Part shown: in pieces, positions 1 to 64,000 of the stretch | How positions within the stretch are numbered: the first letter of the stretch is position 1 | Layout of the letters: the number at the start of each line of letters is the position of its first letter | DNA from: Chitinophagaceae bacterium BSSC1 | GTDB taxonomy: Bacteria; Bacteroidota; Bacteroidia; Chitinophagales; Chitinophagaceae | Direction: 5' to 3' | DNA length: 64,000 nucleotides | Assembly: GCA_002256435.1 (NCBI GenBank) | Contig: NKJC01000003.1 | Span: 310,001-374,000, forward strand | Program-made: the position numbers and the translations under genes | The notes under the pieces: model-generated | The model's database searches: none | The model's input: the letters and a program-made list of their open reading frames with translations, nothing else | Told to the model about the DNA's origin: nothing

Positions 1-1250
1 AAAAAACCTGCATTGGTATCTTGAAAACGCAAACCAGCATCAAAGCCTTCTTTGTATTCCAATAACTGACTATCATAACCCAGAATGGAAACCTTGGTGT
101 TTGGGGTTGGTTTAATTTGTCTGAATACAAGCTCTTTTCTATCGCCGTAAGGCCATTGGGTTCCACCAGGTACAAATGCAAAAACGGTATTGCTGTCCTT
201 GGCTGAACGGGTATACCAAATGGGACCCTCTTTGGTAATAGCAAATGGTCTCACTGTATGCACACTTTCTTCATTTACAAAATTCCACAAAGCCAATTCA
301 CGCAACAATGCTTCCTGTTCTATTTGAATTTCTCCATTGGGTTTTGGCCCAACATTTAACAACAGATTGCCACCTTTTGCTCTAGTTTCAATGAGCATAT
401 TGATCATCTCTGTTCCTGTTTTTTGCGGATCATTGGTGGGTTTGTATTGCCAGTCTGTTCCCATGGTAAAACAGGCTTCCCAAGGACCCGGAATGGGTTT
501 GTCTGGCAGGTTCTGTTCCTGTGTTTTCATCTGCCCCCTAGTGACCACAATTTCTGGCTGTAATTGCCAAGCATATTCTTTTAAACCTTCGGCTGGTCCA
601 TCTAAAAATAAAAGGTCAATCTTACCATAATTGGTCAGTAATTCTTTTAATTGGGCTTTATCCAAATCCATCAAACCCTTTTTATTGGCGGGATAATGCA
701 TGGGATGCTGGGTTCTACCAATAGGAATTTTCTGTTCATACAAATAATGAAAATCTTCTGGAGAAAAATAAAATCCAATGGCAATCCCCTGTTTTCTAAA
801 TGCGTCTACAATGGCTTTGGTAATATCTTTTCCAAAAGGTGTTTGCGCAATACTGAACTCAGTTGTTTTAGTAGGCCACATGCAAAACCCACTATGGTGT
901 TTGGTGGTAAAGACCATGTATTTCATCCCCGCCAATTTGGCTAAGGAAGCCCATTCATCCGGCTCAAACTTTTTGGGATTAAATATTGCAGGCAATTCTT
1001 TAAAATATTTCTGCGCATATTCTGGAGAAGCACCAGCCAAAGAATGACTAATTACGCTTCCTAATGAAACATCTACACCCCAGTGGATGAACATGCCAAA
1101 GCCCATATCTTGAAACCATTGCTCGCGCGATGCAATATTAGCGTTCTGTGTTTGCTGTGCTTGTGCTTGAAATAGGGAAATACTCATTGCAATCATGAGC
1201 ATCCATTTCCTAGTCTTCTTTAAAAACAAAATTTTAAAATGATGATTCAT
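1..1250 (-). CDS. alpha-L-fucosidase, GH29 (partial, 3' end beyond window start)
   Basis: Reverse-strand frame starting at ATG 1250 stays open in the parts read, including the last codons at the window edge. Reads MNHHFKILFLKKTRKWMLMIAMSISLFQAQAQQ...REQWFQDMGFGMFIHWGVDVSLGS...GMKYMVFTTKHHSGFCMWPTK...; GH29 signatures FGMFIHWG and KHHSGF. Missing from the supplied ORF track, probably because no stop falls in the window. Confidence 0.88.
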   Translation of the reverse strand, partial: MNHHFKILFLKKTRKWMLMIAMSISLFQAQAQQTQNANIASREQWFQDMGFGMFIHWGVDVSLGSVISHSLAGASPEYAQKYFKELPAIFNPKKFEPDEWASLAKLAGMKYMVFTTKHHSGFCMWPTKTTEFSIAQTPFGKDITKAIVDAFRKQGIAIGFYFSPEDFHYLYEQKIPIGRTQHPMHYPANKKGLMDLDKAQLKELLTNYGKIDLLFLDGPAEGLKEYAWQLQPEIVVTRGQMKTQEQNLPDKPIPGPWEACFTMGTDWQYKPTNDPQKTGTEMINMLIETRAKGGNLLLNVGPKPNGEIQIEQEALLRELALWNFVNEESVHTVRPFAITKEGPIWYTRSAKDSNTVFAFVPGGTQWPYGDRKELVFRQIKPTPNTKVSILGYDSQLLEYKEGFDAGLRFQDTNAGF

Positions 1251-1251
1251 G

Positions 1252-2094
1252 TTAATTGGCTTTTAGTGTAACCGTATTGGTTAGGGTTCCAATTCCTTCA
1301 ATGCTTATAGAAACAAGATCATGTTCTGCTAAGGTGAATTCATTGGGTGGCACCAAACAGGTTCCTGTCATCAGAAATACCCCATGCGGAAAACTCATTT
1401 CTCTAAACAGATACCCAATCAATTCAGTATGACTTCTTTTCATCTGATTGATATTGATTTGTCCAGCAAATACTTCCTCACCCTTTCTACTGATGCGCAT
1501 GCTAATGGCTGTATTGGCATCAATAGGAGTTGCTGGAACATACAAACAAGGACCAATAGCCGCGGAATGGTCATAACATTTTGCTTGAGGCAAATACAAT
1601 GGATTCTCCCCTTCTATATCTCTTGAACTCATATCATTTCCAATGGTATAAGCCACAATATTTCCATTGCTATTGGCGTAAAGGGTAAGTTCTGGTTCTG
1701 GCACATTCCATTTAGCATCTCTGCGTATGCGCACTTGACCTCCTTCACCCACAGCCCTTGCAGCTGTTGACTTAAAAAAGATTTCCGGTCTTTCGGCTTC
1801 ATATACTTTGGCATAAAAATCGGCCGCGCCACTGTCTTTGGCTTCTTCCATTCTGGCTTCTCTGCTTCGCAAATAAGTTACCCCAGCAGCCCAAATTTCT
1901 TGAGACTGAATAGGCGGAAGACTATCTGTTGGAATTAGGTCAACAGCTTTCGCATGTAAAGAGCCAATCAATCCCAATAAAAAATCATAGAGCCCATCTC
2001 TATTAATCAGATAGTCCCAATCCAATTCTTCTAACAGATAAAGATCTGTTTCGTGGGTCATGATCACCCCTTGCGTTGTTTTGAAAATTTTCAT
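1252..2094 (-). CDS. fumarylacetoacetate hydrolase (FAH) family protein; candidate 2,4-diketo-3-deoxy-L-fuconate hydrolase or 2-keto-3-deoxy-sugar-acid dehydratase
   Basis: [41 protein letters not shown]...AAIGPC is typical of the FAH/AraD-like fold. Context is GH29, LutABC and UxaA. Confidence 0.75.
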
Positions 2095-2130
2095 GCTTTA
2101 AAGCTATCCAATTTGCTAAATAATATAAGC

Positions 2131-3813
2131 CTATTCCTCAAAAAGCAATTGCAGATCCTTGATCTGTGGTGCTGCTTTTGCTTGTAATATGGTTAGTCTA
2201 AATACCTGTGCTTTAACGGGATCAAATGTTTTAAAGGCAGATGAGCCCAAGCCCTTTCCTTCTACCAAGGTCTTCCATTCTGAACCGGATTGGTATTCCA
2301 ATTTGTATTGTTGAATATTGCCACCTGCTTCAGCTGCGGCCATGGCGCCAATACTATAAGGCTTACCCAAATCAATTTGCAACCAAGCCGTTTTTTGATC
2401 TGCTGCAGCTTTCCAAACGGTTTTACCATCGCCATCTAAGATATTAGCAGGACTAAATTTTTCTGAATCTTGAGAAGAAGCAGTGGCTGTCTTTCCTGAT
2501 GAAGGAATGGGTTCAGAAATAGACAATTGTACCGGACCATTGATGTCTAAAGCAATGACTGTTGCAATAGTATCGGGAGCTGTTTTTGGTAATTGTAAAA
2601 CAGCATAGAGTCCATCTCTACTAATGCCAATCTTTGTTTTTTTATCTGTCAACAATTGCGCTTTAGCAATGGCATTGTTCATAGGAATTTTCAATTTCCC
2701 ATCTGCAGGCCACTCAAATACATGCAAGAACAATTTGTTGTTTTTCTGAGTAGCCCTACCCCAACGCAAATAAGTAAAGGGGCTTGCTTTGCTACCATAA
2801 ATGGCGTCTGCATTAGGTTTGAGCCAAGCACCCACTTGTTTTAATCTTTCCACTGATGGTTCTGGAATAATTCCTTCATCTGTTGGACCAACATTCAACA
2901 AATAGTTTCCACCTTTAGACGCAATATCAATCAGGTTTCTAATTAACACTTTGGTACTCTTCCAATTCTGGTCATAAGATTTAAAACCCCAGGTATCATT
3001 CATGGTCATGCAGCTCTCCCAGTTCTTACCAGGAATTCCTGTTGCTGGAATATATTGTTCGGGTGTTTCTAAATCTCCTTCATATCCACCACCCAATCTG
3101 TTATTGGTAATAATGTCCGGTCTATTCTTCAAGAGGTCTGCTAATTTGGTGGCGCGTTCAGGATTCATATTGGTTGGGGTATCCCACCAAATAATGGCAG
3201 GATTATAGGCATCCAGGATTTCCTTTACCTGAGGCACGGCAACCTCATCTATATACTTGTCCATATTACCTTTCTGTGCCGAATCCCAATAACCGCCATT
3301 GGCTGCACCACCTGGATGGTTCCAGTCTTGGGCCTGAGAATAATACAAACCAAAACGGATCTTGTATTTTTTACAAGCCTCTGCCAATTCCTTTATGGGG
3401 TCTTTTTTAAAAGGCGTTGCGTCTACAATATTGAAAGGATCTTTGGAATGAAACATGGCGAAACCATCGTGGTGTTTGCTAGTAATGACTAAGTATTTCA
3501 TCCCTGCTTCACTGGCTAATTTTACCCAAGCATCTGCATTGAATTTTACTGGGTTAAATCTGGCGGGATAGGTTTGATACACAGACATGGGAATTTTTCC
3601 TCTATTCATGATCCACTCACCAATACCCGGAATCTGTTTACCATCATAGGTTCCAGCCGGAACCGCATAAAGCCCCCAGTGAATAAACATGCCAAAACGG
3701 GCTTCTTTCCACCAATCCATTTTGGGATCATTCAGGGTTTTACTTTGAGCATTGAGTGAACATTGCAGAGCAGCAAATGCCAGCAATAAAAGGGCTTTTT
3801 TCATATAGCGCAA
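2131..3813 (-). CDS. alpha-L-fucosidase, GH29, with C-terminal F5/8-type (discoidin-like) domain
   Basis: Signal peptide; MDWWKEARFGMFIHWGLYAVPAG, SKHHDGFAMF, AIIWWDTPTNM; C-terminal ASSQDSEKFSPANILDGDGKTVWKA...LQIDLGKPYSIGAM. Confidence 0.93.
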   Translation of the reverse strand: MRYMKKALLLLAFAALQCSLNAQSKTLNDPKMDWWKEARFGMFIHWGLYAVPAGTYDGKQIPGIGEWIMNRGKIPMSVYQTYPARFNPVKFNADAWVKLASEAGMKYLVITSKHHDGFAMFHSKDPFNIVDATPFKKDPIKELAEACKKYKIRFGLYYSQAQDWNHPGGAANGGYWDSAQKGNMDKYIDEVAVPQVKEILDAYNPAIIWWDTPTNMNPERATKLADLLKNRPDIITNNRLGGGYEGDLETPEQYIPATGIPGKNWESCMTMNDTWGFKSYDQNWKSTKVLIRNLIDIASKGGNYLLNVGPTDEGIIPEPSVERLKQVGAWLKPNADAIYGSKASPFTYLRWGRATQKNNKLFLHVFEWPADGKLKIPMNNAIAKAQLLTDKKTKIGISRDGLYAVLQLPKTAPDTIATVIALDINGPVQLSISEPIPSSGKTATASSQDSEKFSPANILDGDGKTVWKAAADQKTAWLQIDLGKPYSIGAMAAAEAGGNIQQYKLEYQSGSEWKTLVEGKGLGSSAFKTFDPVKAQVFRLTILQAKAAPQIKDLQLLFEE

Positions 3814-3867
3814 GTGTTGGTGATTAGGTAATTCAATTTAAGCAATCTATTCATTATTCATTGGCTA

Positions 3868-4452
3868 TTAACCCACCAAAATCACCATAGATTTTTTGGG
3901 TCCATGAGCACCAATGACCAAGCTTTGTTCAATATCGGCAGTTTTAGAAGGACCAGCAATAAAAGCTCCGAAACCGATTTCGGAAAAATCAATTTGCTGA
4001 TAGGCTTGGCCCATATTGGAGACCATATTTTTCCTATCTACTACTAAAACCAATTGCTCCGTAATAAAGGGAAGAATTCTCAAAATCATTTGTTCTTCTG
4101 AAACCCATACAGCTCCTGATTCAGCAACTGCCAAGGAACCATTTATAATGGCCATATCAATACTAGCTAATGATTCCAAACTGTCTGTTTGCAATTGCCT
4201 AACAAGGGTTTGACTTGGATTAATTGCATTCAAAACAACTTGTTTTTCCTTGATCAATTCCTGCAAAATAGTGTCAAGTTCCTCATGGTCTTTTACTTCT
4301 AAGCATGCTCCTCCAATAGCTTCTAATATGATTTTGAATTGACTCACCAGATCCTCATATTGAATCATTTCATTTACCCTCACCACTGGCAATTTCTGGC
4401 TCAATGGTTGATTGGCCATGATCCCAGCTAATATGGTTTCTCTTGCACTCAT
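3868..4452 (-). CDS. lutC: LUD-domain lactate utilization protein, LutC-type (track start 4476; MSARETIL start at 4452 preferred)
   Basis: SLASIDMAIINGSLAVAESGAVWV...LPFITEQLVLVVDRKNMVSNM...GPSKTADIEQSLVIGAHGPKKSMVILVG. ATG at 4452 overlaps the LutB stop as ATGA. Confidence 0.82.
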   Translation of the reverse strand: MSARETILAGIMANQPLSQKLPVVRVNEMIQYEDLVSQFKIILEAIGGACLEVKDHEELDTILQELIKEKQVVLNAINPSQTLVRQLQTDSLESLASIDMAIINGSLAVAESGAVWVSEEQMILRILPFITEQLVLVVDRKNMVSNMGQAYQQIDFSEIGFGAFIAGPSKTADIEQSLVIGAHGPKKSMVILVG

Positions 4453-5828
4453 TTTTGTTTGTTGTTTAGGTACCAATCTCTAAAACTCTCTTTAGGAGCT
4501 TCCGGCATTTCACGCTGTTTGAACCAAGGGTTCATTCCATTATTGGTTAAGAAAGGTAGATGCTTCACTACCCATCTTCCCATCTTGCCCGCCATGCGAT
4601 AAATAGCAGGATGCGCCAATACTTCAGACATGCCCCACATGGCAAATGTTTTTCCTTTTGCCGCCATCCCTTCCTTGGTAATTTCTTGACGCCAGAGATA
4701 TAATTGCTCATGAATATTAATCTTCACCGGACATACATTGCTACAACTACCACAGAGCGTGCTAGCAAAAGGTAGATCCTTGTTGGCCTGCATGTCTAGA
4801 TTGGGATTCAAGATGGAGCCTATGGGCCCCGCCACCGCCGTATGATAACTATGACCACCACTTCTTCTATACACGGGGCAAGTATTAAAACAAGCAGCAC
4901 ACCTGATGCACTTAAGCGAGTTTCTAAATGATTCTCTACCCAATTGTCTGCTCCTACCATTGTCAACAATGACAATATGCATTTGCTGACCAGCCCTTGG
5001 TTTGCTAAAATGACTGCTATAAGTAGTAATGGGTTGACCAGTAGCACTTCTAGCTAATAGTCTTAAGAATACACCCAAATGTTCTGCCTTGGGAATGATT
5101 TTTTCAAAACCCATACAGGCAATATGAATCTTAGCAGCATGAGCACCCATGTCTGCATTACCCTCATTGGTGCAAACTACAAATCCACCAGTTTCAGCTA
5201 CTGCAAAGTTCACCCCCGTAATAGCCAGTTCCGATGCAATAAATTTGTCTCTTAAATGCCCCCTAGCGGCTTCGGTTAAATACTGTGGATCATTGTTCCC
5301 TTTCTCTGTTCCAAGATGCTCGTGAAAGGTTTCACTCACGTCTTGTTTTTTCAAGTGAATGGCAGGAAGTACAATATGACTAGGTGTTTCTTTTCTAAAC
5401 TGCACAATTCTTTCACCCAGATCTGTATCAACTATTTCTACGCCTTTCTCCGTCAAGAATTCATTTAAATGACATTCCTCCGTGAGCATGCTCTTGCTCT
5501 TGACAATTCTTTGTACTTGGTTGTCTTGGATAATTTTATAAATAATCTCATTGTGCTCTTTGCCGTCTACTGCCCAATGTACTTGTATGCCGTTGGCGAT
5601 GGCGTTTTTTTCAAAGTCCACCAATAACTGGTGCATATTACTCAAGCCATGGTATTTGATATCCGATGCCCATTGTCTGAGCTGCTCCCATTCCGGAAGA
5701 CTATGCGCGGCTTTGTCTCTTTTCTCTCTGACAAACCAGAGCGTATCATCATGCCAGTCTGTTCTGGGCTCATCGGCTATGAATTGTTCAGCCGCCTCTG
5801 CGTGGGTAAAATTGGCTTGGCTGCTCAT
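4449..5828 (-). CDS. lutB: iron-sulfur lactate utilization protein, LutB-type
   Basis: LUD domain followed by ferredoxin-type motifs CIRCAACFNTCPVYRRSGGHSY and CGSCSNVCPVKINIHEQL. Confidence 0.9.
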   Translation of the reverse strand: MSSQANFTHAEAAEQFIADEPRTDWHDDTLWFVREKRDKAAHSLPEWEQLRQWASDIKYHGLSNMHQLLVDFEKNAIANGIQVHWAVDGKEHNEIIYKIIQDNQVQRIVKSKSMLTEECHLNEFLTEKGVEIVDTDLGERIVQFRKETPSHIVLPAIHLKKQDVSETFHEHLGTEKGNNDPQYLTEAARGHLRDKFIASELAITGVNFAVAETGGFVVCTNEGNADMGAHAAKIHIACMGFEKIIPKAEHLGVFLRLLARSATGQPITTYSSHFSKPRAGQQMHIVIVDNGRSRQLGRESFRNSLKCIRCAACFNTCPVYRRSGGHSYHTAVAGPIGSILNPNLDMQANKDLPFASTLCGSCSNVCPVKINIHEQLYLWRQEITKEGMAAKGKTFAMWGMSEVLAHPAIYRMAGKMGRWVVKHLPFLTNNGMNPWFKQREMPEAPKESFRDWYLNNKQK

Positions 5829-6562
5829 AACTGACTGTTTAAAATTTCCGCAATATGAATGGTCTTGATCTTGCTACCTTGGCGTTTTAAAATACCTTCT
5901 AAATGCATCAAGCAACTGGTATCAACACCCGTAATATATTCCACATCATTGTCCTGGTGTTCCCCAATTCTGTCCTTCCCCATTTTCACACTCACGGCTT
6001 CTTCAAACACACAGAAGGTGCCACCAAAACCACAGCACTCGTCTACCCTTTTTGGTCTAGTTACTTCAATGCCTTTCACCATATTCAATAATGTTTCTGG
6101 CTTAGAAAAAGCCGGTGCCACCAACTCACTCATGCTTGCCAAGTGCAAACCTCTTTGCCCATGACAGCTGGTATGCAAACCTACTTTAAAAGGAAAACTG
6201 GCTTGCAGCGATGTCACTTTCAAAATATCTACCAAAAATTCTGTGAGTTCATAGACCCTGCTTCTGATTTCATCTGCAGCTTTGGGATTATCCTCGTCAT
6301 GTAAGTGTTCCTTAATATGCAAGACACAACTACCCGATGGGGCAACTATATAATCAAAGCCCTTAAAGTTATTTACAAAGTTCTTATCACAACCCTTGCT
6401 CATGGCTTCAAAACCACTATTGGCCATGGGTTGGCCACAACAGGTTTGGTTCAAGGGAAAACTCACATCACAACCCAATTTTTCTAATAACTCCAAACTT
6501 GCAACACCTACCGCAGGATAAAACTGATCAATATAACAGGGAATAAATAAGCCGATTTTCAT
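5825..6562 (-). CDS. lutA: (Fe-S)-binding CCG-domain oxidoreductase, LutA-type
   Basis: KIGLFIPCYIDQFYPAVG...CCGQPMANSG...ECCGFGGTFCVFEEAVSVKMG: two CCG-type motifs; adjacent to LutB and LutC. Confidence 0.9.
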   Translation of the reverse strand: MKIGLFIPCYIDQFYPAVGVASLELLEKLGCDVSFPLNQTCCGQPMANSGFEAMSKGCDKNFVNNFKGFDYIVAPSGSCVLHIKEHLHDEDNPKAADEIRSRVYELTEFLVDILKVTSLQASFPFKVGLHTSCHGQRGLHLASMSELVAPAFSKPETLLNMVKGIEVTRPKRVDECCGFGGTFCVFEEAVSVKMGKDRIGEHQDNDVEYITGVDTSCLMHLEGILKRQGSKIKTIHIAEILNSQL

Positions 6563-6571
6563 AATACTGAA

Positions 6572-8218
6572 TTAAAGACTAACCCCTCTTTTCCAAGGAA
6601 TAAAATCATCCTGCCCCAGTTGAACTGCTTTTGGAATGGTTTTGCCACTAGCCACATCAATACAATATGCTAAAATATCAGCTCCCATTTCTGCAACTGT
6701 TTTTTCTCCCCGAATAATGGAACCTGTATCAATATCAATAATATCAGACATGCGTTTAGCCAATGCGGTGTTGGTAGCAACTTTAATCACTGGACAAACA
6801 GGATTACCAGTAGGTGTTCCCAAACCAGTTGTAAATAAAATCAGTGTAGCACCAGCAGCCGCTTTTCCTGTAGTAGCTTCTACGTCGTTGCCAGGAGTGC
6901 AAACCAAATTCAACCCTGGTTTGGTAGCAGGCTCTGTATAATCCAACACATCAGTTACGGGAGAATTACCTCCTTTTTTGGCAGCACCTGTGCTTTTAAT
7001 GGCATCTGTAATCAAACCATCTTTAATATTACCAGGTGATGGGTTCATGTGAAATCCAGAACCTGCTGCGTGTGCTTGGGCATCATAGGTTTGCATTAAA
7101 TGAATGAATTTTTTTGCGTTGGCTGCTGAGACACATCTATCTATTAAATCTTGCTCAGCGCCACATAGTTCTGGAAACTCTGCTAACAAAACTGTTCCAC
7201 CTAAAGCCACCAATAAATCTGCTGCAACACCTACCGCAGGATTTGCAGAAATACCACTAAATCCATCACTTCCACCGCATTTTACGCCCAATACCAATTT
7301 ACTCAATGGCGCAGCCGTTCTCTGATTTTTATTGGCTTCTTGTAAACCTATAAATGTTTGAAGAATGGCTTCTCTAATCAAAGATTCTTCACTCTTGCTT
7401 TGCTGTTGTTCAAAAGCAAAAATGGGTTTATTGAAATTGGGATTTCTTAATTTAATATCTTTTTGCAATTGCGCTAATTGCAAATGCTGACAACCCAAAC
7501 TCAATAAGGTAACGCCAGCTACATTGGGATGGTCTGCATAGGCTGCCAACAACTTACTCAAAGAATCCGAATCCTGTCTGGTTCCACCACAACCACCTTG
7601 GTGGTTTAAAAACTTAATTCCATCAATATTAGGGAAAACCCGCTTTGTAATGGGGTCTGAAGTTTGAAAATCAATTTTATGTATATCTTCTTTTTTCTCA
7701 ATACTCTGTGCTAACAATTTGGCAAATTGTAAATACTTTCCAGTTACCGCATATCCCAAGCTATGGTGCAATGCTTCTTTGATGACGTCTAAATTTCTAT
7801 TCTCACAAAATACCGTTGGAATAAATAACCAATAATTAGCGGTACCCACTTTGCCATCGCTTCTGAGATAACCCATAAATGTTTTATCCTTAAAGGCAGA
7901 AACATCCGGTGCTTTCCAAACATAATTGGTAGCCCTATAAGCATAAGGCTCGGCAGCGTGTACCGTATTATCTGTAGTCATTAACATTCCTGAAGACAGT
8001 GCCTTGGTTACTTTGCCAACCACAACGCCATACATGAAGACTTCATCTCCTTCCTTCATATCATTGATAAAAACCTTGTGCTTTGCAGGAATTGGGTCTT
8101 TAAGATCTAAAACTCTATCCTGAAAATCAATCTTATTTCCAACTAGCAAATCTGTTAATGCTACAAGTACATTATCGTTCTCGTGAATATGTAAAAATGA
8201 TGTGTTTCTTTCAGTCAT
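6572..8218 (-). CDS. UxaA/altronate-dehydratase family protein (candidate L-fuconate dehydratase)
   Basis: N-terminal SAF-like domain (NDNVLVALTDLLVG...), then FMGYLRSDGKVGTANYWLFIPTVFCENRN, HQGGCGGTRQDS, VLGVKCGGSDGFSGISANPAVG: UxaA signatures. Confidence 0.87.
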   Translation of the reverse strand: MTERNTSFLHIHENDNVLVALTDLLVGNKIDFQDRVLDLKDPIPAKHKVFINDMKEGDEVFMYGVVVGKVTKALSSGMLMTTDNTVHAAEPYAYRATNYVWKAPDVSAFKDKTFMGYLRSDGKVGTANYWLFIPTVFCENRNLDVIKEALHHSLGYAVTGKYLQFAKLLAQSIEKKEDIHKIDFQTSDPITKRVFPNIDGIKFLNHQGGCGGTRQDSDSLSKLLAAYADHPNVAGVTLLSLGCQHLQLAQLQKDIKLRNPNFNKPIFAFEQQQSKSEESLIREAILQTFIGLQEANKNQRTAAPLSKLVLGVKCGGSDGFSGISANPAVGVAADLLVALGGTVLLAEFPELCGAEQDLIDRCVSAANAKKFIHLMQTYDAQAHAAGSGFHMNPSPGNIKDGLITDAIKSTGAAKKGGNSPVTDVLDYTEPATKPGLNLVCTPGNDVEATTGKAAAGATLILFTTGLGTPTGNPVCPVIKVATNTALAKRMSDIIDIDTGSIIRGEKTVAEMGADILAYCIDVASGKTIPKAVQLGQDDFIPWKRGVSL

Positions 8219-8373
8219 ATATTCTATTAAAATGAATTAAAATCTAACATCTAAATTAAACTAGGTTCAATTAGAATCAGTAACATGAATTAGTCAATAA
8301 GTAAACTATTTTACCACAATTGAGCATTTCTAATAATTGAAACAAATGTATCAACTACCTTTATAATATCATT

Positions 8374-9255
8374 TTGCCTATGAAAGCTTCCTTATTAGTT
8401 GATGCTCCCATCTTGGATAAAAAACAGATTTGGGTTAAAAAAGTATACAAACCTTTTTTTGATCATGATTTTCACTTTCATCAAACAGAAGAGATTTGTT
8501 GGATCCAGGAAGGGCATGGCAATATGGTGGTGGGAGACTATTTAGGAAGATTTGAAAAAGATGACTTAATCATTTTTGGAAAGGGACTGCCGCATATTCT
8601 TAGGTGTGACAAATCTTTTGAGCAGAAAAACGCCAAAAAAAAGACCACTGCTTACAGTATTTATTTTACAGTAGAACATATTCAATCCATTACGGATGAC
8701 CCCTCTATGACAAAGAGCTTGACGCAGCTGATCCGGAAAAATGAAAGGGGCTTTAGAATCACTGGAATAGATAAACAGCGGGCTCTTGATTTATTTCTTC
8801 TGGTGATAGAAAGTACCGGTTTTACCCAATTGGGTTTATTACTTCAGTTACTAGAACATTTACTAAAATGCAACAAAACCCATGCTTTGGCCAGTAGCAA
8901 TTATCAATTGCTGCCGTCTGATACAGATATGATGCGCTTTACGGAAGTATATGACTATCTTTTAAAAAACTTTCAACAACCCATTAGTCTTGATCAGGTT
9001 GCGGCTATTTGTTCCATGACCACTAATTCCTTTTGTAGGTTTTTTAAAATCAAAACACAAAAAACCTTTGTTCAATTTTTAACCGAAATCAGAATTGGTC
9101 ACGCTTGTAAATTATTACAAGATGAAAATCTGGCCATTAAGAATATCATTTATGATTGTGGGTTTAATAATCCGGTATTGTTTCACCGAAACTTTTTAAA
9201 AATCACCGGTAAAACTCCAAAAAAATTCAGAGATGGTTTACTAGGCATTTCCTAA
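8374..9255 (+). CDS. AraC-family transcriptional regulator with N-terminal cupin
   Basis: Cupin-like HDFHFHQTEEICWIQEGHGNMVVGD; C-terminal double HTH ISLDQVAAICSMTTNSFCRFFKIKTQKTFVQFLTEIRIGHACKLLQ...CGFNNPVLFHRNFLKITGKTPKKFR. Divergent from the catabolic operon. Confidence 0.92.
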   Translation: MPMKASLLVDAPILDKKQIWVKKVYKPFFDHDFHFHQTEEICWIQEGHGNMVVGDYLGRFEKDDLIIFGKGLPHILRCDKSFEQKNAKKKTTAYSIYFTVEHIQSITDDPSMTKSLTQLIRKNERGFRITGIDKQRALDLFLLVIESTGFTQLGLLLQLLEHLLKCNKTHALASSNYQLLPSDTDMMRFTEVYDYLLKNFQQPISLDQVAAICSMTTNSFCRFFKIKTQKTFVQFLTEIRIGHACKLLQDENLAIKNIIYDCGFNNPVLFHRNFLKITGKTPKKFRDGLLGIS

Positions 9256-9262
9256 ATTAAAA

Positions 9263-9305
9263 GCACCCGCAAGAATACGGGTGCCCAAGTTTAATGACTA
9301 AACTT
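9263..9305. terminator. two adjacent hairpins between convergent genes
   Basis: GCACCCG(9263-9269)/CGGGTGC(9278-9284), 7-bp stem; AAGTTTA(9287-9293)/TAAACTT(9299-9305), 7-bp stem. Sits between the + AraC gene and the - FAD oxidoreductase gene. Confidence 0.55.
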
Positions 9306-9364
9306 GCTTGCTTAGGAATCGTTATAGAATCATAAGATTAAATTCTATTTATGAGCTTATAAAA

Positions 9365-11290
9365 TTATTTTGAACCAGGTGTATTTAATAAGGTTTTTAA
9401 TTGATCAAAGTGTTTTTCGTACACCTGTCTTGGACTAGCATTGTTTTTAATACAAACTGAAGCTGCTTTACCAACAACCTCTCCCATCATACCACAGGTT
9501 CTCATAACTCTTACTGGCCCCAAACCGGTTTTGGTAACACTGATATTTCTACCTGCCATAAATAAATTACTAATATTTCTGCTGTATAATACTCTATAAG
9601 GAGCCCAATACAGGTTGCCATATTCATACTCTTTTCCCCTGGTGAATTCGGCAATAAATTCATTGCCTTCAAATCCCTTTAGGAATTCTTTTTTAGGAGT
9701 ATGTAAATCAACTCCCCAAGAACAAGGGAAAGATCCGTCTTCAAACTTTCGTTGACTTTTAAAATCTTCCGCGTCTAAAACAACGTCGCCCATTAATCTT
9801 CTAGACTCGCGCTTACCAGCAATAAAGGCTGACCATCCTAATCGATGATTGGGATACATTTTATCTACGTTTTTAATCACGTCCCATGCTCCATACATGG
9901 CTCTAAAATTGTGATCCCTAATTTGTTCTATTTCAGTAACCTGATTTTTATTAAACCCACTTTCCCAATACCAAGAATTGGCAAAGGACTGCAAGCCTTC
10001 TTTGCCATAGGTTTCTACGCCTTTTCTTCCAGGAAAAGGTTTGTCCTTTAAATCCAAAGCCCAAGGGCATCTTGGAAATGGTTGTGCGTATTCCCCAATT
10101 TCTGTTTTCATGGCTAATGCAGATTTGTCTTTACACTCACACTTCAAAACTTCTTCGCTATTGGCCGCATCTAAAACATTAAACAAATTAGAACTACCCA
10201 TTAAATTCTCCACCTTGTATTCATAATCGGCCCCCGCCTTAAATCCTATGACGGCGTCACCCGTACAATCAGCAAAATAGTTGGCTTTTAACTGGGTTTG
10301 CCTTGCAGTTCTGGTATGTTGAATAACAATGCCATTAATTTTATTATCTACTACTTGAACATCAATGGCTCTTTGTTCTATAAACAGGGTAATATTAGGT
10401 TCTTGTTGTACTATTTTTAATTTTAAACTATCATCATAATATTTTGCTTCAACACCATTGAGTACTTGCCCTTTTTGTTTTTCAATTTTTGGCAAAATTT
10501 CAGATACAATATCTCCAACATGTGGGTATGGTTGTTTATTGGTATGACCTTCTGGCCAAACACGTACTTCAGAACTACCGTTACCTCCTAATACGGGTCT
10601 ATCTTGCACCAACGCTACTTTTACGCCATTTCTAGCAGCCGATATGGCTGCACAGGTTCCTGCAAGTCCACCACCAACTACTATTAAATCAAATGAGCCA
10701 CCATTATCAGGATGATCAGGTAGACCAAGTAGCTTTCTTCTAAACTTAGTTAATGCGGCTATATCATGAACTGGTTTAAAATTAGTATCCTTACAAAACA
10801 AAATGGCTTCACACCTGCCTTCAAATCCTGTTAAATCGTGTAAAGAAATCTTTTGTTTGCCAGATACTTTTACCGTCCCTCCATCATGCCAATGCCAATC
10901 CGCCCCTTTTGTCCCAAAGGTTTCTTTTAATGGCTTACCATTGATGAGCAACTGAAACTTACCTGGAGTTCCAGGTGCTTTCCAATAAGCTACCCAATCT
11001 TTGGTTCTTACCCAAACCCTATACGTACCCGCAGATGGAAATTCAACCTCTGTTTCTGCGTCTTCAACAGGAATTCCTAATCCATGGGCTAATAGATATG
11101 GACTACCCATTTTGTCCATGGATTGTTGGTCTAAATTCCAACCACCAAATTTTTCAAATTGTTCAGCTTCAAGAAATACAAATTCGCTGGAACTTGATGT
11201 ATTTGAAGAAGCTAAAACACTGTTTAACCCTCCTGAGAGAAGCAATAAACTTGTATTGCCCATTAATCCAACAAAGTTTCTTCTATTCAT
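9365..11290 (-). CDS. secreted FAD-dependent oxidoreductase (FAD_oxidored-type), N-terminal carbohydrate-binding-like domain, Tat-like signal
   Basis: MNRRNFVGLMGNTSLLLLSGG (twin-arginine-like); FDLIVVGGGLAGTCAAISAARNGVKVALVQDRPVLGGNGSSEVRVWPEG (dinucleotide-binding); NLFMAGRNISVTKTGLGPVRVMRTCGMMGEVVGKAA. Confidence 0.85.
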   Translation of the reverse strand: MNRRNFVGLMGNTSLLLLSGGLNSVLASSNTSSSSEFVFLEAEQFEKFGGWNLDQQSMDKMGSPYLLAHGLGIPVEDAETEVEFPSAGTYRVWVRTKDWVAYWKAPGTPGKFQLLINGKPLKETFGTKGADWHWHDGGTVKVSGKQKISLHDLTGFEGRCEAILFCKDTNFKPVHDIAALTKFRRKLLGLPDHPDNGGSFDLIVVGGGLAGTCAAISAARNGVKVALVQDRPVLGGNGSSEVRVWPEGHTNKQPYPHVGDIVSEILPKIEKQKGQVLNGVEAKYYDDSLKLKIVQQEPNITLFIEQRAIDVQVVDNKINGIVIQHTRTARQTQLKANYFADCTGDAVIGFKAGADYEYKVENLMGSSNLFNVLDAANSEEVLKCECKDKSALAMKTEIGEYAQPFPRCPWALDLKDKPFPGRKGVETYGKEGLQSFANSWYWESGFNKNQVTEIEQIRDHNFRAMYGAWDVIKNVDKMYPNHRLGWSAFIAGKRESRRLMGDVVLDAEDFKSQRKFEDGSFPCSWGVDLHTPKKEFLKGFEGNEFIAEFTRGKEYEYGNLYWAPYRVLYSRNISNLFMAGRNISVTKTGLGPVRVMRTCGMMGEVVGKAASVCIKNNASPRQVYEKHFDQLKTLLNTPGSK

Positions 11291-11325
11291 ACTGATAATT
11301 TTGAAAAACTAGTTAAAATAAAGTT

Positions 11326-13281
11326 CTATTTGATTCCAATACTCACAGACTTACCAAATCCTAGATAGCCATAAGTAGCTGTTATTGTATTACCAATTAC
11401 GTTTTGAGGAATAGTCAATTTTCCAACAAATGAGCCAGAATTATTTCCTGTTTCAAGCAATTCAATTTTAATGGCTTGATTTTTCCCAATCACCAAGTCT
11501 ACCCATCCTTTATCAACTTTATTCCAATCCTGATTTAAAGCGGCTTTTAATTCTATTAGAATGGTCTGTCCTGGCTTAGCTTGGGTAATACTAGTATTAG
11601 TTGCAGCATCTTTGAAAATAATTTCCTGAGTTCCAAGAGTGGCAAAACTTACTGTTGCTTCCCATCCTCTATTGGATACACACCAACCTTCTGTTGCATA
11701 GGCGTTTTTACCAAAAACCTGACCGTTATTTTGACCAACAATTTTTTCTACAGATTTTGCAATTGGGAACTGACTATCTAAAGGTGTTCCATCAAGTGTA
11801 CCTCTGACCAAACCAAGTTTACCGTATCCGTCAGGATGGGCTTGTGGCCAGCCATCTTCTACCCCTTCCCAGAAACCTCCAATTTTCACACGTTCATCAC
11901 TCTTATTACTCAAGTGGGTACCAACAGGATTAACACCAAAAACAAAGTCAACTTGTGCCCATCCTAAATCTCTTAAAGTCTTGTCTTTTAATATATGTGC
12001 AACTGCAAACATTGAACCTCCTAAGGCAGGAGCGCCACCTAATTCTTTAGTTTTTGCATGTGCCCATTCTGTCTCACTATGCATTCTGTATTTCCAAAAA
12101 TTATTAGTGCGTTGTTTCATGTGCAGAGACCAAGCTTCTAATTTCTCCTTTGTTCCAGTAGGTGCAAGCTCTGGTGCAACCATTAAGAACCAAGCCAAGG
12201 CCTGCGGCGTAATATGTTCTGCATTTCTAATCCACCACATATGTCTAGGATTATTAAAATCCCAATTTTTAATAATATCCGCTGCACTTTGCTGTGCATA
12301 TTTGATAAACTTTTCAGGATGGCCTCCTTTTTGATATTTTTCAGAGAGATACATAGATAAATTACTAAAGACCGATTGACCAAAAGCATTACCCATTTCA
12401 TTGAATTCCTGAAACCCTTCGTCTACCCATTTAGAACTATAGGTCCAGAAACGGACCACTTTATGTCTATCGTATTTTTCCCAGTTATCAAGACATACTT
12501 TTCTATATTGCTGGTACTTCTCTTCTGATAAATATGGTTTAAGAAATTTTTCATACGCGCCACAAACAGCAGCTAATTGATCAAGGGTATTCCAATAATC
12601 AAAATTCATACGTGGCTCTCCCTGATATCCCAGTGTACCATGTCTATATCCTGTTGGACCATTATAAGAAACATATTTATACGCAAACTCTGCATGCCAT
12701 AAAATAAGATCAATTAAATCTGGAACATTCTTATCTCCCAATTCTGCTTTCCAATTATCATATAAAGCTGGATTACTTGCATATTGTAAAATTTCAAAAA
12801 TGGTTTCTAAACCATATGCTCCACAATCTCTTGAGGGGCCGCCACCATACACTTTATTCATATCATATTTGCTCAAATCTTCAAAGCCTCGCACATCTGC
12901 AAAGAAATCATAGGCTAATTTGGAAGAAAGTTTTTCCATTAAATGACCAGCAACCCAAAATGGAACAGACTTTCCCCTTCCCTCTACTTCAATGATAAAT
13001 TCGTCTGAACTACTTACAGGATTAAAATTGCTAAACCATCCTTCATTATTAAGCATTTTGCCCTCAAATACTGTTTGAGCAGTTTTTGTATTTACAATTT
13101 TGAAAGGGGCATTATTGGGTGCCCCATAACATACAAATCGCTTGGACTCTCCTATATTGTAACCTGCCTGATTCACATAAGGTCTATACACCGGTTTTGA
13201 GTCATTTGTTTGTGCATTTACATTAAAATTGAAGTAACAAACAGTTAAAATAATTTGAAGCAAAATGAGTTTTTTCATCAC
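11326..13281 (-). CDS. divergent GH9-like protein with cellulase N-terminal Ig-like domain
   Basis: YRPYVNQAGYNIGESKRFVCYG (CelD_N-like start), alpha-helix-rich body; EGWCVSNRGWEATVSFATLG near the C-terminal end of the barrel. Canonical DAGD motif not found. Confidence 0.65.
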   Translation of the reverse strand: MMKKLILLQIILTVCYFNFNVNAQTNDSKPVYRPYVNQAGYNIGESKRFVCYGAPNNAPFKIVNTKTAQTVFEGKMLNNEGWFSNFNPVSSSDEFIIEVEGRGKSVPFWVAGHLMEKLSSKLAYDFFADVRGFEDLSKYDMNKVYGGGPSRDCGAYGLETIFEILQYASNPALYDNWKAELGDKNVPDLIDLILWHAEFAYKYVSYNGPTGYRHGTLGYQGEPRMNFDYWNTLDQLAAVCGAYEKFLKPYLSEEKYQQYRKVCLDNWEKYDRHKVVRFWTYSSKWVDEGFQEFNEMGNAFGQSVFSNLSMYLSEKYQKGGHPEKFIKYAQQSAADIIKNWDFNNPRHMWWIRNAEHITPQALAWFLMVAPELAPTGTKEKLEAWSLHMKQRTNNFWKYRMHSETEWAHAKTKELGGAPALGGSMFAVAHILKDKTLRDLGWAQVDFVFGVNPVGTHLSNKSDERVKIGGFWEGVEDGWPQAHPDGYGKLGLVRGTLDGTPLDSQFPIAKSVEKIVGQNNGQVFGKNAYATEGWCVSNRGWEATVSFATLGTQEIIFKDAATNTSITQAKPGQTILIELKAALNQDWNKVDKGWVDLVIGKNQAIKIELLETGNNSGSFVGKLTIPQNVIGNTITATYGYLGFGKSVSIGIK

Positions 13282-13299
13282 AATTCTGTATTAAATAAT

Positions 13300-15489
13300 T
13301 TACTTGGAAATAAACATATTTGTTTTTGAAGAAAGAAAATATTTTTTACCAACCACAGTTCTCATCATCTGAATTTTTCCATCATAATAGGTTTTAAAAT
13401 CATTCCCCAATAGAGACTCAATATTGCAGGATACCAATTTACCATCTTCCCATTTCATGTCTATCACAAAACCGCCCCTAGCCCTTAATCCTTTCACTTC
13501 TCCATTTTTCCATGCATCAGGTAACGCTGGTAGTAATTGAAGAATATAATGATTCCCTTCTTTAATTTGACTTTGAAGCAGCATCTCGGCTATGCCAGAT
13601 GTGTAGCCAAAGTTTCCATCCATTTGAAAAGGCGGATGCGTATCAAAAAGATTTTCAACAATACATTTTCTAAATAGCTGTCTAATCAATGCATAAGACC
13701 TGTTACCTAAACCTAGTCTGGCAAATAGATTAATTTTCCATGCGGTACTCCAACCAGTACTAGTATCCCCACGGGCATTTAGTGAGACAAGGGCAGCTTT
13801 TGCAAATTCAGGAGTTGTCAATGGACTAATTTGTCTACCCGGATGAAGTGCAAACAAATGGGAATTATGTCTGTGATGATCATCTTGTAAATCAACATCT
13901 TCCATCCATTCTTGTAGTTGTCCCCATTTGCCAATTTGTGGACCTAATAACTTGTCTCTCTTTAAACTTAACTCATTTTTAAACAACTCATCCGTGTGTA
14001 AAACGCTAGCAGCTTCTACACAATTATTAAACAAATCATATACAATTTGTTGATCATAAGAAACACCTGGGTATGGTGTCCTGTCTCCTTCTATATTTCC
14101 GGGACCATGTTCTGGAGACCAGCCATCAGGTGTAACAAGCTTTCCCTTCATTTCAATCAAATGGTCTTCCCAATAATTAGAAACATCTTTCAACATGGGA
14201 TAAGCTCTATTTTTCAAAAACTCCCGATCTCCAGTAAATGCGTAATGTTCCCAAAAATGTTGGCTTAACCATGCACTTCCGGGACGATGAATTCCCCAAG
14301 TAGAAGGACCACCCATTATATTATTGGTACTATAGCTAATCCAACCCCGTTTTGTTTGCAACTTTGGATCAGTTGATTTTTTCTGAACTGCAGCAAAATT
14401 TTCAATCCAGTCAAATAAAGGCATATGGCACTCAGACAATGCGGTTTGTTCTGCATGCCAATAGTTCATTTCTATATTGATATTAGTAGTGTATTGAGAA
14501 TACCATGCGGGTTTGTATTCATTGTTCCAAATGCCCTGTAGATTAGCTGGTAGACTACCTGGTCTAGAAGAACTAATTAAAAGATACCTACCATATTGAA
14601 ACAACAATGCTTCAAGAGCAGGATCTGTTCCACCTTTTTTATAGGCATTAAGTCGATTGATGGTTGTTTGATTAGGTGTAGAGCCCAAATTCAAACTAAC
14701 CCTATTAAATAAATTTTGATAATCAGAAATATGTTTTGATCTAAGTTGTTGATAGCTTTTCTTAGAAGCCTCAGATAAGATTTTTGAGAGAGCATTGTGT
14801 GGATGCTGCCCCTTAAAATTCATTTTGTGATCATTGAGAAATGAAGTTCCAGCACTTAGCAAAATAATTAATTCATCAGCATTGGTTAGGTCTATTCCTG
14901 TTGAGTCCGAAACTAATTTTCCACCAATATGTTTGATTTGAATCTGTGATTCATATTCCATTTGATTTTCTGCAATCTTACCTGCAGCCGTAATTTTGTT
15001 TCCTTCAACAAGAATGCTAGCGCGATGGGCATCTGTCAGCTTTATTTTTCCTGAAATCATTCCTTTCTTATTGGCTGTAAATCTAAAAACCAATAGTTGA
15101 TCAGGGTAACTAGCAAAAGACTCTCTTGTATATGTTACATCTTTTGATTTGAATTGTACTTGATGAATAGAAGAACTGATATCTAATTCACGAGTATAAT
15201 TTTCAGACTCAAGTCCGGTAAAATCAATTATAACATCGCCGAAAGGCTGATAAAATCCAACTGTTTGCGTAGTACCAGTAATTAAACTCTGTTGGTTAAA
15301 CTGAATATGCTCTTGTTTTACGCCACCAAAAATCATTGCTCCCAAACTACCATTTCCAATAGGTAAAGCTTCTAACCATTTATCAGCGGGCTTTGAGTAC
15401 CAGAGTGTTAAATTATTTTCCTTTTTCTGACCTAATACCAATCCGGTAAAAAATATTACTGAGGCAATGACAAGTAGATATTGTTTCAT
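13300..15489 (-). CDS. GH95 alpha-L-fucosidase/alpha-L-galactosidase
   Basis: LWYSKPADKWLEALPIGNGSLGAMIFGGV, NLQGIWNNEYKPAWYSQYTTNINIEMNYWHAE, HRHNSHLFALHPGRQIS, GDTSTGWSTAWKINLFARLG. Confidence 0.92.
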   Translation of the reverse strand: MKQYLLVIASVIFFTGLVLGQKKENNLTLWYSKPADKWLEALPIGNGSLGAMIFGGVKQEHIQFNQQSLITGTTQTVGFYQPFGDVIIDFTGLESENYTRELDISSSIHQVQFKSKDVTYTRESFASYPDQLLVFRFTANKKGMISGKIKLTDAHRASILVEGNKITAAGKIAENQMEYESQIQIKHIGGKLVSDSTGIDLTNADELIILLSAGTSFLNDHKMNFKGQHPHNALSKILSEASKKSYQQLRSKHISDYQNLFNRVSLNLGSTPNQTTINRLNAYKKGGTDPALEALLFQYGRYLLISSSRPGSLPANLQGIWNNEYKPAWYSQYTTNINIEMNYWHAEQTALSECHMPLFDWIENFAAVQKKSTDPKLQTKRGWISYSTNNIMGGPSTWGIHRPGSAWLSQHFWEHYAFTGDREFLKNRAYPMLKDVSNYWEDHLIEMKGKLVTPDGWSPEHGPGNIEGDRTPYPGVSYDQQIVYDLFNNCVEAASVLHTDELFKNELSLKRDKLLGPQIGKWGQLQEWMEDVDLQDDHHRHNSHLFALHPGRQISPLTTPEFAKAALVSLNARGDTSTGWSTAWKINLFARLGLGNRSYALIRQLFRKCIVENLFDTHPPFQMDGNFGYTSGIAEMLLQSQIKEGNHYILQLLPALPDAWKNGEVKGLRARGGFVIDMKWEDGKLVSCNIESLLGNDFKTYYDGKIQMMRTVVGKKYFLSSKTNMFISK

Positions 15490-15497
15490 AAAATCAA

Positions 15498-16736
15498 TTA
15501 ATTCTTATTTGCAAGTGGAACTGCAACATTAAAAGACATAGTTTGTCCCTTATCGGCCCTAGTGGCACCATATAAATATTGGGGAATTCCATTTTCAAGA
15601 AGTAAACAGGGACGCTCTAACTGTGAAGTATTAACGGAACCATCCTTCCAAAAAAATGTTCTTCCAATTACTTTTGGATGTTTTGCAGGTTGCCAATTAG
15701 ATCCGTTTTTAGACACCATTAGTGCCCATGCTCCTCCATCTCCAGTGAATTTCCCAACTACATCTCTGACTATTGCTAGATAATACCCTTTTTGATACCA
15801 TACAAACGGATCCTCAGCTACCATCCATTCTTTTCCGGCATCTTTGATTTCAAAAATTGGTTGATCCTGCTTTTTAAAAGGACCAAGAGGACTATCTGAA
15901 AATGCCACGCCAAAACGTACTTTTCCACCACTAATTTTTTCGGATTTTCCTACTTGTTTATAAAGCAAAATCACTTTCCCATTATTATCAAAAGCTGCCG
16001 CAGGATTTGATACCATCAGTGCATCGTGAGCTGTAGAATCAGAACTAATATCCAAGACAGGATGATCAAGTCTTTTCCAATTTCCATCTGGTTTATCTGC
16101 TACAGCTACACCTATACGTTGTGTATTTCTATACTGCCACCAGTTATTAGTATAAGCTTCTTTTTTCTTAATAGGAACAGTACAACTAGTTCCCATATAA
16201 AAAAGATAATATTTCCCTTTATGTTGAACAACAGTTGGATTATGTGTGGCAGATCCATCCCAAAATTGAGTACCTCTTGCAGGTAATGCTACTTTTACAT
16301 GTTTAAAAGGACCGCCAGGCTGATTGGATATCGCAACTGCAATTTCGGAGGTAATTGGCCAAGATTCAAATCCATCCGCTAATGGCCATCTTGAATACAA
16401 CATATAATATTTATTGTCTTTCCCCTTTGTAACTGAACCGCACCATACATAATAACCAGAATCAATAAACTTATTTGTTAAGGGAACAGGCTGAACCATT
16501 GCATTCAAATCAAAATTCTCTGTCCAATTATCAGAAATATTTATACTTGCTTCTTTTTTAGCTTTTCCTGTTGTATCTAGCCCAAAATGATTTTTATTGA
16601 TAATGTTCCCAATGCAGCTACTAATATTTATGTCTCTAGACAAAAAAAGATTGTTCGCATAGATGCTTGTTATGAATAAAAACAAAACAAAACTGGTGAA
16701 CCATATTTTGATATTACTAGAATTTTCCCTTTTCAT
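15498..16736 (-). CDS. five-bladed beta-propeller glycosidase-like protein (GH43-clan-like); paralog of 41316-42407
   Basis: YVWCGSVTKGKDNKYYMLYSRWP, THNPTVVQHKGKYYLFYMG, DHPVLDISSDSTAHDALMVSNPA, AEDPFVWYQKGYYLAIVRD. Confidence 0.7.
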   Translation of the reverse strand: MKRENSSNIKIWFTSFVLFLFITSIYANNLFLSRDINISSCIGNIINKNHFGLDTTGKAKKEASINISDNWTENFDLNAMVQPVPLTNKFIDSGYYVWCGSVTKGKDNKYYMLYSRWPLADGFESWPITSEIAVAISNQPGGPFKHVKVALPARGTQFWDGSATHNPTVVQHKGKYYLFYMGTSCTVPIKKKEAYTNNWWQYRNTQRIGVAVADKPDGNWKRLDHPVLDISSDSTAHDALMVSNPAAAFDNNGKVILLYKQVGKSEKISGGKVRFGVAFSDSPLGPFKKQDQPIFEIKDAGKEWMVAEDPFVWYQKGYYLAIVRDVVGKFTGDGGAWALMVSKNGSNWQPAKHPKVIGRTFFWKDGSVNTSQLERPCLLLENGIPQYLYGATRADKGQTMSFNVAVPLANKN

Positions 16737-16770
16737 ACACTAATTTAAGTGAACATGATAGTTAAAAAGT

Positions 16771-16798
16771 AAAGGCTGGCTACAAAGAACCAGCCTTT
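16771..16798. terminator. hairpin immediately downstream of susD
   Basis: AAAGGCTGG(16771-16779) ... CCAGCCTTT(16790-16798): perfect 9-bp stem, 10-nt loop. Confidence 0.65.
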
Positions 16799-16836
16799 TT
16801 CTATCTTACCTTACATTGCCAACTTTTATAAAAATA

Positions 16837-18549
16837 TTACCAACCTGGATTTTGCTTTAAGTTCGGATTCAAATTCAACTCAGTTTCTGGTATAGGCCAT
16901 AGATAATCACGACTCTTATTAAAATTGGTTAGAATTAAAATACGGTAGTCTGAAGAAGGTTGCGGTATATAAGTAGTATAGTTATAAATAGGTTCGTCAA
17001 ACTCATCAAATTGAACAGAAGGGTATTGGTTAAATTCACCTATTAATGGTCTTCCCATAATTGGCCTTGTCATAATAACTTCAGCACGCTTCCAACGTAA
17101 CAAGTCATCCCAACGAAGATTTTCATTCCATAATTCAATTTTGCGTTCATACCTTACCAATTTTCTCATTTCAGTTTGACTTAAGCCAACTGTAACTAGA
17201 GGCATTTTAACATCACTCCTACCGCGAACCAAATTGATAGCATTGATACAATCAGCATCTATTTGATTCAATTCAATTTTAGCTTCTGCAAAAGTCAATA
17301 ACACTTCTGCATATCTACAAAGCATAAAAGGTGTTTCACATTGTGTAAGCGTGGCTGTGTATTTGAAATCAAAGTACTTTCTTACACAATATCCTGTAAA
17401 AGAAGTAAACACAGTTGAAGTATAACTTTCCGGATTCTTTACAGTAGCACCTGCTGCATTTAAGGTATTTGGCTTGTCTGCCCTTGTGTCATATACAAAC
17501 CCATTCCACATATCTCCAGGAACAACAAAGCAGTAACGCATACGTGGATCACGGTTATCGTATGGCTTTAACTTATTGTATAAAGGAGATGCATTAATAT
17601 TTTTTCCATCAATACACTGATAAGAATCCATCATATTCTGTGTTGGAACAATAGTGGTAAATCCACCAGAAACAGATCTAGGTGCAGTGTACTGTGGAAA
17701 TGCTGTTGCATTGTTAGCAGTTACCAAATGCCCCTGGGTTAAAATTTGTTCTGTATTGCCTGCACTTCTTAAAACAGCTTCAGTAAACAATGCAGAATAA
17801 CTAGGCATTAAGCTATACTGCTTTGAATCAATGACTACTTTGGCAGCTGCAGCAGCAACAGCCCAATCATTATTCTGAAGCGCAGCTCTTGCTTTATAAG
17901 ACATTGCGGCTCCAGCTGTTACCCTCCCTATTTGTTTGTTAGTTGATCCAGTCAATAATTGATAGGACAAATCTAAATCAGCATAAATTTTCTTAAGAAC
18001 TTCTGCTCTAGCTGTTCTGGATACATTTTTACCTTCATCAACAGTTGATACGGGTTTATCAACATATACTACATCTCCAAACATATTTGTCAAACGCAAG
18101 TAATAATAAGCCCTTAAGAAATAAACTTCACCTTGGAATTGTTTAACATTTGCTGCAGAAATTTTGCCCTTATTTTCCTCAATTTTTTGCAACATCAAAT
18201 TACACCTACCAATACCCTGATACATACTTAACCAAAGTGATCTAAAGTGCCCTTCTTTAAAGTCCAATACTGACTGCATAACGTTTTGTGCAAAACCGCC
18301 TCCACGAATAAACACTGTTTCCGTTAATGCATCCATACTAAACTCGGGTGCAAAATAACCATTATTCCCTGCTGTAATAAAAGTATAGCAAGCATTTACG
18401 CCTCCTTGTATTTCAGTTTCGTTAGTGAAAAATGTTTCTGCTGAAGGAACGGTTAAAGGGTATAGTTCAATGGCTTTATTACAGCTTGAAATAAACACCG
18501 TAATAGTTAACATTATATATAATAAATTCTTCCTCATAATTTTAATCAT
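16837..18549 (-). CDS. susD-like: RagB/SusD family nutrient-binding outer membrane lipoprotein
   Basis: Lipoprotein signal ...TITVFISSCNKAIELYPLTVPS; EVYFLRAYYYLRLTNMFGDVVYVDKP; LIRYERKIELWNENLRWDDLLRWKRAE-type C-terminus. Paired with SusC. Confidence 0.95.
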   Translation of the reverse strand: MIKIMRKNLLYIMLTITVFISSCNKAIELYPLTVPSAETFFTNETEIQGGVNACYTFITAGNNGYFAPEFSMDALTETVFIRGGGFAQNVMQSVLDFKEGHFRSLWLSMYQGIGRCNLMLQKIEENKGKISAANVKQFQGEVYFLRAYYYLRLTNMFGDVVYVDKPVSTVDEGKNVSRTARAEVLKKIYADLDLSYQLLTGSTNKQIGRVTAGAAMSYKARAALQNNDWAVAAAAAKVVIDSKQYSLMPSYSALFTEAVLRSAGNTEQILTQGHLVTANNATAFPQYTAPRSVSGGFTTIVPTQNMMDSYQCIDGKNINASPLYNKLKPYDNRDPRMRYCFVVPGDMWNGFVYDTRADKPNTLNAAGATVKNPESYTSTVFTSFTGYCVRKYFDFKYTATLTQCETPFMLCRYAEVLLTFAEAKIELNQIDADCINAINLVRGRSDVKMPLVTVGLSQTEMRKLVRYERKIELWNENLRWDDLLRWKRAEVIMTRPIMGRPLIGEFNQYPSVQFDEFDEPIYNYTTYIPQPSSDYRILILTNFNKSRDYLWPIPETELNLNPNLKQNPGW

Positions 18550-18571
18550 TTAATTGTTATACTTTATTATC

Positions 18572-21500
18572 TTAAAATTTCAGGTTCACGCCAAATGTGT
18601 AGGTTCCTAGAAGTGGAACTGTATTTTGAATAGATTCAGGTGATTCAGGATCCATGCCAATAGGCATTTTACTGATGGTAAACAGGTTGTTTCCATTAGC
18701 AAAGAAACTTACTCCTGTTAATCCAGTTCCTTTTAACCATGTAGTAGGTAATGTGTAACCTATTTGAACGTTCTTTAAACGTATATAGGCTGCATTAACC
18801 ATCCAGAAATTAGACGATTGCAAATTATTAGATTGCTGATTAATAGATAAACGAGGATAAGCAGCATTAGGATTAGGATTTGCTTCTGACCAACGATCAA
18901 GATGTTGTATAAGTGCTGTGGAAGCATTTTGGAAGGGGTAAGCAGCCCATCCGCCAAAATAACTATCCCTTTTTCCAACTCCTTGGAAAAATAAGCTCAA
19001 ATCAAATCCTTTATAATTCATAGCCAATTCAAGTGAATGGGTATATCTTGGAATAGGACTACCTAAAACCACACGGTCAGTCCCAGTTAACTTTTTGTCT
19101 CCGTCTTGATCAATATACCTGAGGTCTCCTCCTTGTAACTTGCCAAATTGAGCCACATTATATGCCCTTGCTTCAGCGAAAGATGAAAAGAATCCATCAG
19201 ATACCAATCCAAAAAAAGCATCAATAGGAGAGCCAACCTGTCTTACTTTGTTACCAGACACTTGAGGAGCTAATCCACCAAAACTGGTAATTTTATTATT
19301 TACATCAGATAAAATACCTGTTATTTTAAAGTTTACATCTCCAATATGATTCTTGTAAGATACGGCAGCATCCCATCCAATGTTTTCCATAGATCCTGCA
19401 TTTTGACTAGGTGAGTTAGCATAACCCATTACCCCGGGAATAGCAAGACTAAGCAAGATATTATTGGTGGTTTTTTTATACCAGTCAAAAGTTACATCAA
19501 CTTTACCCTTAAATAAGGATAAGTCAATACCATAGTCAATCATGGTACTTGATTCCCAAGTAATATTGTTAAGTGCGTAGGTTGTAGCAGCATACCCTGG
19601 ATTAAGAACTCCATTGAAAACGGTAAATTGGCTAGTGTTAACATTTAACGCAAAAGGATAATTGCCTAAACCAGACTGATTACCCAATTGTCCCCAAGAC
19701 GCTCTAAGCTTACCATTGGATAACCAATCAATGTTTTTCATGAATTTCTCAGCAGAAAAGCGCCAAGCACCTGAGAAAGATGGAAACAAACCCCATTTAT
19801 ACCCATTAGCAAATCTAGAAGAACCGTCATTACGAACATTGGCCTCTAAAAAGTATTTGCCTTCATAATTATAGTTCAATCTTCCGAAATAAGACATTAA
19901 AGCCCATTGTGTGGCACTTCCACTATTGGTCATTCCTGTTGGATCATAAGAACTGATTTGTTCAAACTGTTGAAAATTATTCCCTTGTCTGTAGGCTGAT
20001 ATGGTATTATAATCATTGGTTAAATATTGAAAGCCACCCAAAGCAGAAATGGTATGCTTACCCAATGATTTGGTATAATTTAACAGAAGGTTCAAATCAT
20101 TCTCCGTTGTTTGTTCTGTTTGCTCCGTCATATTTGCTAAAGCCGTTGACTTCAAAGAGATTAGACCTGTTTTGTAATCGTATACATCTGCAGTTTTATT
20201 TACATTCTTATAACTGTTATTATTGATTTTGGGCGTGTACCAAAAATCAATATGCATTCCTTTAAATGGTGTAATTCTTGCAGAAATTTTTGCTAGTATT
20301 TCTTGATACTCCTCCCTTCTTACAGATAAACCGTCGAAGATAAACTGCATGGGATGAGCCGTACCAGCATAGCTAGTACCCCAAATACCGTTTGAATAAA
20401 GTGTTTGATAAATGGCTGGATGCCTCATCATACCTTCAATTTCAGTATTGGGAGCTGCGTCTTTAATAAATGTATTCCTAATAGATAAATCAAAGCCAAA
20501 TTCTAAGACTTTATTTACCGTATAACTATTATTGGAACGCAATCCATAACGCTTGTATTCAGAGTTAGGCAGAAGTGCGTCTTGCCAAGAATAGTTCACA
20601 GAAGTATTAGACCTGAATTTTTCATTACCCACAGAAAATCCAATATATTGTTGCGTTTGAAAAGCCTTGTCTTTATATGCCTGACGCATCATATCGGTAT
20701 TGGGATATGCATCACGGTCTGTAGCATTCTTCCAAGTATCGATTAGTGTTTTTCCGTAAACACTACCTCCAGCAACACCTGCATCTGTACGCAAGTCATT
20801 TCCATTAGCTTCATCATACAATGTCATATAATCCCATGCTGTAGCATTTGTAGGAAGTACCAATGGTTTTGAAAAACCTACAGAACCCCTATAAGTAAGG
20901 TTAACTTTATCAGCTTTTCCACGTTTGGTAGTAATTAAAATCACTCCATTTGAAGCACGTGAACCATAAATAGCAGAAGAAGCGGCATCTTTTAAAACTG
21001 ACATAGATTCAATGTCGTTAGGGTCTACTGCATCAACAGAAGAAGCAACCCCATCAATCAACACCAAAGGATTATTGTCATTTACCGTACCTATACCTCT
21101 AATTCTAATACTGGCACCTTCTTTACCAGGCTTTCCACTATTTGATGTTACAGTAACACCTGGTGCTATACCTTGTAATGCTTGGGTAGTTAGTATGGTG
21201 TTTCTCTTAGTTAAATCCTCTCCTTTTAGTGAAACAACTGATCCTGAAAGGTTTACTTTCTTTTGGGTTCCGTAACCTACTACCACCACTTGGTCCAATT
21301 CATTAACAACTTGGTTCAATGTAATAGCATTCTCTTGACCGGGAATTGGAACCAATTCTACAATTTCATATCCCACTGCTGAAATAGCAATCGCTTTTCC
21401 TTCTGGTACTTTAATAGAGAAAGCCCCTTGTTTGTCAGAAACTACACCGGCGTCCTGTCCTTTAATTTTAATTGAAGCGGATTCAATGGGTTTTCCATCT

Positions 21501-21613
21501 GCCGATTTAACAATACCCTTAATTGACACAGTCTGGGAGTAAGCATTTTGAATCCCGAGGAAGATGGCAAAAAAGAGAATAACAAGCGAAAGAAATGAAT
21601 TTCTTTTTTTCAT
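18572..21613 (-). CDS. susC-like: SusC/RagA family TonB-linked outer membrane protein
   Basis: CarboxypepD-reg-like start VSIKGIVKSADGKPIESASIKIKG...; VVVGYGTQKKVNLSGSVVSLKGEDL; plug IRGIGTVNDNNPLVLIDGVASSVDAVDPNDIESMSVLKDAASSAIYGSRASNGVILITTK. Confidence 0.97.
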   Translation of the reverse strand: MKKRNSFLSLVILFFAIFLGIQNAYSQTVSIKGIVKSADGKPIESASIKIKGQDAGVVSDKQGAFSIKVPEGKAIAISAVGYEIVELVPIPGQENAITLNQVVNELDQVVVVGYGTQKKVNLSGSVVSLKGEDLTKRNTILTTQALQGIAPGVTVTSNSGKPGKEGASIRIRGIGTVNDNNPLVLIDGVASSVDAVDPNDIESMSVLKDAASSAIYGSRASNGVILITTKRGKADKVNLTYRGSVGFSKPLVLPTNATAWDYMTLYDEANGNDLRTDAGVAGGSVYGKTLIDTWKNATDRDAYPNTDMMRQAYKDKAFQTQQYIGFSVGNEKFRSNTSVNYSWQDALLPNSEYKRYGLRSNNSYTVNKVLEFGFDLSIRNTFIKDAAPNTEIEGMMRHPAIYQTLYSNGIWGTSYAGTAHPMQFIFDGLSVRREEYQEILAKISARITPFKGMHIDFWYTPKINNNSYKNVNKTADVYDYKTGLISLKSTALANMTEQTEQTTENDLNLLLNYTKSLGKHTISALGGFQYLTNDYNTISAYRQGNNFQQFEQISSYDPTGMTNSGSATQWALMSYFGRLNYNYEGKYFLEANVRNDGSSRFANGYKWGLFPSFSGAWRFSAEKFMKNIDWLSNGKLRASWGQLGNQSGLGNYPFALNVNTSQFTVFNGVLNPGYAATTYALNNITWESSTMIDYGIDLSLFKGKVDVTFDWYKKTTNNILLSLAIPGVMGYANSPSQNAGSMENIGWDAAVSYKNHIGDVNFKITGILSDVNNKITSFGGLAPQVSGNKVRQVGSPIDAFFGLVSDGFFSSFAEARAYNVAQFGKLQGGDLRYIDQDGDKKLTGTDRVVLGSPIPRYTHSLELAMNYKGFDLSLFFQGVGKRDSYFGGWAAYPFQNASTALIQHLDRWSEANPNPNAAYPRLSINQQSNNLQSSNFWMVNAAYIRLKNVQIGYTLPTTWLKGTGLTGVSFFANGNNLFTISKMPIGMDPESPESIQNTVPLLGTYTFGVNLKF

Positions 21614-21725
21614 ACAGCAATCGTTTTGGTTTGGTTTGGTTATTAACGATTTGGCAATCGCAGTTGGAAAGTATATAAATAAATACTGCCATTAGACTAC
21701 CCAAGAACCTGATGCTGATGAATAC

Positions 21726-21763
21726 CTATCGAAAACGATTCCGCAAACATTATCGATAGATAG
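21726..21763. promoter_or_regulatory. candidate operator A upstream of susC
   Basis: CTATCGAAAACGATTCCGCAAACATTATCGATAGATAG; on the reverse strand its core TTTGCGGAATCGTTTTCGATAG differs at 1 of 22 positions from the element upstream of the LacI gene (58013-58034). Confidence 0.75.
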
Positions 21764-21839
21764 TATTTTTTTCACGTTTTTAAATAATTGATCAAAATGG
21801 ACAGATTTTCAAGAATCTCCAAAGCAAAATATTTAATAT

Positions 21840-24296
21840 CTAAATGCCATTTGCCTCCTTGAACTCTTTACCAGCAGCTCCTTTAATGGGCTTACAGATT
21901 TCTTCCAATTTTTCAAATTTATCATAATCATTCCCAAGCTGTTTTTTTACTAGTTCCATAAATTTGGAAGAAAATTCAGAGGTAATACCTATACGTTTAA
22001 CATCAATGTCTTTAAACCCTAATTGGTATGCTGGAGAGTTCTCTTGTAAGCGAAAATCCCCCGTTTTAATATCTCTGAATAACGGATCAGCTACAAAGCT
22101 ATTTTTATCTGCTCCGCGTGTCCTATAATAATCTAGTGCTGATTGTCCGTGATCTTTCAAATTTGCATCGAAATACAAGTTTTTGTCAATATTGGGTTCT
22201 TCTATTTTAAGTTCTGTCAATTTACCATTAACCGTACCCTGTCTATAAAAAGTATTATGAGAAGCTATCTTGTAAAAAATATTGTTTTGGATATTACAAG
22301 CAGTATAAGGGGGCATTTTATCCCTAGTAAAGACATCCATGATACTGAAATAGCCAATAAACATTCTATTAGTTTTACCAGCAGAGTTCTCGTAAACAAT
22401 ATCATGGATGTCCGCTATAATGTTATTATATGCATTATTCTCATAGTACTTAAGATTAATACCCCCACCATTACAATTGTAGATGACATTTTCTGAAATA
22501 TGGGTGTTTTTCAGAAATGCATCGGTTCTGATGGCTTGCTGCATGCCTACCCCGTTTAAATGATGAATATAATTTCGCTTTATTTGGTTACCATCACCAA
22601 CATCTGATAAGTAAATGGCATTTCCATCAAAACATTTTTGCATGACCAGAAATACCTCATTGTCTTCCACAATATTATTTCGAGTATGATAATAAGGCGC
22701 CGTTTTGGGCCATTGATTATAAAAAACAAAATTGTTGAAATTATAAGAAGTGGTATCATCTTGGTATAATGCTTCTGGAGCTATTTCATCTAACCTAAGA
22801 CTACCTACCTGTTCTCTGTTCTCCCCCTTTAATTGAAAAAACATGGGGCGTGTACCACTCAATACAATTGCATCATAAGGTAAATGATGCAACTTATTAT
22901 TTTGAATGATGTTTTCACCACTTTGCCATACCATTATCCCATTTGACTGATAATAAAATTCACCACAATGATGAATTTGGTTATTGATTATTTTATTTGA
23001 TTTATTTACATTGAGTTTACCTGGCCCATATCCACAAAGTAAAATGCCAGTACCTCCAACATAATCAATCAAATTGTTTTTGATCACATTGCTTTGGGCA
23101 TATAGATCCAATCTAACAGCAGCACTCCCAGCATTTGTTAACCTACAATTACTCATCTCACAATACTCCGCATCGCGAAAGCGTACCATAGCATTTTCCT
23201 TATTCCACATATCCCATTCATGCTGCAGCCCTATGTCTTTTTTGGTAATTACTTCTCTTTCTCCTCGCGTAAATGTCAACCCTTTAAAGGCAATATTTCT
23301 TACAATCCCGCCCGATTCGTGCCCATCTACCAAAATATACTCAGACAAAGCAGGGAATGTCACTTGTTTTGGCTGACCACTAATTGGCCAATAAAAAACC
23401 AATTTTTCTTTGGTGTTTATCACCCATTCGCCTGGAGTATCCAGATAATCAATCACATTTTCAACCCTGCAACTCCCCCCCTCCATTGCATGTAAATGTT
23501 TATCAATTTTACCCATTGGATATGTTGCTGGAATTGCAGTTTGAGCTACTGATTTTTTTTCATCAACAGAAGCCAGTGTAAGATAATTGGTAACATAGCC
23601 AACATTGGGCTGAACAAAGATTTCAATGTCGTTTAAATTATCCCAATTTTTAATAATTCCACTTGGAAACCAAAGTGAATTCCTATCAGCTTTAATCATT
23701 CCCTTCCAGTCTACACCTCCCCCATCTCCACCAGTCATTACTTTAGTTGGCTCAAAACCCTTGGAAGCAGCCCTTGGAAGTAGTTTACCATTATCATATA
23801 ATGTATAAAATCTTTCTTTACCATTTGGCAATTCTGGAAGATGGGCAACAAATACTTTCCCATTTGCAATTGATGGTAGTCCTTTAATGGATGAAGCCAA
23901 TTTCCATCCTGTAATTGCAATATCGGAGGAGAAAACAGGATTTTCATCAGGATAAGCCATATAAACAATTTGATAGGAATCATAATGACTATCGGAAGGA
24001 CTAAATTTTTCTGATGCTAACAATTGAAATTCTCCTCCACGAATAAGCACATAAATATTTCTATAGCAATCTTTCTTAATTAACCTAATCGCTTTTTTGG
24101 CTTGGCCGATAGTTGCAAATGGGCCATCCGTTTTATTAGCATTGGGTTCCGCTAATTTACCAGTCCAATTGTCATTACCAACAGTAGAAACATAAAAATC
24201 AGCAAATGGCTTACTGGTATTTTGGGCTAGAATATGTTCAAAATGATGTATCAGTAAAACAAAAATTAAAGCTTTAAGCAAGTGATACTTTTTCAT
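21840..24296 (-). CDS. secreted right-handed parallel beta-helix protein (possible GH141-like)
   Basis: FYVSTVGNDNWTGKLAEPNANKTDGPFATIGQAKKAIR; repeated NxIxxN-type coils (NVIKNNLIDYVGGTGILLCGYG, NKIINNQIHHCGEF, NIIQNNKLHHLPYDAIVLSG). Confidence 0.7.
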   Translation of the reverse strand: MKKYHLLKALIFVLLIHHFEHILAQNTSKPFADFYVSTVGNDNWTGKLAEPNANKTDGPFATIGQAKKAIRLIKKDCYRNIYVLIRGGEFQLLASEKFSPSDSHYDSYQIVYMAYPDENPVFSSDIAITGWKLASSIKGLPSIANGKVFVAHLPELPNGKERFYTLYDNGKLLPRAASKGFEPTKVMTGGDGGGVDWKGMIKADRNSLWFPSGIIKNWDNLNDIEIFVQPNVGYVTNYLTLASVDEKKSVAQTAIPATYPMGKIDKHLHAMEGGSCRVENVIDYLDTPGEWVINTKEKLVFYWPISGQPKQVTFPALSEYILVDGHESGGIVRNIAFKGLTFTRGEREVITKKDIGLQHEWDMWNKENAMVRFRDAEYCEMSNCRLTNAGSAAVRLDLYAQSNVIKNNLIDYVGGTGILLCGYGPGKLNVNKSNKIINNQIHHCGEFYYQSNGIMVWQSGENIIQNNKLHHLPYDAIVLSGTRPMFFQLKGENREQVGSLRLDEIAPEALYQDDTTSYNFNNFVFYNQWPKTAPYYHTRNNIVEDNEVFLVMQKCFDGNAIYLSDVGDGNQIKRNYIHHLNGVGMQQAIRTDAFLKNTHISENVIYNCNGGGINLKYYENNAYNNIIADIHDIVYENSAGKTNRMFIGYFSIMDVFTRDKMPPYTACNIQNNIFYKIASHNTFYRQGTVNGKLTELKIEEPNIDKNLYFDANLKDHGQSALDYYRTRGADKNSFVADPLFRDIKTGDFRLQENSPAYQLGFKDIDVKRIGITSEFSSKFMELVKKQLGNDYDKFEKLEEICKPIKGAAGKEFKEANGI

Positions 24297-24350
24297 ATAA
24301 TTATTTACAGATTTGCGTATGGTTATTAGTGATTGACAGCATGGATTGAA

Positions 24351-26825
24351 TCATTTATAATCCAACCAGGCTGTAGCTATTGTATTGGTATCAGTTACAA
24401 AGCGAATCCATCGAGCCTGAATATTGTTCGGGAATTTGAAACTGAATTTTTCATTGGCTTTTACAACAAAGCTTTTATAATTCACCCATTCATTGTCTCC
24501 TGTTGGATCAAATTGAATAGAAATGGTAACAGATTTATTTGATTGATGTGATAGACTAAGTGTACGATCATCGTAAAAACCAAACAAGTAGGGGTCCGAT
24601 GGTATATTGGCAAGAACATTGATATTTTGCCAAGGCCCTCCTTTTCCAACTGGCTTACCTAATTGCCATAAATCATCTATCACGCCAGCCCAAACAGAAC
24701 ATTGCTTATCAGTTGATTGAAAAATATGAGGATTACTAAGAGATGCTGAATTTTGAGTTAAGCCTGTCATAACAAGCATTCCCCTAAATGATGTATAATC
24801 ATTGATTTTAAATTGATGAGAAGAAATAGGTCTAATTTTGGCATATCCATCTGCATTTTCAGCTGGCAATTCGTAGAATGTTCCACCGCAATTAAACAGA
24901 TCTCTTTCAGTAGCCACTTCCCTACAAATACGTAATTGCTGTTTTGCCATTAACTCCTGATATTTTTCATTTCCCAATGGCAATCTCCACCTTCTCTTAG
25001 CATCATCCACAATTAGATAAGAACTAGCATCAACAGTAACCACTTGACTAGGAATAGCAACTTTATCTCTAATAAAATGAGCAATTGAATCATTTGATAT
25101 AGGAACAATCTTCATTTGTTCATCCATCTCATAATACCCTGTTTCTGTTTTTTTATTATCATTTTCAGCATTTGCCAAAATTCCTAGTACACCTCTATTG
25201 TTTCCTACACTATAAAGCAAACCTCCTTGATTTTTAGTAGAAGAAACAGTAGCCAACCCGTTGAACATTTTACTTGCGTTTAGCAATCTTGGCTTATTTG
25301 AGGAATACACAAAAGAGATAGTTGCTTTAGTAGCATTATCTGTCTTTACTCGAATCCATTCTGCATGTTCAGACGGATCAAATGCAATCCAAGTAGAACT
25401 ATTTGCTGCAAGTTTTAGCGTTTGCAATTTGCTCCATTGGTTATTTCCTTTTTTGTCAATTTCAAAAGAAAAATTCAGGTCTTGCGTTCCATCGTTCTTT
25501 ACCCAAGCTATTCTATTATTCCAACCCGCAAACAAAAATGGATCTGATACTTTTCCTGAAGGAATAGATTCCCCAAGCCATACAGAACCAGATGCATCCG
25601 TGGTTCCTGTTTGATCTGGCTGAGTTAAAGATGTAAACCAAAGATTTGATTGAGATTGCCCCGGACCAGCAATCCCTCCTTTAGCTTGTCTTTTATTTAA
25701 AAACTCACTTTTGGCAGCATCGTCACAACCAAAAACCAACTGATCATTCCATCTTGTAAAATCTCCAATAACTTTTAAATAAGAAGATCTAGGACGAATG
25801 CCTGATGTATTTGATGCTGTAAATGTTTGTGGAAACTTCCAAAACATTCCATGCATGGTCATCAAATAATCCGGAATATTATCTGTACCTATATTCCTAA
25901 TCCTAGGCCATTCAGTATTCCAACCATGAGCACCATCATAACTATTACTTGCTTTGGGTAACCTATAAAAAGTCCAATTCCCTTTGTCTCTCAAACCCAA
26001 CAAAACAGATTTATAATCCCAACCCGTAGTCCAAATAGGTTGGTTATTGGGATTGTCATTCCCATATATTCCACCTGGCCCAGTTACTTCAGTAAATTGA
26101 TTTCTTCTAATCAATTTCCAATTTTCCCCATCCCATTCTGAAAGTGAACCAGCCTCAATTCTCGGATCTATTCTGGCTTTTTCTCCCTCCTCGCCGTTAT
26201 TGGAAAAAACGACTACTTTCTGACCAGAATAAGTTCCTTTACCATGTACACCAATTAAAAGTCCGCTTTCGTAACTTTTAGCTCCTTCCCGTTTCAATTG
26301 GTTACCATCTTTGTACAAAGTCTTTACATCCAATGAATGAACATCAACATCATAAAAACCTTCTTCCATAGTTCCAATAATCACTTTATTTGCAGGATCC
26401 GTTAAACTTCTGGCAGTACCTGTAAATCTTCCAGGAGCTTTACTAATAGGAATTACACGAACATTTCTATTGGTATCAATAGCATAAGGCCCAATGAATA
26501 ATTGACTACTTTCTTTGTGGATCATTCTATTAGCAGGAGTTCCGCCAATACTTTCAGGTCTTGTGATCTTTTGTAGGGATGTTGTAATTTCATAAAGCTT
26601 ATCAGAAGATCCAAAGGGCAAATGAGGACCATAAGTTATAACCCATAGACGATTGGCCCAAGGCACAACTGCACCAGTTCCACATTCCCCTTCGTTGTTA
26701 AAATAAGCTAGGCTTGGATAAATTCCACTTATGCTAATAGGCGATTTAATTTTTTGTGCAAACAATGCACCAGCAAAGACAATCAAGCAAAATGGAGTTA
26801 AAAAATATTTTATTTTCATATTCAA
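24351..26825 (-). CDS. secreted 824-aa protein of unknown function with internally duplicated module
   Basis: Signal peptide ...FLTPFCLIVFAGALFAQ; DPFLFAGWNNR...ISFVY and DPYLFGFYDDR...AWLDY align as an internal repeat. No family recognised. Confidence 0.8.
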   Translation of the reverse strand: MNMKIKYFLTPFCLIVFAGALFAQKIKSPISISGIYPSLAYFNNEGECGTGAVVPWANRLWVITYGPHLPFGSSDKLYEITTSLQKITRPESIGGTPANRMIHKESSQLFIGPYAIDTNRNVRVIPISKAPGRFTGTARSLTDPANKVIIGTMEEGFYDVDVHSLDVKTLYKDGNQLKREGAKSYESGLLIGVHGKGTYSGQKVVVFSNNGEEGEKARIDPRIEAGSLSEWDGENWKLIRRNQFTEVTGPGGIYGNDNPNNQPIWTTGWDYKSVLLGLRDKGNWTFYRLPKASNSYDGAHGWNTEWPRIRNIGTDNIPDYLMTMHGMFWKFPQTFTASNTSGIRPRSSYLKVIGDFTRWNDQLVFGCDDAAKSEFLNKRQAKGGIAGPGQSQSNLWFTSLTQPDQTGTTDASGSVWLGESIPSGKVSDPFLFAGWNNRIAWVKNDGTQDLNFSFEIDKKGNNQWSKLQTLKLAANSSTWIAFDPSEHAEWIRVKTDNATKATISFVYSSNKPRLLNASKMFNGLATVSSTKNQGGLLYSVGNNRGVLGILANAENDNKKTETGYYEMDEQMKIVPISNDSIAHFIRDKVAIPSQVVTVDASSYLIVDDAKRRWRLPLGNEKYQELMAKQQLRICREVATERDLFNCGGTFYELPAENADGYAKIRPISSHQFKINDYTSFRGMLVMTGLTQNSASLSNPHIFQSTDKQCSVWAGVIDDLWQLGKPVGKGGPWQNINVLANIPSDPYLFGFYDDRTLSLSHQSNKSVTISIQFDPTGDNEWVNYKSFVVKANEKFSFKFPNNIQARWIRFVTDTNTIATAWLDYK

Positions 26826-26869
26826 TTCATTAATAATTCTTACTCTAGATTTTAGACAAAAATGGTTAC

Positions 26870-29206
26870 CTATTTAAGCATAAATTCAATATCAGATTTT
26901 CTAGATTCTGGCGTTACTTTTAATGAAACTATTTTCCCATCTTTTAATTCTCCTTCAATGGTTGTTGCATATGGTGCGTGTAACTTGAAAGAAACATCCC
27001 AGTCTTTAGGCCAGGAGGGAAATAAATAAATCTTATTGTCTACGGTTTGCATTAACATTTCTTGTAGACCAATCATTCCACTACCACCCCAATTATGGTC
27101 TGGTACCCAATCATGCCCAGGCCCCCAAAAAGTTGGAAATCTTCTCTCTGAATCGCGCAGTTTTTGAATAGTAATTGCAGCTGCCTCATTAGTAAGACCT
27201 AAACGAGCACAAAAAATAGCATCCTGATGCCAACTGATATAATTCTTTTGAATTGGCAGATCCGTTCCGTATTTCCATGTATTAATAGCAACATCTAAAT
27301 CTGGCTTTCCAATACCGTAAATACCATATGGGAAAACAGGATATAGTTGAGGAATTTCTTGATTATTTATGCGTGCCCATGTCCAAGCTGGTGAAATGGT
27401 TTTGTGACCATTATTCTCCCTAAATGCAATGGGAGGAATACGATTTAGCATGGCTTCCCAATGTTTGCGCTTTTCTGTTGAAACATATTTGTCTGAAAGT
27501 TCAAGCAAACGAGTTAACACTGTTTTTAATCCTGCAATGGTGGATGTAGAATTATAAGCCATCTTATATGTTTCAGCACCCGTACCGGGATATAAAATTA
27601 GTTTGCCATTCCCATCCAATGCCTGACGACCACGCAAGAGCGCTTCTTTTTGATAATGTTCATCAAAAAAGGTTAAACAACTTTCAATAAAATGAATATA
27701 TTTTGAAATATCCTGACCTGAATAACGATCCAGATCCAACATCATCAAACAAAACTCCATTTGTGTATCCCACAAATATTCTAACCAAAAATTGTATTCT
27801 ACACCTTTAGGAAAATAGTCAGGTCTTTTCCATCCATAAGATGTGGCTAAAGGAAGCCCAAATTGTTCAAGTTGCTCAGTGAAAGAAGCACCTTTATGTC
27901 CCCAATAATATTCCGTTCTTTTTTCTGCGTTTCCTAAGGCTTGTAAATAAAAATTTAACTGTGGCGCAAGCATATCAAAATCTCCGCTTTTAAACATAGG
28001 AAAGTATACTAAACGCTGATTCTGTGCGGTATGCGTGCCCCCACCCCAGTTTCGATGATCAGGAGTAAAAGGAAGACTTTTATCTATATATGATGGGTCA
28101 AAAGTAAATAAGCCGCCATTGAATTTAGTGGGATATTTTCCATAAGCATTACATGCTAATTGATACCTGAAAAGTTGATAGTTTCTTCCAACTTGCCATT
28201 CAGGTAATTTTTCATTTGTATTGGTGGGATTGATAAAAATATAGCTGCGGTTCCAAAATTCATTCCACCAACGCAGTGTTTTTTCTTTGGCAATTTTTTG
28301 ATTTAAAATGGCCATAGCTTCAAAATCAAACAATCCCTTTTTCCAGACTTCAATGGAAGGAACATTATCAACATGCAGAATAACACTCAAATGATTATTA
28401 CGAGAAGGTTTTTTTGTTTTTAACTTCCATCCTTTAAAATCTGTATCTGCATATCTTCCAAATGTGGTTCCAACTGGTTCCATATTTTCACCTATCATTT
28501 CACCTCCAAAAGTCAGATTTTTAAGAGGATTCCATAGTTGGTCTTTAATGGGAACTAAGCTCTGTTGTTTAACAGTAAAATCAAACAAGGATTCATCGCG
28601 GTTGCGATGATAAAAGACAATCTTATCTTGGTTAAATCCAATAGAATCTTTTCGAATAATAGCATTCATTGGGGCATCGCGAAAGCCTAAGCTGGCATTG
28701 GTCATTTTTTGATTGGTCCATTCTAAATCATTCATTCGCCAATTCTCATATATAGCTTCAACAGATACCGGCCTGCTACTTTCGGTTTCAACATTGATGA
28801 CCGGCTTAAAAACATCAACCCAGATTTTAACAAGCGTATTAGTTCCAGCATTAGTTCCTGAAATCTCTACATACCCCTCCTTGAGTTTCAATTCTTGTCT
28901 AAAGACACCCTTATCAAATGGATTGGGACTGATCTTCAACCTTACCCTTCCAAACTTTGGAAAAACATTGTTTTCGTCAAAAGCGCCACTTCTAGAAAGA
29001 TAAAATAATATATCCCCTTTTTCAACCCATACATTTAGTCCAATATCACCACCACCACATGGCATGGATTCAGATGAATTTTGACTTTGGGAAGTCCAAA
29101 CAATATTGTATTGATCTAATCCAATTCTATTCTGACCAAATGTTTTTAGAATTGAACTAGATAAAACAAACACCATTAAAATCCAGACAATACTTTTTCT
29201 CATCAT
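26870..29206 (-). CDS. DUF5703-like (alpha/alpha)6-type glycosidase-like protein
   Basis: LDQYNIVWTSQSQNSSESMPCGGGDIGLNVWVEKGDILFYLSRSGAFDENN...LPKFGRVRLKISPNPF; HDWVPDHNWGGSGMIGLQEMLMQTVDNKIYLFPSWPKDWDVSFKLHAP. Confidence 0.75.
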   Translation of the reverse strand: MMRKSIVWILMVFVLSSSILKTFGQNRIGLDQYNIVWTSQSQNSSESMPCGGGDIGLNVWVEKGDILFYLSRSGAFDENNVFPKFGRVRLKISPNPFDKGVFRQELKLKEGYVEISGTNAGTNTLVKIWVDVFKPVINVETESSRPVSVEAIYENWRMNDLEWTNQKMTNASLGFRDAPMNAIIRKDSIGFNQDKIVFYHRNRDESLFDFTVKQQSLVPIKDQLWNPLKNLTFGGEMIGENMEPVGTTFGRYADTDFKGWKLKTKKPSRNNHLSVILHVDNVPSIEVWKKGLFDFEAMAILNQKIAKEKTLRWWNEFWNRSYIFINPTNTNEKLPEWQVGRNYQLFRYQLACNAYGKYPTKFNGGLFTFDPSYIDKSLPFTPDHRNWGGGTHTAQNQRLVYFPMFKSGDFDMLAPQLNFYLQALGNAEKRTEYYWGHKGASFTEQLEQFGLPLATSYGWKRPDYFPKGVEYNFWLEYLWDTQMEFCLMMLDLDRYSGQDISKYIHFIESCLTFFDEHYQKEALLRGRQALDGNGKLILYPGTGAETYKMAYNSTSTIAGLKTVLTRLLELSDKYVSTEKRKHWEAMLNRIPPIAFRENNGHKTISPAWTWARINNQEIPQLYPVFPYGIYGIGKPDLDVAINTWKYGTDLPIQKNYISWHQDAIFCARLGLTNEAAAITIQKLRDSERRFPTFWGPGHDWVPDHNWGGSGMIGLQEMLMQTVDNKIYLFPSWPKDWDVSFKLHAPYATTIEGELKDGKIVSLKVTPESRKSDIEFMLK

Positions 29207-29221
29207 GAATTGAAAATTAGA

Positions 29222-31255
29222 TTATTGAATACTTGAATTAAAGACTTTAAATCCTCTTAAATTTTCAACAACAATGGTTGTGGTTGCAGATGGCTTGGCC
29301 ATCCTGATCTTGGTTGATTCGCCTGGATTTAACAATGGCAATGCATATTCTCTTAAAATCTTATTCTCTGAACTTAAAACAACTTTGTAATTTTTAAGAG
29401 TGTAGGAAGGAAAATCTAATCTGGCAGTAATAATCAGATCAGATTTTTCGTAGGCAACTATTACTGGTGAAAGATTGTTCTGGAAAGAAGTATAGAGTCC
29501 TCTAGGTTTCCTGTTTGCATCCACAATACCCCACTCCCTGTATCCACTTGGATTGGTATTTGTAAACCTACTCAGATAGTCATTGAAACTCCAGTAAGAA
29601 ATTCCGGATACAAAGGGATTTCTTCTCGCAATTTCAATTACTCCTTTTAAATTATCAATACGTACTTGTTCGCTTTTTACTTGATCAGATCTTAGTCCAA
29701 ATTCAGATACAAATACTGGTTTATCCGGATATTTTTGATGAATGTTTTGTAGTAATTTTTCAAACCCTTCTAGTCCTGAATAAATATTGATGCAAATAAA
29801 ATCGCAATGACGATAGCTGTCGTGCGGAGGCAATAAATTTTCTTTATTTCCAGCAGAACCAAGTCCCATAAAAGTAATCAGACGTGTCTTATCAAGCTCT
29901 AGGTATTTTTCGCGCTGGAAGAGGGTCCATTCATCTCCTTCTGGCGTCCAGCTTTGGTATTCATTACCTGTGCTCCAAGCTACAATGCTGGGACTATTCC
30001 AGAATTCTTCTACCATCTCCGTCATTTGAGCCCGGAATTTCTCCCTCAACGTAGAGTTTCCTAATAATACAGAAGAGAAACCCCAGCTAGGAATCTCAGC
30101 AAAAATCAGAGATCCGTTTTCATCAGCCCATTTGTAGAAATGTTTGCTGGTTGGTGTATGACACAATCTAGCCATGATCATGTTTCCATTGCGCTGCAGA
30201 CCCATGTCTAGTGAGGCCAGTTCTGCTGGGTCTGTTGATCCGTACTTTGGATGATCAGAATGACGGTTGGCTCCAGCTAACCTAATTGGCTTCCCATTTA
30301 AAAGCAATTGAATTCCTACCTGTTTAAACTCTCTGATTCCAAAATATGTTTTGTAAGAGCCAATTGCTTTGTGGTCAGATAGCAAACTAGACTCAATATC
30401 ATATAAATTTGGATTGTCAAAATCCCACAACATAGTATTTGCAGCAGATAATGTATCATCAATCACTACCTTTTCTTGGGTCCATGCTTTCAGTTTGATT
30501 GTTTTTGAAAGCTGGTTGCCAGAGCGTAGCGCCTTTAGATTTGTCCGCAAAGTGATGACAGGCTGAAGTGTAATAAGGGTATCTTTAAAAGTTTTGTTTT
30601 CAATCCAAGTGATAATTTTAATCTGGGAACTTCCTGTTTGAAGATTGGGGACAGATTCAATTTTTTGTTTTGAGATAAATATTTTGGAGGATACTTCAAT
30701 TGTTACATCTCTTGTAATTCCGCCAAATTCATACCAAGGAAAAAGCTGATCGTTTGGGTTTTTGCCGGTTCTTGCCCCCGGAATTTCCAATTGGTTCCAT
30801 GAATTATCCGCTTCAACAACCAGGTAATTCACATCAGGAAATTTTACTTTTTTAGAGATATCTAATGTAAACGGGGTATACCCACCTTCGTGCATACCCA
30901 CCAGTTCTCCGTTAAGGAATATTCTACATTTGTAATAAACAGCCTCAAATTTCAGTCTGACGGATGAATTGGAAACATCTGAAGGAAGTTTAAAACCTTT
31001 CCTGTACCAGGCTTTACCAATAAAATTATACCGTGTATCAATGCTCCAGGTATGTGGTACGTTTACTTGATCCCATCCAGCAGCTAACATATTGATATTG
31101 TCTTTACCCAGTTCCCACGGCAAATGCCAGTCATTCTGTTCACCCACATTTGTTGGATCTATGGCAAAACTCCATTTACCGTTCAAAGAGATCTTCTGTG
31201 ATCTAGAAGAAACTGCAATAATTAAACTGAAAACAATCAACAACAAATTTTTCAT
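29222..31255 (-). CDS. GH2 family glycosidase (beta-galactosidase/beta-glucuronidase type)
   Basis: LNGKWSFAIDP...VNVPHTWSIDTRYNFIGKAWYRKGF; GANRHSDHPKYG; STGNEYQSW (acid/base region) and KPVFVSEFGLRSD (nucleophile region). Confidence 0.93.
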   Translation of the reverse strand: MKNLLLIVFSLIIAVSSRSQKISLNGKWSFAIDPTNVGEQNDWHLPWELGKDNINMLAAGWDQVNVPHTWSIDTRYNFIGKAWYRKGFKLPSDVSNSSVRLKFEAVYYKCRIFLNGELVGMHEGGYTPFTLDISKKVKFPDVNYLVVEADNSWNQLEIPGARTGKNPNDQLFPWYEFGGITRDVTIEVSSKIFISKQKIESVPNLQTGSSQIKIITWIENKTFKDTLITLQPVITLRTNLKALRSGNQLSKTIKLKAWTQEKVVIDDTLSAANTMLWDFDNPNLYDIESSLLSDHKAIGSYKTYFGIREFKQVGIQLLLNGKPIRLAGANRHSDHPKYGSTDPAELASLDMGLQRNGNMIMARLCHTPTSKHFYKWADENGSLIFAEIPSWGFSSVLLGNSTLREKFRAQMTEMVEEFWNSPSIVAWSTGNEYQSWTPEGDEWTLFQREKYLELDKTRLITFMGLGSAGNKENLLPPHDSYRHCDFICINIYSGLEGFEKLLQNIHQKYPDKPVFVSEFGLRSDQVKSEQVRIDNLKGVIEIARRNPFVSGISYWSFNDYLSRFTNTNPSGYREWGIVDANRKPRGLYTSFQNNLSPVIVAYEKSDLIITARLDFPSYTLKNYKVVLSSENKILREYALPLLNPGESTKIRMAKPSATTTIVVENLRGFKVFNSSIQ

Positions 31256-31305
31256 AAAACAGCGTTTAAAAAATCATTCCTTATTTAATAAGGAATTAAA
31301 TAAGA

Positions 31306-33684
31306 TTATCTAGATGCCAACACTTCTCCTCTCAACAATATTTTTCCTAAGTATACCACCGTATGATTGTATTTCTCAGGATTTTTGCTAATATCTTCCA
31401 GCTGCATTTCTCCCAAAATCTTGATTTTGTCTGGATTGTCTTTAGAAATTTTCAATACTACGGAATGAATACCTGGTTTAGTTTTGATAAAAGCACACTG
31501 TCCTCTGTACCGATTGTTACAATTCCGATTAAAACGGTTGATTAATTTTGTATCAACAAACTCATTTCCCGCAATAAAATTAATAGGACTCAATTCCTTC
31601 AGATTCATCAAAATTCCATCCAGTTCCAATTCAATCTGTCCAACTTCGGGTCCACCTATATCAAAGATGCCAATCATTGTACCATCAAACTTAAAGCTGA
31701 TGGATGAACCTGGATTTTCAGCCTTCATCACATATGGAAACCATGGAGAAAATTGGTTTAAAGATTCAACCTTATTGGGATCAATGGTTACCCATTCAGA
31801 ACTAAAACTAGCAATTGATTTAGGATCAAGCATTTTGGCATCTTCCCAATTATCAGCAATCAGCGGTTCTGCCAAACGATGAACCTGACTCGCTGCTTTA
31901 CGCTTCATTTTCAACATTGCCCTTGCAATAGCTTCAGCATATAAGTTACCACCAGCTTCCAATGGGTGTGTACCATCTGCTGAAAACACAATTTTGTCTG
32001 TTAACACTGCAGGGTCTGCTTTCCAAATAAGCTTTTCTTTATTCTCAAGAAATGCAGCCTGTAAACCCATGTGGACCGATGGAATAGCATAATAATCTGC
32101 TATTTTTTCTAAGTGCTGGATATTCTCTGGGACTTCCCCTTCCGCATATATCTTAGTTTGCCCTTGGGCAGTGGTGTAGATAAAACAAATATCAATTCTT
32201 GGATTGTATTTCCAAATCTGACGTACAATACCTTCCATTCCATCTGGAAAAGCACCATTCACCGCAAATTCAACAAAAACTACATCCGGATTAAATTTTA
32301 AAACCTGATCGTATACCCTACAAGCACCAAGGTCTGTACCCGTTCCTGATACTCCTGCATTGATTCCCGTCATTTTGATTTTAGGAAATAATTGTTGGAT
32401 AAACTTTGCTGATTGTGCTCTGTACTGATTATTGGCTCTAGTAATACTTCCACCTAAATAACCAATAGTAACGGCTTGTCCTTTTTTTACTTTATTGAAA
32501 AAATTGGGGAGCCCTGAACGAATATTGAATTCATTTGGATGAGAAAAATTATTTGTTTGAATAACTGGAGCTGCATAATCTGATGGATTAAAAAATAATG
32601 GACTTGCACCTGTCTGGCTAGCTGCGATAAGTTCCTCAGCATTATTGCCAAAAGCATTCATGTTCCAACTATCGCGCCAGCTAATGACAAATTTGTTTTC
32701 TTTAATAGTTATCGGAAGCCAAATATGTCTGCTATCAAATGGATTTTCTGGTTTATTAATATCAAACATGGCAATATAAGCATCCTGCATGCCAACAACA
32801 GGCATAATAAATGTAGGTTGACCTCCATAGGTTTTCTCTTGTCCAAATCCGTTTTGAGGGTTTATACCTTCACATGGATTTACTTGCAATACCCAAGGTC
32901 CTGTAAGTGATTTACTAGTAAAATATCTTGCAGGATTGGGATCCCAACCAGTTGATCCGGATCCCAATAAATGATAGATCCCATTTAGTTTTATGATGGC
33001 TGGCCCTTCTGTCTTTGCTGTTATACCTTCACAAATTTCATAATTTCCTTCCGGCATTAAGTAATCATCTTTCATTTTCCCAACTACAAATGCTCTATCC
33101 GGCTTTCTTACAGTAAGATGGTATAAGTCACCATTTTCCTCTTGAAACAATGCGTAATCACCTGAGCCATTTGGAGAGTCTGCACCCAAAAATTTGTGAC
33201 TATACTTGAATGGTCCAGTAGGACTGTCAGATAAGGCAACGCCAACATATCCTGTAGTCACTCCTTGTCCTTTCAGATATAATTTAAAAAAAGCAACAAA
33301 TTTTTTTGTTCTAGAATTGTAGACCACTTTAGGTCTATCAAAATTGCATTGGTATGCCAAATCGTGGCTATCATCATTATAAACAAGCGGTAATACCAAT
33401 CCTTGATCAGACCAGTTTATCAAGTCATTGGAAGCATAACAATGGATACCTCCATCTGCAAATGTTTTTTCAGAAAGACCTTCAATTTTATGAGTTCCGT
33501 ACCAAAAATAAACACCACTGTAATAAAGAACTCCACCGCCGTGGGCATTAATTGGTTTACCGTTTGTGTCTGACCAAACTTGAGCAGGTTTAAAATCGGT
33601 CTGTTTTAAATATGGATGCTGTGCCTGATTGCTACTTGGACAACTAACCAGAATAGTAAACATTAAGAGGTACATTAATTTCAT
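31306..33684 (-). CDS. beta-propeller (GH43-like) - SGNH/GDSL hydrolase fusion
   Basis: N-terminus INAHGGGVLYYSGVYFWYGTHKIEG...YLHLTVRKPDRAFVVGK-type propeller; C-terminus VTIGYLGGSITRANNQYRAQSAKFI...FVEFAVNGAF...FSADGTHPLEAGGNLYA (SGNH blocks). Confidence 0.83.
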   Translation of the reverse strand: MKLMYLLMFTILVSCPSSNQAQHPYLKQTDFKPAQVWSDTNGKPINAHGGGVLYYSGVYFWYGTHKIEGLSEKTFADGGIHCYASNDLINWSDQGLVLPLVYNDDSHDLAYQCNFDRPKVVYNSRTKKFVAFFKLYLKGQGVTTGYVGVALSDSPTGPFKYSHKFLGADSPNGSGDYALFQEENGDLYHLTVRKPDRAFVVGKMKDDYLMPEGNYEICEGITAKTEGPAIIKLNGIYHLLGSGSTGWDPNPARYFTSKSLTGPWVLQVNPCEGINPQNGFGQEKTYGGQPTFIMPVVGMQDAYIAMFDINKPENPFDSRHIWLPITIKENKFVISWRDSWNMNAFGNNAEELIAASQTGASPLFFNPSDYAAPVIQTNNFSHPNEFNIRSGLPNFFNKVKKGQAVTIGYLGGSITRANNQYRAQSAKFIQQLFPKIKMTGINAGVSGTGTDLGACRVYDQVLKFNPDVVFVEFAVNGAFPDGMEGIVRQIWKYNPRIDICFIYTTAQGQTKIYAEGEVPENIQHLEKIADYYAIPSVHMGLQAAFLENKEKLIWKADPAVLTDKIVFSADGTHPLEAGGNLYAEAIARAMLKMKRKAASQVHRLAEPLIADNWEDAKMLDPKSIASFSSEWVTIDPNKVESLNQFSPWFPYVMKAENPGSSISFKFDGTMIGIFDIGGPEVGQIELELDGILMNLKELSPINFIAGNEFVDTKLINRFNRNCNNRYRGQCAFIKTKPGIHSVVLKISKDNPDKIKILGEMQLEDISKNPEKYNHTVVYLGKILLRGEVLASR

Positions 33685-33788
33685 TGTCTTACCTATTTAA
33701 TAGGGGTTTTGGAAAATATCCATGCTTAGTATTTTAAAAAAAATGGAATCCTTTTCAGATTTCATCTCAACCGAAAAAACATATCTAA

Positions 33789-35750
33789 TTAGTAAACAGG
33801 TTCAGTAAGTGTAATTTCCAATATAGTAGTTGAAGGGTTTAATGAATAATCAACTCCGCTCACGGTTATGGTATTATTTTTATTCTTAACCCATACAAGC
33901 GCTTTCCCATCATACAGATTGATGACTTTGGATACCTTTTTATTCCCAATAGATTGTGTAGTAAACTTACCGGACTTTAGTTCTCGGTAACCTTCATAAA
34001 TATGGCAGTAAATTTTATTTTTATTAAACGTAAAACCGTATTCACCAAAAAGTGGCTGCCATGGTCCTCCCCTAGTGCCATAAATTCCGTTCCCTGTTTT
34101 TGATAACCAATTGCCCATTTTAAGCAGTACATCCTGCTGATTTTGAGGAATTACACCTTCTCTGTCAGGTGCTACATTCAGCAGTAAATTAATATTACGG
34201 ACGGCACAATTAGATAAGAAGATCACAACTTCTTCAAAGCTGTACACTTTTGAATTGGGTCTATATCCCCAACCACCCTTTTGAAGGCTGACACATTTTT
34301 CACCATTTTGTTCAAAGCGAATATCACCAGAAGTGGATGAACCACCTTCTTCTGCATGAACATCACCAATCCACCCAAAGCGTTCGTTAACTATCATATT
34401 GGGTTGATATTTACGAACCAATCCCATAATACCTAGTGCTTTACCGGTTTCTTGGTCTTTGGTAATATATTTTTCTTTTAATGGCCATTCATTATTGGGG
34501 CTTTGATATTTTCCTGGATCCCAAAAAGATTTTTCTAACCCTTTATTTACAGTTTGACTTAACCATCCACCATCCCAAAACATGTAATCAATTTTGCCAT
34601 AGTCTTTTAAAAGAGTTGTTACCTGTTCATATACTTCCTCTTTCATAGTTCGCGCATCCTCTTTGTGCCAAGCAGCAGTTTTATATCCCCAAACATTGGG
34701 TTTGCTGTCTTTTCCTGTAACATCATAATAACCGGGATAACGCCAACTCATGGGAGAATAATACATCCCTACATGAAGTCCTGAAGCTCTTACAGCATCG
34801 GAATATTCTTTGATTAAATCTCGTCCTAAATCCTTTTTGCTAGTCCAACTATCGGGATATTTACTATCAAACAGTGCAAATCCGTCGTGATGCCTTGTTG
34901 TAAGTGCCATATATTTCATACCCGCTTTTTTGGCTAAATCTGCCCATTCGGAAGCATTAAATTTAGCAGCCGTAAAACCATTCTCAGGATCTCTTGCTCT
35001 TCTTTGATAATATTCCTGCCCCCAGGATTCTTGGTGTCTTACCCATTCACTCCCTTCTTTCATGGCTGCATAAACACCCCAATGTATAAACATGCCAAAT
35101 TTATCATTCAGAAACCAGTCCATATGTTTATCGGGTAATTGAACTACACCATTGTCTTCTTTCAATATTCTTGTTGGAATTTTTACAAACTCCTGAATTT
35201 TGGGCATTGGAGCTTCTCCTAAATAACTTAATTCAATTTGATCGGCATACCCACTACCATTGCCCGTAGGGTGAATAAAAGAAATTAATAACCCATCTGT
35301 ACTATAAGCTGTTTGAAAATCAATACTCAGTTTTGTGTACTCAGTTAACGCACTGGAAACAGATTTTGCAGCACCTCCGTAATCACTTACCGTCAATTGA
35401 ATCTCTTCGGCACCCAACTCTGTCTTTACCCAGGCTGAAATTCTATAAAGACTATTGGGCTTTACTTTAGTTTCTTGTACACAAAAAGCTCTTTCCGGAC
35501 CAACTTTAACTGCATATTGTCCAGAATATGCTTCTTTGGTTATTGAAGAATTCCTTGTTCTCCAATGTTTCCATCCTTCCATATTCCCTGTTTCAAAACC
35601 AGCATTTGTAATTAAACGGGTTTCGTCTACAACTGTGATTGTTGATGTTTGTGCAGTTAAGGGTAATTGAACTATTAATAATAATGCAATGACTACCATT
35701 TCTATACGTAAAGAAGAAAATGGTTTCAATTTTATAAAATTAAAAATCAT
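33789..35750 (-). CDS. alpha-L-fucosidase, GH29, with N-terminal CBM-like module
   Basis: LITNAGFETGNMEGWKHWRT... CBM-like start; then HMDWFLNDKFGMFIHWGVYAAMKEG, TTRHHDGFALFDSKYPDSWT, IDYMFWDGGWLSQ. Confidence 0.9.
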   Translation of the reverse strand: MIFNFIKLKPFSSLRIEMVVIALLLIVQLPLTAQTSTITVVDETRLITNAGFETGNMEGWKHWRTRNSSITKEAYSGQYAVKVGPERAFCVQETKVKPNSLYRISAWVKTELGAEEIQLTVSDYGGAAKSVSSALTEYTKLSIDFQTAYSTDGLLISFIHPTGNGSGYADQIELSYLGEAPMPKIQEFVKIPTRILKEDNGVVQLPDKHMDWFLNDKFGMFIHWGVYAAMKEGSEWVRHQESWGQEYYQRRARDPENGFTAAKFNASEWADLAKKAGMKYMALTTRHHDGFALFDSKYPDSWTSKKDLGRDLIKEYSDAVRASGLHVGMYYSPMSWRYPGYYDVTGKDSKPNVWGYKTAAWHKEDARTMKEEVYEQVTTLLKDYGKIDYMFWDGGWLSQTVNKGLEKSFWDPGKYQSPNNEWPLKEKYITKDQETGKALGIMGLVRKYQPNMIVNERFGWIGDVHAEEGGSSTSGDIRFEQNGEKCVSLQKGGWGYRPNSKVYSFEEVVIFLSNCAVRNINLLLNVAPDREGVIPQNQQDVLLKMGNWLSKTGNGIYGTRGGPWQPLFGEYGFTFNKNKIYCHIYEGYRELKSGKFTTQSIGNKKVSKVINLYDGKALVWVKNKNNTITVSGVDYSLNPSTTILEITLTEPVY

Positions 35751-35811
35751 AGGGCGGTTACTTATTTATGTTAAACCAACAATTCATTGTTTGCAGACTG
35801 ATTTACATTTA

Positions 35812-37686
35812 TTAATTGAGTTGTTGATATACTCTTACATAATCAATGTATGCTTTATCAATACCACCATTTTGTATAAATTCATTTTTACGTATATCTC
35901 CATCAACCCAGTTATTTTGGCCAAAACAACTTCCTGAGAAATAGATAAAATGAGGCACTTGTGGTATTAATTTAGGATCAGTCATTTCCCGAACAACCTT
36001 ACCATCAAAATAGAATTTTAGGTATGTAGCTGACCATTCAAAGCCATAAACATGATATTCCTGATCATGAATTCCGGTAGATTTAATCAATGCACCGTTT
36101 GATTTATGCGCCGGTTTTATATAGCTATCCCAATGCAATCCGTTAGAATATGCGTCGGATTTATTGCCTTCAATAATATCAATTTCTGCTCCATCATTTG
36201 CTGTACCATCAACGCCTTTGCCTGTTTTCATACCTTCACCTTCTGGCATCATCCAAAAAGCCATTTGGTGACCATTTGGTTTTACTATATGCATGCGACA
36301 TTCTAGAAATCCATAAGTGGGAGCGAATTTGCCACTAGAATTGAATCTACCGGCCATATAAACAGTATCGTTCATGTTAGATTTTCTATACTTGATAAAA
36401 ATATTGCCATCCTTTTCTTCTACTTGTTTGTTATCGGCAATCAATGAAATATCAACTCTTTTCCTAGTGTTGTTTTCAACTGTCCATTTACTGGTATCAA
36501 TTACACTATCATTGAATTCGTCAGAAAAGTTCAAGACCCATTTGCTTGATACTAAGTTGCTGGAATCTGATAATATAAGAGGTTTTACATATTTTGGACT
36601 CTGTGGATCAACAAAGGAGTTTCTCAATGTCTTTCTCTTTCCAAAAACATTTAGGTTCCAGACATCTTGCCAAGAAATAACCATTTTATTGTTTGAGAAA
36701 TTAATAGGTAACCAAATATATCTTCCAGTGATTGGATTTTCTGGTTTCCAGATATCGAATAGGGCAATATATTGATCGCCTTTTCCTTCCACCTTAAGTA
36801 TATATGACGACTGACCTCCAAATGTTTTTTCAACACCAAGGCTGTCTATTTTATTAAACCCATTACAAGGATTTCCGTGATAGGTCCATTCACCCAATAA
36901 GCTCTTAGCAGTATAATATCGGGCAATATTGGGTTGCCAACCGCTAGAGCCCGATCCTATCATGTGGTACAACCCTTTTCTTTTGATAACTGCCGGTGCT
37001 TCGGTATGCGACTGAATTCCTTTTCCAATTTGATAATCGCCATCAGGATAATAATAGTCACCATCCATTTTACCAATTACAAATGCTTTATCTGGTTTAC
37101 GCACTGTTAAGTGATAAAGGCTACCATCATCATCTTTAAACATAGAAAAATCACCCGAACCTTTGGGTGAACCACCCCCATGAAATTTATGGTGATAGTT
37201 GAATGGACCCGATGGTTTATCTGAAACAGCTACTCCAACATAACTTGTTTCATAACCAATGCCTTTCAGGTATAGTTTGAAGTACGCTACAAATTGCTGG
37301 TTCTTCTCGTTATAAACTACTTTGGGTCTTTCAAGAATACAACCATAAGCCAAATCCGATTTTTCATTCTTGTAATCAACACTCAAAACAATTCCTTCAT
37401 CATGCCAGTTGATAAGATCTGCAGATGAATAGCAATGAATACCACCATCAGCAAAATTTTTTTCCGATTTGCCTTCTAATTTGTGTTCACCATACCAATA
37501 ATATACCCCTTTGTGAAATATTACGCCACCACCATGAGCATTTATAGATTTCCTGTTATTATCTTGCCATACGGTGCCGGGATGAAAATCTTTTATCTGC
37601 TTTGCCTGAATTTTGCTTAATGGAATAAAAAGAATTATCAGATTCATTACGGCAATCGAAAATTTGATTTGTTTCATTTTTATCAT
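35812..37686 (-). CDS. beta-propeller (GH43-like) - GH16 fusion
   Basis: N-terminal INAHGGGVIFHKGVYYWYGEHKLEG propeller; C-terminal NFSDEFNDSVIDTSKW...QMAFWMMPEGEG...GAEIDIIEGNKSD...YHVYGFEWSATYLKFYFDG: GH16 with EIDIIE catalytic motif. Confidence 0.87.
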   Translation of the reverse strand: MIKMKQIKFSIAVMNLIILFIPLSKIQAKQIKDFHPGTVWQDNNRKSINAHGGGVIFHKGVYYWYGEHKLEGKSEKNFADGGIHCYSSADLINWHDEGIVLSVDYKNEKSDLAYGCILERPKVVYNEKNQQFVAYFKLYLKGIGYETSYVGVAVSDKPSGPFNYHHKFHGGGSPKGSGDFSMFKDDDGSLYHLTVRKPDKAFVIGKMDGDYYYPDGDYQIGKGIQSHTEAPAVIKRKGLYHMIGSGSSGWQPNIARYYTAKSLLGEWTYHGNPCNGFNKIDSLGVEKTFGGQSSYILKVEGKGDQYIALFDIWKPENPITGRYIWLPINFSNNKMVISWQDVWNLNVFGKRKTLRNSFVDPQSPKYVKPLILSDSSNLVSSKWVLNFSDEFNDSVIDTSKWTVENNTRKRVDISLIADNKQVEEKDGNIFIKYRKSNMNDTVYMAGRFNSSGKFAPTYGFLECRMHIVKPNGHQMAFWMMPEGEGMKTGKGVDGTANDGAEIDIIEGNKSDAYSNGLHWDSYIKPAHKSNGALIKSTGIHDQEYHVYGFEWSATYLKFYFDGKVVREMTDPKLIPQVPHFIYFSGSCFGQNNWVDGDIRKNEFIQNGGIDKAYIDYVRVYQQLN

Positions 37687-37733
37687 ATAAAATATTAATA
37701 CATTAACTAAATTGATACTTTACCTCAGAAGAA

Positions 37734-39149
37734 TTATTCCAGCCAATTGAACGAATTAAAAGGAAGTACAGGAAGTCCTGCAGTACTATATAAAAAACCT
37801 TTTGTTTTAGGAAAACAACTATATGCATAACGTACAGCAGTGGGTTCCTTAACCTGCTTAGACCATACTTGCACCTTGTTTTTCAATATTTTCATCATAG
37901 CAGGATAAAAAATACTATCACGACCTGCGATTTCAAAACACTCTACTTCTTTCCCAAAAGTTGACAACCCCAATTCAGCATTATCTAAAGCAATCAATGC
38001 AATTGAATCTTTAACTTCTAAATTTTTAAAAACCGGTGATTTATATGGAATTCCTTTCAATCCATAAGTTTCAGACAAAGCCCAATTGGCTAATCGTTTC
38101 GAGACAGTAAGTTTCTCGGCAGGATGTATGCTTTTTTCTTCGCCAATATCTATGGCAGAAACCATTCCCACGTTTTGAATAGAAAGACTTGCTTTAGTTT
38201 GCTGATCTCGAAGAATAGGAGGAAGTTTTTGATTTATCCAACCATAAGGATGAGCAGCTATTTGAACAAAATAAAAAGGGAATTGACCTACTCCAAAATT
38301 GGAGCGCCAGTTTTCAACCAGACCTGACATTAATGCCGCATACTCATTGGGATTTTCAACGTTACCTTCCCCTTGATACCAAATCACACCTTTTATGGTG
38401 TAATTTGTAATTGGAGCTATCATGCCATTGTAAAGATGCGCTGCTTGATTTTGAGTATCCACCTTTTTAGCTGTTGATAAAGCAAAAGGTTCAGGGTATT
38501 TTAGGATGGTTTCTTTGCTCATCCATGCTTCAATTCGGGTTCCACCCCAAGCTGAAAATATTATTCCAATTGGTACATGTAGCTTTTTTTGAAGCAATTT
38601 GGCATAAAAATAACCCACAGCACTGAACTTGCCCACTGATTCTGCATTGGAAACAGACCAAATTCCTGAACAAAGCATTTGTGGAGTTTCGCTTGCATTC
38701 GCTTTTAATTTAAACAATCGGATATTATCATCATCGGCGTCAAAAAGTGCATCCAAAGAGCCATTTACAGGTTGGTTATTATACCCCAATACGGGCATTT
38801 CCATATTTGATTGACCGGAACACAACCAAACCTCACCCAACAAAATGTTTTGGATGACTATACTTTCTTTGGACGACGTTACTTTAAGATTGTATGGACC
38901 ACCAGCTTCAATTGTTTTCACTTTAACTAACCATTCACCATTGGTTTTGGAAACAACCTTGAAAGTTTCTTTGCTCCAACTCGCTTTCACAGATATTTTT
39001 TCACCCGGAGTTGCCGTACCCCATATTTGCACCTCTGTATTGCGCTGCAGAACCATATTGTTGGATAGTATTGGGGCTATTTTAAGTTGGGCCTTCAAAG
39101 CTCCGAAAACGAAAAAAGCAATGAGTTGAAAAATAAATTTTGACTTCAT
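37734..39149 (-). CDS. sialate O-acetylesterase-type (SASA/SGNH) carbohydrate esterase
   Basis: ILSNNMVLQRNTEVQIWGTATPGEKISV; EVWLCSGQSNMEMPV; GVIWYQGEGNVENPNEYAALM. Confidence 0.93.
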   Translation of the reverse strand: MKSKFIFQLIAFFVFGALKAQLKIAPILSNNMVLQRNTEVQIWGTATPGEKISVKASWSKETFKVVSKTNGEWLVKVKTIEAGGPYNLKVTSSKESIVIQNILLGEVWLCSGQSNMEMPVLGYNNQPVNGSLDALFDADDDNIRLFKLKANASETPQMLCSGIWSVSNAESVGKFSAVGYFYAKLLQKKLHVPIGIIFSAWGGTRIEAWMSKETILKYPEPFALSTAKKVDTQNQAAHLYNGMIAPITNYTIKGVIWYQGEGNVENPNEYAALMSGLVENWRSNFGVGQFPFYFVQIAAHPYGWINQKLPPILRDQQTKASLSIQNVGMVSAIDIGEEKSIHPAEKLTVSKRLANWALSETYGLKGIPYKSPVFKNLEVKDSIALIALDNAELGLSTFGKEVECFEIAGRDSIFYPAMMKILKNKVQVWSKQVKEPTAVRYAYSCFPKTKGFLYSTAGLPVLPFNSFNWLE

Positions 39150-39197
39150 AGTTTTACTGTATTGATAAGTTAATAGTCAACAAAATCATCTATATTT

Positions 39198-41309
39198 TTA
39201 TTTCCAACTGTGAGTAGAAACATTTTCATAAAAATTCAAATAGGCAAGGCTCACATTCCAATTGGCATTGTAAACTGTCCATCCTTCCCCATGGCGTGGT
39301 AGCCCATTGGGATTAAACGGATACATCTCCGAACCCGGAAGAGAACAAAGCGCTCCTCTGACATTTTCAAGTCGTGCACACACATCGTGACGCGGATCAG
39401 GGAAAGGCCAGACCTTTTCAATTCCAACAAATCCAAGTTCAGGATGATTGGCGCAATGAGCATTTTGAGGATTTCGTCCGTTGAAGTTATCATAATGGGC
39501 ATATGCTAATTCCACCAAACGCTTCCTAAGGCTACCATTATCAAGTACCATGGCCACGGACAAGCCACAAGCCGGGAAAGCAATAACATTACCAGCTTCA
39601 TTGTAACCTGGCAGCGTCCAATTATTCTTATCAAACTTGCGAAAGTCCCACATGTTATCGCTAAGAGAAACAACATTTTCAGCCCATTCAACCAACTTTT
39701 GTTTTAATCCCCTTGGGGCTTGTTCCGGATAATTAGTCATAAAGAAAGCCAGTCCCGTAACCAGTTTATGTTCACTCTGGCGCTGTCCCTTGGTAAATGC
39801 CGGATTATTCCAGTCTGCATTTTCGATAATCCATTTGGTTTGATTTTTTGCCGCTTCAAGATATTTTCCAGAATTTTCAAGCTTCTCTCTTTTAGCAACC
39901 TCATACATCAACAAATTTGGCAAGATAGAATGTCCGGGGCAATGGCGCCCTTTGCCATTCCCAATTGTTGTTTGCACATCCAAAAGGCCTGACCTTGTCC
40001 ACCATTTCAATGTGGAATCAAGCACCATTTGGTAGAACTCCTTTTCAATGTATTGTTGATAAGCCGGATATCCATAAAGGAAAAATGCGAATTGCTCAAT
40101 GGTCTGTCCGTGCAATTGCTCTCCCAATAAATCTCCTGATGGATCTGCAGAAACAGGATCCAGCAAGTTCCATCCAATGCCGAATCTTATATTTTGGATA
40201 ATATCAGGGATGTTGTCTGATTTTGGTGGAGGAAGTTGGGAATAATATGCTTTTGCAGTGGATATAGCATCTTTATCATTAGGTTCTTTAGTTGCCTTGA
40301 AACCCGTTGAAAAGAGAAACTCTTTCTCCTTAGCCCAGCTCAATGTAACCGGCATTTTATCAAAGGCTTCCGGATTGGAGAGGTAAAGCAAGACCATTGA
40401 CGGCACTTCATAAGTGTAATACGTTCCGTCGCGCCAGGCAGTTCCTCCGTAGGCCGATGCATGGGAACCCACCATACTACGGGCATCATTAAAGAATTCG
40501 ACAGCAGGCTGGTATGCCATGTTCTGGATGGCATATTTGCCGATTACAAAAGGAAAGGAAGAACCAGACATTAATCCATCCCCTTCTACATAAATAAAAT
40601 ATTCTTTCCCTTTAAAATCAATAGGATTAAACCCTGTAAAATCTCCTTTCCCATTTTGCAACTTTCCCTGAAAAACAACTTTGTCGGTGTCTTTTTCTTT
40701 AATAAAAAACGGAAGATTCGTTTTGGCTGTTGGAACTGTAAAACCTTTAGGCGCATTAAAATTATAAGCAACCTGGTTAACACAAACCAAATGTTTGACA
40801 GTCTGAAAGGGTACCTCTTTTTCAATTTGAAGTCCATACGACTGAGCCGGAACATCTTTCCCCCACACCTGGATTTCGAGTATTCCAAAGGTTGTTTCGC
40901 ACGTAACCATCATCCGGATTGCGCTGCTACTAATCGGCTCCGGCAGCGTAAAGTTTAAAGTGGATGCAAAGTTATTTTTGTATGCTGAGTTTGGGATATT
41001 CACCCAGTTTTCTGCTTTTTTGTATTGAAATGAGAAATCTCTTAATGGTAGGATTCCGGCATGGTCAAAATACAATTGTATTCCACCAATTTTAAATTCA
41101 GCGGTTAAATCAATTTCAATCCAATGATTTTTTCCTTTAGGATCAAACCTTACCCCACCTGTAATCAGGCTGGCATCTGTAAATCTTTTTGTCTTACTTT
41201 CATTCCAACTTGTTGTGACTGGTTTTCCATTCGCCAAATTAATAAAAGATTGAGCAATGCAGTTTTGTATATTAAAGAATATAACAATTCCTAGAATTAA
41301 ATTTTTCAT
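39198..41309 (-). CDS. divergent GH9-like protein with N-terminal F5/8-type domain
   Basis: FINLANGKPVTTSWNESKTKRFTDASLITGG...WIEIDLTAEFKIGGIQLYFD, then HLVCVNQVAYNFNAPKGFTV (CelD_N-like); RDGTYYTYEVPSMVLLYLSNP; GEGWTVYNANWNVSLAYLNF. Confidence 0.65.
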   Translation of the reverse strand: MKNLILGIVIFFNIQNCIAQSFINLANGKPVTTSWNESKTKRFTDASLITGGVRFDPKGKNHWIEIDLTAEFKIGGIQLYFDHAGILPLRDFSFQYKKAENWVNIPNSAYKNNFASTLNFTLPEPISSSAIRMMVTCETTFGILEIQVWGKDVPAQSYGLQIEKEVPFQTVKHLVCVNQVAYNFNAPKGFTVPTAKTNLPFFIKEKDTDKVVFQGKLQNGKGDFTGFNPIDFKGKEYFIYVEGDGLMSGSSFPFVIGKYAIQNMAYQPAVEFFNDARSMVGSHASAYGGTAWRDGTYYTYEVPSMVLLYLSNPEAFDKMPVTLSWAKEKEFLFSTGFKATKEPNDKDAISTAKAYYSQLPPPKSDNIPDIIQNIRFGIGWNLLDPVSADPSGDLLGEQLHGQTIEQFAFFLYGYPAYQQYIEKEFYQMVLDSTLKWWTRSGLLDVQTTIGNGKGRHCPGHSILPNLLMYEVAKREKLENSGKYLEAAKNQTKWIIENADWNNPAFTKGQRQSEHKLVTGLAFFMTNYPEQAPRGLKQKLVEWAENVVSLSDNMWDFRKFDKNNWTLPGYNEAGNVIAFPACGLSVAMVLDNGSLRKRLVELAYAHYDNFNGRNPQNAHCANHPELGFVGIEKVWPFPDPRHDVCARLENVRGALCSLPGSEMYPFNPNGLPRHGEGWTVYNANWNVSLAYLNFYENVSTHSWK

Positions 41310-41315
41310 AGATAA

Positions 41316-42407
41316 TTATTTTTTCCCGTCAAATGATAACGGTATTTGCACATTATAAGAATGGCCAAGTGTTTCATTAACCGCACAAAGCAAGGCTATC
41401 AGTTTTCCGTTTTCAAAAAAAAGCTGGGGTCTTTCCAATGCTTCTAATTGTTTAATACTTCCATCAGCCCATTTGATTTTCAAATCTGAAACAAGAGGGT
41501 GTTTTGCCAATTTCCAATCCAATCCGTCTAGTGAATAAAACAAGACTAAACTTCTACCTGCATTTGTGAAAGCGCCTTTCATATCTTTCACAATAGCGTA
41601 ATAACAATTATCCTGATACCAGACAAATGGATCCTCGGCTGGGAAGTCAACATTTTCAACTGTGAAAATGGGTTTGTTTTGTTTTACATATGGGCCTTCT
41701 GGTTTATTAGCAATTGCAGTTAAATGCACAACTGGGCCACCAAAGGGTTGTGGTTTTTTACGTGCAACTGCTTTATATACCATGAGAAAACGTCCGTCAG
41801 GCATTTGGGTCACAGATGGATTTGCCACCATTTGAGCATCGTAGGCAGTGGTATCTGACGAAATATCAAGGATTGGTTTATCAAATCGTTTCCATGGACC
41901 ATTTGGATTATCCGCAATGACTACTCCTATTCGTTGATTGTTTCTATGTGTCCAATTCAATTGTGGACTGGTAATTTTACCATCTCCATAATTACCAGCA
42001 TAATACAAATAATATTTACCATTAAAAAAATGAACTGTAGGATTGTGTGAATACATTCCATCCCAAAAATTAGGACCACGATGAGGGATTACTAAATCTT
42101 TAAATTCAAAAGGCCCAAAAGGAGAATCAGATATAGCATGTGCTACTTCTGAACTTGTTACCCAAGCTGCCATGCCTAAATTTCTTGGCCATCTTGAATA
42201 AAAAAGGTGGTACTTATTATCAATATGAGATTTAACTAGTGTACCACACCATATATAGGAACTATCATTTATAAATTGGGCTGTTAAGGGAATCGGCTGA
42301 ATCATTTTCTCCAAATTCAATTCACCCGCAATTGGATGCTCTTTTTGAGAAAATACAGCTGTTGAACACAGCATACAAAATAAATATAGTAACCGCTTTT
42401 TTTTCAT
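41316..42407 (-). CDS. five-bladed beta-propeller glycosidase-like protein; paralog of 15498-16736
   Basis: YIWCGTLVKSHIDNKYHLFYSRWPRN, SHNPTVHFFNGKYYLYYAGN, DKPILDISSDTTAYDAQMVANPS, AEDPFVWYQDNCYYAIVKD. Confidence 0.72.
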   Translation of the reverse strand: MKKKRLLYLFCMLCSTAVFSQKEHPIAGELNLEKMIQPIPLTAQFINDSSYIWCGTLVKSHIDNKYHLFYSRWPRNLGMAAWVTSSEVAHAISDSPFGPFEFKDLVIPHRGPNFWDGMYSHNPTVHFFNGKYYLYYAGNYGDGKITSPQLNWTHRNNQRIGVVIADNPNGPWKRFDKPILDISSDTTAYDAQMVANPSVTQMPDGRFLMVYKAVARKKPQPFGGPVVHLTAIANKPEGPYVKQNKPIFTVENVDFPAEDPFVWYQDNCYYAIVKDMKGAFTNAGRSLVLFYSLDGLDWKLAKHPLVSDLKIKWADGSIKQLEALERPQLFFENGKLIALLCAVNETLGHSYNVQIPLSFDGKK

Positions 42408-42470
42408 GGTAAGCTTTTAAAGTTGATTTTTGAAGAATCCTTTAATATTAAATATATATCCCCGTAACTG

Positions 42471-45400
42471 TTACTCAATTGTCAAAGGAATATATTGCTT
42501 AGCTATCAGATAAACTGGCCCAACTAAACCTGCGGGTAATAATGGCGTATCTTTTTTATGATAGTACCAAACAACAAATGCCTTTCTGTTTTTTTCAGGA
42601 CGAGATTGATTTTTCAGAAACCAATCAGGATAGGCTTTCATCATTCGGCCATTGGCTCCCCTATCTACTCCCCATTCAAAATCTGCCGGGTATTGTTCAT
42701 CACCCACTAATAAATTATGCCAGGAATTAACTACATCAATTTCAATAATATTAGTACCCACTTTCAATAAATCAGAGATATCACTAGTAAAGGGGGGATT
42801 CCAAAATATCCTATTCATTTTGCCATTAACCTTTACCGTTGCTAAATCATACACCTTACCCAAAACAAGTTGAAAATCTTTCCCATTTTTTAATGAGGAT
42901 GTGCTTAAATCAAAGCTGATTTTATATGTTGCAGTACCTGAAAAGTATTTTATAGAATCGGCTGTGTTATTGGAAAAAGAACCTAATGTTTTAATATTCG
43001 AAATAAATGATTTTCCCACAGGCGGATGAAAGGTTACCTCTTCAGTAAATTTTAATGGAATAGTGTCTGCCGATTTCAAATCAAAGGACTTTGTCTTTCC
43101 AGATTTAAAGTGCATAATTCCTGTAACCGGTATAACAGACTCTAAAACGGGTACTCCGCTTTTTAATGTATTGATCTGATATTCAGAACTTGCTTCTATT
43201 CCTGTTAAATGATCTAAACCAGTTGGGATATTCTTTCTAAACACTACAAATAGGGATTTATGTTTAGGAAGAATCAGATCAACTTCGGTGGCATTATTTT
43301 GTGTTCTCCAAATAGGTGCTTGAAAAATCGTTCCAGTTTCTGCATCCCATAATTCAGGTATCATTTTTAATACAGAAAACGATACAGTGAATTTTTTATC
43401 GGCTTCGCCTACATTGGCAATAAAATACCAAGACGCTTTACCATTGGTACGTTGTTGTATTTGAATATCTAAATCTGGATTCAAAAGTTTATAGGTTGGT
43501 AAGCAACCAAGCTTTTCTAAAATGTTGTTTAGCCCTTTAGAAGAACTATCTGTATAGAGAATACCTTTACCAATTTGTTTAACAGGAATGTTCTCTTTAC
43601 CCCACAATGAATTTGCGAGTTTGGTGATTGTTACATCGCTATTGGGATAATTTGACAAACTTGGAGAAGCTACTGGTTTAGCAGAAATGATTGTTGCACC
43701 TTGTTGTAACAAATCTTCTATTTTAGAAACGATTTCAGGAAGCAATTTTCCATTGTGGGGTATTGTTAACACAAAATAGCTTCTTCCAGAGGGAAGCACA
43801 ATTTTCCCGTTGACCACTTTAAGTTTATTTAAGAAAACATCTTTTGAAATGATATCAGTTAGAGGAGAATCACCACCTAGACTAAGTGCATAAATGGTTG
43901 TCTCCCCCTTTTGTAACATAGTCTGAACCTTAGACATATATTGGAAGAATTCTTTACCTGGTTCATACCATGTTTGGTATCTACTAAAATGGGTACCCCA
44001 CCAACCCATGCCTAACGCGGGTTGATATTTGTCATCAAAAGGTTGATGCACCCAATGATGTAGTACCATTCTGTTCACACCAGTTGCATAACCGCCATCA
44101 AGTGTAGGTTTTAAAAAAGAGGGAACTTCTGACCATTTGGAATATATTGGAGAACCAGTTAAAGCTTCTGCTGCAATGATATTTCTACCTGCTGCACGGG
44201 CAGAACCGGTTACTACTGGATTAGCGGGAGTTTTTCTTCCACTCCAAAATTCCCGCATAGGAATATCAGCTAAAGCAGAACCTTCTACTATGCTAAATGG
44301 ACCACCATAAGCTTCATGCTGAACCTGCATACCCACTGCATGTATCATATTAGCAGCAGGCTTCCATCCATTTGTAAAAAACAATTGACTAATAACGTCT
44401 TTATAATCCCACTCAAACCTAGCGCTCAGTTCTTTATTTTCAATTTCACGTTGTGTGGGCAATAAAGGATCCTGGGGATTGTTAGCTTTTTTACCATTTC
44501 TTACTGTAGCATTAAAAGTCATCAACCAGGGTAATGGATCATAGCCTTTTAACTTAATAAAATCTGATCTAAAGCTTTCACTCCAATTTTGATTACCCGC
44601 TTCATAACTATCAATTAAAAAATGTTTCAACCCAGTACCCAATAATGGGCCTAAATGTGTTTTTAAAGGTTCAATTACATTTGTCCAATGCAATTTGGTC
44701 ATAGACAGACTCATTTTATCTGCTTCCAAAACCTTTCCTAATAAATCATCCGGAATTGGATGAGGTGGCCTACCAGTTGATGCGTGTGCTAATCTATAAA
44801 CAACCCATTTTCCAATTGGAGAAGACCATTGGAGAATTCCATTTGCATCCATTTTTGATGAAATATCAAGTACTTCTGTTAATTTAATAGAAGATTTATT
44901 GGCAGGAATGGCTAATACCGCAATATCCTTAAACCAAGAAACAGTTCTTCCTGTTTTTCCCCATCCTTCATCAGCAACAATAATTGGCTTGGGTAGTTGT
45001 TGGGATATATTGGTATTGCCTTCAATAATGGTTTCACTCCAAACCAACTGTTGCATGCTTTGTGCTTCATCAATCCATGGTCCACCTGTAGTAGAATAGC
45101 CAACGGTATTATGCAACCCCAAATCAAGACCCAATCGTTTTGCTTCAGAAGCCGCGTGCTTGATGGCTTCCCAATATTTGGGGCTTCTATATGTTTGATC
45201 AGGCCAAGGATTATTCAAAGTAGGTAAGTGACTTTCTACAACTGAGGAAGAAATATTGAAAATGGTAGCACCACCTATTCCAGAAGCTTTCATAGCTTCT
45301 AAATCTTTTGTAATACCTTCTTTTGAGAAGTTGGATCCTAACCAATGCCACCAAACATATGGTCTATAGACTATAGGGGGATGTAAAAAATCATTCTCAA

Positions 45401-45509
45401 GTGTAGTTGATAATCCAGAATTGCTTGAATGATTTTCTTTTTGAGAGTAACCATTAACATTGGTAAAAAAAAGAAATACTATGATCAATATAAAATATCT
45501 TTTCTTCAT
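42471..45509 (-). CDS. GH106-like (alpha-L-rhamnosidase-type) glycosidase
   Basis: HPPIVYRPYVWWHWLGSNFSKEGITKDLEAMKASGIGGATIFNIS; LGLDLGLHNTVGYSTTGGPWI; C-terminal beta-sandwich with VNGKMNRIFWNPPFTSDISDLLKVGTNIIEIDVVNSWHNLLVGDEQYP. Confidence 0.8.
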   Translation of the reverse strand: MKKRYFILIIVFLFFTNVNGYSQKENHSSNSGLSTTLENDFLHPPIVYRPYVWWHWLGSNFSKEGITKDLEAMKASGIGGATIFNISSSVVESHLPTLNNPWPDQTYRSPKYWEAIKHAASEAKRLGLDLGLHNTVGYSTTGGPWIDEAQSMQQLVWSETIIEGNTNISQQLPKPIIVADEGWGKTGRTVSWFKDIAVLAIPANKSSIKLTEVLDISSKMDANGILQWSSPIGKWVVYRLAHASTGRPPHPIPDDLLGKVLEADKMSLSMTKLHWTNVIEPLKTHLGPLLGTGLKHFLIDSYEAGNQNWSESFRSDFIKLKGYDPLPWLMTFNATVRNGKKANNPQDPLLPTQREIENKELSARFEWDYKDVISQLFFTNGWKPAANMIHAVGMQVQHEAYGGPFSIVEGSALADIPMREFWSGRKTPANPVVTGSARAAGRNIIAAEALTGSPIYSKWSEVPSFLKPTLDGGYATGVNRMVLHHWVHQPFDDKYQPALGMGWWGTHFSRYQTWYEPGKEFFQYMSKVQTMLQKGETTIYALSLGGDSPLTDIISKDVFLNKLKVVNGKIVLPSGRSYFVLTIPHNGKLLPEIVSKIEDLLQQGATIISAKPVASPSLSNYPNSDVTITKLANSLWGKENIPVKQIGKGILYTDSSSKGLNNILEKLGCLPTYKLLNPDLDIQIQQRTNGKASWYFIANVGEADKKFTVSFSVLKMIPELWDAETGTIFQAPIWRTQNNATEVDLILPKHKSLFVVFRKNIPTGLDHLTGIEASSEYQINTLKSGVPVLESVIPVTGIMHFKSGKTKSFDLKSADTIPLKFTEEVTFHPPVGKSFISNIKTLGSFSNNTADSIKYFSGTATYKISFDLSTSSLKNGKDFQLVLGKVYDLATVKVNGKMNRIFWNPPFTSDISDLLKVGTNIIEIDVVNSWHNLLVGDEQYPADFEWGVDRGANGRMMKAYPDWFLKNQSRPEKNRKAFVVWYYHKKDTPLLPAGLVGPVYLIAKQYIPLTIE

Positions 45510-45576
45510 CTGATTGAAAATTAAAAATGAACACTAGTGTTAATACTTCTTTTAATACTTGCTTCTAATAAGTTGA

Positions 45577-47874
45577 TTATCTAATAAAATCTAGTACCTG
45601 CCAATTTTGATTTTTAATGAGTTGTTTACCTTTCTTGATACCAAATGGATGAACCAAAATAGCATTGTGCTTCACTGCTTCTAATGTAGGACTGATAGAA
45701 TTTCCAGTTGATAACATAATGGAATCTCCCTTTTTTAAATGAACTAATATTTCTCCGTTTCCCAAATACTTAATTGCATTCTTAGTGGAAACAGCCACAG
45801 GTTCTAATTGACTAGCGTAAATTGATTTAAGAATAAAATCTTCCCCTGTTACACTTTTTACTTTAATCCATTCAAGCCGCTTATTTTTCATTGAAGCGCT
45901 CACAAAGAAGCCTCCTTCTGCTTTTAAATCAGAAAAGTTTGCATCTTTCCATTCTTCTGGCAAAGCTGGAAATACATGAATCTTACCACCCCAACTTTGC
46001 AATAACATTTCAAGTACCGATGCTGCGCCACTTAAAGGCGTTTCAATAACTGGATTTCTCCCATCGCTTTCCGTATAAAATGTATTAGCATGAAACTGAC
46101 TAATACCCGTGCTACCCGTTAAAAATTGTTGTAGGTTTTTATTGGCATCATCTCCCCTACCTAATGCCGCGTATAAAGATGCGGCACCTGTATAAGAATA
46201 ACCTGCCAATGATTTACCAGATTCAATTTTATGCCAGTGATCCACAGATTTATCTACTAAAATACTATCCTCTTTTTTATCCGGTTTCAACTGAAAAAGT
46301 GGATACAAGGCTAATAAGTGAGAATAATGTCTGTGCGAAATATCAACAGATTGATGACTTCCTATCATTAATCCATTTTTATCAATAGGATAAGACACTA
46401 ATTTCTCCAATATCTGATTCCACTGCTTCAATTCATTTTTAAAAATTCCTGATTTTTCACAAGTCTGAATCATGGTATTCAATAACCATCGGAGATTTGC
46501 AAGATTGTAATTAGAATTGGTATATTTTTCAAACCCTTTATATTCGGGTGACTCCATAGGAAGAAGCTGAATATTTCCTAAAGAATCATTCACCATCATT
46601 TTCTGATAACAAGCATAAATTTGAAATGCCTTTGGCAACCATTTTTCCTTGATTGCCTGCCAATTTCCATCATAAGCATATTGTTTCCAATAATTATTCA
46701 GAGTCCAACAGAGATCACCAAGCTTGGGACCACAAAATCTATTTAAGAGCACTTCAAAATTATCATCAACAATTTTTATCATGTTTTCTCCTAATGCAAG
46801 ATGATTACTGGTGTAAACTGGAAAATAGGTTAATTGAATATTTAAGTTCCACCACATTCCAGGCCATTGACTTGTTTTATAATAAGGGCCAAATAAATCT
46901 ACAGCAGGTCCGTCAGGTCTAGAGCATGTTGCCATTTTGTATAACTGAATCCAATAGAATGCCTCAACCCTTGCATCGGGTATACTCAAAAAAGATTTTT
47001 GGTAAAACTGGTGCCACCAATTTTGATGTAGCTTTTTAATATTGTTAGGTGACTCTTTTTGTGCACCAGCAATTGCTTCAATTGCTACTTTTTCAGATTT
47101 ATTTGCAATAGGAACTTCATTAGCAATACTTAGATAGAGGGTACTTTGTTCTTCTTTACTGGAAACCAATTCAGTCCAAACAGTTGCATAATCTCCACCC
47201 GCCAATAATGGCTGCTTAATAATATGGAATTGATCTTGAATGAATAATTGCGGTGATGGATTGGTAATATATGACTTAGACTCATTGTTATTGGGGAAAA
47301 CCAATGCCCTTGGCGAAGAGGGATTTCCGGGTAAAAAACGCCATTTATATGCAGCTTTTTCTTCTCCATTTTTTTCAGTTGAAACAACTTCAATTATTTC
47401 TACATTTTGATGATAGGGCACATACGCTTTAATTTCAATGGTACCTGCTGTTGTAATGAATTTGCCTTTTATTTCAGCATTCCAAATATCTTGTTCCATA
47501 GTACCAGATAAGATTTTCCCAAAAGGCTTTAGTAACATTGCTCCCACTTCTAGTCTACAGAAATCATACAAAACACTAGTCCCAGGTACTCCAAAAGATG
47601 TTTTTTTGTCTGGAGCTTTTCTATGGTCAGTCACATCCGTTCTTCCAACATGAAAAACAATACTACTATCCAATTGAGAAACATAAACCATCATTCCAAT
47701 TTGGCCATTACCTGTAAATGCTCCTTCATTCCATTGCAAGGGCATTTCCTCCCATACTAGATTATGCTGTTGGATAAATGATGGCCAATTAACCTTCATG
47801 CTTGGATATACATTTTGAGCAATAACATATGTATATCCTAAAATGGAAAGAAAAAAAGCAAATAATTTTTTCAT
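45577..47874 (-). CDS. GH95-like (alpha/alpha)6 glycosidase
   Basis: WEEMPLQWNEGAFTGNGQIGMMVYVSQ; WPGMWWNLNIQLTYFPVYTSNHL; DISHRHYSHLLALYPLFQL; LLQSWGGKIHVFPALPEEW. Confidence 0.75.
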   Translation of the reverse strand: MKKLFAFFLSILGYTYVIAQNVYPSMKVNWPSFIQQHNLVWEEMPLQWNEGAFTGNGQIGMMVYVSQLDSSIVFHVGRTDVTDHRKAPDKKTSFGVPGTSVLYDFCRLEVGAMLLKPFGKILSGTMEQDIWNAEIKGKFITTAGTIEIKAYVPYHQNVEIIEVVSTEKNGEEKAAYKWRFLPGNPSSPRALVFPNNNESKSYITNPSPQLFIQDQFHIIKQPLLAGGDYATVWTELVSSKEEQSTLYLSIANEVPIANKSEKVAIEAIAGAQKESPNNIKKLHQNWWHQFYQKSFLSIPDARVEAFYWIQLYKMATCSRPDGPAVDLFGPYYKTSQWPGMWWNLNIQLTYFPVYTSNHLALGENMIKIVDDNFEVLLNRFCGPKLGDLCWTLNNYWKQYAYDGNWQAIKEKWLPKAFQIYACYQKMMVNDSLGNIQLLPMESPEYKGFEKYTNSNYNLANLRWLLNTMIQTCEKSGIFKNELKQWNQILEKLVSYPIDKNGLMIGSHQSVDISHRHYSHLLALYPLFQLKPDKKEDSILVDKSVDHWHKIESGKSLAGYSYTGAASLYAALGRGDDANKNLQQFLTGSTGISQFHANTFYTESDGRNPVIETPLSGAASVLEMLLQSWGGKIHVFPALPEEWKDANFSDLKAEGGFFVSASMKNKRLEWIKVKSVTGEDFILKSIYASQLEPVAVSTKNAIKYLGNGEILVHLKKGDSIMLSTGNSISPTLEAVKHNAILVHPFGIKKGKQLIKNQNWQVLDFIR

Positions 47875-47924
47875 ACTTATTTCTAGTTGTAAGAATCTCT
47901 TACCTAATCAGAAATGCAGATAAT

Positions 47925-49607
47925 TTAATTCTCAGTTATTCTAAACCAATCAAAATCCGCTGCTATCCTTTTGTCTGTTCCCCTATTAAATGAATAAATA
48001 CCTACCATCATTCCCATAAATCCCCAATTGGGTGTGCCTTGATCACTCAGGTAAGATGCATTCAAAATAGATCCTGCCTTTTCCCAATTTTTATTATCAT
48101 AACTGTAAAAGAAATCCCTTTGGAGTTTATCAACTGTAACTTTTAGATATAAATTAGTTTGTTTAATATTAGCCACTATATGATTAATGGAAGGAACGCC
48201 AAACTTCATCTCTTCTAATATTAATACAAGCTTACCTGCACTATCTTTTTGCAAACCTAACCTAGCAAATGTTTTTGTATCATAATAACAAGTAATCCCT
48301 GCCTGTTCTTTTGTATCCGGATTAAAATTCATTTTTAAACTGGCTTTATATTTCAACCATCTTTCTCTTTGAACCAGTACATTTCTACCCAGAATTGTAT
48401 CTAAATCAAAATTTCCTGAGTACATCCTCAGAAACCCTTTATTTTCCATTAAACTAATATCCTTTTCAACTGGATTTCTTCTGTATTGCCAAGGCAAGCC
48501 AATGGAAATTCCATCAAATTCATCAGAAACTTTGTTTAGTTGTTTAAACTCTGGCAAATTTGGTTTTATATCAATATCCATTGCTTGTCTACCTGTTTTA
48601 TCCTTAGGCCAGCCATCATTTGTCCATTCAAGTCTAATTAAAGAAGTTTCTCTTCCAAGTTGACTAACCCCCTTGGTAGCTGGCTTATCCTTTAAGATTC
48701 CAGGCAACCAGCGTTGCGATATAACCATGGTAAACCATTCCTCATTTTGAGTCTTAAATATTTTACCATGACCTTGGTGAAAATTAATGGCTTGTTGATT
48801 CTTTTGAGTAAGCGATGGATTGTATGGAGAATTAATAAAGGGGCCATATATATTCTTTGATCTTGCCACCAACATATGGTGACCATTGAACAAACCACCT
48901 GAAGCAGCCATTGTTAAATAGTAATAACCGTCTTTGAATATCAGATGTGGCCCTTCTGGTGCAGCTTTTCTCCCTTCTGTCTCCAACCAAAAAGGTCCTT
49001 CAACAATCTTAGTACATTCTTTGTTGAGTTTAACAATCTTTGTACCGTTTCCAGTTGGTATACCTGCAGCATAAAGCATATAATGATCTCCATTGGGATC
49101 CACAAAATGTGAAGGATCATTACCATTGTCTGTTAGTTGTACTGGTTTAGACCAAGGCCCCATGATTGACTTAGACTTAACCATATAATTTCCTCTTACA
49201 TTATAACTTCTATCTTTTTTTAATTGAACGGTACAATAAAATACATAAAACTCCCCATTATAGTAAGAGATATCTGGCGCCCAAATACCCATGCCATCCC
49301 AATAGGAACTTAGGTCTAAATCTTCTGTCTTATTGAATACATGCCCAATCTGTTTCCAGTTTACTAAGTCCTTAGAATGAGAAATAATAATTCCAGGAAA
49401 ATATTCAAAAGTTGAATTAACGCAATAATAATCATCTCCTACTTTAACAACTGATGGGTCTGGAAAAAAACCGGGAATGACGGGGTTTAGATATTCATTT
49501 TTAGCAAGCTTAGGGTACCATCGATTATCACTACTGTCTTGCGCAATAATATTTATGCAAACACTAAGGCAAATTACAAAAAGAAATATTTTTGAATTTG
49601 AGCGCAT
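47925..49607 (-). CDS. GH43 glycosidase with C-terminal concanavalin-like domain (start corrected from track 49802)
   Basis: NPVIPGFFPDPSVVKVGDDYYCVNSTFEYFPGIIISHSKDLVNWKQIGHV; start at 49607 gives signal peptide MRSNSKIFLFVICLSVCINIIAQ and removes overlap with the GH29 at 49655-51349. Confidence 0.9.
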   Translation of the reverse strand: MRSNSKIFLFVICLSVCINIIAQDSSDNRWYPKLAKNEYLNPVIPGFFPDPSVVKVGDDYYCVNSTFEYFPGIIISHSKDLVNWKQIGHVFNKTEDLDLSSYWDGMGIWAPDISYYNGEFYVFYCTVQLKKDRSYNVRGNYMVKSKSIMGPWSKPVQLTDNGNDPSHFVDPNGDHYMLYAAGIPTGNGTKIVKLNKECTKIVEGPFWLETEGRKAAPEGPHLIFKDGYYYLTMAASGGLFNGHHMLVARSKNIYGPFINSPYNPSLTQKNQQAINFHQGHGKIFKTQNEEWFTMVISQRWLPGILKDKPATKGVSQLGRETSLIRLEWTNDGWPKDKTGRQAMDIDIKPNLPEFKQLNKVSDEFDGISIGLPWQYRRNPVEKDISLMENKGFLRMYSGNFDLDTILGRNVLVQRERWLKYKASLKMNFNPDTKEQAGITCYYDTKTFARLGLQKDSAGKLVLILEEMKFGVPSINHIVANIKQTNLYLKVTVDKLQRDFFYSYDNKNWEKAGSILNASYLSDQGTPNWGFMGMMVGIYSFNRGTDKRIAADFDWFRITEN

Positions 49608-49654
49608 TTCTAAATTAATTGATAAAAGATATTTAGCCGATACTAATAGATTCA

Positions 49655-51349
49655 TTATTCCGAACGATATAAGATGAATTCTCCAATAGAAGGGGCTTCT
49701 TTTTGATTTTCTAACAGCAACCTGAATTTCTGTGCTTTGATTGCTACAAAACGCTCGGTACTTCCTGTTCCCTCGGTAGTAAGTGAACTGATAGTTTTCC
49801 AATCTTTACCATCCCAATACTGGAGTTCATGTGATTGTTTAATTCCTGACCATGGATGCCATGGCTCAACCAAAGACAATGCATTGATAGAATAAGCGGC
49901 TCCCAAATCAATTTCAAGACTAGCTTTTACAACTCCTTTCTTTGCCTGCCATTTAGATGTTGGACTACCATCATTCAAATTTTTGGTTGTAGATAAACTA
50001 TCTGTACTACTTGCAATAATAGTTCTTCCAGTTGCTGGCAATGGTAATACCTTTGGTTCTCCTTCAAATTCAATGGCAATCACTGAACTCATTTTATCTG
50101 GAGCATAAGACGGTAATTGCAACTGATTACTAGATTTAGAAGCAACTATTTTTAAATTTTTAGTTTGATCAGCTAGAAGATAAGCTCTCTTAATCTTATT
50201 GCCCAATGGAACATCTAAAAGCCCATTCGATGGCCAATCAAAAACATGTAAATAAATTACTTGCCCTTTTCTAGTTGCTCTACCCCATGATAAAAATGGG
50301 AAAGGACTAGCGCTTGTGCCATAGATAGATTCACCATTTAATTTAAGCCATTCGCCAATTTCTAATAGATTCTGTTGACAAACAACTGGAATTACACCAT
50401 ATGCATTTGGGCCAACATTCAATAAAAAGTTACCCCCTTTGCTTACAATGTCTACCAATTTTTGTGTGAGCTCTTTAGTGGTCTTCCATCTATCATCCCA
50501 TGCATTGTATCCCCAATGGCCATTCATAGTCATACAAACCTCCCAATTCCTTCCAGGGAATCCAGTTGCAGGGATAAACTGTTCAGGGGTTTCTAAATCT
50601 CCACCCATACCAGCTCCTAGTCTGTTATTGGTAATCAATTGAGGATATTGTTTGGTAACGGCAGCTAATTTCTCTGTCATACTTTTTGTCATATTCATTG
50701 GCGTATCCCACCATAGAATGGCCACGTCTCCATAGTTTGACAAAATTTCCTTTACCTGGGGCAATGCAATTTCATCAATGTATTTTTCCATGCTACCTAT
50801 ATGTGTACTATCCCATTCTTTATTCCCTGAAGCAGCCCCTCCTGGATGAAACCAGTCTTGGGCTTGAGAATAATAAAAGCCAAGTTTCATACCATGTTTT
50901 CTGCAAGCATCTGCCAGCTCTTTTAAAACATCTCTTTTAAAGGGAGTTGCTTCAACAATATTATAAGCGCTAGCCTTAGAACCATACATGGCAAATCCAT
51001 CATGGTGCTTGCTGGTAATAACCATATACTTTTGCCCTGCAGCTTTTGCTAGTTTCACCCATTCTTCGGCATTAAATTGTGTTGGATTAAATTCTTTTGA
51101 TAGAGCAGAATAGGTAGCTCTTGGAATCTTAGCAGTAAGCATAATCCACTCTCCATGATTGGTATTATTATCCCATTTCCCTGCTGGAACTGAATATAAT
51201 CCCCAATGAATAAACATACCAAATTTGGCATCTTTCCACCATTGCATCTTTGAATCATTCAATTTTGAAGCTGCTTTTCCTTCGCCGTTTTGACTAAAAG
51301 AAGCTACTGCTAATACAAATCCTAAAATTGTAAGCGCATATTTTCTCAT
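49655..51349 (-). CDS. alpha-L-fucosidase, GH29, with C-terminal F5/8-type domain; close paralog of 2131-3813
   Basis: MQWWKDAKFGMFIHWGLYSVPAGKWD, SKHHDGFAMYGSKASAYNIVEATPFKRD, VAILWWDTPMNM; C-terminal discoidin-like region. Confidence 0.93.
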   Translation of the reverse strand: MRKYALTILGFVLAVASFSQNGEGKAASKLNDSKMQWWKDAKFGMFIHWGLYSVPAGKWDNNTNHGEWIMLTAKIPRATYSALSKEFNPTQFNAEEWVKLAKAAGQKYMVITSKHHDGFAMYGSKASAYNIVEATPFKRDVLKELADACRKHGMKLGFYYSQAQDWFHPGGAASGNKEWDSTHIGSMEKYIDEIALPQVKEILSNYGDVAILWWDTPMNMTKSMTEKLAAVTKQYPQLITNNRLGAGMGGDLETPEQFIPATGFPGRNWEVCMTMNGHWGYNAWDDRWKTTKELTQKLVDIVSKGGNFLLNVGPNAYGVIPVVCQQNLLEIGEWLKLNGESIYGTSASPFPFLSWGRATRKGQVIYLHVFDWPSNGLLDVPLGNKIKRAYLLADQTKNLKIVASKSSNQLQLPSYAPDKMSSVIAIEFEGEPKVLPLPATGRTIIASSTDSLSTTKNLNDGSPTSKWQAKKGVVKASLEIDLGAAYSINALSLVEPWHPWSGIKQSHELQYWDGKDWKTISSLTTEGTGSTERFVAIKAQKFRLLLENQKEAPSIGEFILYRSE

Positions 51350-51358
51350 AAATAAATT

Positions 51359-53146
51359 TTAAAATAATCTCCTATTATAAATACGTAAATGTTGAATTGA
51401 ACCATTAAAATTTTTAAGAACCCCGTTTTCTTTATCAGAATTACCGACTTGCATTACCACATCGCCAACAGCTTCAAAATCCTTTCCAACTGTACCAACA
51501 CGTCCTGCGGCAGTTGCGTCTTTTGTTAAATGTTTAATGCCGCTTTGTTGCTTAACTAACTTACCGGATTTATAAATAAATGCAGTTCCGTTTTCGTATT
51601 CACAGGTTAGATGCACCATTTTACCTAGTTCATATATATTGTCTACTTCTACATCAGTATGACTCTCAATACTTCCAATCCTGAAAACAATTCCACCATT
51701 TTTTTTAAGTTGAATAGACCAACCTGAAATACCAGTTTTAGGTATTCTGGCAATTGGTGTCATATTGGCTAGTTCAGCTGCCTGAATATTCATATCAATG
51801 GATATGGTATCTCCATATCCAACATTTCTGTCAAAAAAATAAAATTTCTGATCTCCTATAAACCGAATTGGTTCTGATTCTGCCAACTGCCAAATGGGTG
51901 CTTTAAGATTAGCAAAAGGTTTTGCTCTAACTATACCATCACCATTAGCAATAGGTTTCATAAAAATCACATCATCTACTTCCATCCATTGATCTGCTGC
52001 TCCTTCTGATGCAATGCTGATGGTTATCTGATGATTGGTAACTTTAATGGGAGGAAGCTGAACCCTTGTCCATTTTTCCGATGCAGACAGTTTTACTACC
52101 AAATCTTTTCCACCAAAATCAGATGCCTTAATGTAAGCAGCTCTTTGACCACCAGAACTACGAACCATGGCAGAAAGTTGATACTCTCCATTCATGATAT
52201 ACTCTAATTGCTGTTTGATACCAGCATTATATGGTGCAGGTGCCCCTATGCGTAATTTGTAATTTTCCAAAAAGGCGTCCCCTTCTACTATCTGAACGGC
52301 TCCATTAGTTCCTTCAGTATTCCAACAAAGTGGTTTTTGTGGATTGTATTTGTTTTGATTGTATTCAAAATTCCCGTTTGGAAGGATGGTTATTCCTGGA
52401 TAATCTTTTGCATAATATCTGAAATACTTAAAAACTGACTCAGCGGGTTGAACAGTACTATCTACTTTACCAACACCATTTAATGCGGTTAACCAAACAG
52501 CTTGGTGCGCGTTTAACTGATCCCATTCTGCCTTTGCTACAATATTACCATTGTCATAAAATATAACCCCTTCAGGAGTAAACTCATAAGCATCTAGAAA
52601 CCATCCATCCTTGTCAAACTTAAATGGAACTTGGGCCCTATGTGGCCATGGTCTTCTATCAATTCCTTTAAATGGAAGGTCAAAATATAAATTATTAGTT
52701 GCTACCCATGTTTTAGAATCTATTTCATAGGAATCAATTTCAAATATATTGTTGTTGGGATTTTTTCCTCCTCTTTGCCAAAAAGATGTATGAACACCAT
52801 GCCCCTCCATGAATGGCTTTGACAAACACTCATAATATCCATAACCAAAATTGTGATTACTAATAACCCCACCGCCAGTATTCTCCCATTTTCCATCAAT
52901 CTTTTCATGGTTTAGAACTACATGTAATGCTCCATCTTTCACAAATACATTTTCTTTTCTGTTCAATCCATCCATATAACCAAAACCTGTTCTTCTATCA
53001 ATTCTATAACGCCAATCTTGTTCATTTAAATGATTTCCTTTAAAACTTTCATCAAATAATAAAGTGTATCCTTTACCGGCTGGAGGTTGTGCAAAAGACA
53101 TCTGTAAAACGAATACTAGAAATAAGCTAGATTGAATATACTTCAT
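51359..53146 (-). CDS. GH16-like protein with CBM-like and LamG/concanavalin-like C-terminal modules
   Basis: YTLLFDESFKGNHLNEQDWRYR...GGVISNHNFGYGYYECLSKPF...HTSFWQRGG...FEIDSYEIDS (ExDxxE motif); AAYIKASDFGGKD CBM-like; HLTCEYENGTAFIYKSGKLV LamG-like. Confidence 0.78.
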   Translation of the reverse strand: MKYIQSSLFLVFVLQMSFAQPPAGKGYTLLFDESFKGNHLNEQDWRYRIDRRTGFGYMDGLNRKENVFVKDGALHVVLNHEKIDGKWENTGGGVISNHNFGYGYYECLSKPFMEGHGVHTSFWQRGGKNPNNNIFEIDSYEIDSKTWVATNNLYFDLPFKGIDRRPWPHRAQVPFKFDKDGWFLDAYEFTPEGVIFYDNGNIVAKAEWDQLNAHQAVWLTALNGVGKVDSTVQPAESVFKYFRYYAKDYPGITILPNGNFEYNQNKYNPQKPLCWNTEGTNGAVQIVEGDAFLENYKLRIGAPAPYNAGIKQQLEYIMNGEYQLSAMVRSSGGQRAAYIKASDFGGKDLVVKLSASEKWTRVQLPPIKVTNHQITISIASEGAADQWMEVDDVIFMKPIANGDGIVRAKPFANLKAPIWQLAESEPIRFIGDQKFYFFDRNVGYGDTISIDMNIQAAELANMTPIARIPKTGISGWSIQLKKNGGIVFRIGSIESHTDVEVDNIYELGKMVHLTCEYENGTAFIYKSGKLVKQQSGIKHLTKDATAAGRVGTVGKDFEAVGDVVMQVGNSDKENGVLKNFNGSIQHLRIYNRRLF

Positions 53147-53157
53147 GACTATTGACT

Positions 53158-53994
53158 TTATTGATGAATGATTTGATAGATTTTTTTACCCGATTTTTCG
53201 CCAATATCGTCAAGACCTTGTTGATTGTAATGCACAAAATCCCGCATCCATCCCCGTTCAAAAAAAAGATTGGTTTCTGTATATACTATAAAAACATTAT
53301 CTAATTCCTTTGTAACTGTTTCTTGCATCAATCTAACTGCATCATTTCCATCCTGTTCACGTCCGGACTGGTATCCCGTTTGAACAATAAAAAAAGGGGT
53401 TGTTTTACCAAACTTTTCTCTAAAGGCATTAATGACCCAGATTAAAGCAGCTTTATATTCCAATGCCGTTAGTTTTCCCGCATGAATGCCATTAGCATCA
53501 CGCTCACCTTGCATCCAAATAATTCCTGAAAGATTAACTTTGCTAGCCGATTTTGCTTTGGAAGTTTTCTCTATGGCTGACCAAATTAATTTACCACTAC
53601 TATCCCAAGTACCATAATTGTCTAATTCGGCTTTGACACTGCAAGAACTACCACCTCTTGCAGCATGCACAACAATAACGTCTTCCTGCTGCAACAAAGA
53701 AAAGGTTTTAGTGAAAGACGGAAGTATGGTTCCTCTTCCTCTTACAGATTCAAGGCTTTTCCAATTTTGTCCTGCAGGATCCCTTAGGGGCTTAATTTGA
53801 TCTACTAGAACATCATATTCATAGGACCGATTATTTAGATGCAGATTACTCAATGCGCTATCGCCAAGCCCACCAGCATTACTTTGCCCTGCTAACAAAA
53901 ACAACCTTTGAGCATGCAAAGGTTTATGAAGAAATAGCAGCAAGCCTAAATAAGAAAATGGCAAAAACCAGTTTTGACGAAATAGGTTTCTCAT
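53158..53994 (-). CDS. SASA-family carbohydrate acetylesterase (CE6-like)
   Basis: LFLLAGQSNAGGLGDS; VVHAARGGSS; GIIWMQGERDAN; FVHYNQQGLDDIGE. Confidence 0.85.
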   Translation of the reverse strand: MRNLFRQNWFLPFSYLGLLLFLHKPLHAQRLFLLAGQSNAGGLGDSALSNLHLNNRSYEYDVLVDQIKPLRDPAGQNWKSLESVRGRGTILPSFTKTFSLLQQEDVIVVHAARGGSSCSVKAELDNYGTWDSSGKLIWSAIEKTSKAKSASKVNLSGIIWMQGERDANGIHAGKLTALEYKAALIWVINAFREKFGKTTPFFIVQTGYQSGREQDGNDAVRLMQETVTKELDNVFIVYTETNLFFERGWMRDFVHYNQQGLDDIGEKSGKKIYQIIHQ

Positions 53995-54028
53995 TAGTAG
54001 GTGAGTAATTGTTTACTGAAAATTGTAT

Positions 54029-55408
54029 TTAACTTTTTGGCAATTTTTGTATCCCCCCAAATTTCAATATCAACCAACCTATTGGATGCAAAAATGCCAT
54101 AATAAAAAACCACCAAGCATATCCATGGCCTTGCACTGCATTTAGTATGGGGTTAAGTAAAACATGTAATCCCTTATCTAAAAATCCTACAGCTTTGGAA
54201 GATGCTCCTGATACCATTGAAGCCACTATAGTATTCATCATGATGCCACCAATGGTACTTCCAGCTGCTACAATACTAAAAACAGTTCCTAGTGAATGCT
54301 TTGGAACTACATCTAATACTAAGGAAGTAATATTAATTAACCATGCTAGTGATGCCATTACTGCACAAACTGTAATAGTCAAGGCCAGATTCAAGCCTGT
54401 TACCTGACTAATCAAAGGGGAGAGTGGCATAATCAGTGCACATCCAAACATAATCGACAACCTGCTTTTTACAGGTGCAACTCCTTTTTTCACAAGCCTA
54501 CCTGAGAGCCAACCTCCCAACAAACTACCAACACCTGCTGCAGCATAAATAACCCAAGTAATTTTTAATTGCTCTTGAGAAAGATGGCGATCACTACTTA
54601 AATATTTTGGAAACCAAAACTGATAAAAATACCACACCGGATCAGTAACCAAGCGTCCTATTAGCAATAACCAAGTACCTTTAAATAATAAAACTTGTTT
54701 CCACGACCATGTATTTTGTTTATCAGCAACTGCTGATTCTTCAGCAAGATCATCATTAATTAATTGAAGTTCTGCATCAGTAATTAACTTAGATTTTTGG
54801 GGTAGTCTGTAAAAACTTAGCCATGGAATGAGCCAAACCAACCCCACCAAACCAGTTATTATAAAAGCCAATCGCCATCCAGTTCCTTGCCCAAGCCAAC
54901 TAACTAAAACAGGAAGAGTAGCAGCGTAGTTATATGTTGCAAGTGGGATAACAATATATGGTGCTATAGTTGCTCCAATCGTAGCTCCCATAGTGTATAA
55001 GCCAATGGCAAATGCCCTTTCTTTTTTTGGGAACCACTCTGAAACAGCTTTTGATGCAGCAGGCCAAATACCCGCTTCACCTAAACCTAATGCAAATCTA
55101 TATGCACTCAAAGAGGTTATGCTATTAGCTGCGGCAGTAAAAGCATTGGCAATAGACCACCACGCTACAAAAACAAACATACCTTTCCTTGTTCCCATTT
55201 TATCCGCAATGCGACCACTCAATAAATAAGCAATGGTATATGCTACAAGGAAAATATTTACAATATTAGCATAGTCCTGTTCGCTCATATTCAAATCCTT
55301 TTGAATAGTTGGAGCTAATGCGGACAAGGTTTGTCTGTCTACATAATTAAGCACGGCCGCAATAAAAAGCAACCCCACAATCCACCATCGCATTCCTTTT
55401 ATTTTCAT
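54029..55408 (-). CDS. MFS transporter, anion:cation symporter (hexuronate/ExuT-like) type
   Basis: RWWIVGLLFIAAVLNYVDRQTLSALAPTIQKDLNMS; RFALGLGEAGIWPAASKAVSEWFPKKERAFAIGLYTMGATIGATIAPY. Confidence 0.88.
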   Translation of the reverse strand: MKIKGMRWWIVGLLFIAAVLNYVDRQTLSALAPTIQKDLNMSEQDYANIVNIFLVAYTIAYLLSGRIADKMGTRKGMFVFVAWWSIANAFTAAANSITSLSAYRFALGLGEAGIWPAASKAVSEWFPKKERAFAIGLYTMGATIGATIAPYIVIPLATYNYAATLPVLVSWLGQGTGWRLAFIITGLVGLVWLIPWLSFYRLPQKSKLITDAELQLINDDLAEESAVADKQNTWSWKQVLLFKGTWLLLIGRLVTDPVWYFYQFWFPKYLSSDRHLSQEQLKITWVIYAAAGVGSLLGGWLSGRLVKKGVAPVKSRLSIMFGCALIMPLSPLISQVTGLNLALTITVCAVMASLAWLINITSLVLDVVPKHSLGTVFSIVAAGSTIGGIMMNTIVASMVSGASSKAVGFLDKGLHVLLNPILNAVQGHGYAWWFFIMAFLHPIGWLILKFGGIQKLPKS

Positions 55409-55453
55409 TGCATTGTTTTGTCCTTTTTAATAAAAATTAATCTACTTGATAAA

Positions 55454-57736
55454 TTAATTTTCATAACACCTTACACCAAATAACGATGCTGGCACTTCTT
55501 TGGAAGGATGCTTTAATTTAATGATTAATTTCTTTGTAGTAATTGGACTAGAAAATTGAATCCTTTTGTTGCTTTGATAATTTTCCTTTTCCTGTTGCAA
55601 TAAGTTGCCGTTTTCATCAAAAATTTCAAATTCCCTAACACAAAAAGGCATATCCCTTTCAGGGTGCCCCATTAATACAGATTCCATGGGATGATCAAAA
55701 TCTGTATCAAAAGACAGATGTATTGTTTTGATTTTTTGAGGCTGATCCCATTTTAAACTTAATGTAGGCGCGGGATCACTATAGTCAGATACCCATGCAT
55801 TTGGTTTGTTAGTAGGCCTTTCAATTCCATTTAACAAATTGTCTACTATAAAGCAATTGATATTATCCAGTATTTTAAATGCAATATTTTGACCATCAGG
55901 TCTTCTTTTAGGACACCAAAACTCAAAAGAATCTACTCCAATATCACTAGGTGCAGTTTGTTTACCAAAATTTGAAACAGCAGGGTTTACATGATTGAAA
56001 AGTGATAAAATACCTGTGATTCTTTGATCAGAATAATGCATTGCAACTTTAGGATTTTTTAAGAAAACTAAATAAGCATAGCATTCCTCAGAAATAGTGG
56101 TATTAAAATCTATAGAAATACAGTTCCTACCTGGTTGAATGGAAATCATTTTCTGTGCTACAATATTTTCTGGAGTATAATTTATAGCATTAAAGCTCAA
56201 TCTTAACTCAATTTCCAAAAATGTGGACTCTTCACCTGTAGCATGAACTATAAAAGAAGGTACTTTACCTGGCTTAAGGGGAATCATTTGTGCAACTGAA
56301 GATTCTAACGGTTTCAAAAGACCAGATTCAGAAAGTTCTGATAATATAAGTGTACTACTTACTTCTAACTGCGCTTCTTTTGCTAAGTCTAATTGATCTA
56401 CTCTTTGTATTCCAGGAATGTAATGACCTTGTTTCAGGAGAAGTTGTTGTAATTCTACAATCTTTCCTGAATTTAATAACTCTCTTGGATTAAACTGATT
56501 TTTTAAACACAATGAAGCAGCTGTACCAACAGCTTGACCAATTGATCCAGAAGTTGCCATTACCCTAGTAGATGCAAAGGCAACATGTGAAGCACTAATA
56601 ATTCTACCGGCTAAAAATAAGTTACTTATATTCTTGCTATACAAACACCTATAGGGAATCTGATAAATACCCTTGCTATGCCATTGATTGCATCCAGGTT
56701 TTTCACTAAAAACCCCATCGGCAGGATGAAGGTCTATGCTCCATCCACCATAAGAGACAGCATCTTCATGTATTCTTTGTTCAACTATATCTTGTTGAAT
56801 CAACATATAATCCCCTTCAAATCTTCGGCTTTCTCTTTTTCCAGGAATAGCTCCTACCCATTCTAGTGTTAGATTTTCTGCTTCAGGAAAATCACCTGAA
56901 TTCTTTATATGATTCCAAACACCATAAACTACTTTCCACAATTCCCATTTAATTTGTTCTGTATCATAAACTGTATCTAATCTACCCCCAAATTCAATCC
57001 ACCATAATCTACATCCAAAATCCTTTGCGTTAAAGGATTTGAATCGGGGGATTTTTGTAATGTCTTTTAAGGCAAATGAAGGAGGTATGTATTTAACAGG
57101 TTTCCCCATGTCTTTAGAATAGAAATACATACTATGTCCTAATAATTCCCCGTATGAAGCGGTAGGTGCAAACAACTCACCAAATTCAGAGGTAGACTCC
57201 GCACCCATTCTAAAAGCAGCTCCTGATAAAAAACCAAGAATACCATCTCCAGAAGCATCTATAAAGCAAGGCGCAAATAAATGATATTCAGTTTGATTTT
57301 GACTACAAAATCCAATTATGGATTCAATAGAATCAGTATCTTTTTTATGTAAATTATAAATTACAGTATTTAATAAAAGTTGAATATTAGTTTCACTAAC
57401 AACTTTCTCTAACAAAATTGTATCAAATATTATAGGATTTCCTTCTGGATTACGGTGCATATTTTCTACCAATATTTCATCCATAATTCCACCTTCTCTT
57501 GACCATCGATTATTATTACCCATATGGGATGTAGCACCTAAAATCCACAATCTAACTTCACTAGAAGCGTTACCTCCTAAAACAGGTCTATCCTGAACCA
57601 ACGTCACTTTATTGCCTAATCTAGCAGCAGCAATAGCAGCGCAAATACCAGAAATCCCACCGCCCACAACTACAAGTTCTGAAAAAAAAGTAACGTTATT
57701 TAATAATCTATTTTCGGTTCCTTGACTTAAAATCAT
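55454..57736 (-). CDS. FAD-dependent oxidoreductase (FAD_oxidored-type), C-terminal beta-sandwich, no evident signal peptide
   Basis: SELVVVGGGISGICAAIAAARLGNKVTLVQDRPVLGGNASSEVRLWILGATSHMGNNNRWSREGGIMDEI; NLFLAGRIISASHVAFASTRVMATSGSIGQAVGTAASLCL. Confidence 0.85.
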   Translation of the reverse strand: MILSQGTENRLLNNVTFFSELVVVGGGISGICAAIAAARLGNKVTLVQDRPVLGGNASSEVRLWILGATSHMGNNNRWSREGGIMDEILVENMHRNPEGNPIIFDTILLEKVVSETNIQLLLNTVIYNLHKKDTDSIESIIGFCSQNQTEYHLFAPCFIDASGDGILGFLSGAAFRMGAESTSEFGELFAPTASYGELLGHSMYFYSKDMGKPVKYIPPSFALKDITKIPRFKSFNAKDFGCRLWWIEFGGRLDTVYDTEQIKWELWKVVYGVWNHIKNSGDFPEAENLTLEWVGAIPGKRESRRFEGDYMLIQQDIVEQRIHEDAVSYGGWSIDLHPADGVFSEKPGCNQWHSKGIYQIPYRCLYSKNISNLFLAGRIISASHVAFASTRVMATSGSIGQAVGTAASLCLKNQFNPRELLNSGKIVELQQLLLKQGHYIPGIQRVDQLDLAKEAQLEVSSTLILSELSESGLLKPLESSVAQMIPLKPGKVPSFIVHATGEESTFLEIELRLSFNAINYTPENIVAQKMISIQPGRNCISIDFNTTISEECYAYLVFLKNPKVAMHYSDQRITGILSLFNHVNPAVSNFGKQTAPSDIGVDSFEFWCPKRRPDGQNIAFKILDNINCFIVDNLLNGIERPTNKPNAWVSDYSDPAPTLSLKWDQPQKIKTIHLSFDTDFDHPMESVLMGHPERDMPFCVREFEIFDENGNLLQQEKENYQSNKRIQFSSPITTKKLIIKLKHPSKEVPASLFGVRCYEN

Positions 57737-58000
57737 TTTTCAATCTTTCAATAATAAGAAAATTCAAGACCTACAAAAAAGTGCTAAGAGCTTAATTTCA
57801 TTTAGAAATTTGAATATGCAACAAATTGCAATAAATCAATCTGATTTGAAATTGATTATTCATGGCAAATGCACAATCTTTTCTGCAAATAGGATAGATG
57901 AATAATAATTGTTAAAAATCTATATATTTACAATGGTTGTTGAATATACTATCAGTATTATAATTAAATGGCTTAGCTAAAAACCAAAAACAAGATTCGC

Positions 58001-58038
58001 CTATCGAAATCATTTGCGGAAACGTTTTCGATAGATAG
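58001..58038. promoter_or_regulatory. candidate operator B in the LacI gene 5' region
   Basis: CTATCGAAATCATTTGCGGAAACGTTTTCGATAGATAG; outer inverted repeat CTATCGAAA/TTTCGATAG and inner LacI-like near-palindrome CGGAAACGTTTTCG; ends 14 bp before the ATG at 58053. Confidence 0.78.
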
Positions 58039-58052
58039 ACAATTTTTTAAAA

Positions 58053-64000: not shown

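Follow-up and report, generated by a model that had tools for sequence, protein, structure and literature searches.

A conserved predicted 34-bp twin operator of a zinc-ribbon LacI-type regulator upstream of lacI and susC in a Chitinophagaceae glycan locus

Introduction

The window, the 64,000-nucleotide stretch of Chitinophagaceae bacterium BSSC1 DNA analysed here, contains a lacI-type regulator gene and a distant susC transporter gene, each preceded by a copy of nearly the same sequence. This raises the question of which protein reads the two copies, which genes it controls and how it sits on the DNA. Standard LacI operators are single palindromes of 16–22 bp, and 72% of LacI-family local sugar regulators are autoregulated (PMC4052901). 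The same survey (Ravcheev et al. 2014), which searched palindromes of 14–24 bp and included one Bacteroides group, reported that LacI intersite distances peak at 13, 22 and 32 bp. Overlapping sites at about 13 bp precede 110 operons, and dimers at such sites were called hard to square with known structures (PMC4052901).

Results

The 34-bp element

Both copies sit where the sequence-only reading had placed them, at 58001 on the lacI side and at 21726 on the susC side, more than 36 kb apart with enzyme genes between lacI and susC. As it had noted, 29 of 34 positions agree when the lacI copy is set against the reverse-complemented susC copy, and a single mismatch falls within the 22-bp core common to both. 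The proposed 38-bp unit held in part: both 38-bp stretches are present, but conservation extends over 34 bp only, and the extra ATAG (58035..58038, + strand, in the lacI-side copy; 21760–21763 in the susC-side copy) is clade-limited, recurring as ATA(G/C/T) solely in the nearest clade of lacI orthologues. The description of an inverted core was overstated, since the direct alignment also matches (27 of 34 positions by our own count) because the element is itself a near-palindrome; the apparent inversion arises because lacI and susC lie on opposite strands.

The predicted twin operator at lacI (58001..58034, + strand) reads CTATCGAAATCATTTGCGGAAACGTTTTCGATAG, and that upstream of susC (21726..21759, – strand) reads CTATCGATAATGTTTGCGGAATCGTTTTCGATAG on the – strand, 112 bp ahead of the susC start codon. 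The near-palindrome has CG at positions 5, 11, 17, 23 and 29 (period 6) and is built from two LacI-type cores of the form AWCGWT, spaced 12 bp from centre to centre, and the arms CTATCG and CGATAG. One of the five CG steps is replaced by CA or TG in each window copy. In the lacI-side copy, CG steps lie at 58005, 58017, 58023 and 58029, with CA instead at 58011 (+ strand); the strong core, AAACGTTT, is centred at 58023/58024, the weak core at 58011/58012, and the outer arms occupy 58001–58006 and 58029–58034. The strong core of each copy is on the side proximal to its own gene. Each inner core fits an even palindrome of 16–22 bp with a central CG; the conserved unit is, however, the 34-bp twin. 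The earlier picture of one long operator with an inverted core thus gives way to two overlapping LacI-type sites. No convincing Bacteroidota –7/–33 promoter was found in either upstream region (lacI or susC), so repression and activation cannot be told apart from position.

The element is rare outside its proper setting. A window search with the 22-bp core, allowing any base at the variable position and up to 3 mismatches elsewhere, returned exactly two places, and 100 dinucleotide-preserving shuffles of the window gave 0 matches. At up to 3 mismatches the entire 4.34-Mb genome contains only the same two places, and a reversed-pattern control gave 0 matches. A family-wide DNA scan of 399 genomes with the pattern TAYCGNNAWCGNTTNCGNAAWCGNTNNCGRTA was paired with a protein scan for zinc-ribbon LacI in an equal number of genomes (399), drawn in the same way. 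Of the 399 genomes, 14 encode a zinc-ribbon LacI and 385 do not; sites with 0–1 mismatch occurred in 8 of the former and were absent from all of the latter. Every such site lies at a zinc-ribbon LacI locus or at a distant susC in G139 and the present genome. Neither the genome nor the 399-genome family scan yielded random matches of similar quality, which the sequence-only reading had named as evidence that would count against it.

The regulator and its zinc ribbon

The regulator gene (58053..59237, + strand) encodes 394 aa, and profile matches identify its product as an unusual LacI protein with a predicted N-terminal IS1/IS1595-type zinc ribbon. The LacI helix-turn-helix (PF00356, 56 bits, cut-off 27; residues 58–103, 58224..58361, + strand) is not at the extreme N-terminus and begins at residue 58; the ligand domain is periplasmic-binding-protein-like (PF00532, 106 bits; PF13377, 100 bits). 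The ribbon spans residues 6–37 (C6, C9, C29 and C32; 58068..58163, + strand) in a C-x2-C...C-x2-C pattern with GxVRxKQR(Y/F), and its four cysteines are invariant in 38 aligned full-length orthologues. Against a cut-off of 28, NF050000 scores 33.7 bits with residues 1–55 and 29.5 bits with the whole protein. A full-length IS1 transposase was rejected as an assignment (NF033558, 40.6 bits against a cut-off of 100, residues 6–85 only). The AlphaFold2 model (mean pLDDT 88.5) shows three strands in the ribbon region and, at residues 41–53 after it, a low-confidence linker modelled as disordered. In a sequence search of solved structures, the LacI relatives listed align from about residue 39 or later, none covering the ribbon, and the ribbon alone gave no significant match. 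In the literature searched we found no published account of such a LacI subfamily, marked by a transposase-like zinc ribbon.

The zinc-ribbon LacI proteins form a single clade in a careful tree (support 98/94). A quick tree, made without the window row and with a mis-extracted L234, had suggested two independent origins, which the careful tree unites. Short ORFs of about 143–175 aa in many relatives (L213–L233) also match the zinc-ribbon profile; they are possibly IS1-type transposases, likely kin of the fused domain.

Conservation at orthologous lacI genes

A collection scan yielded 47 zinc-ribbon LacI loci from named genomes of other Bacteroidota, spanning Chitinophagaceae, several Cytophagales families and Saprospiraceae. 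The 34-bp element (score at least 20/26) is present upstream of the gene in 43 of the 47, compared with 2 of 47 in a reversed-sequence control, so the conservation at orthologous loci that had been proposed as a check is borne out. The four loci without a good match are L245, L272, L247 and L279. Single-core variants replace the twin in L245 (at –36, CTATCGCAACGCTTGCGATAG), where the arms flank one single 21-bp core, and in L272 (at –162, CTATCGGAAACGTTTTAGATTA); neither form was found near lacI in L247 and L279. Strict arm pairs (n = 21) have a 34-bp span in 20 cases and 21 bp in 1. Spans of 16, 22 and 28 bp, seen when one mismatch is allowed, arise largely from internal CG steps, and a supposed natural 6-bp deletion in L246 relative to L243 disappeared once both were read in the right register, each being 34 bp. 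In L193 (9933–10787; also in L260), lacI and the operator are separated by about 850 bp filled with degenerate repeats, for example ACATCGTACATC and TTCGTACTTCG.

susC, neighbouring genes and second copies

The inferred target susC (18572..21613, – strand) encodes a TonB-dependent receptor of 1013 aa, with susD (16837..18549, – strand) downstream. Divergent from lacI is an FAD-dependent oxidoreductase gene (PF12831; 55454..57736, – strand), whose start codon is 264 bp from the lacI-side operator; the operon starting at 57736 is a possible further target of this copy. Across the 47 zinc-ribbon lacI loci, the gene running divergently is susC in 35 and the FAD oxidoreductase in 5. Neighbourhoods of about 20 kb (16 kb in the case of L090) were compared in nine relatives: each has lacI and susC-susD pointing away from each other and a single operator between them, degenerate in G078. 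The FAD oxidoreductase adjoins lacI in the window and in G139 (Ginsengibacter hankyongi, the source of L235); lacI and susC are 36 kb and 17 kb apart, respectively, and each gene has its own copy.

Second copies were also sought blindly, with the DNA pattern alone, in 36 zinc-ribbon-LacI genomes. They were found directly upstream of susC homologues in L356, L357, L358, L359, L360, L361 and L362, and upstream of an FAD oxidoreductase in L371. In L356, the nearest genome compared, SusC is 97% identical and the site is identical to the window's susC-side copy. Separated lacI and susC genes with a second copy directly before susC are thus seen in this genome and at least 7 others. Extra matches in Runella and a Cytophagaceae genome pointed to further zinc-ribbon LacI genes. 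The blind second copies are the strongest support for the functional claim because they were found without using susC.

The surrounding gene content is that of a large glycan locus: 16837–57736 carries, on one strand, GH29, GH43, GH95, GH106, GH2, GH16 and SASA esterase genes. Within it, the genes at 26870–29206 and 45577–47874 match nothing beyond DUF5703 or part of GH95, and the one at 24351–26825 lacks any Pfam match. Elsewhere in the window, 1252–8218 groups FAA hydrolase-type, GH29 fucosidase, LUD/LutB-like, CCG and altronate/galactarate dehydratase-type genes; judged by family names, these could make up a non-phosphorylating pathway from a deoxy sugar to lactate and pyruvate.

The twin layout at ordinary LacI genes

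The generality of the layout was assessed upstream of 123 LacI genes selected on the protein alone, of which 117 are ordinary and 6 carry the zinc ribbon. In the ordinary set, the frequency of CG around AWCGWT cores is 28.6% at offsets of ±6, 8.9% at ±12 and 13.1% at ±18, against about 2–4% at most other offsets. A twin-core site (at least 19/24) is present in 26 of the 123 genes, 5 of the 26 being zinc-ribbon, and in 0 of 123 on reversed sequence. The CG enrichment and these sites together show that the layout belongs to many LacI regulators in the family, about a fifth of the ordinary LacI genes having it; a twin layout special to zinc-ribbon LacI was accordingly rejected. Earlier core-spacing counts had taken in motif-chosen loci; recounted on protein-chosen loci only, relaxed core pairs at ordinary genes have a modal distance of 12 bp (5 of 16 pairs within 40 bp). 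The genome studied here also encodes an ordinary LacI paralogue (L004; G000, contig C5), which has a twin site of its own upstream, ATTCCGGCAACGTTACCGGCAACCATACCGGCAT.

Discussion

Proposed regulation and alternatives

The regulator very probably controls its own gene and the glycan importer gene susC through the two copies. Autoregulation with direct susC control, as first suggested, is well supported because the element is conserved at lacI orthologues and second copies precede susC. We consider it highly likely that the 34-bp elements are operators of the zinc-ribbon LacI encoded at 58053–59237, twin sites for ligand-released repression of lacI and susCD. Each element would comprise two overlapping sites with centres 12 bp apart, and in each window copy one core would be strong, with a canonical CG centre, and the other weak. 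Without the sugar ligand, regulator dimers would sit on the elements and repress lacI and susCD, and possibly the divergent operon that begins at 57736; they would be released by a mono- or oligosaccharide derived from the glycan. The glycan is probably rich in fucose or rhamnose, judging from the GH29, GH95 and GH106 enzyme genes near the operators. The commoner arrangement would be one operator serving divergent lacI and susC; here the two genes, parted by enzyme genes, would each keep a copy. Binding, repression rather than activation, the ligand and two-dimer occupancy are all inferred. It is doubtful that both dimers are bound at once on one element, since dimers 12 bp apart would compete for the central half-site in canonical LacI geometry.

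This geometry lends some weight to a different reading, in which one LacI dimer uses the strong core only, leaving the other core and the far arm as relics or as an alternative register. At 12-bp spacing there is room for one dimer only (a structural argument; PMC4052901), the central CG is gone from one of the two cores in each window copy, and single-core variants are known from L245 and L272. The far arm is nevertheless kept even beside a degenerate core, at the fixed 34-bp span of the strict arm pairs, and we give this reading an appreciable chance, well short of even. An origin of the elements as chance repeats, or a non-regulatory nature such as that of transposon ends, is scarcely credible: although they have inverted-repeat form and the linked protein a transposase-like domain, the shuffled windows set the chance expectation at zero, no transposase gene was recognised beside either copy among the window proteins scanned, and the fixed place before lacI and susC across many genera refutes the idea in practice.

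The outer arms invite a further explanation, in which the zinc ribbon, tethered by a flexible linker, acts as an additional DNA-reading module for the CTATCG/CGATAG arms, so that one protein dimer (or pair) spans all 34 bp. Several observations are consistent with it: the ribbon is akin to transposase zinc-binding domains, the linker to the helix-turn-helix is modelled as disordered, L245 keeps its arms around a single core, and the extra matches that revealed further zinc-ribbon LacI genes in Runella and Cytophagaceae were arm-rich. Information content peaks in the arms, a result biased in part by the search pattern. Since the arms also enter the score, their conservation was retested on nonredundant sites picked by the inner cores alone; TA stands at 25 of 28 arm ends for zinc-ribbon LacI compared with 8 of 88 for ordinary LacI (Fisher p about 2e-15, uncorrected for kinship). 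The association counts as one evolutionary event, because the zinc-ribbon proteins form one clade, and could equally reflect the helix-turn-helix of that clade. TA arms are also not exclusive to it: the ordinary LacI of Dyadobacter (L363) and of G129 (L073) have TACCG/TATCG arms, and there is one counter-example subfamily to arm reading by the ribbon. Arm reading strikes us as possible but rather unlikely. Still more tentative is the proposal that a LacI lineage gained a transposase-type ribbon and binds the 34-bp twin in a mode unseen in LacI–DNA structures; if true, the ribbon-bound twin would serve as a test case for the overlapping LacI sites that the 2014 survey left unexplained. Zinc-ribbon LacI and its element offer a clean system for how LacI proteins use overlapping sites, and a predicted regulon rule for a set of Bacteroidota glycan-use loci under LacI rather than SusR or hybrid two-component systems.

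Comparison with known systems

The 12-bp form with five CG steps resembles, without quite matching, the known overlapping LacI sites, which are spaced by about 13 bp. One such case, GntR at gntKU of E. coli, likewise has two LacI-type palindromes overlapping head to tail, and in the sequence upstream of gntK in E. coli K-12, ATGTTACCGATAACAGTTACCCGTAACAT, the core centres are 13 bp apart by our own reading. Unlike that system, the window element has 12-bp spacing, a 34-bp palindrome, five CG steps with a 6-bp period and a zinc-ribbon protein. Autoregulated LacI sugar regulators share the helix-turn-helix with Peripla_BP architecture, CG-centred cores and a regulator gene inside the sugar-use locus (PMC4052901), but have a standard single palindrome instead of the 34-bp twin. 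Residues 6–37 score above the curated cut-off for the N-terminal zinc-binding domain of IS1/IS1595 (NF050000), but unlike those transposases the regulator has no transposase catalytic domain, the ribbon being fused to a LacI-type protein. SusR and HTCS of Bacteroides polysaccharide utilization loci likewise control susC/susD loci; their motifs are direct repeats with long spacers (PMC3878776), whereas here the motif is a LacI palindrome. The twin layout itself is not unique to this element, and what appears to be new is a zinc-ribbon LacI subfamily with a conserved predicted operator.
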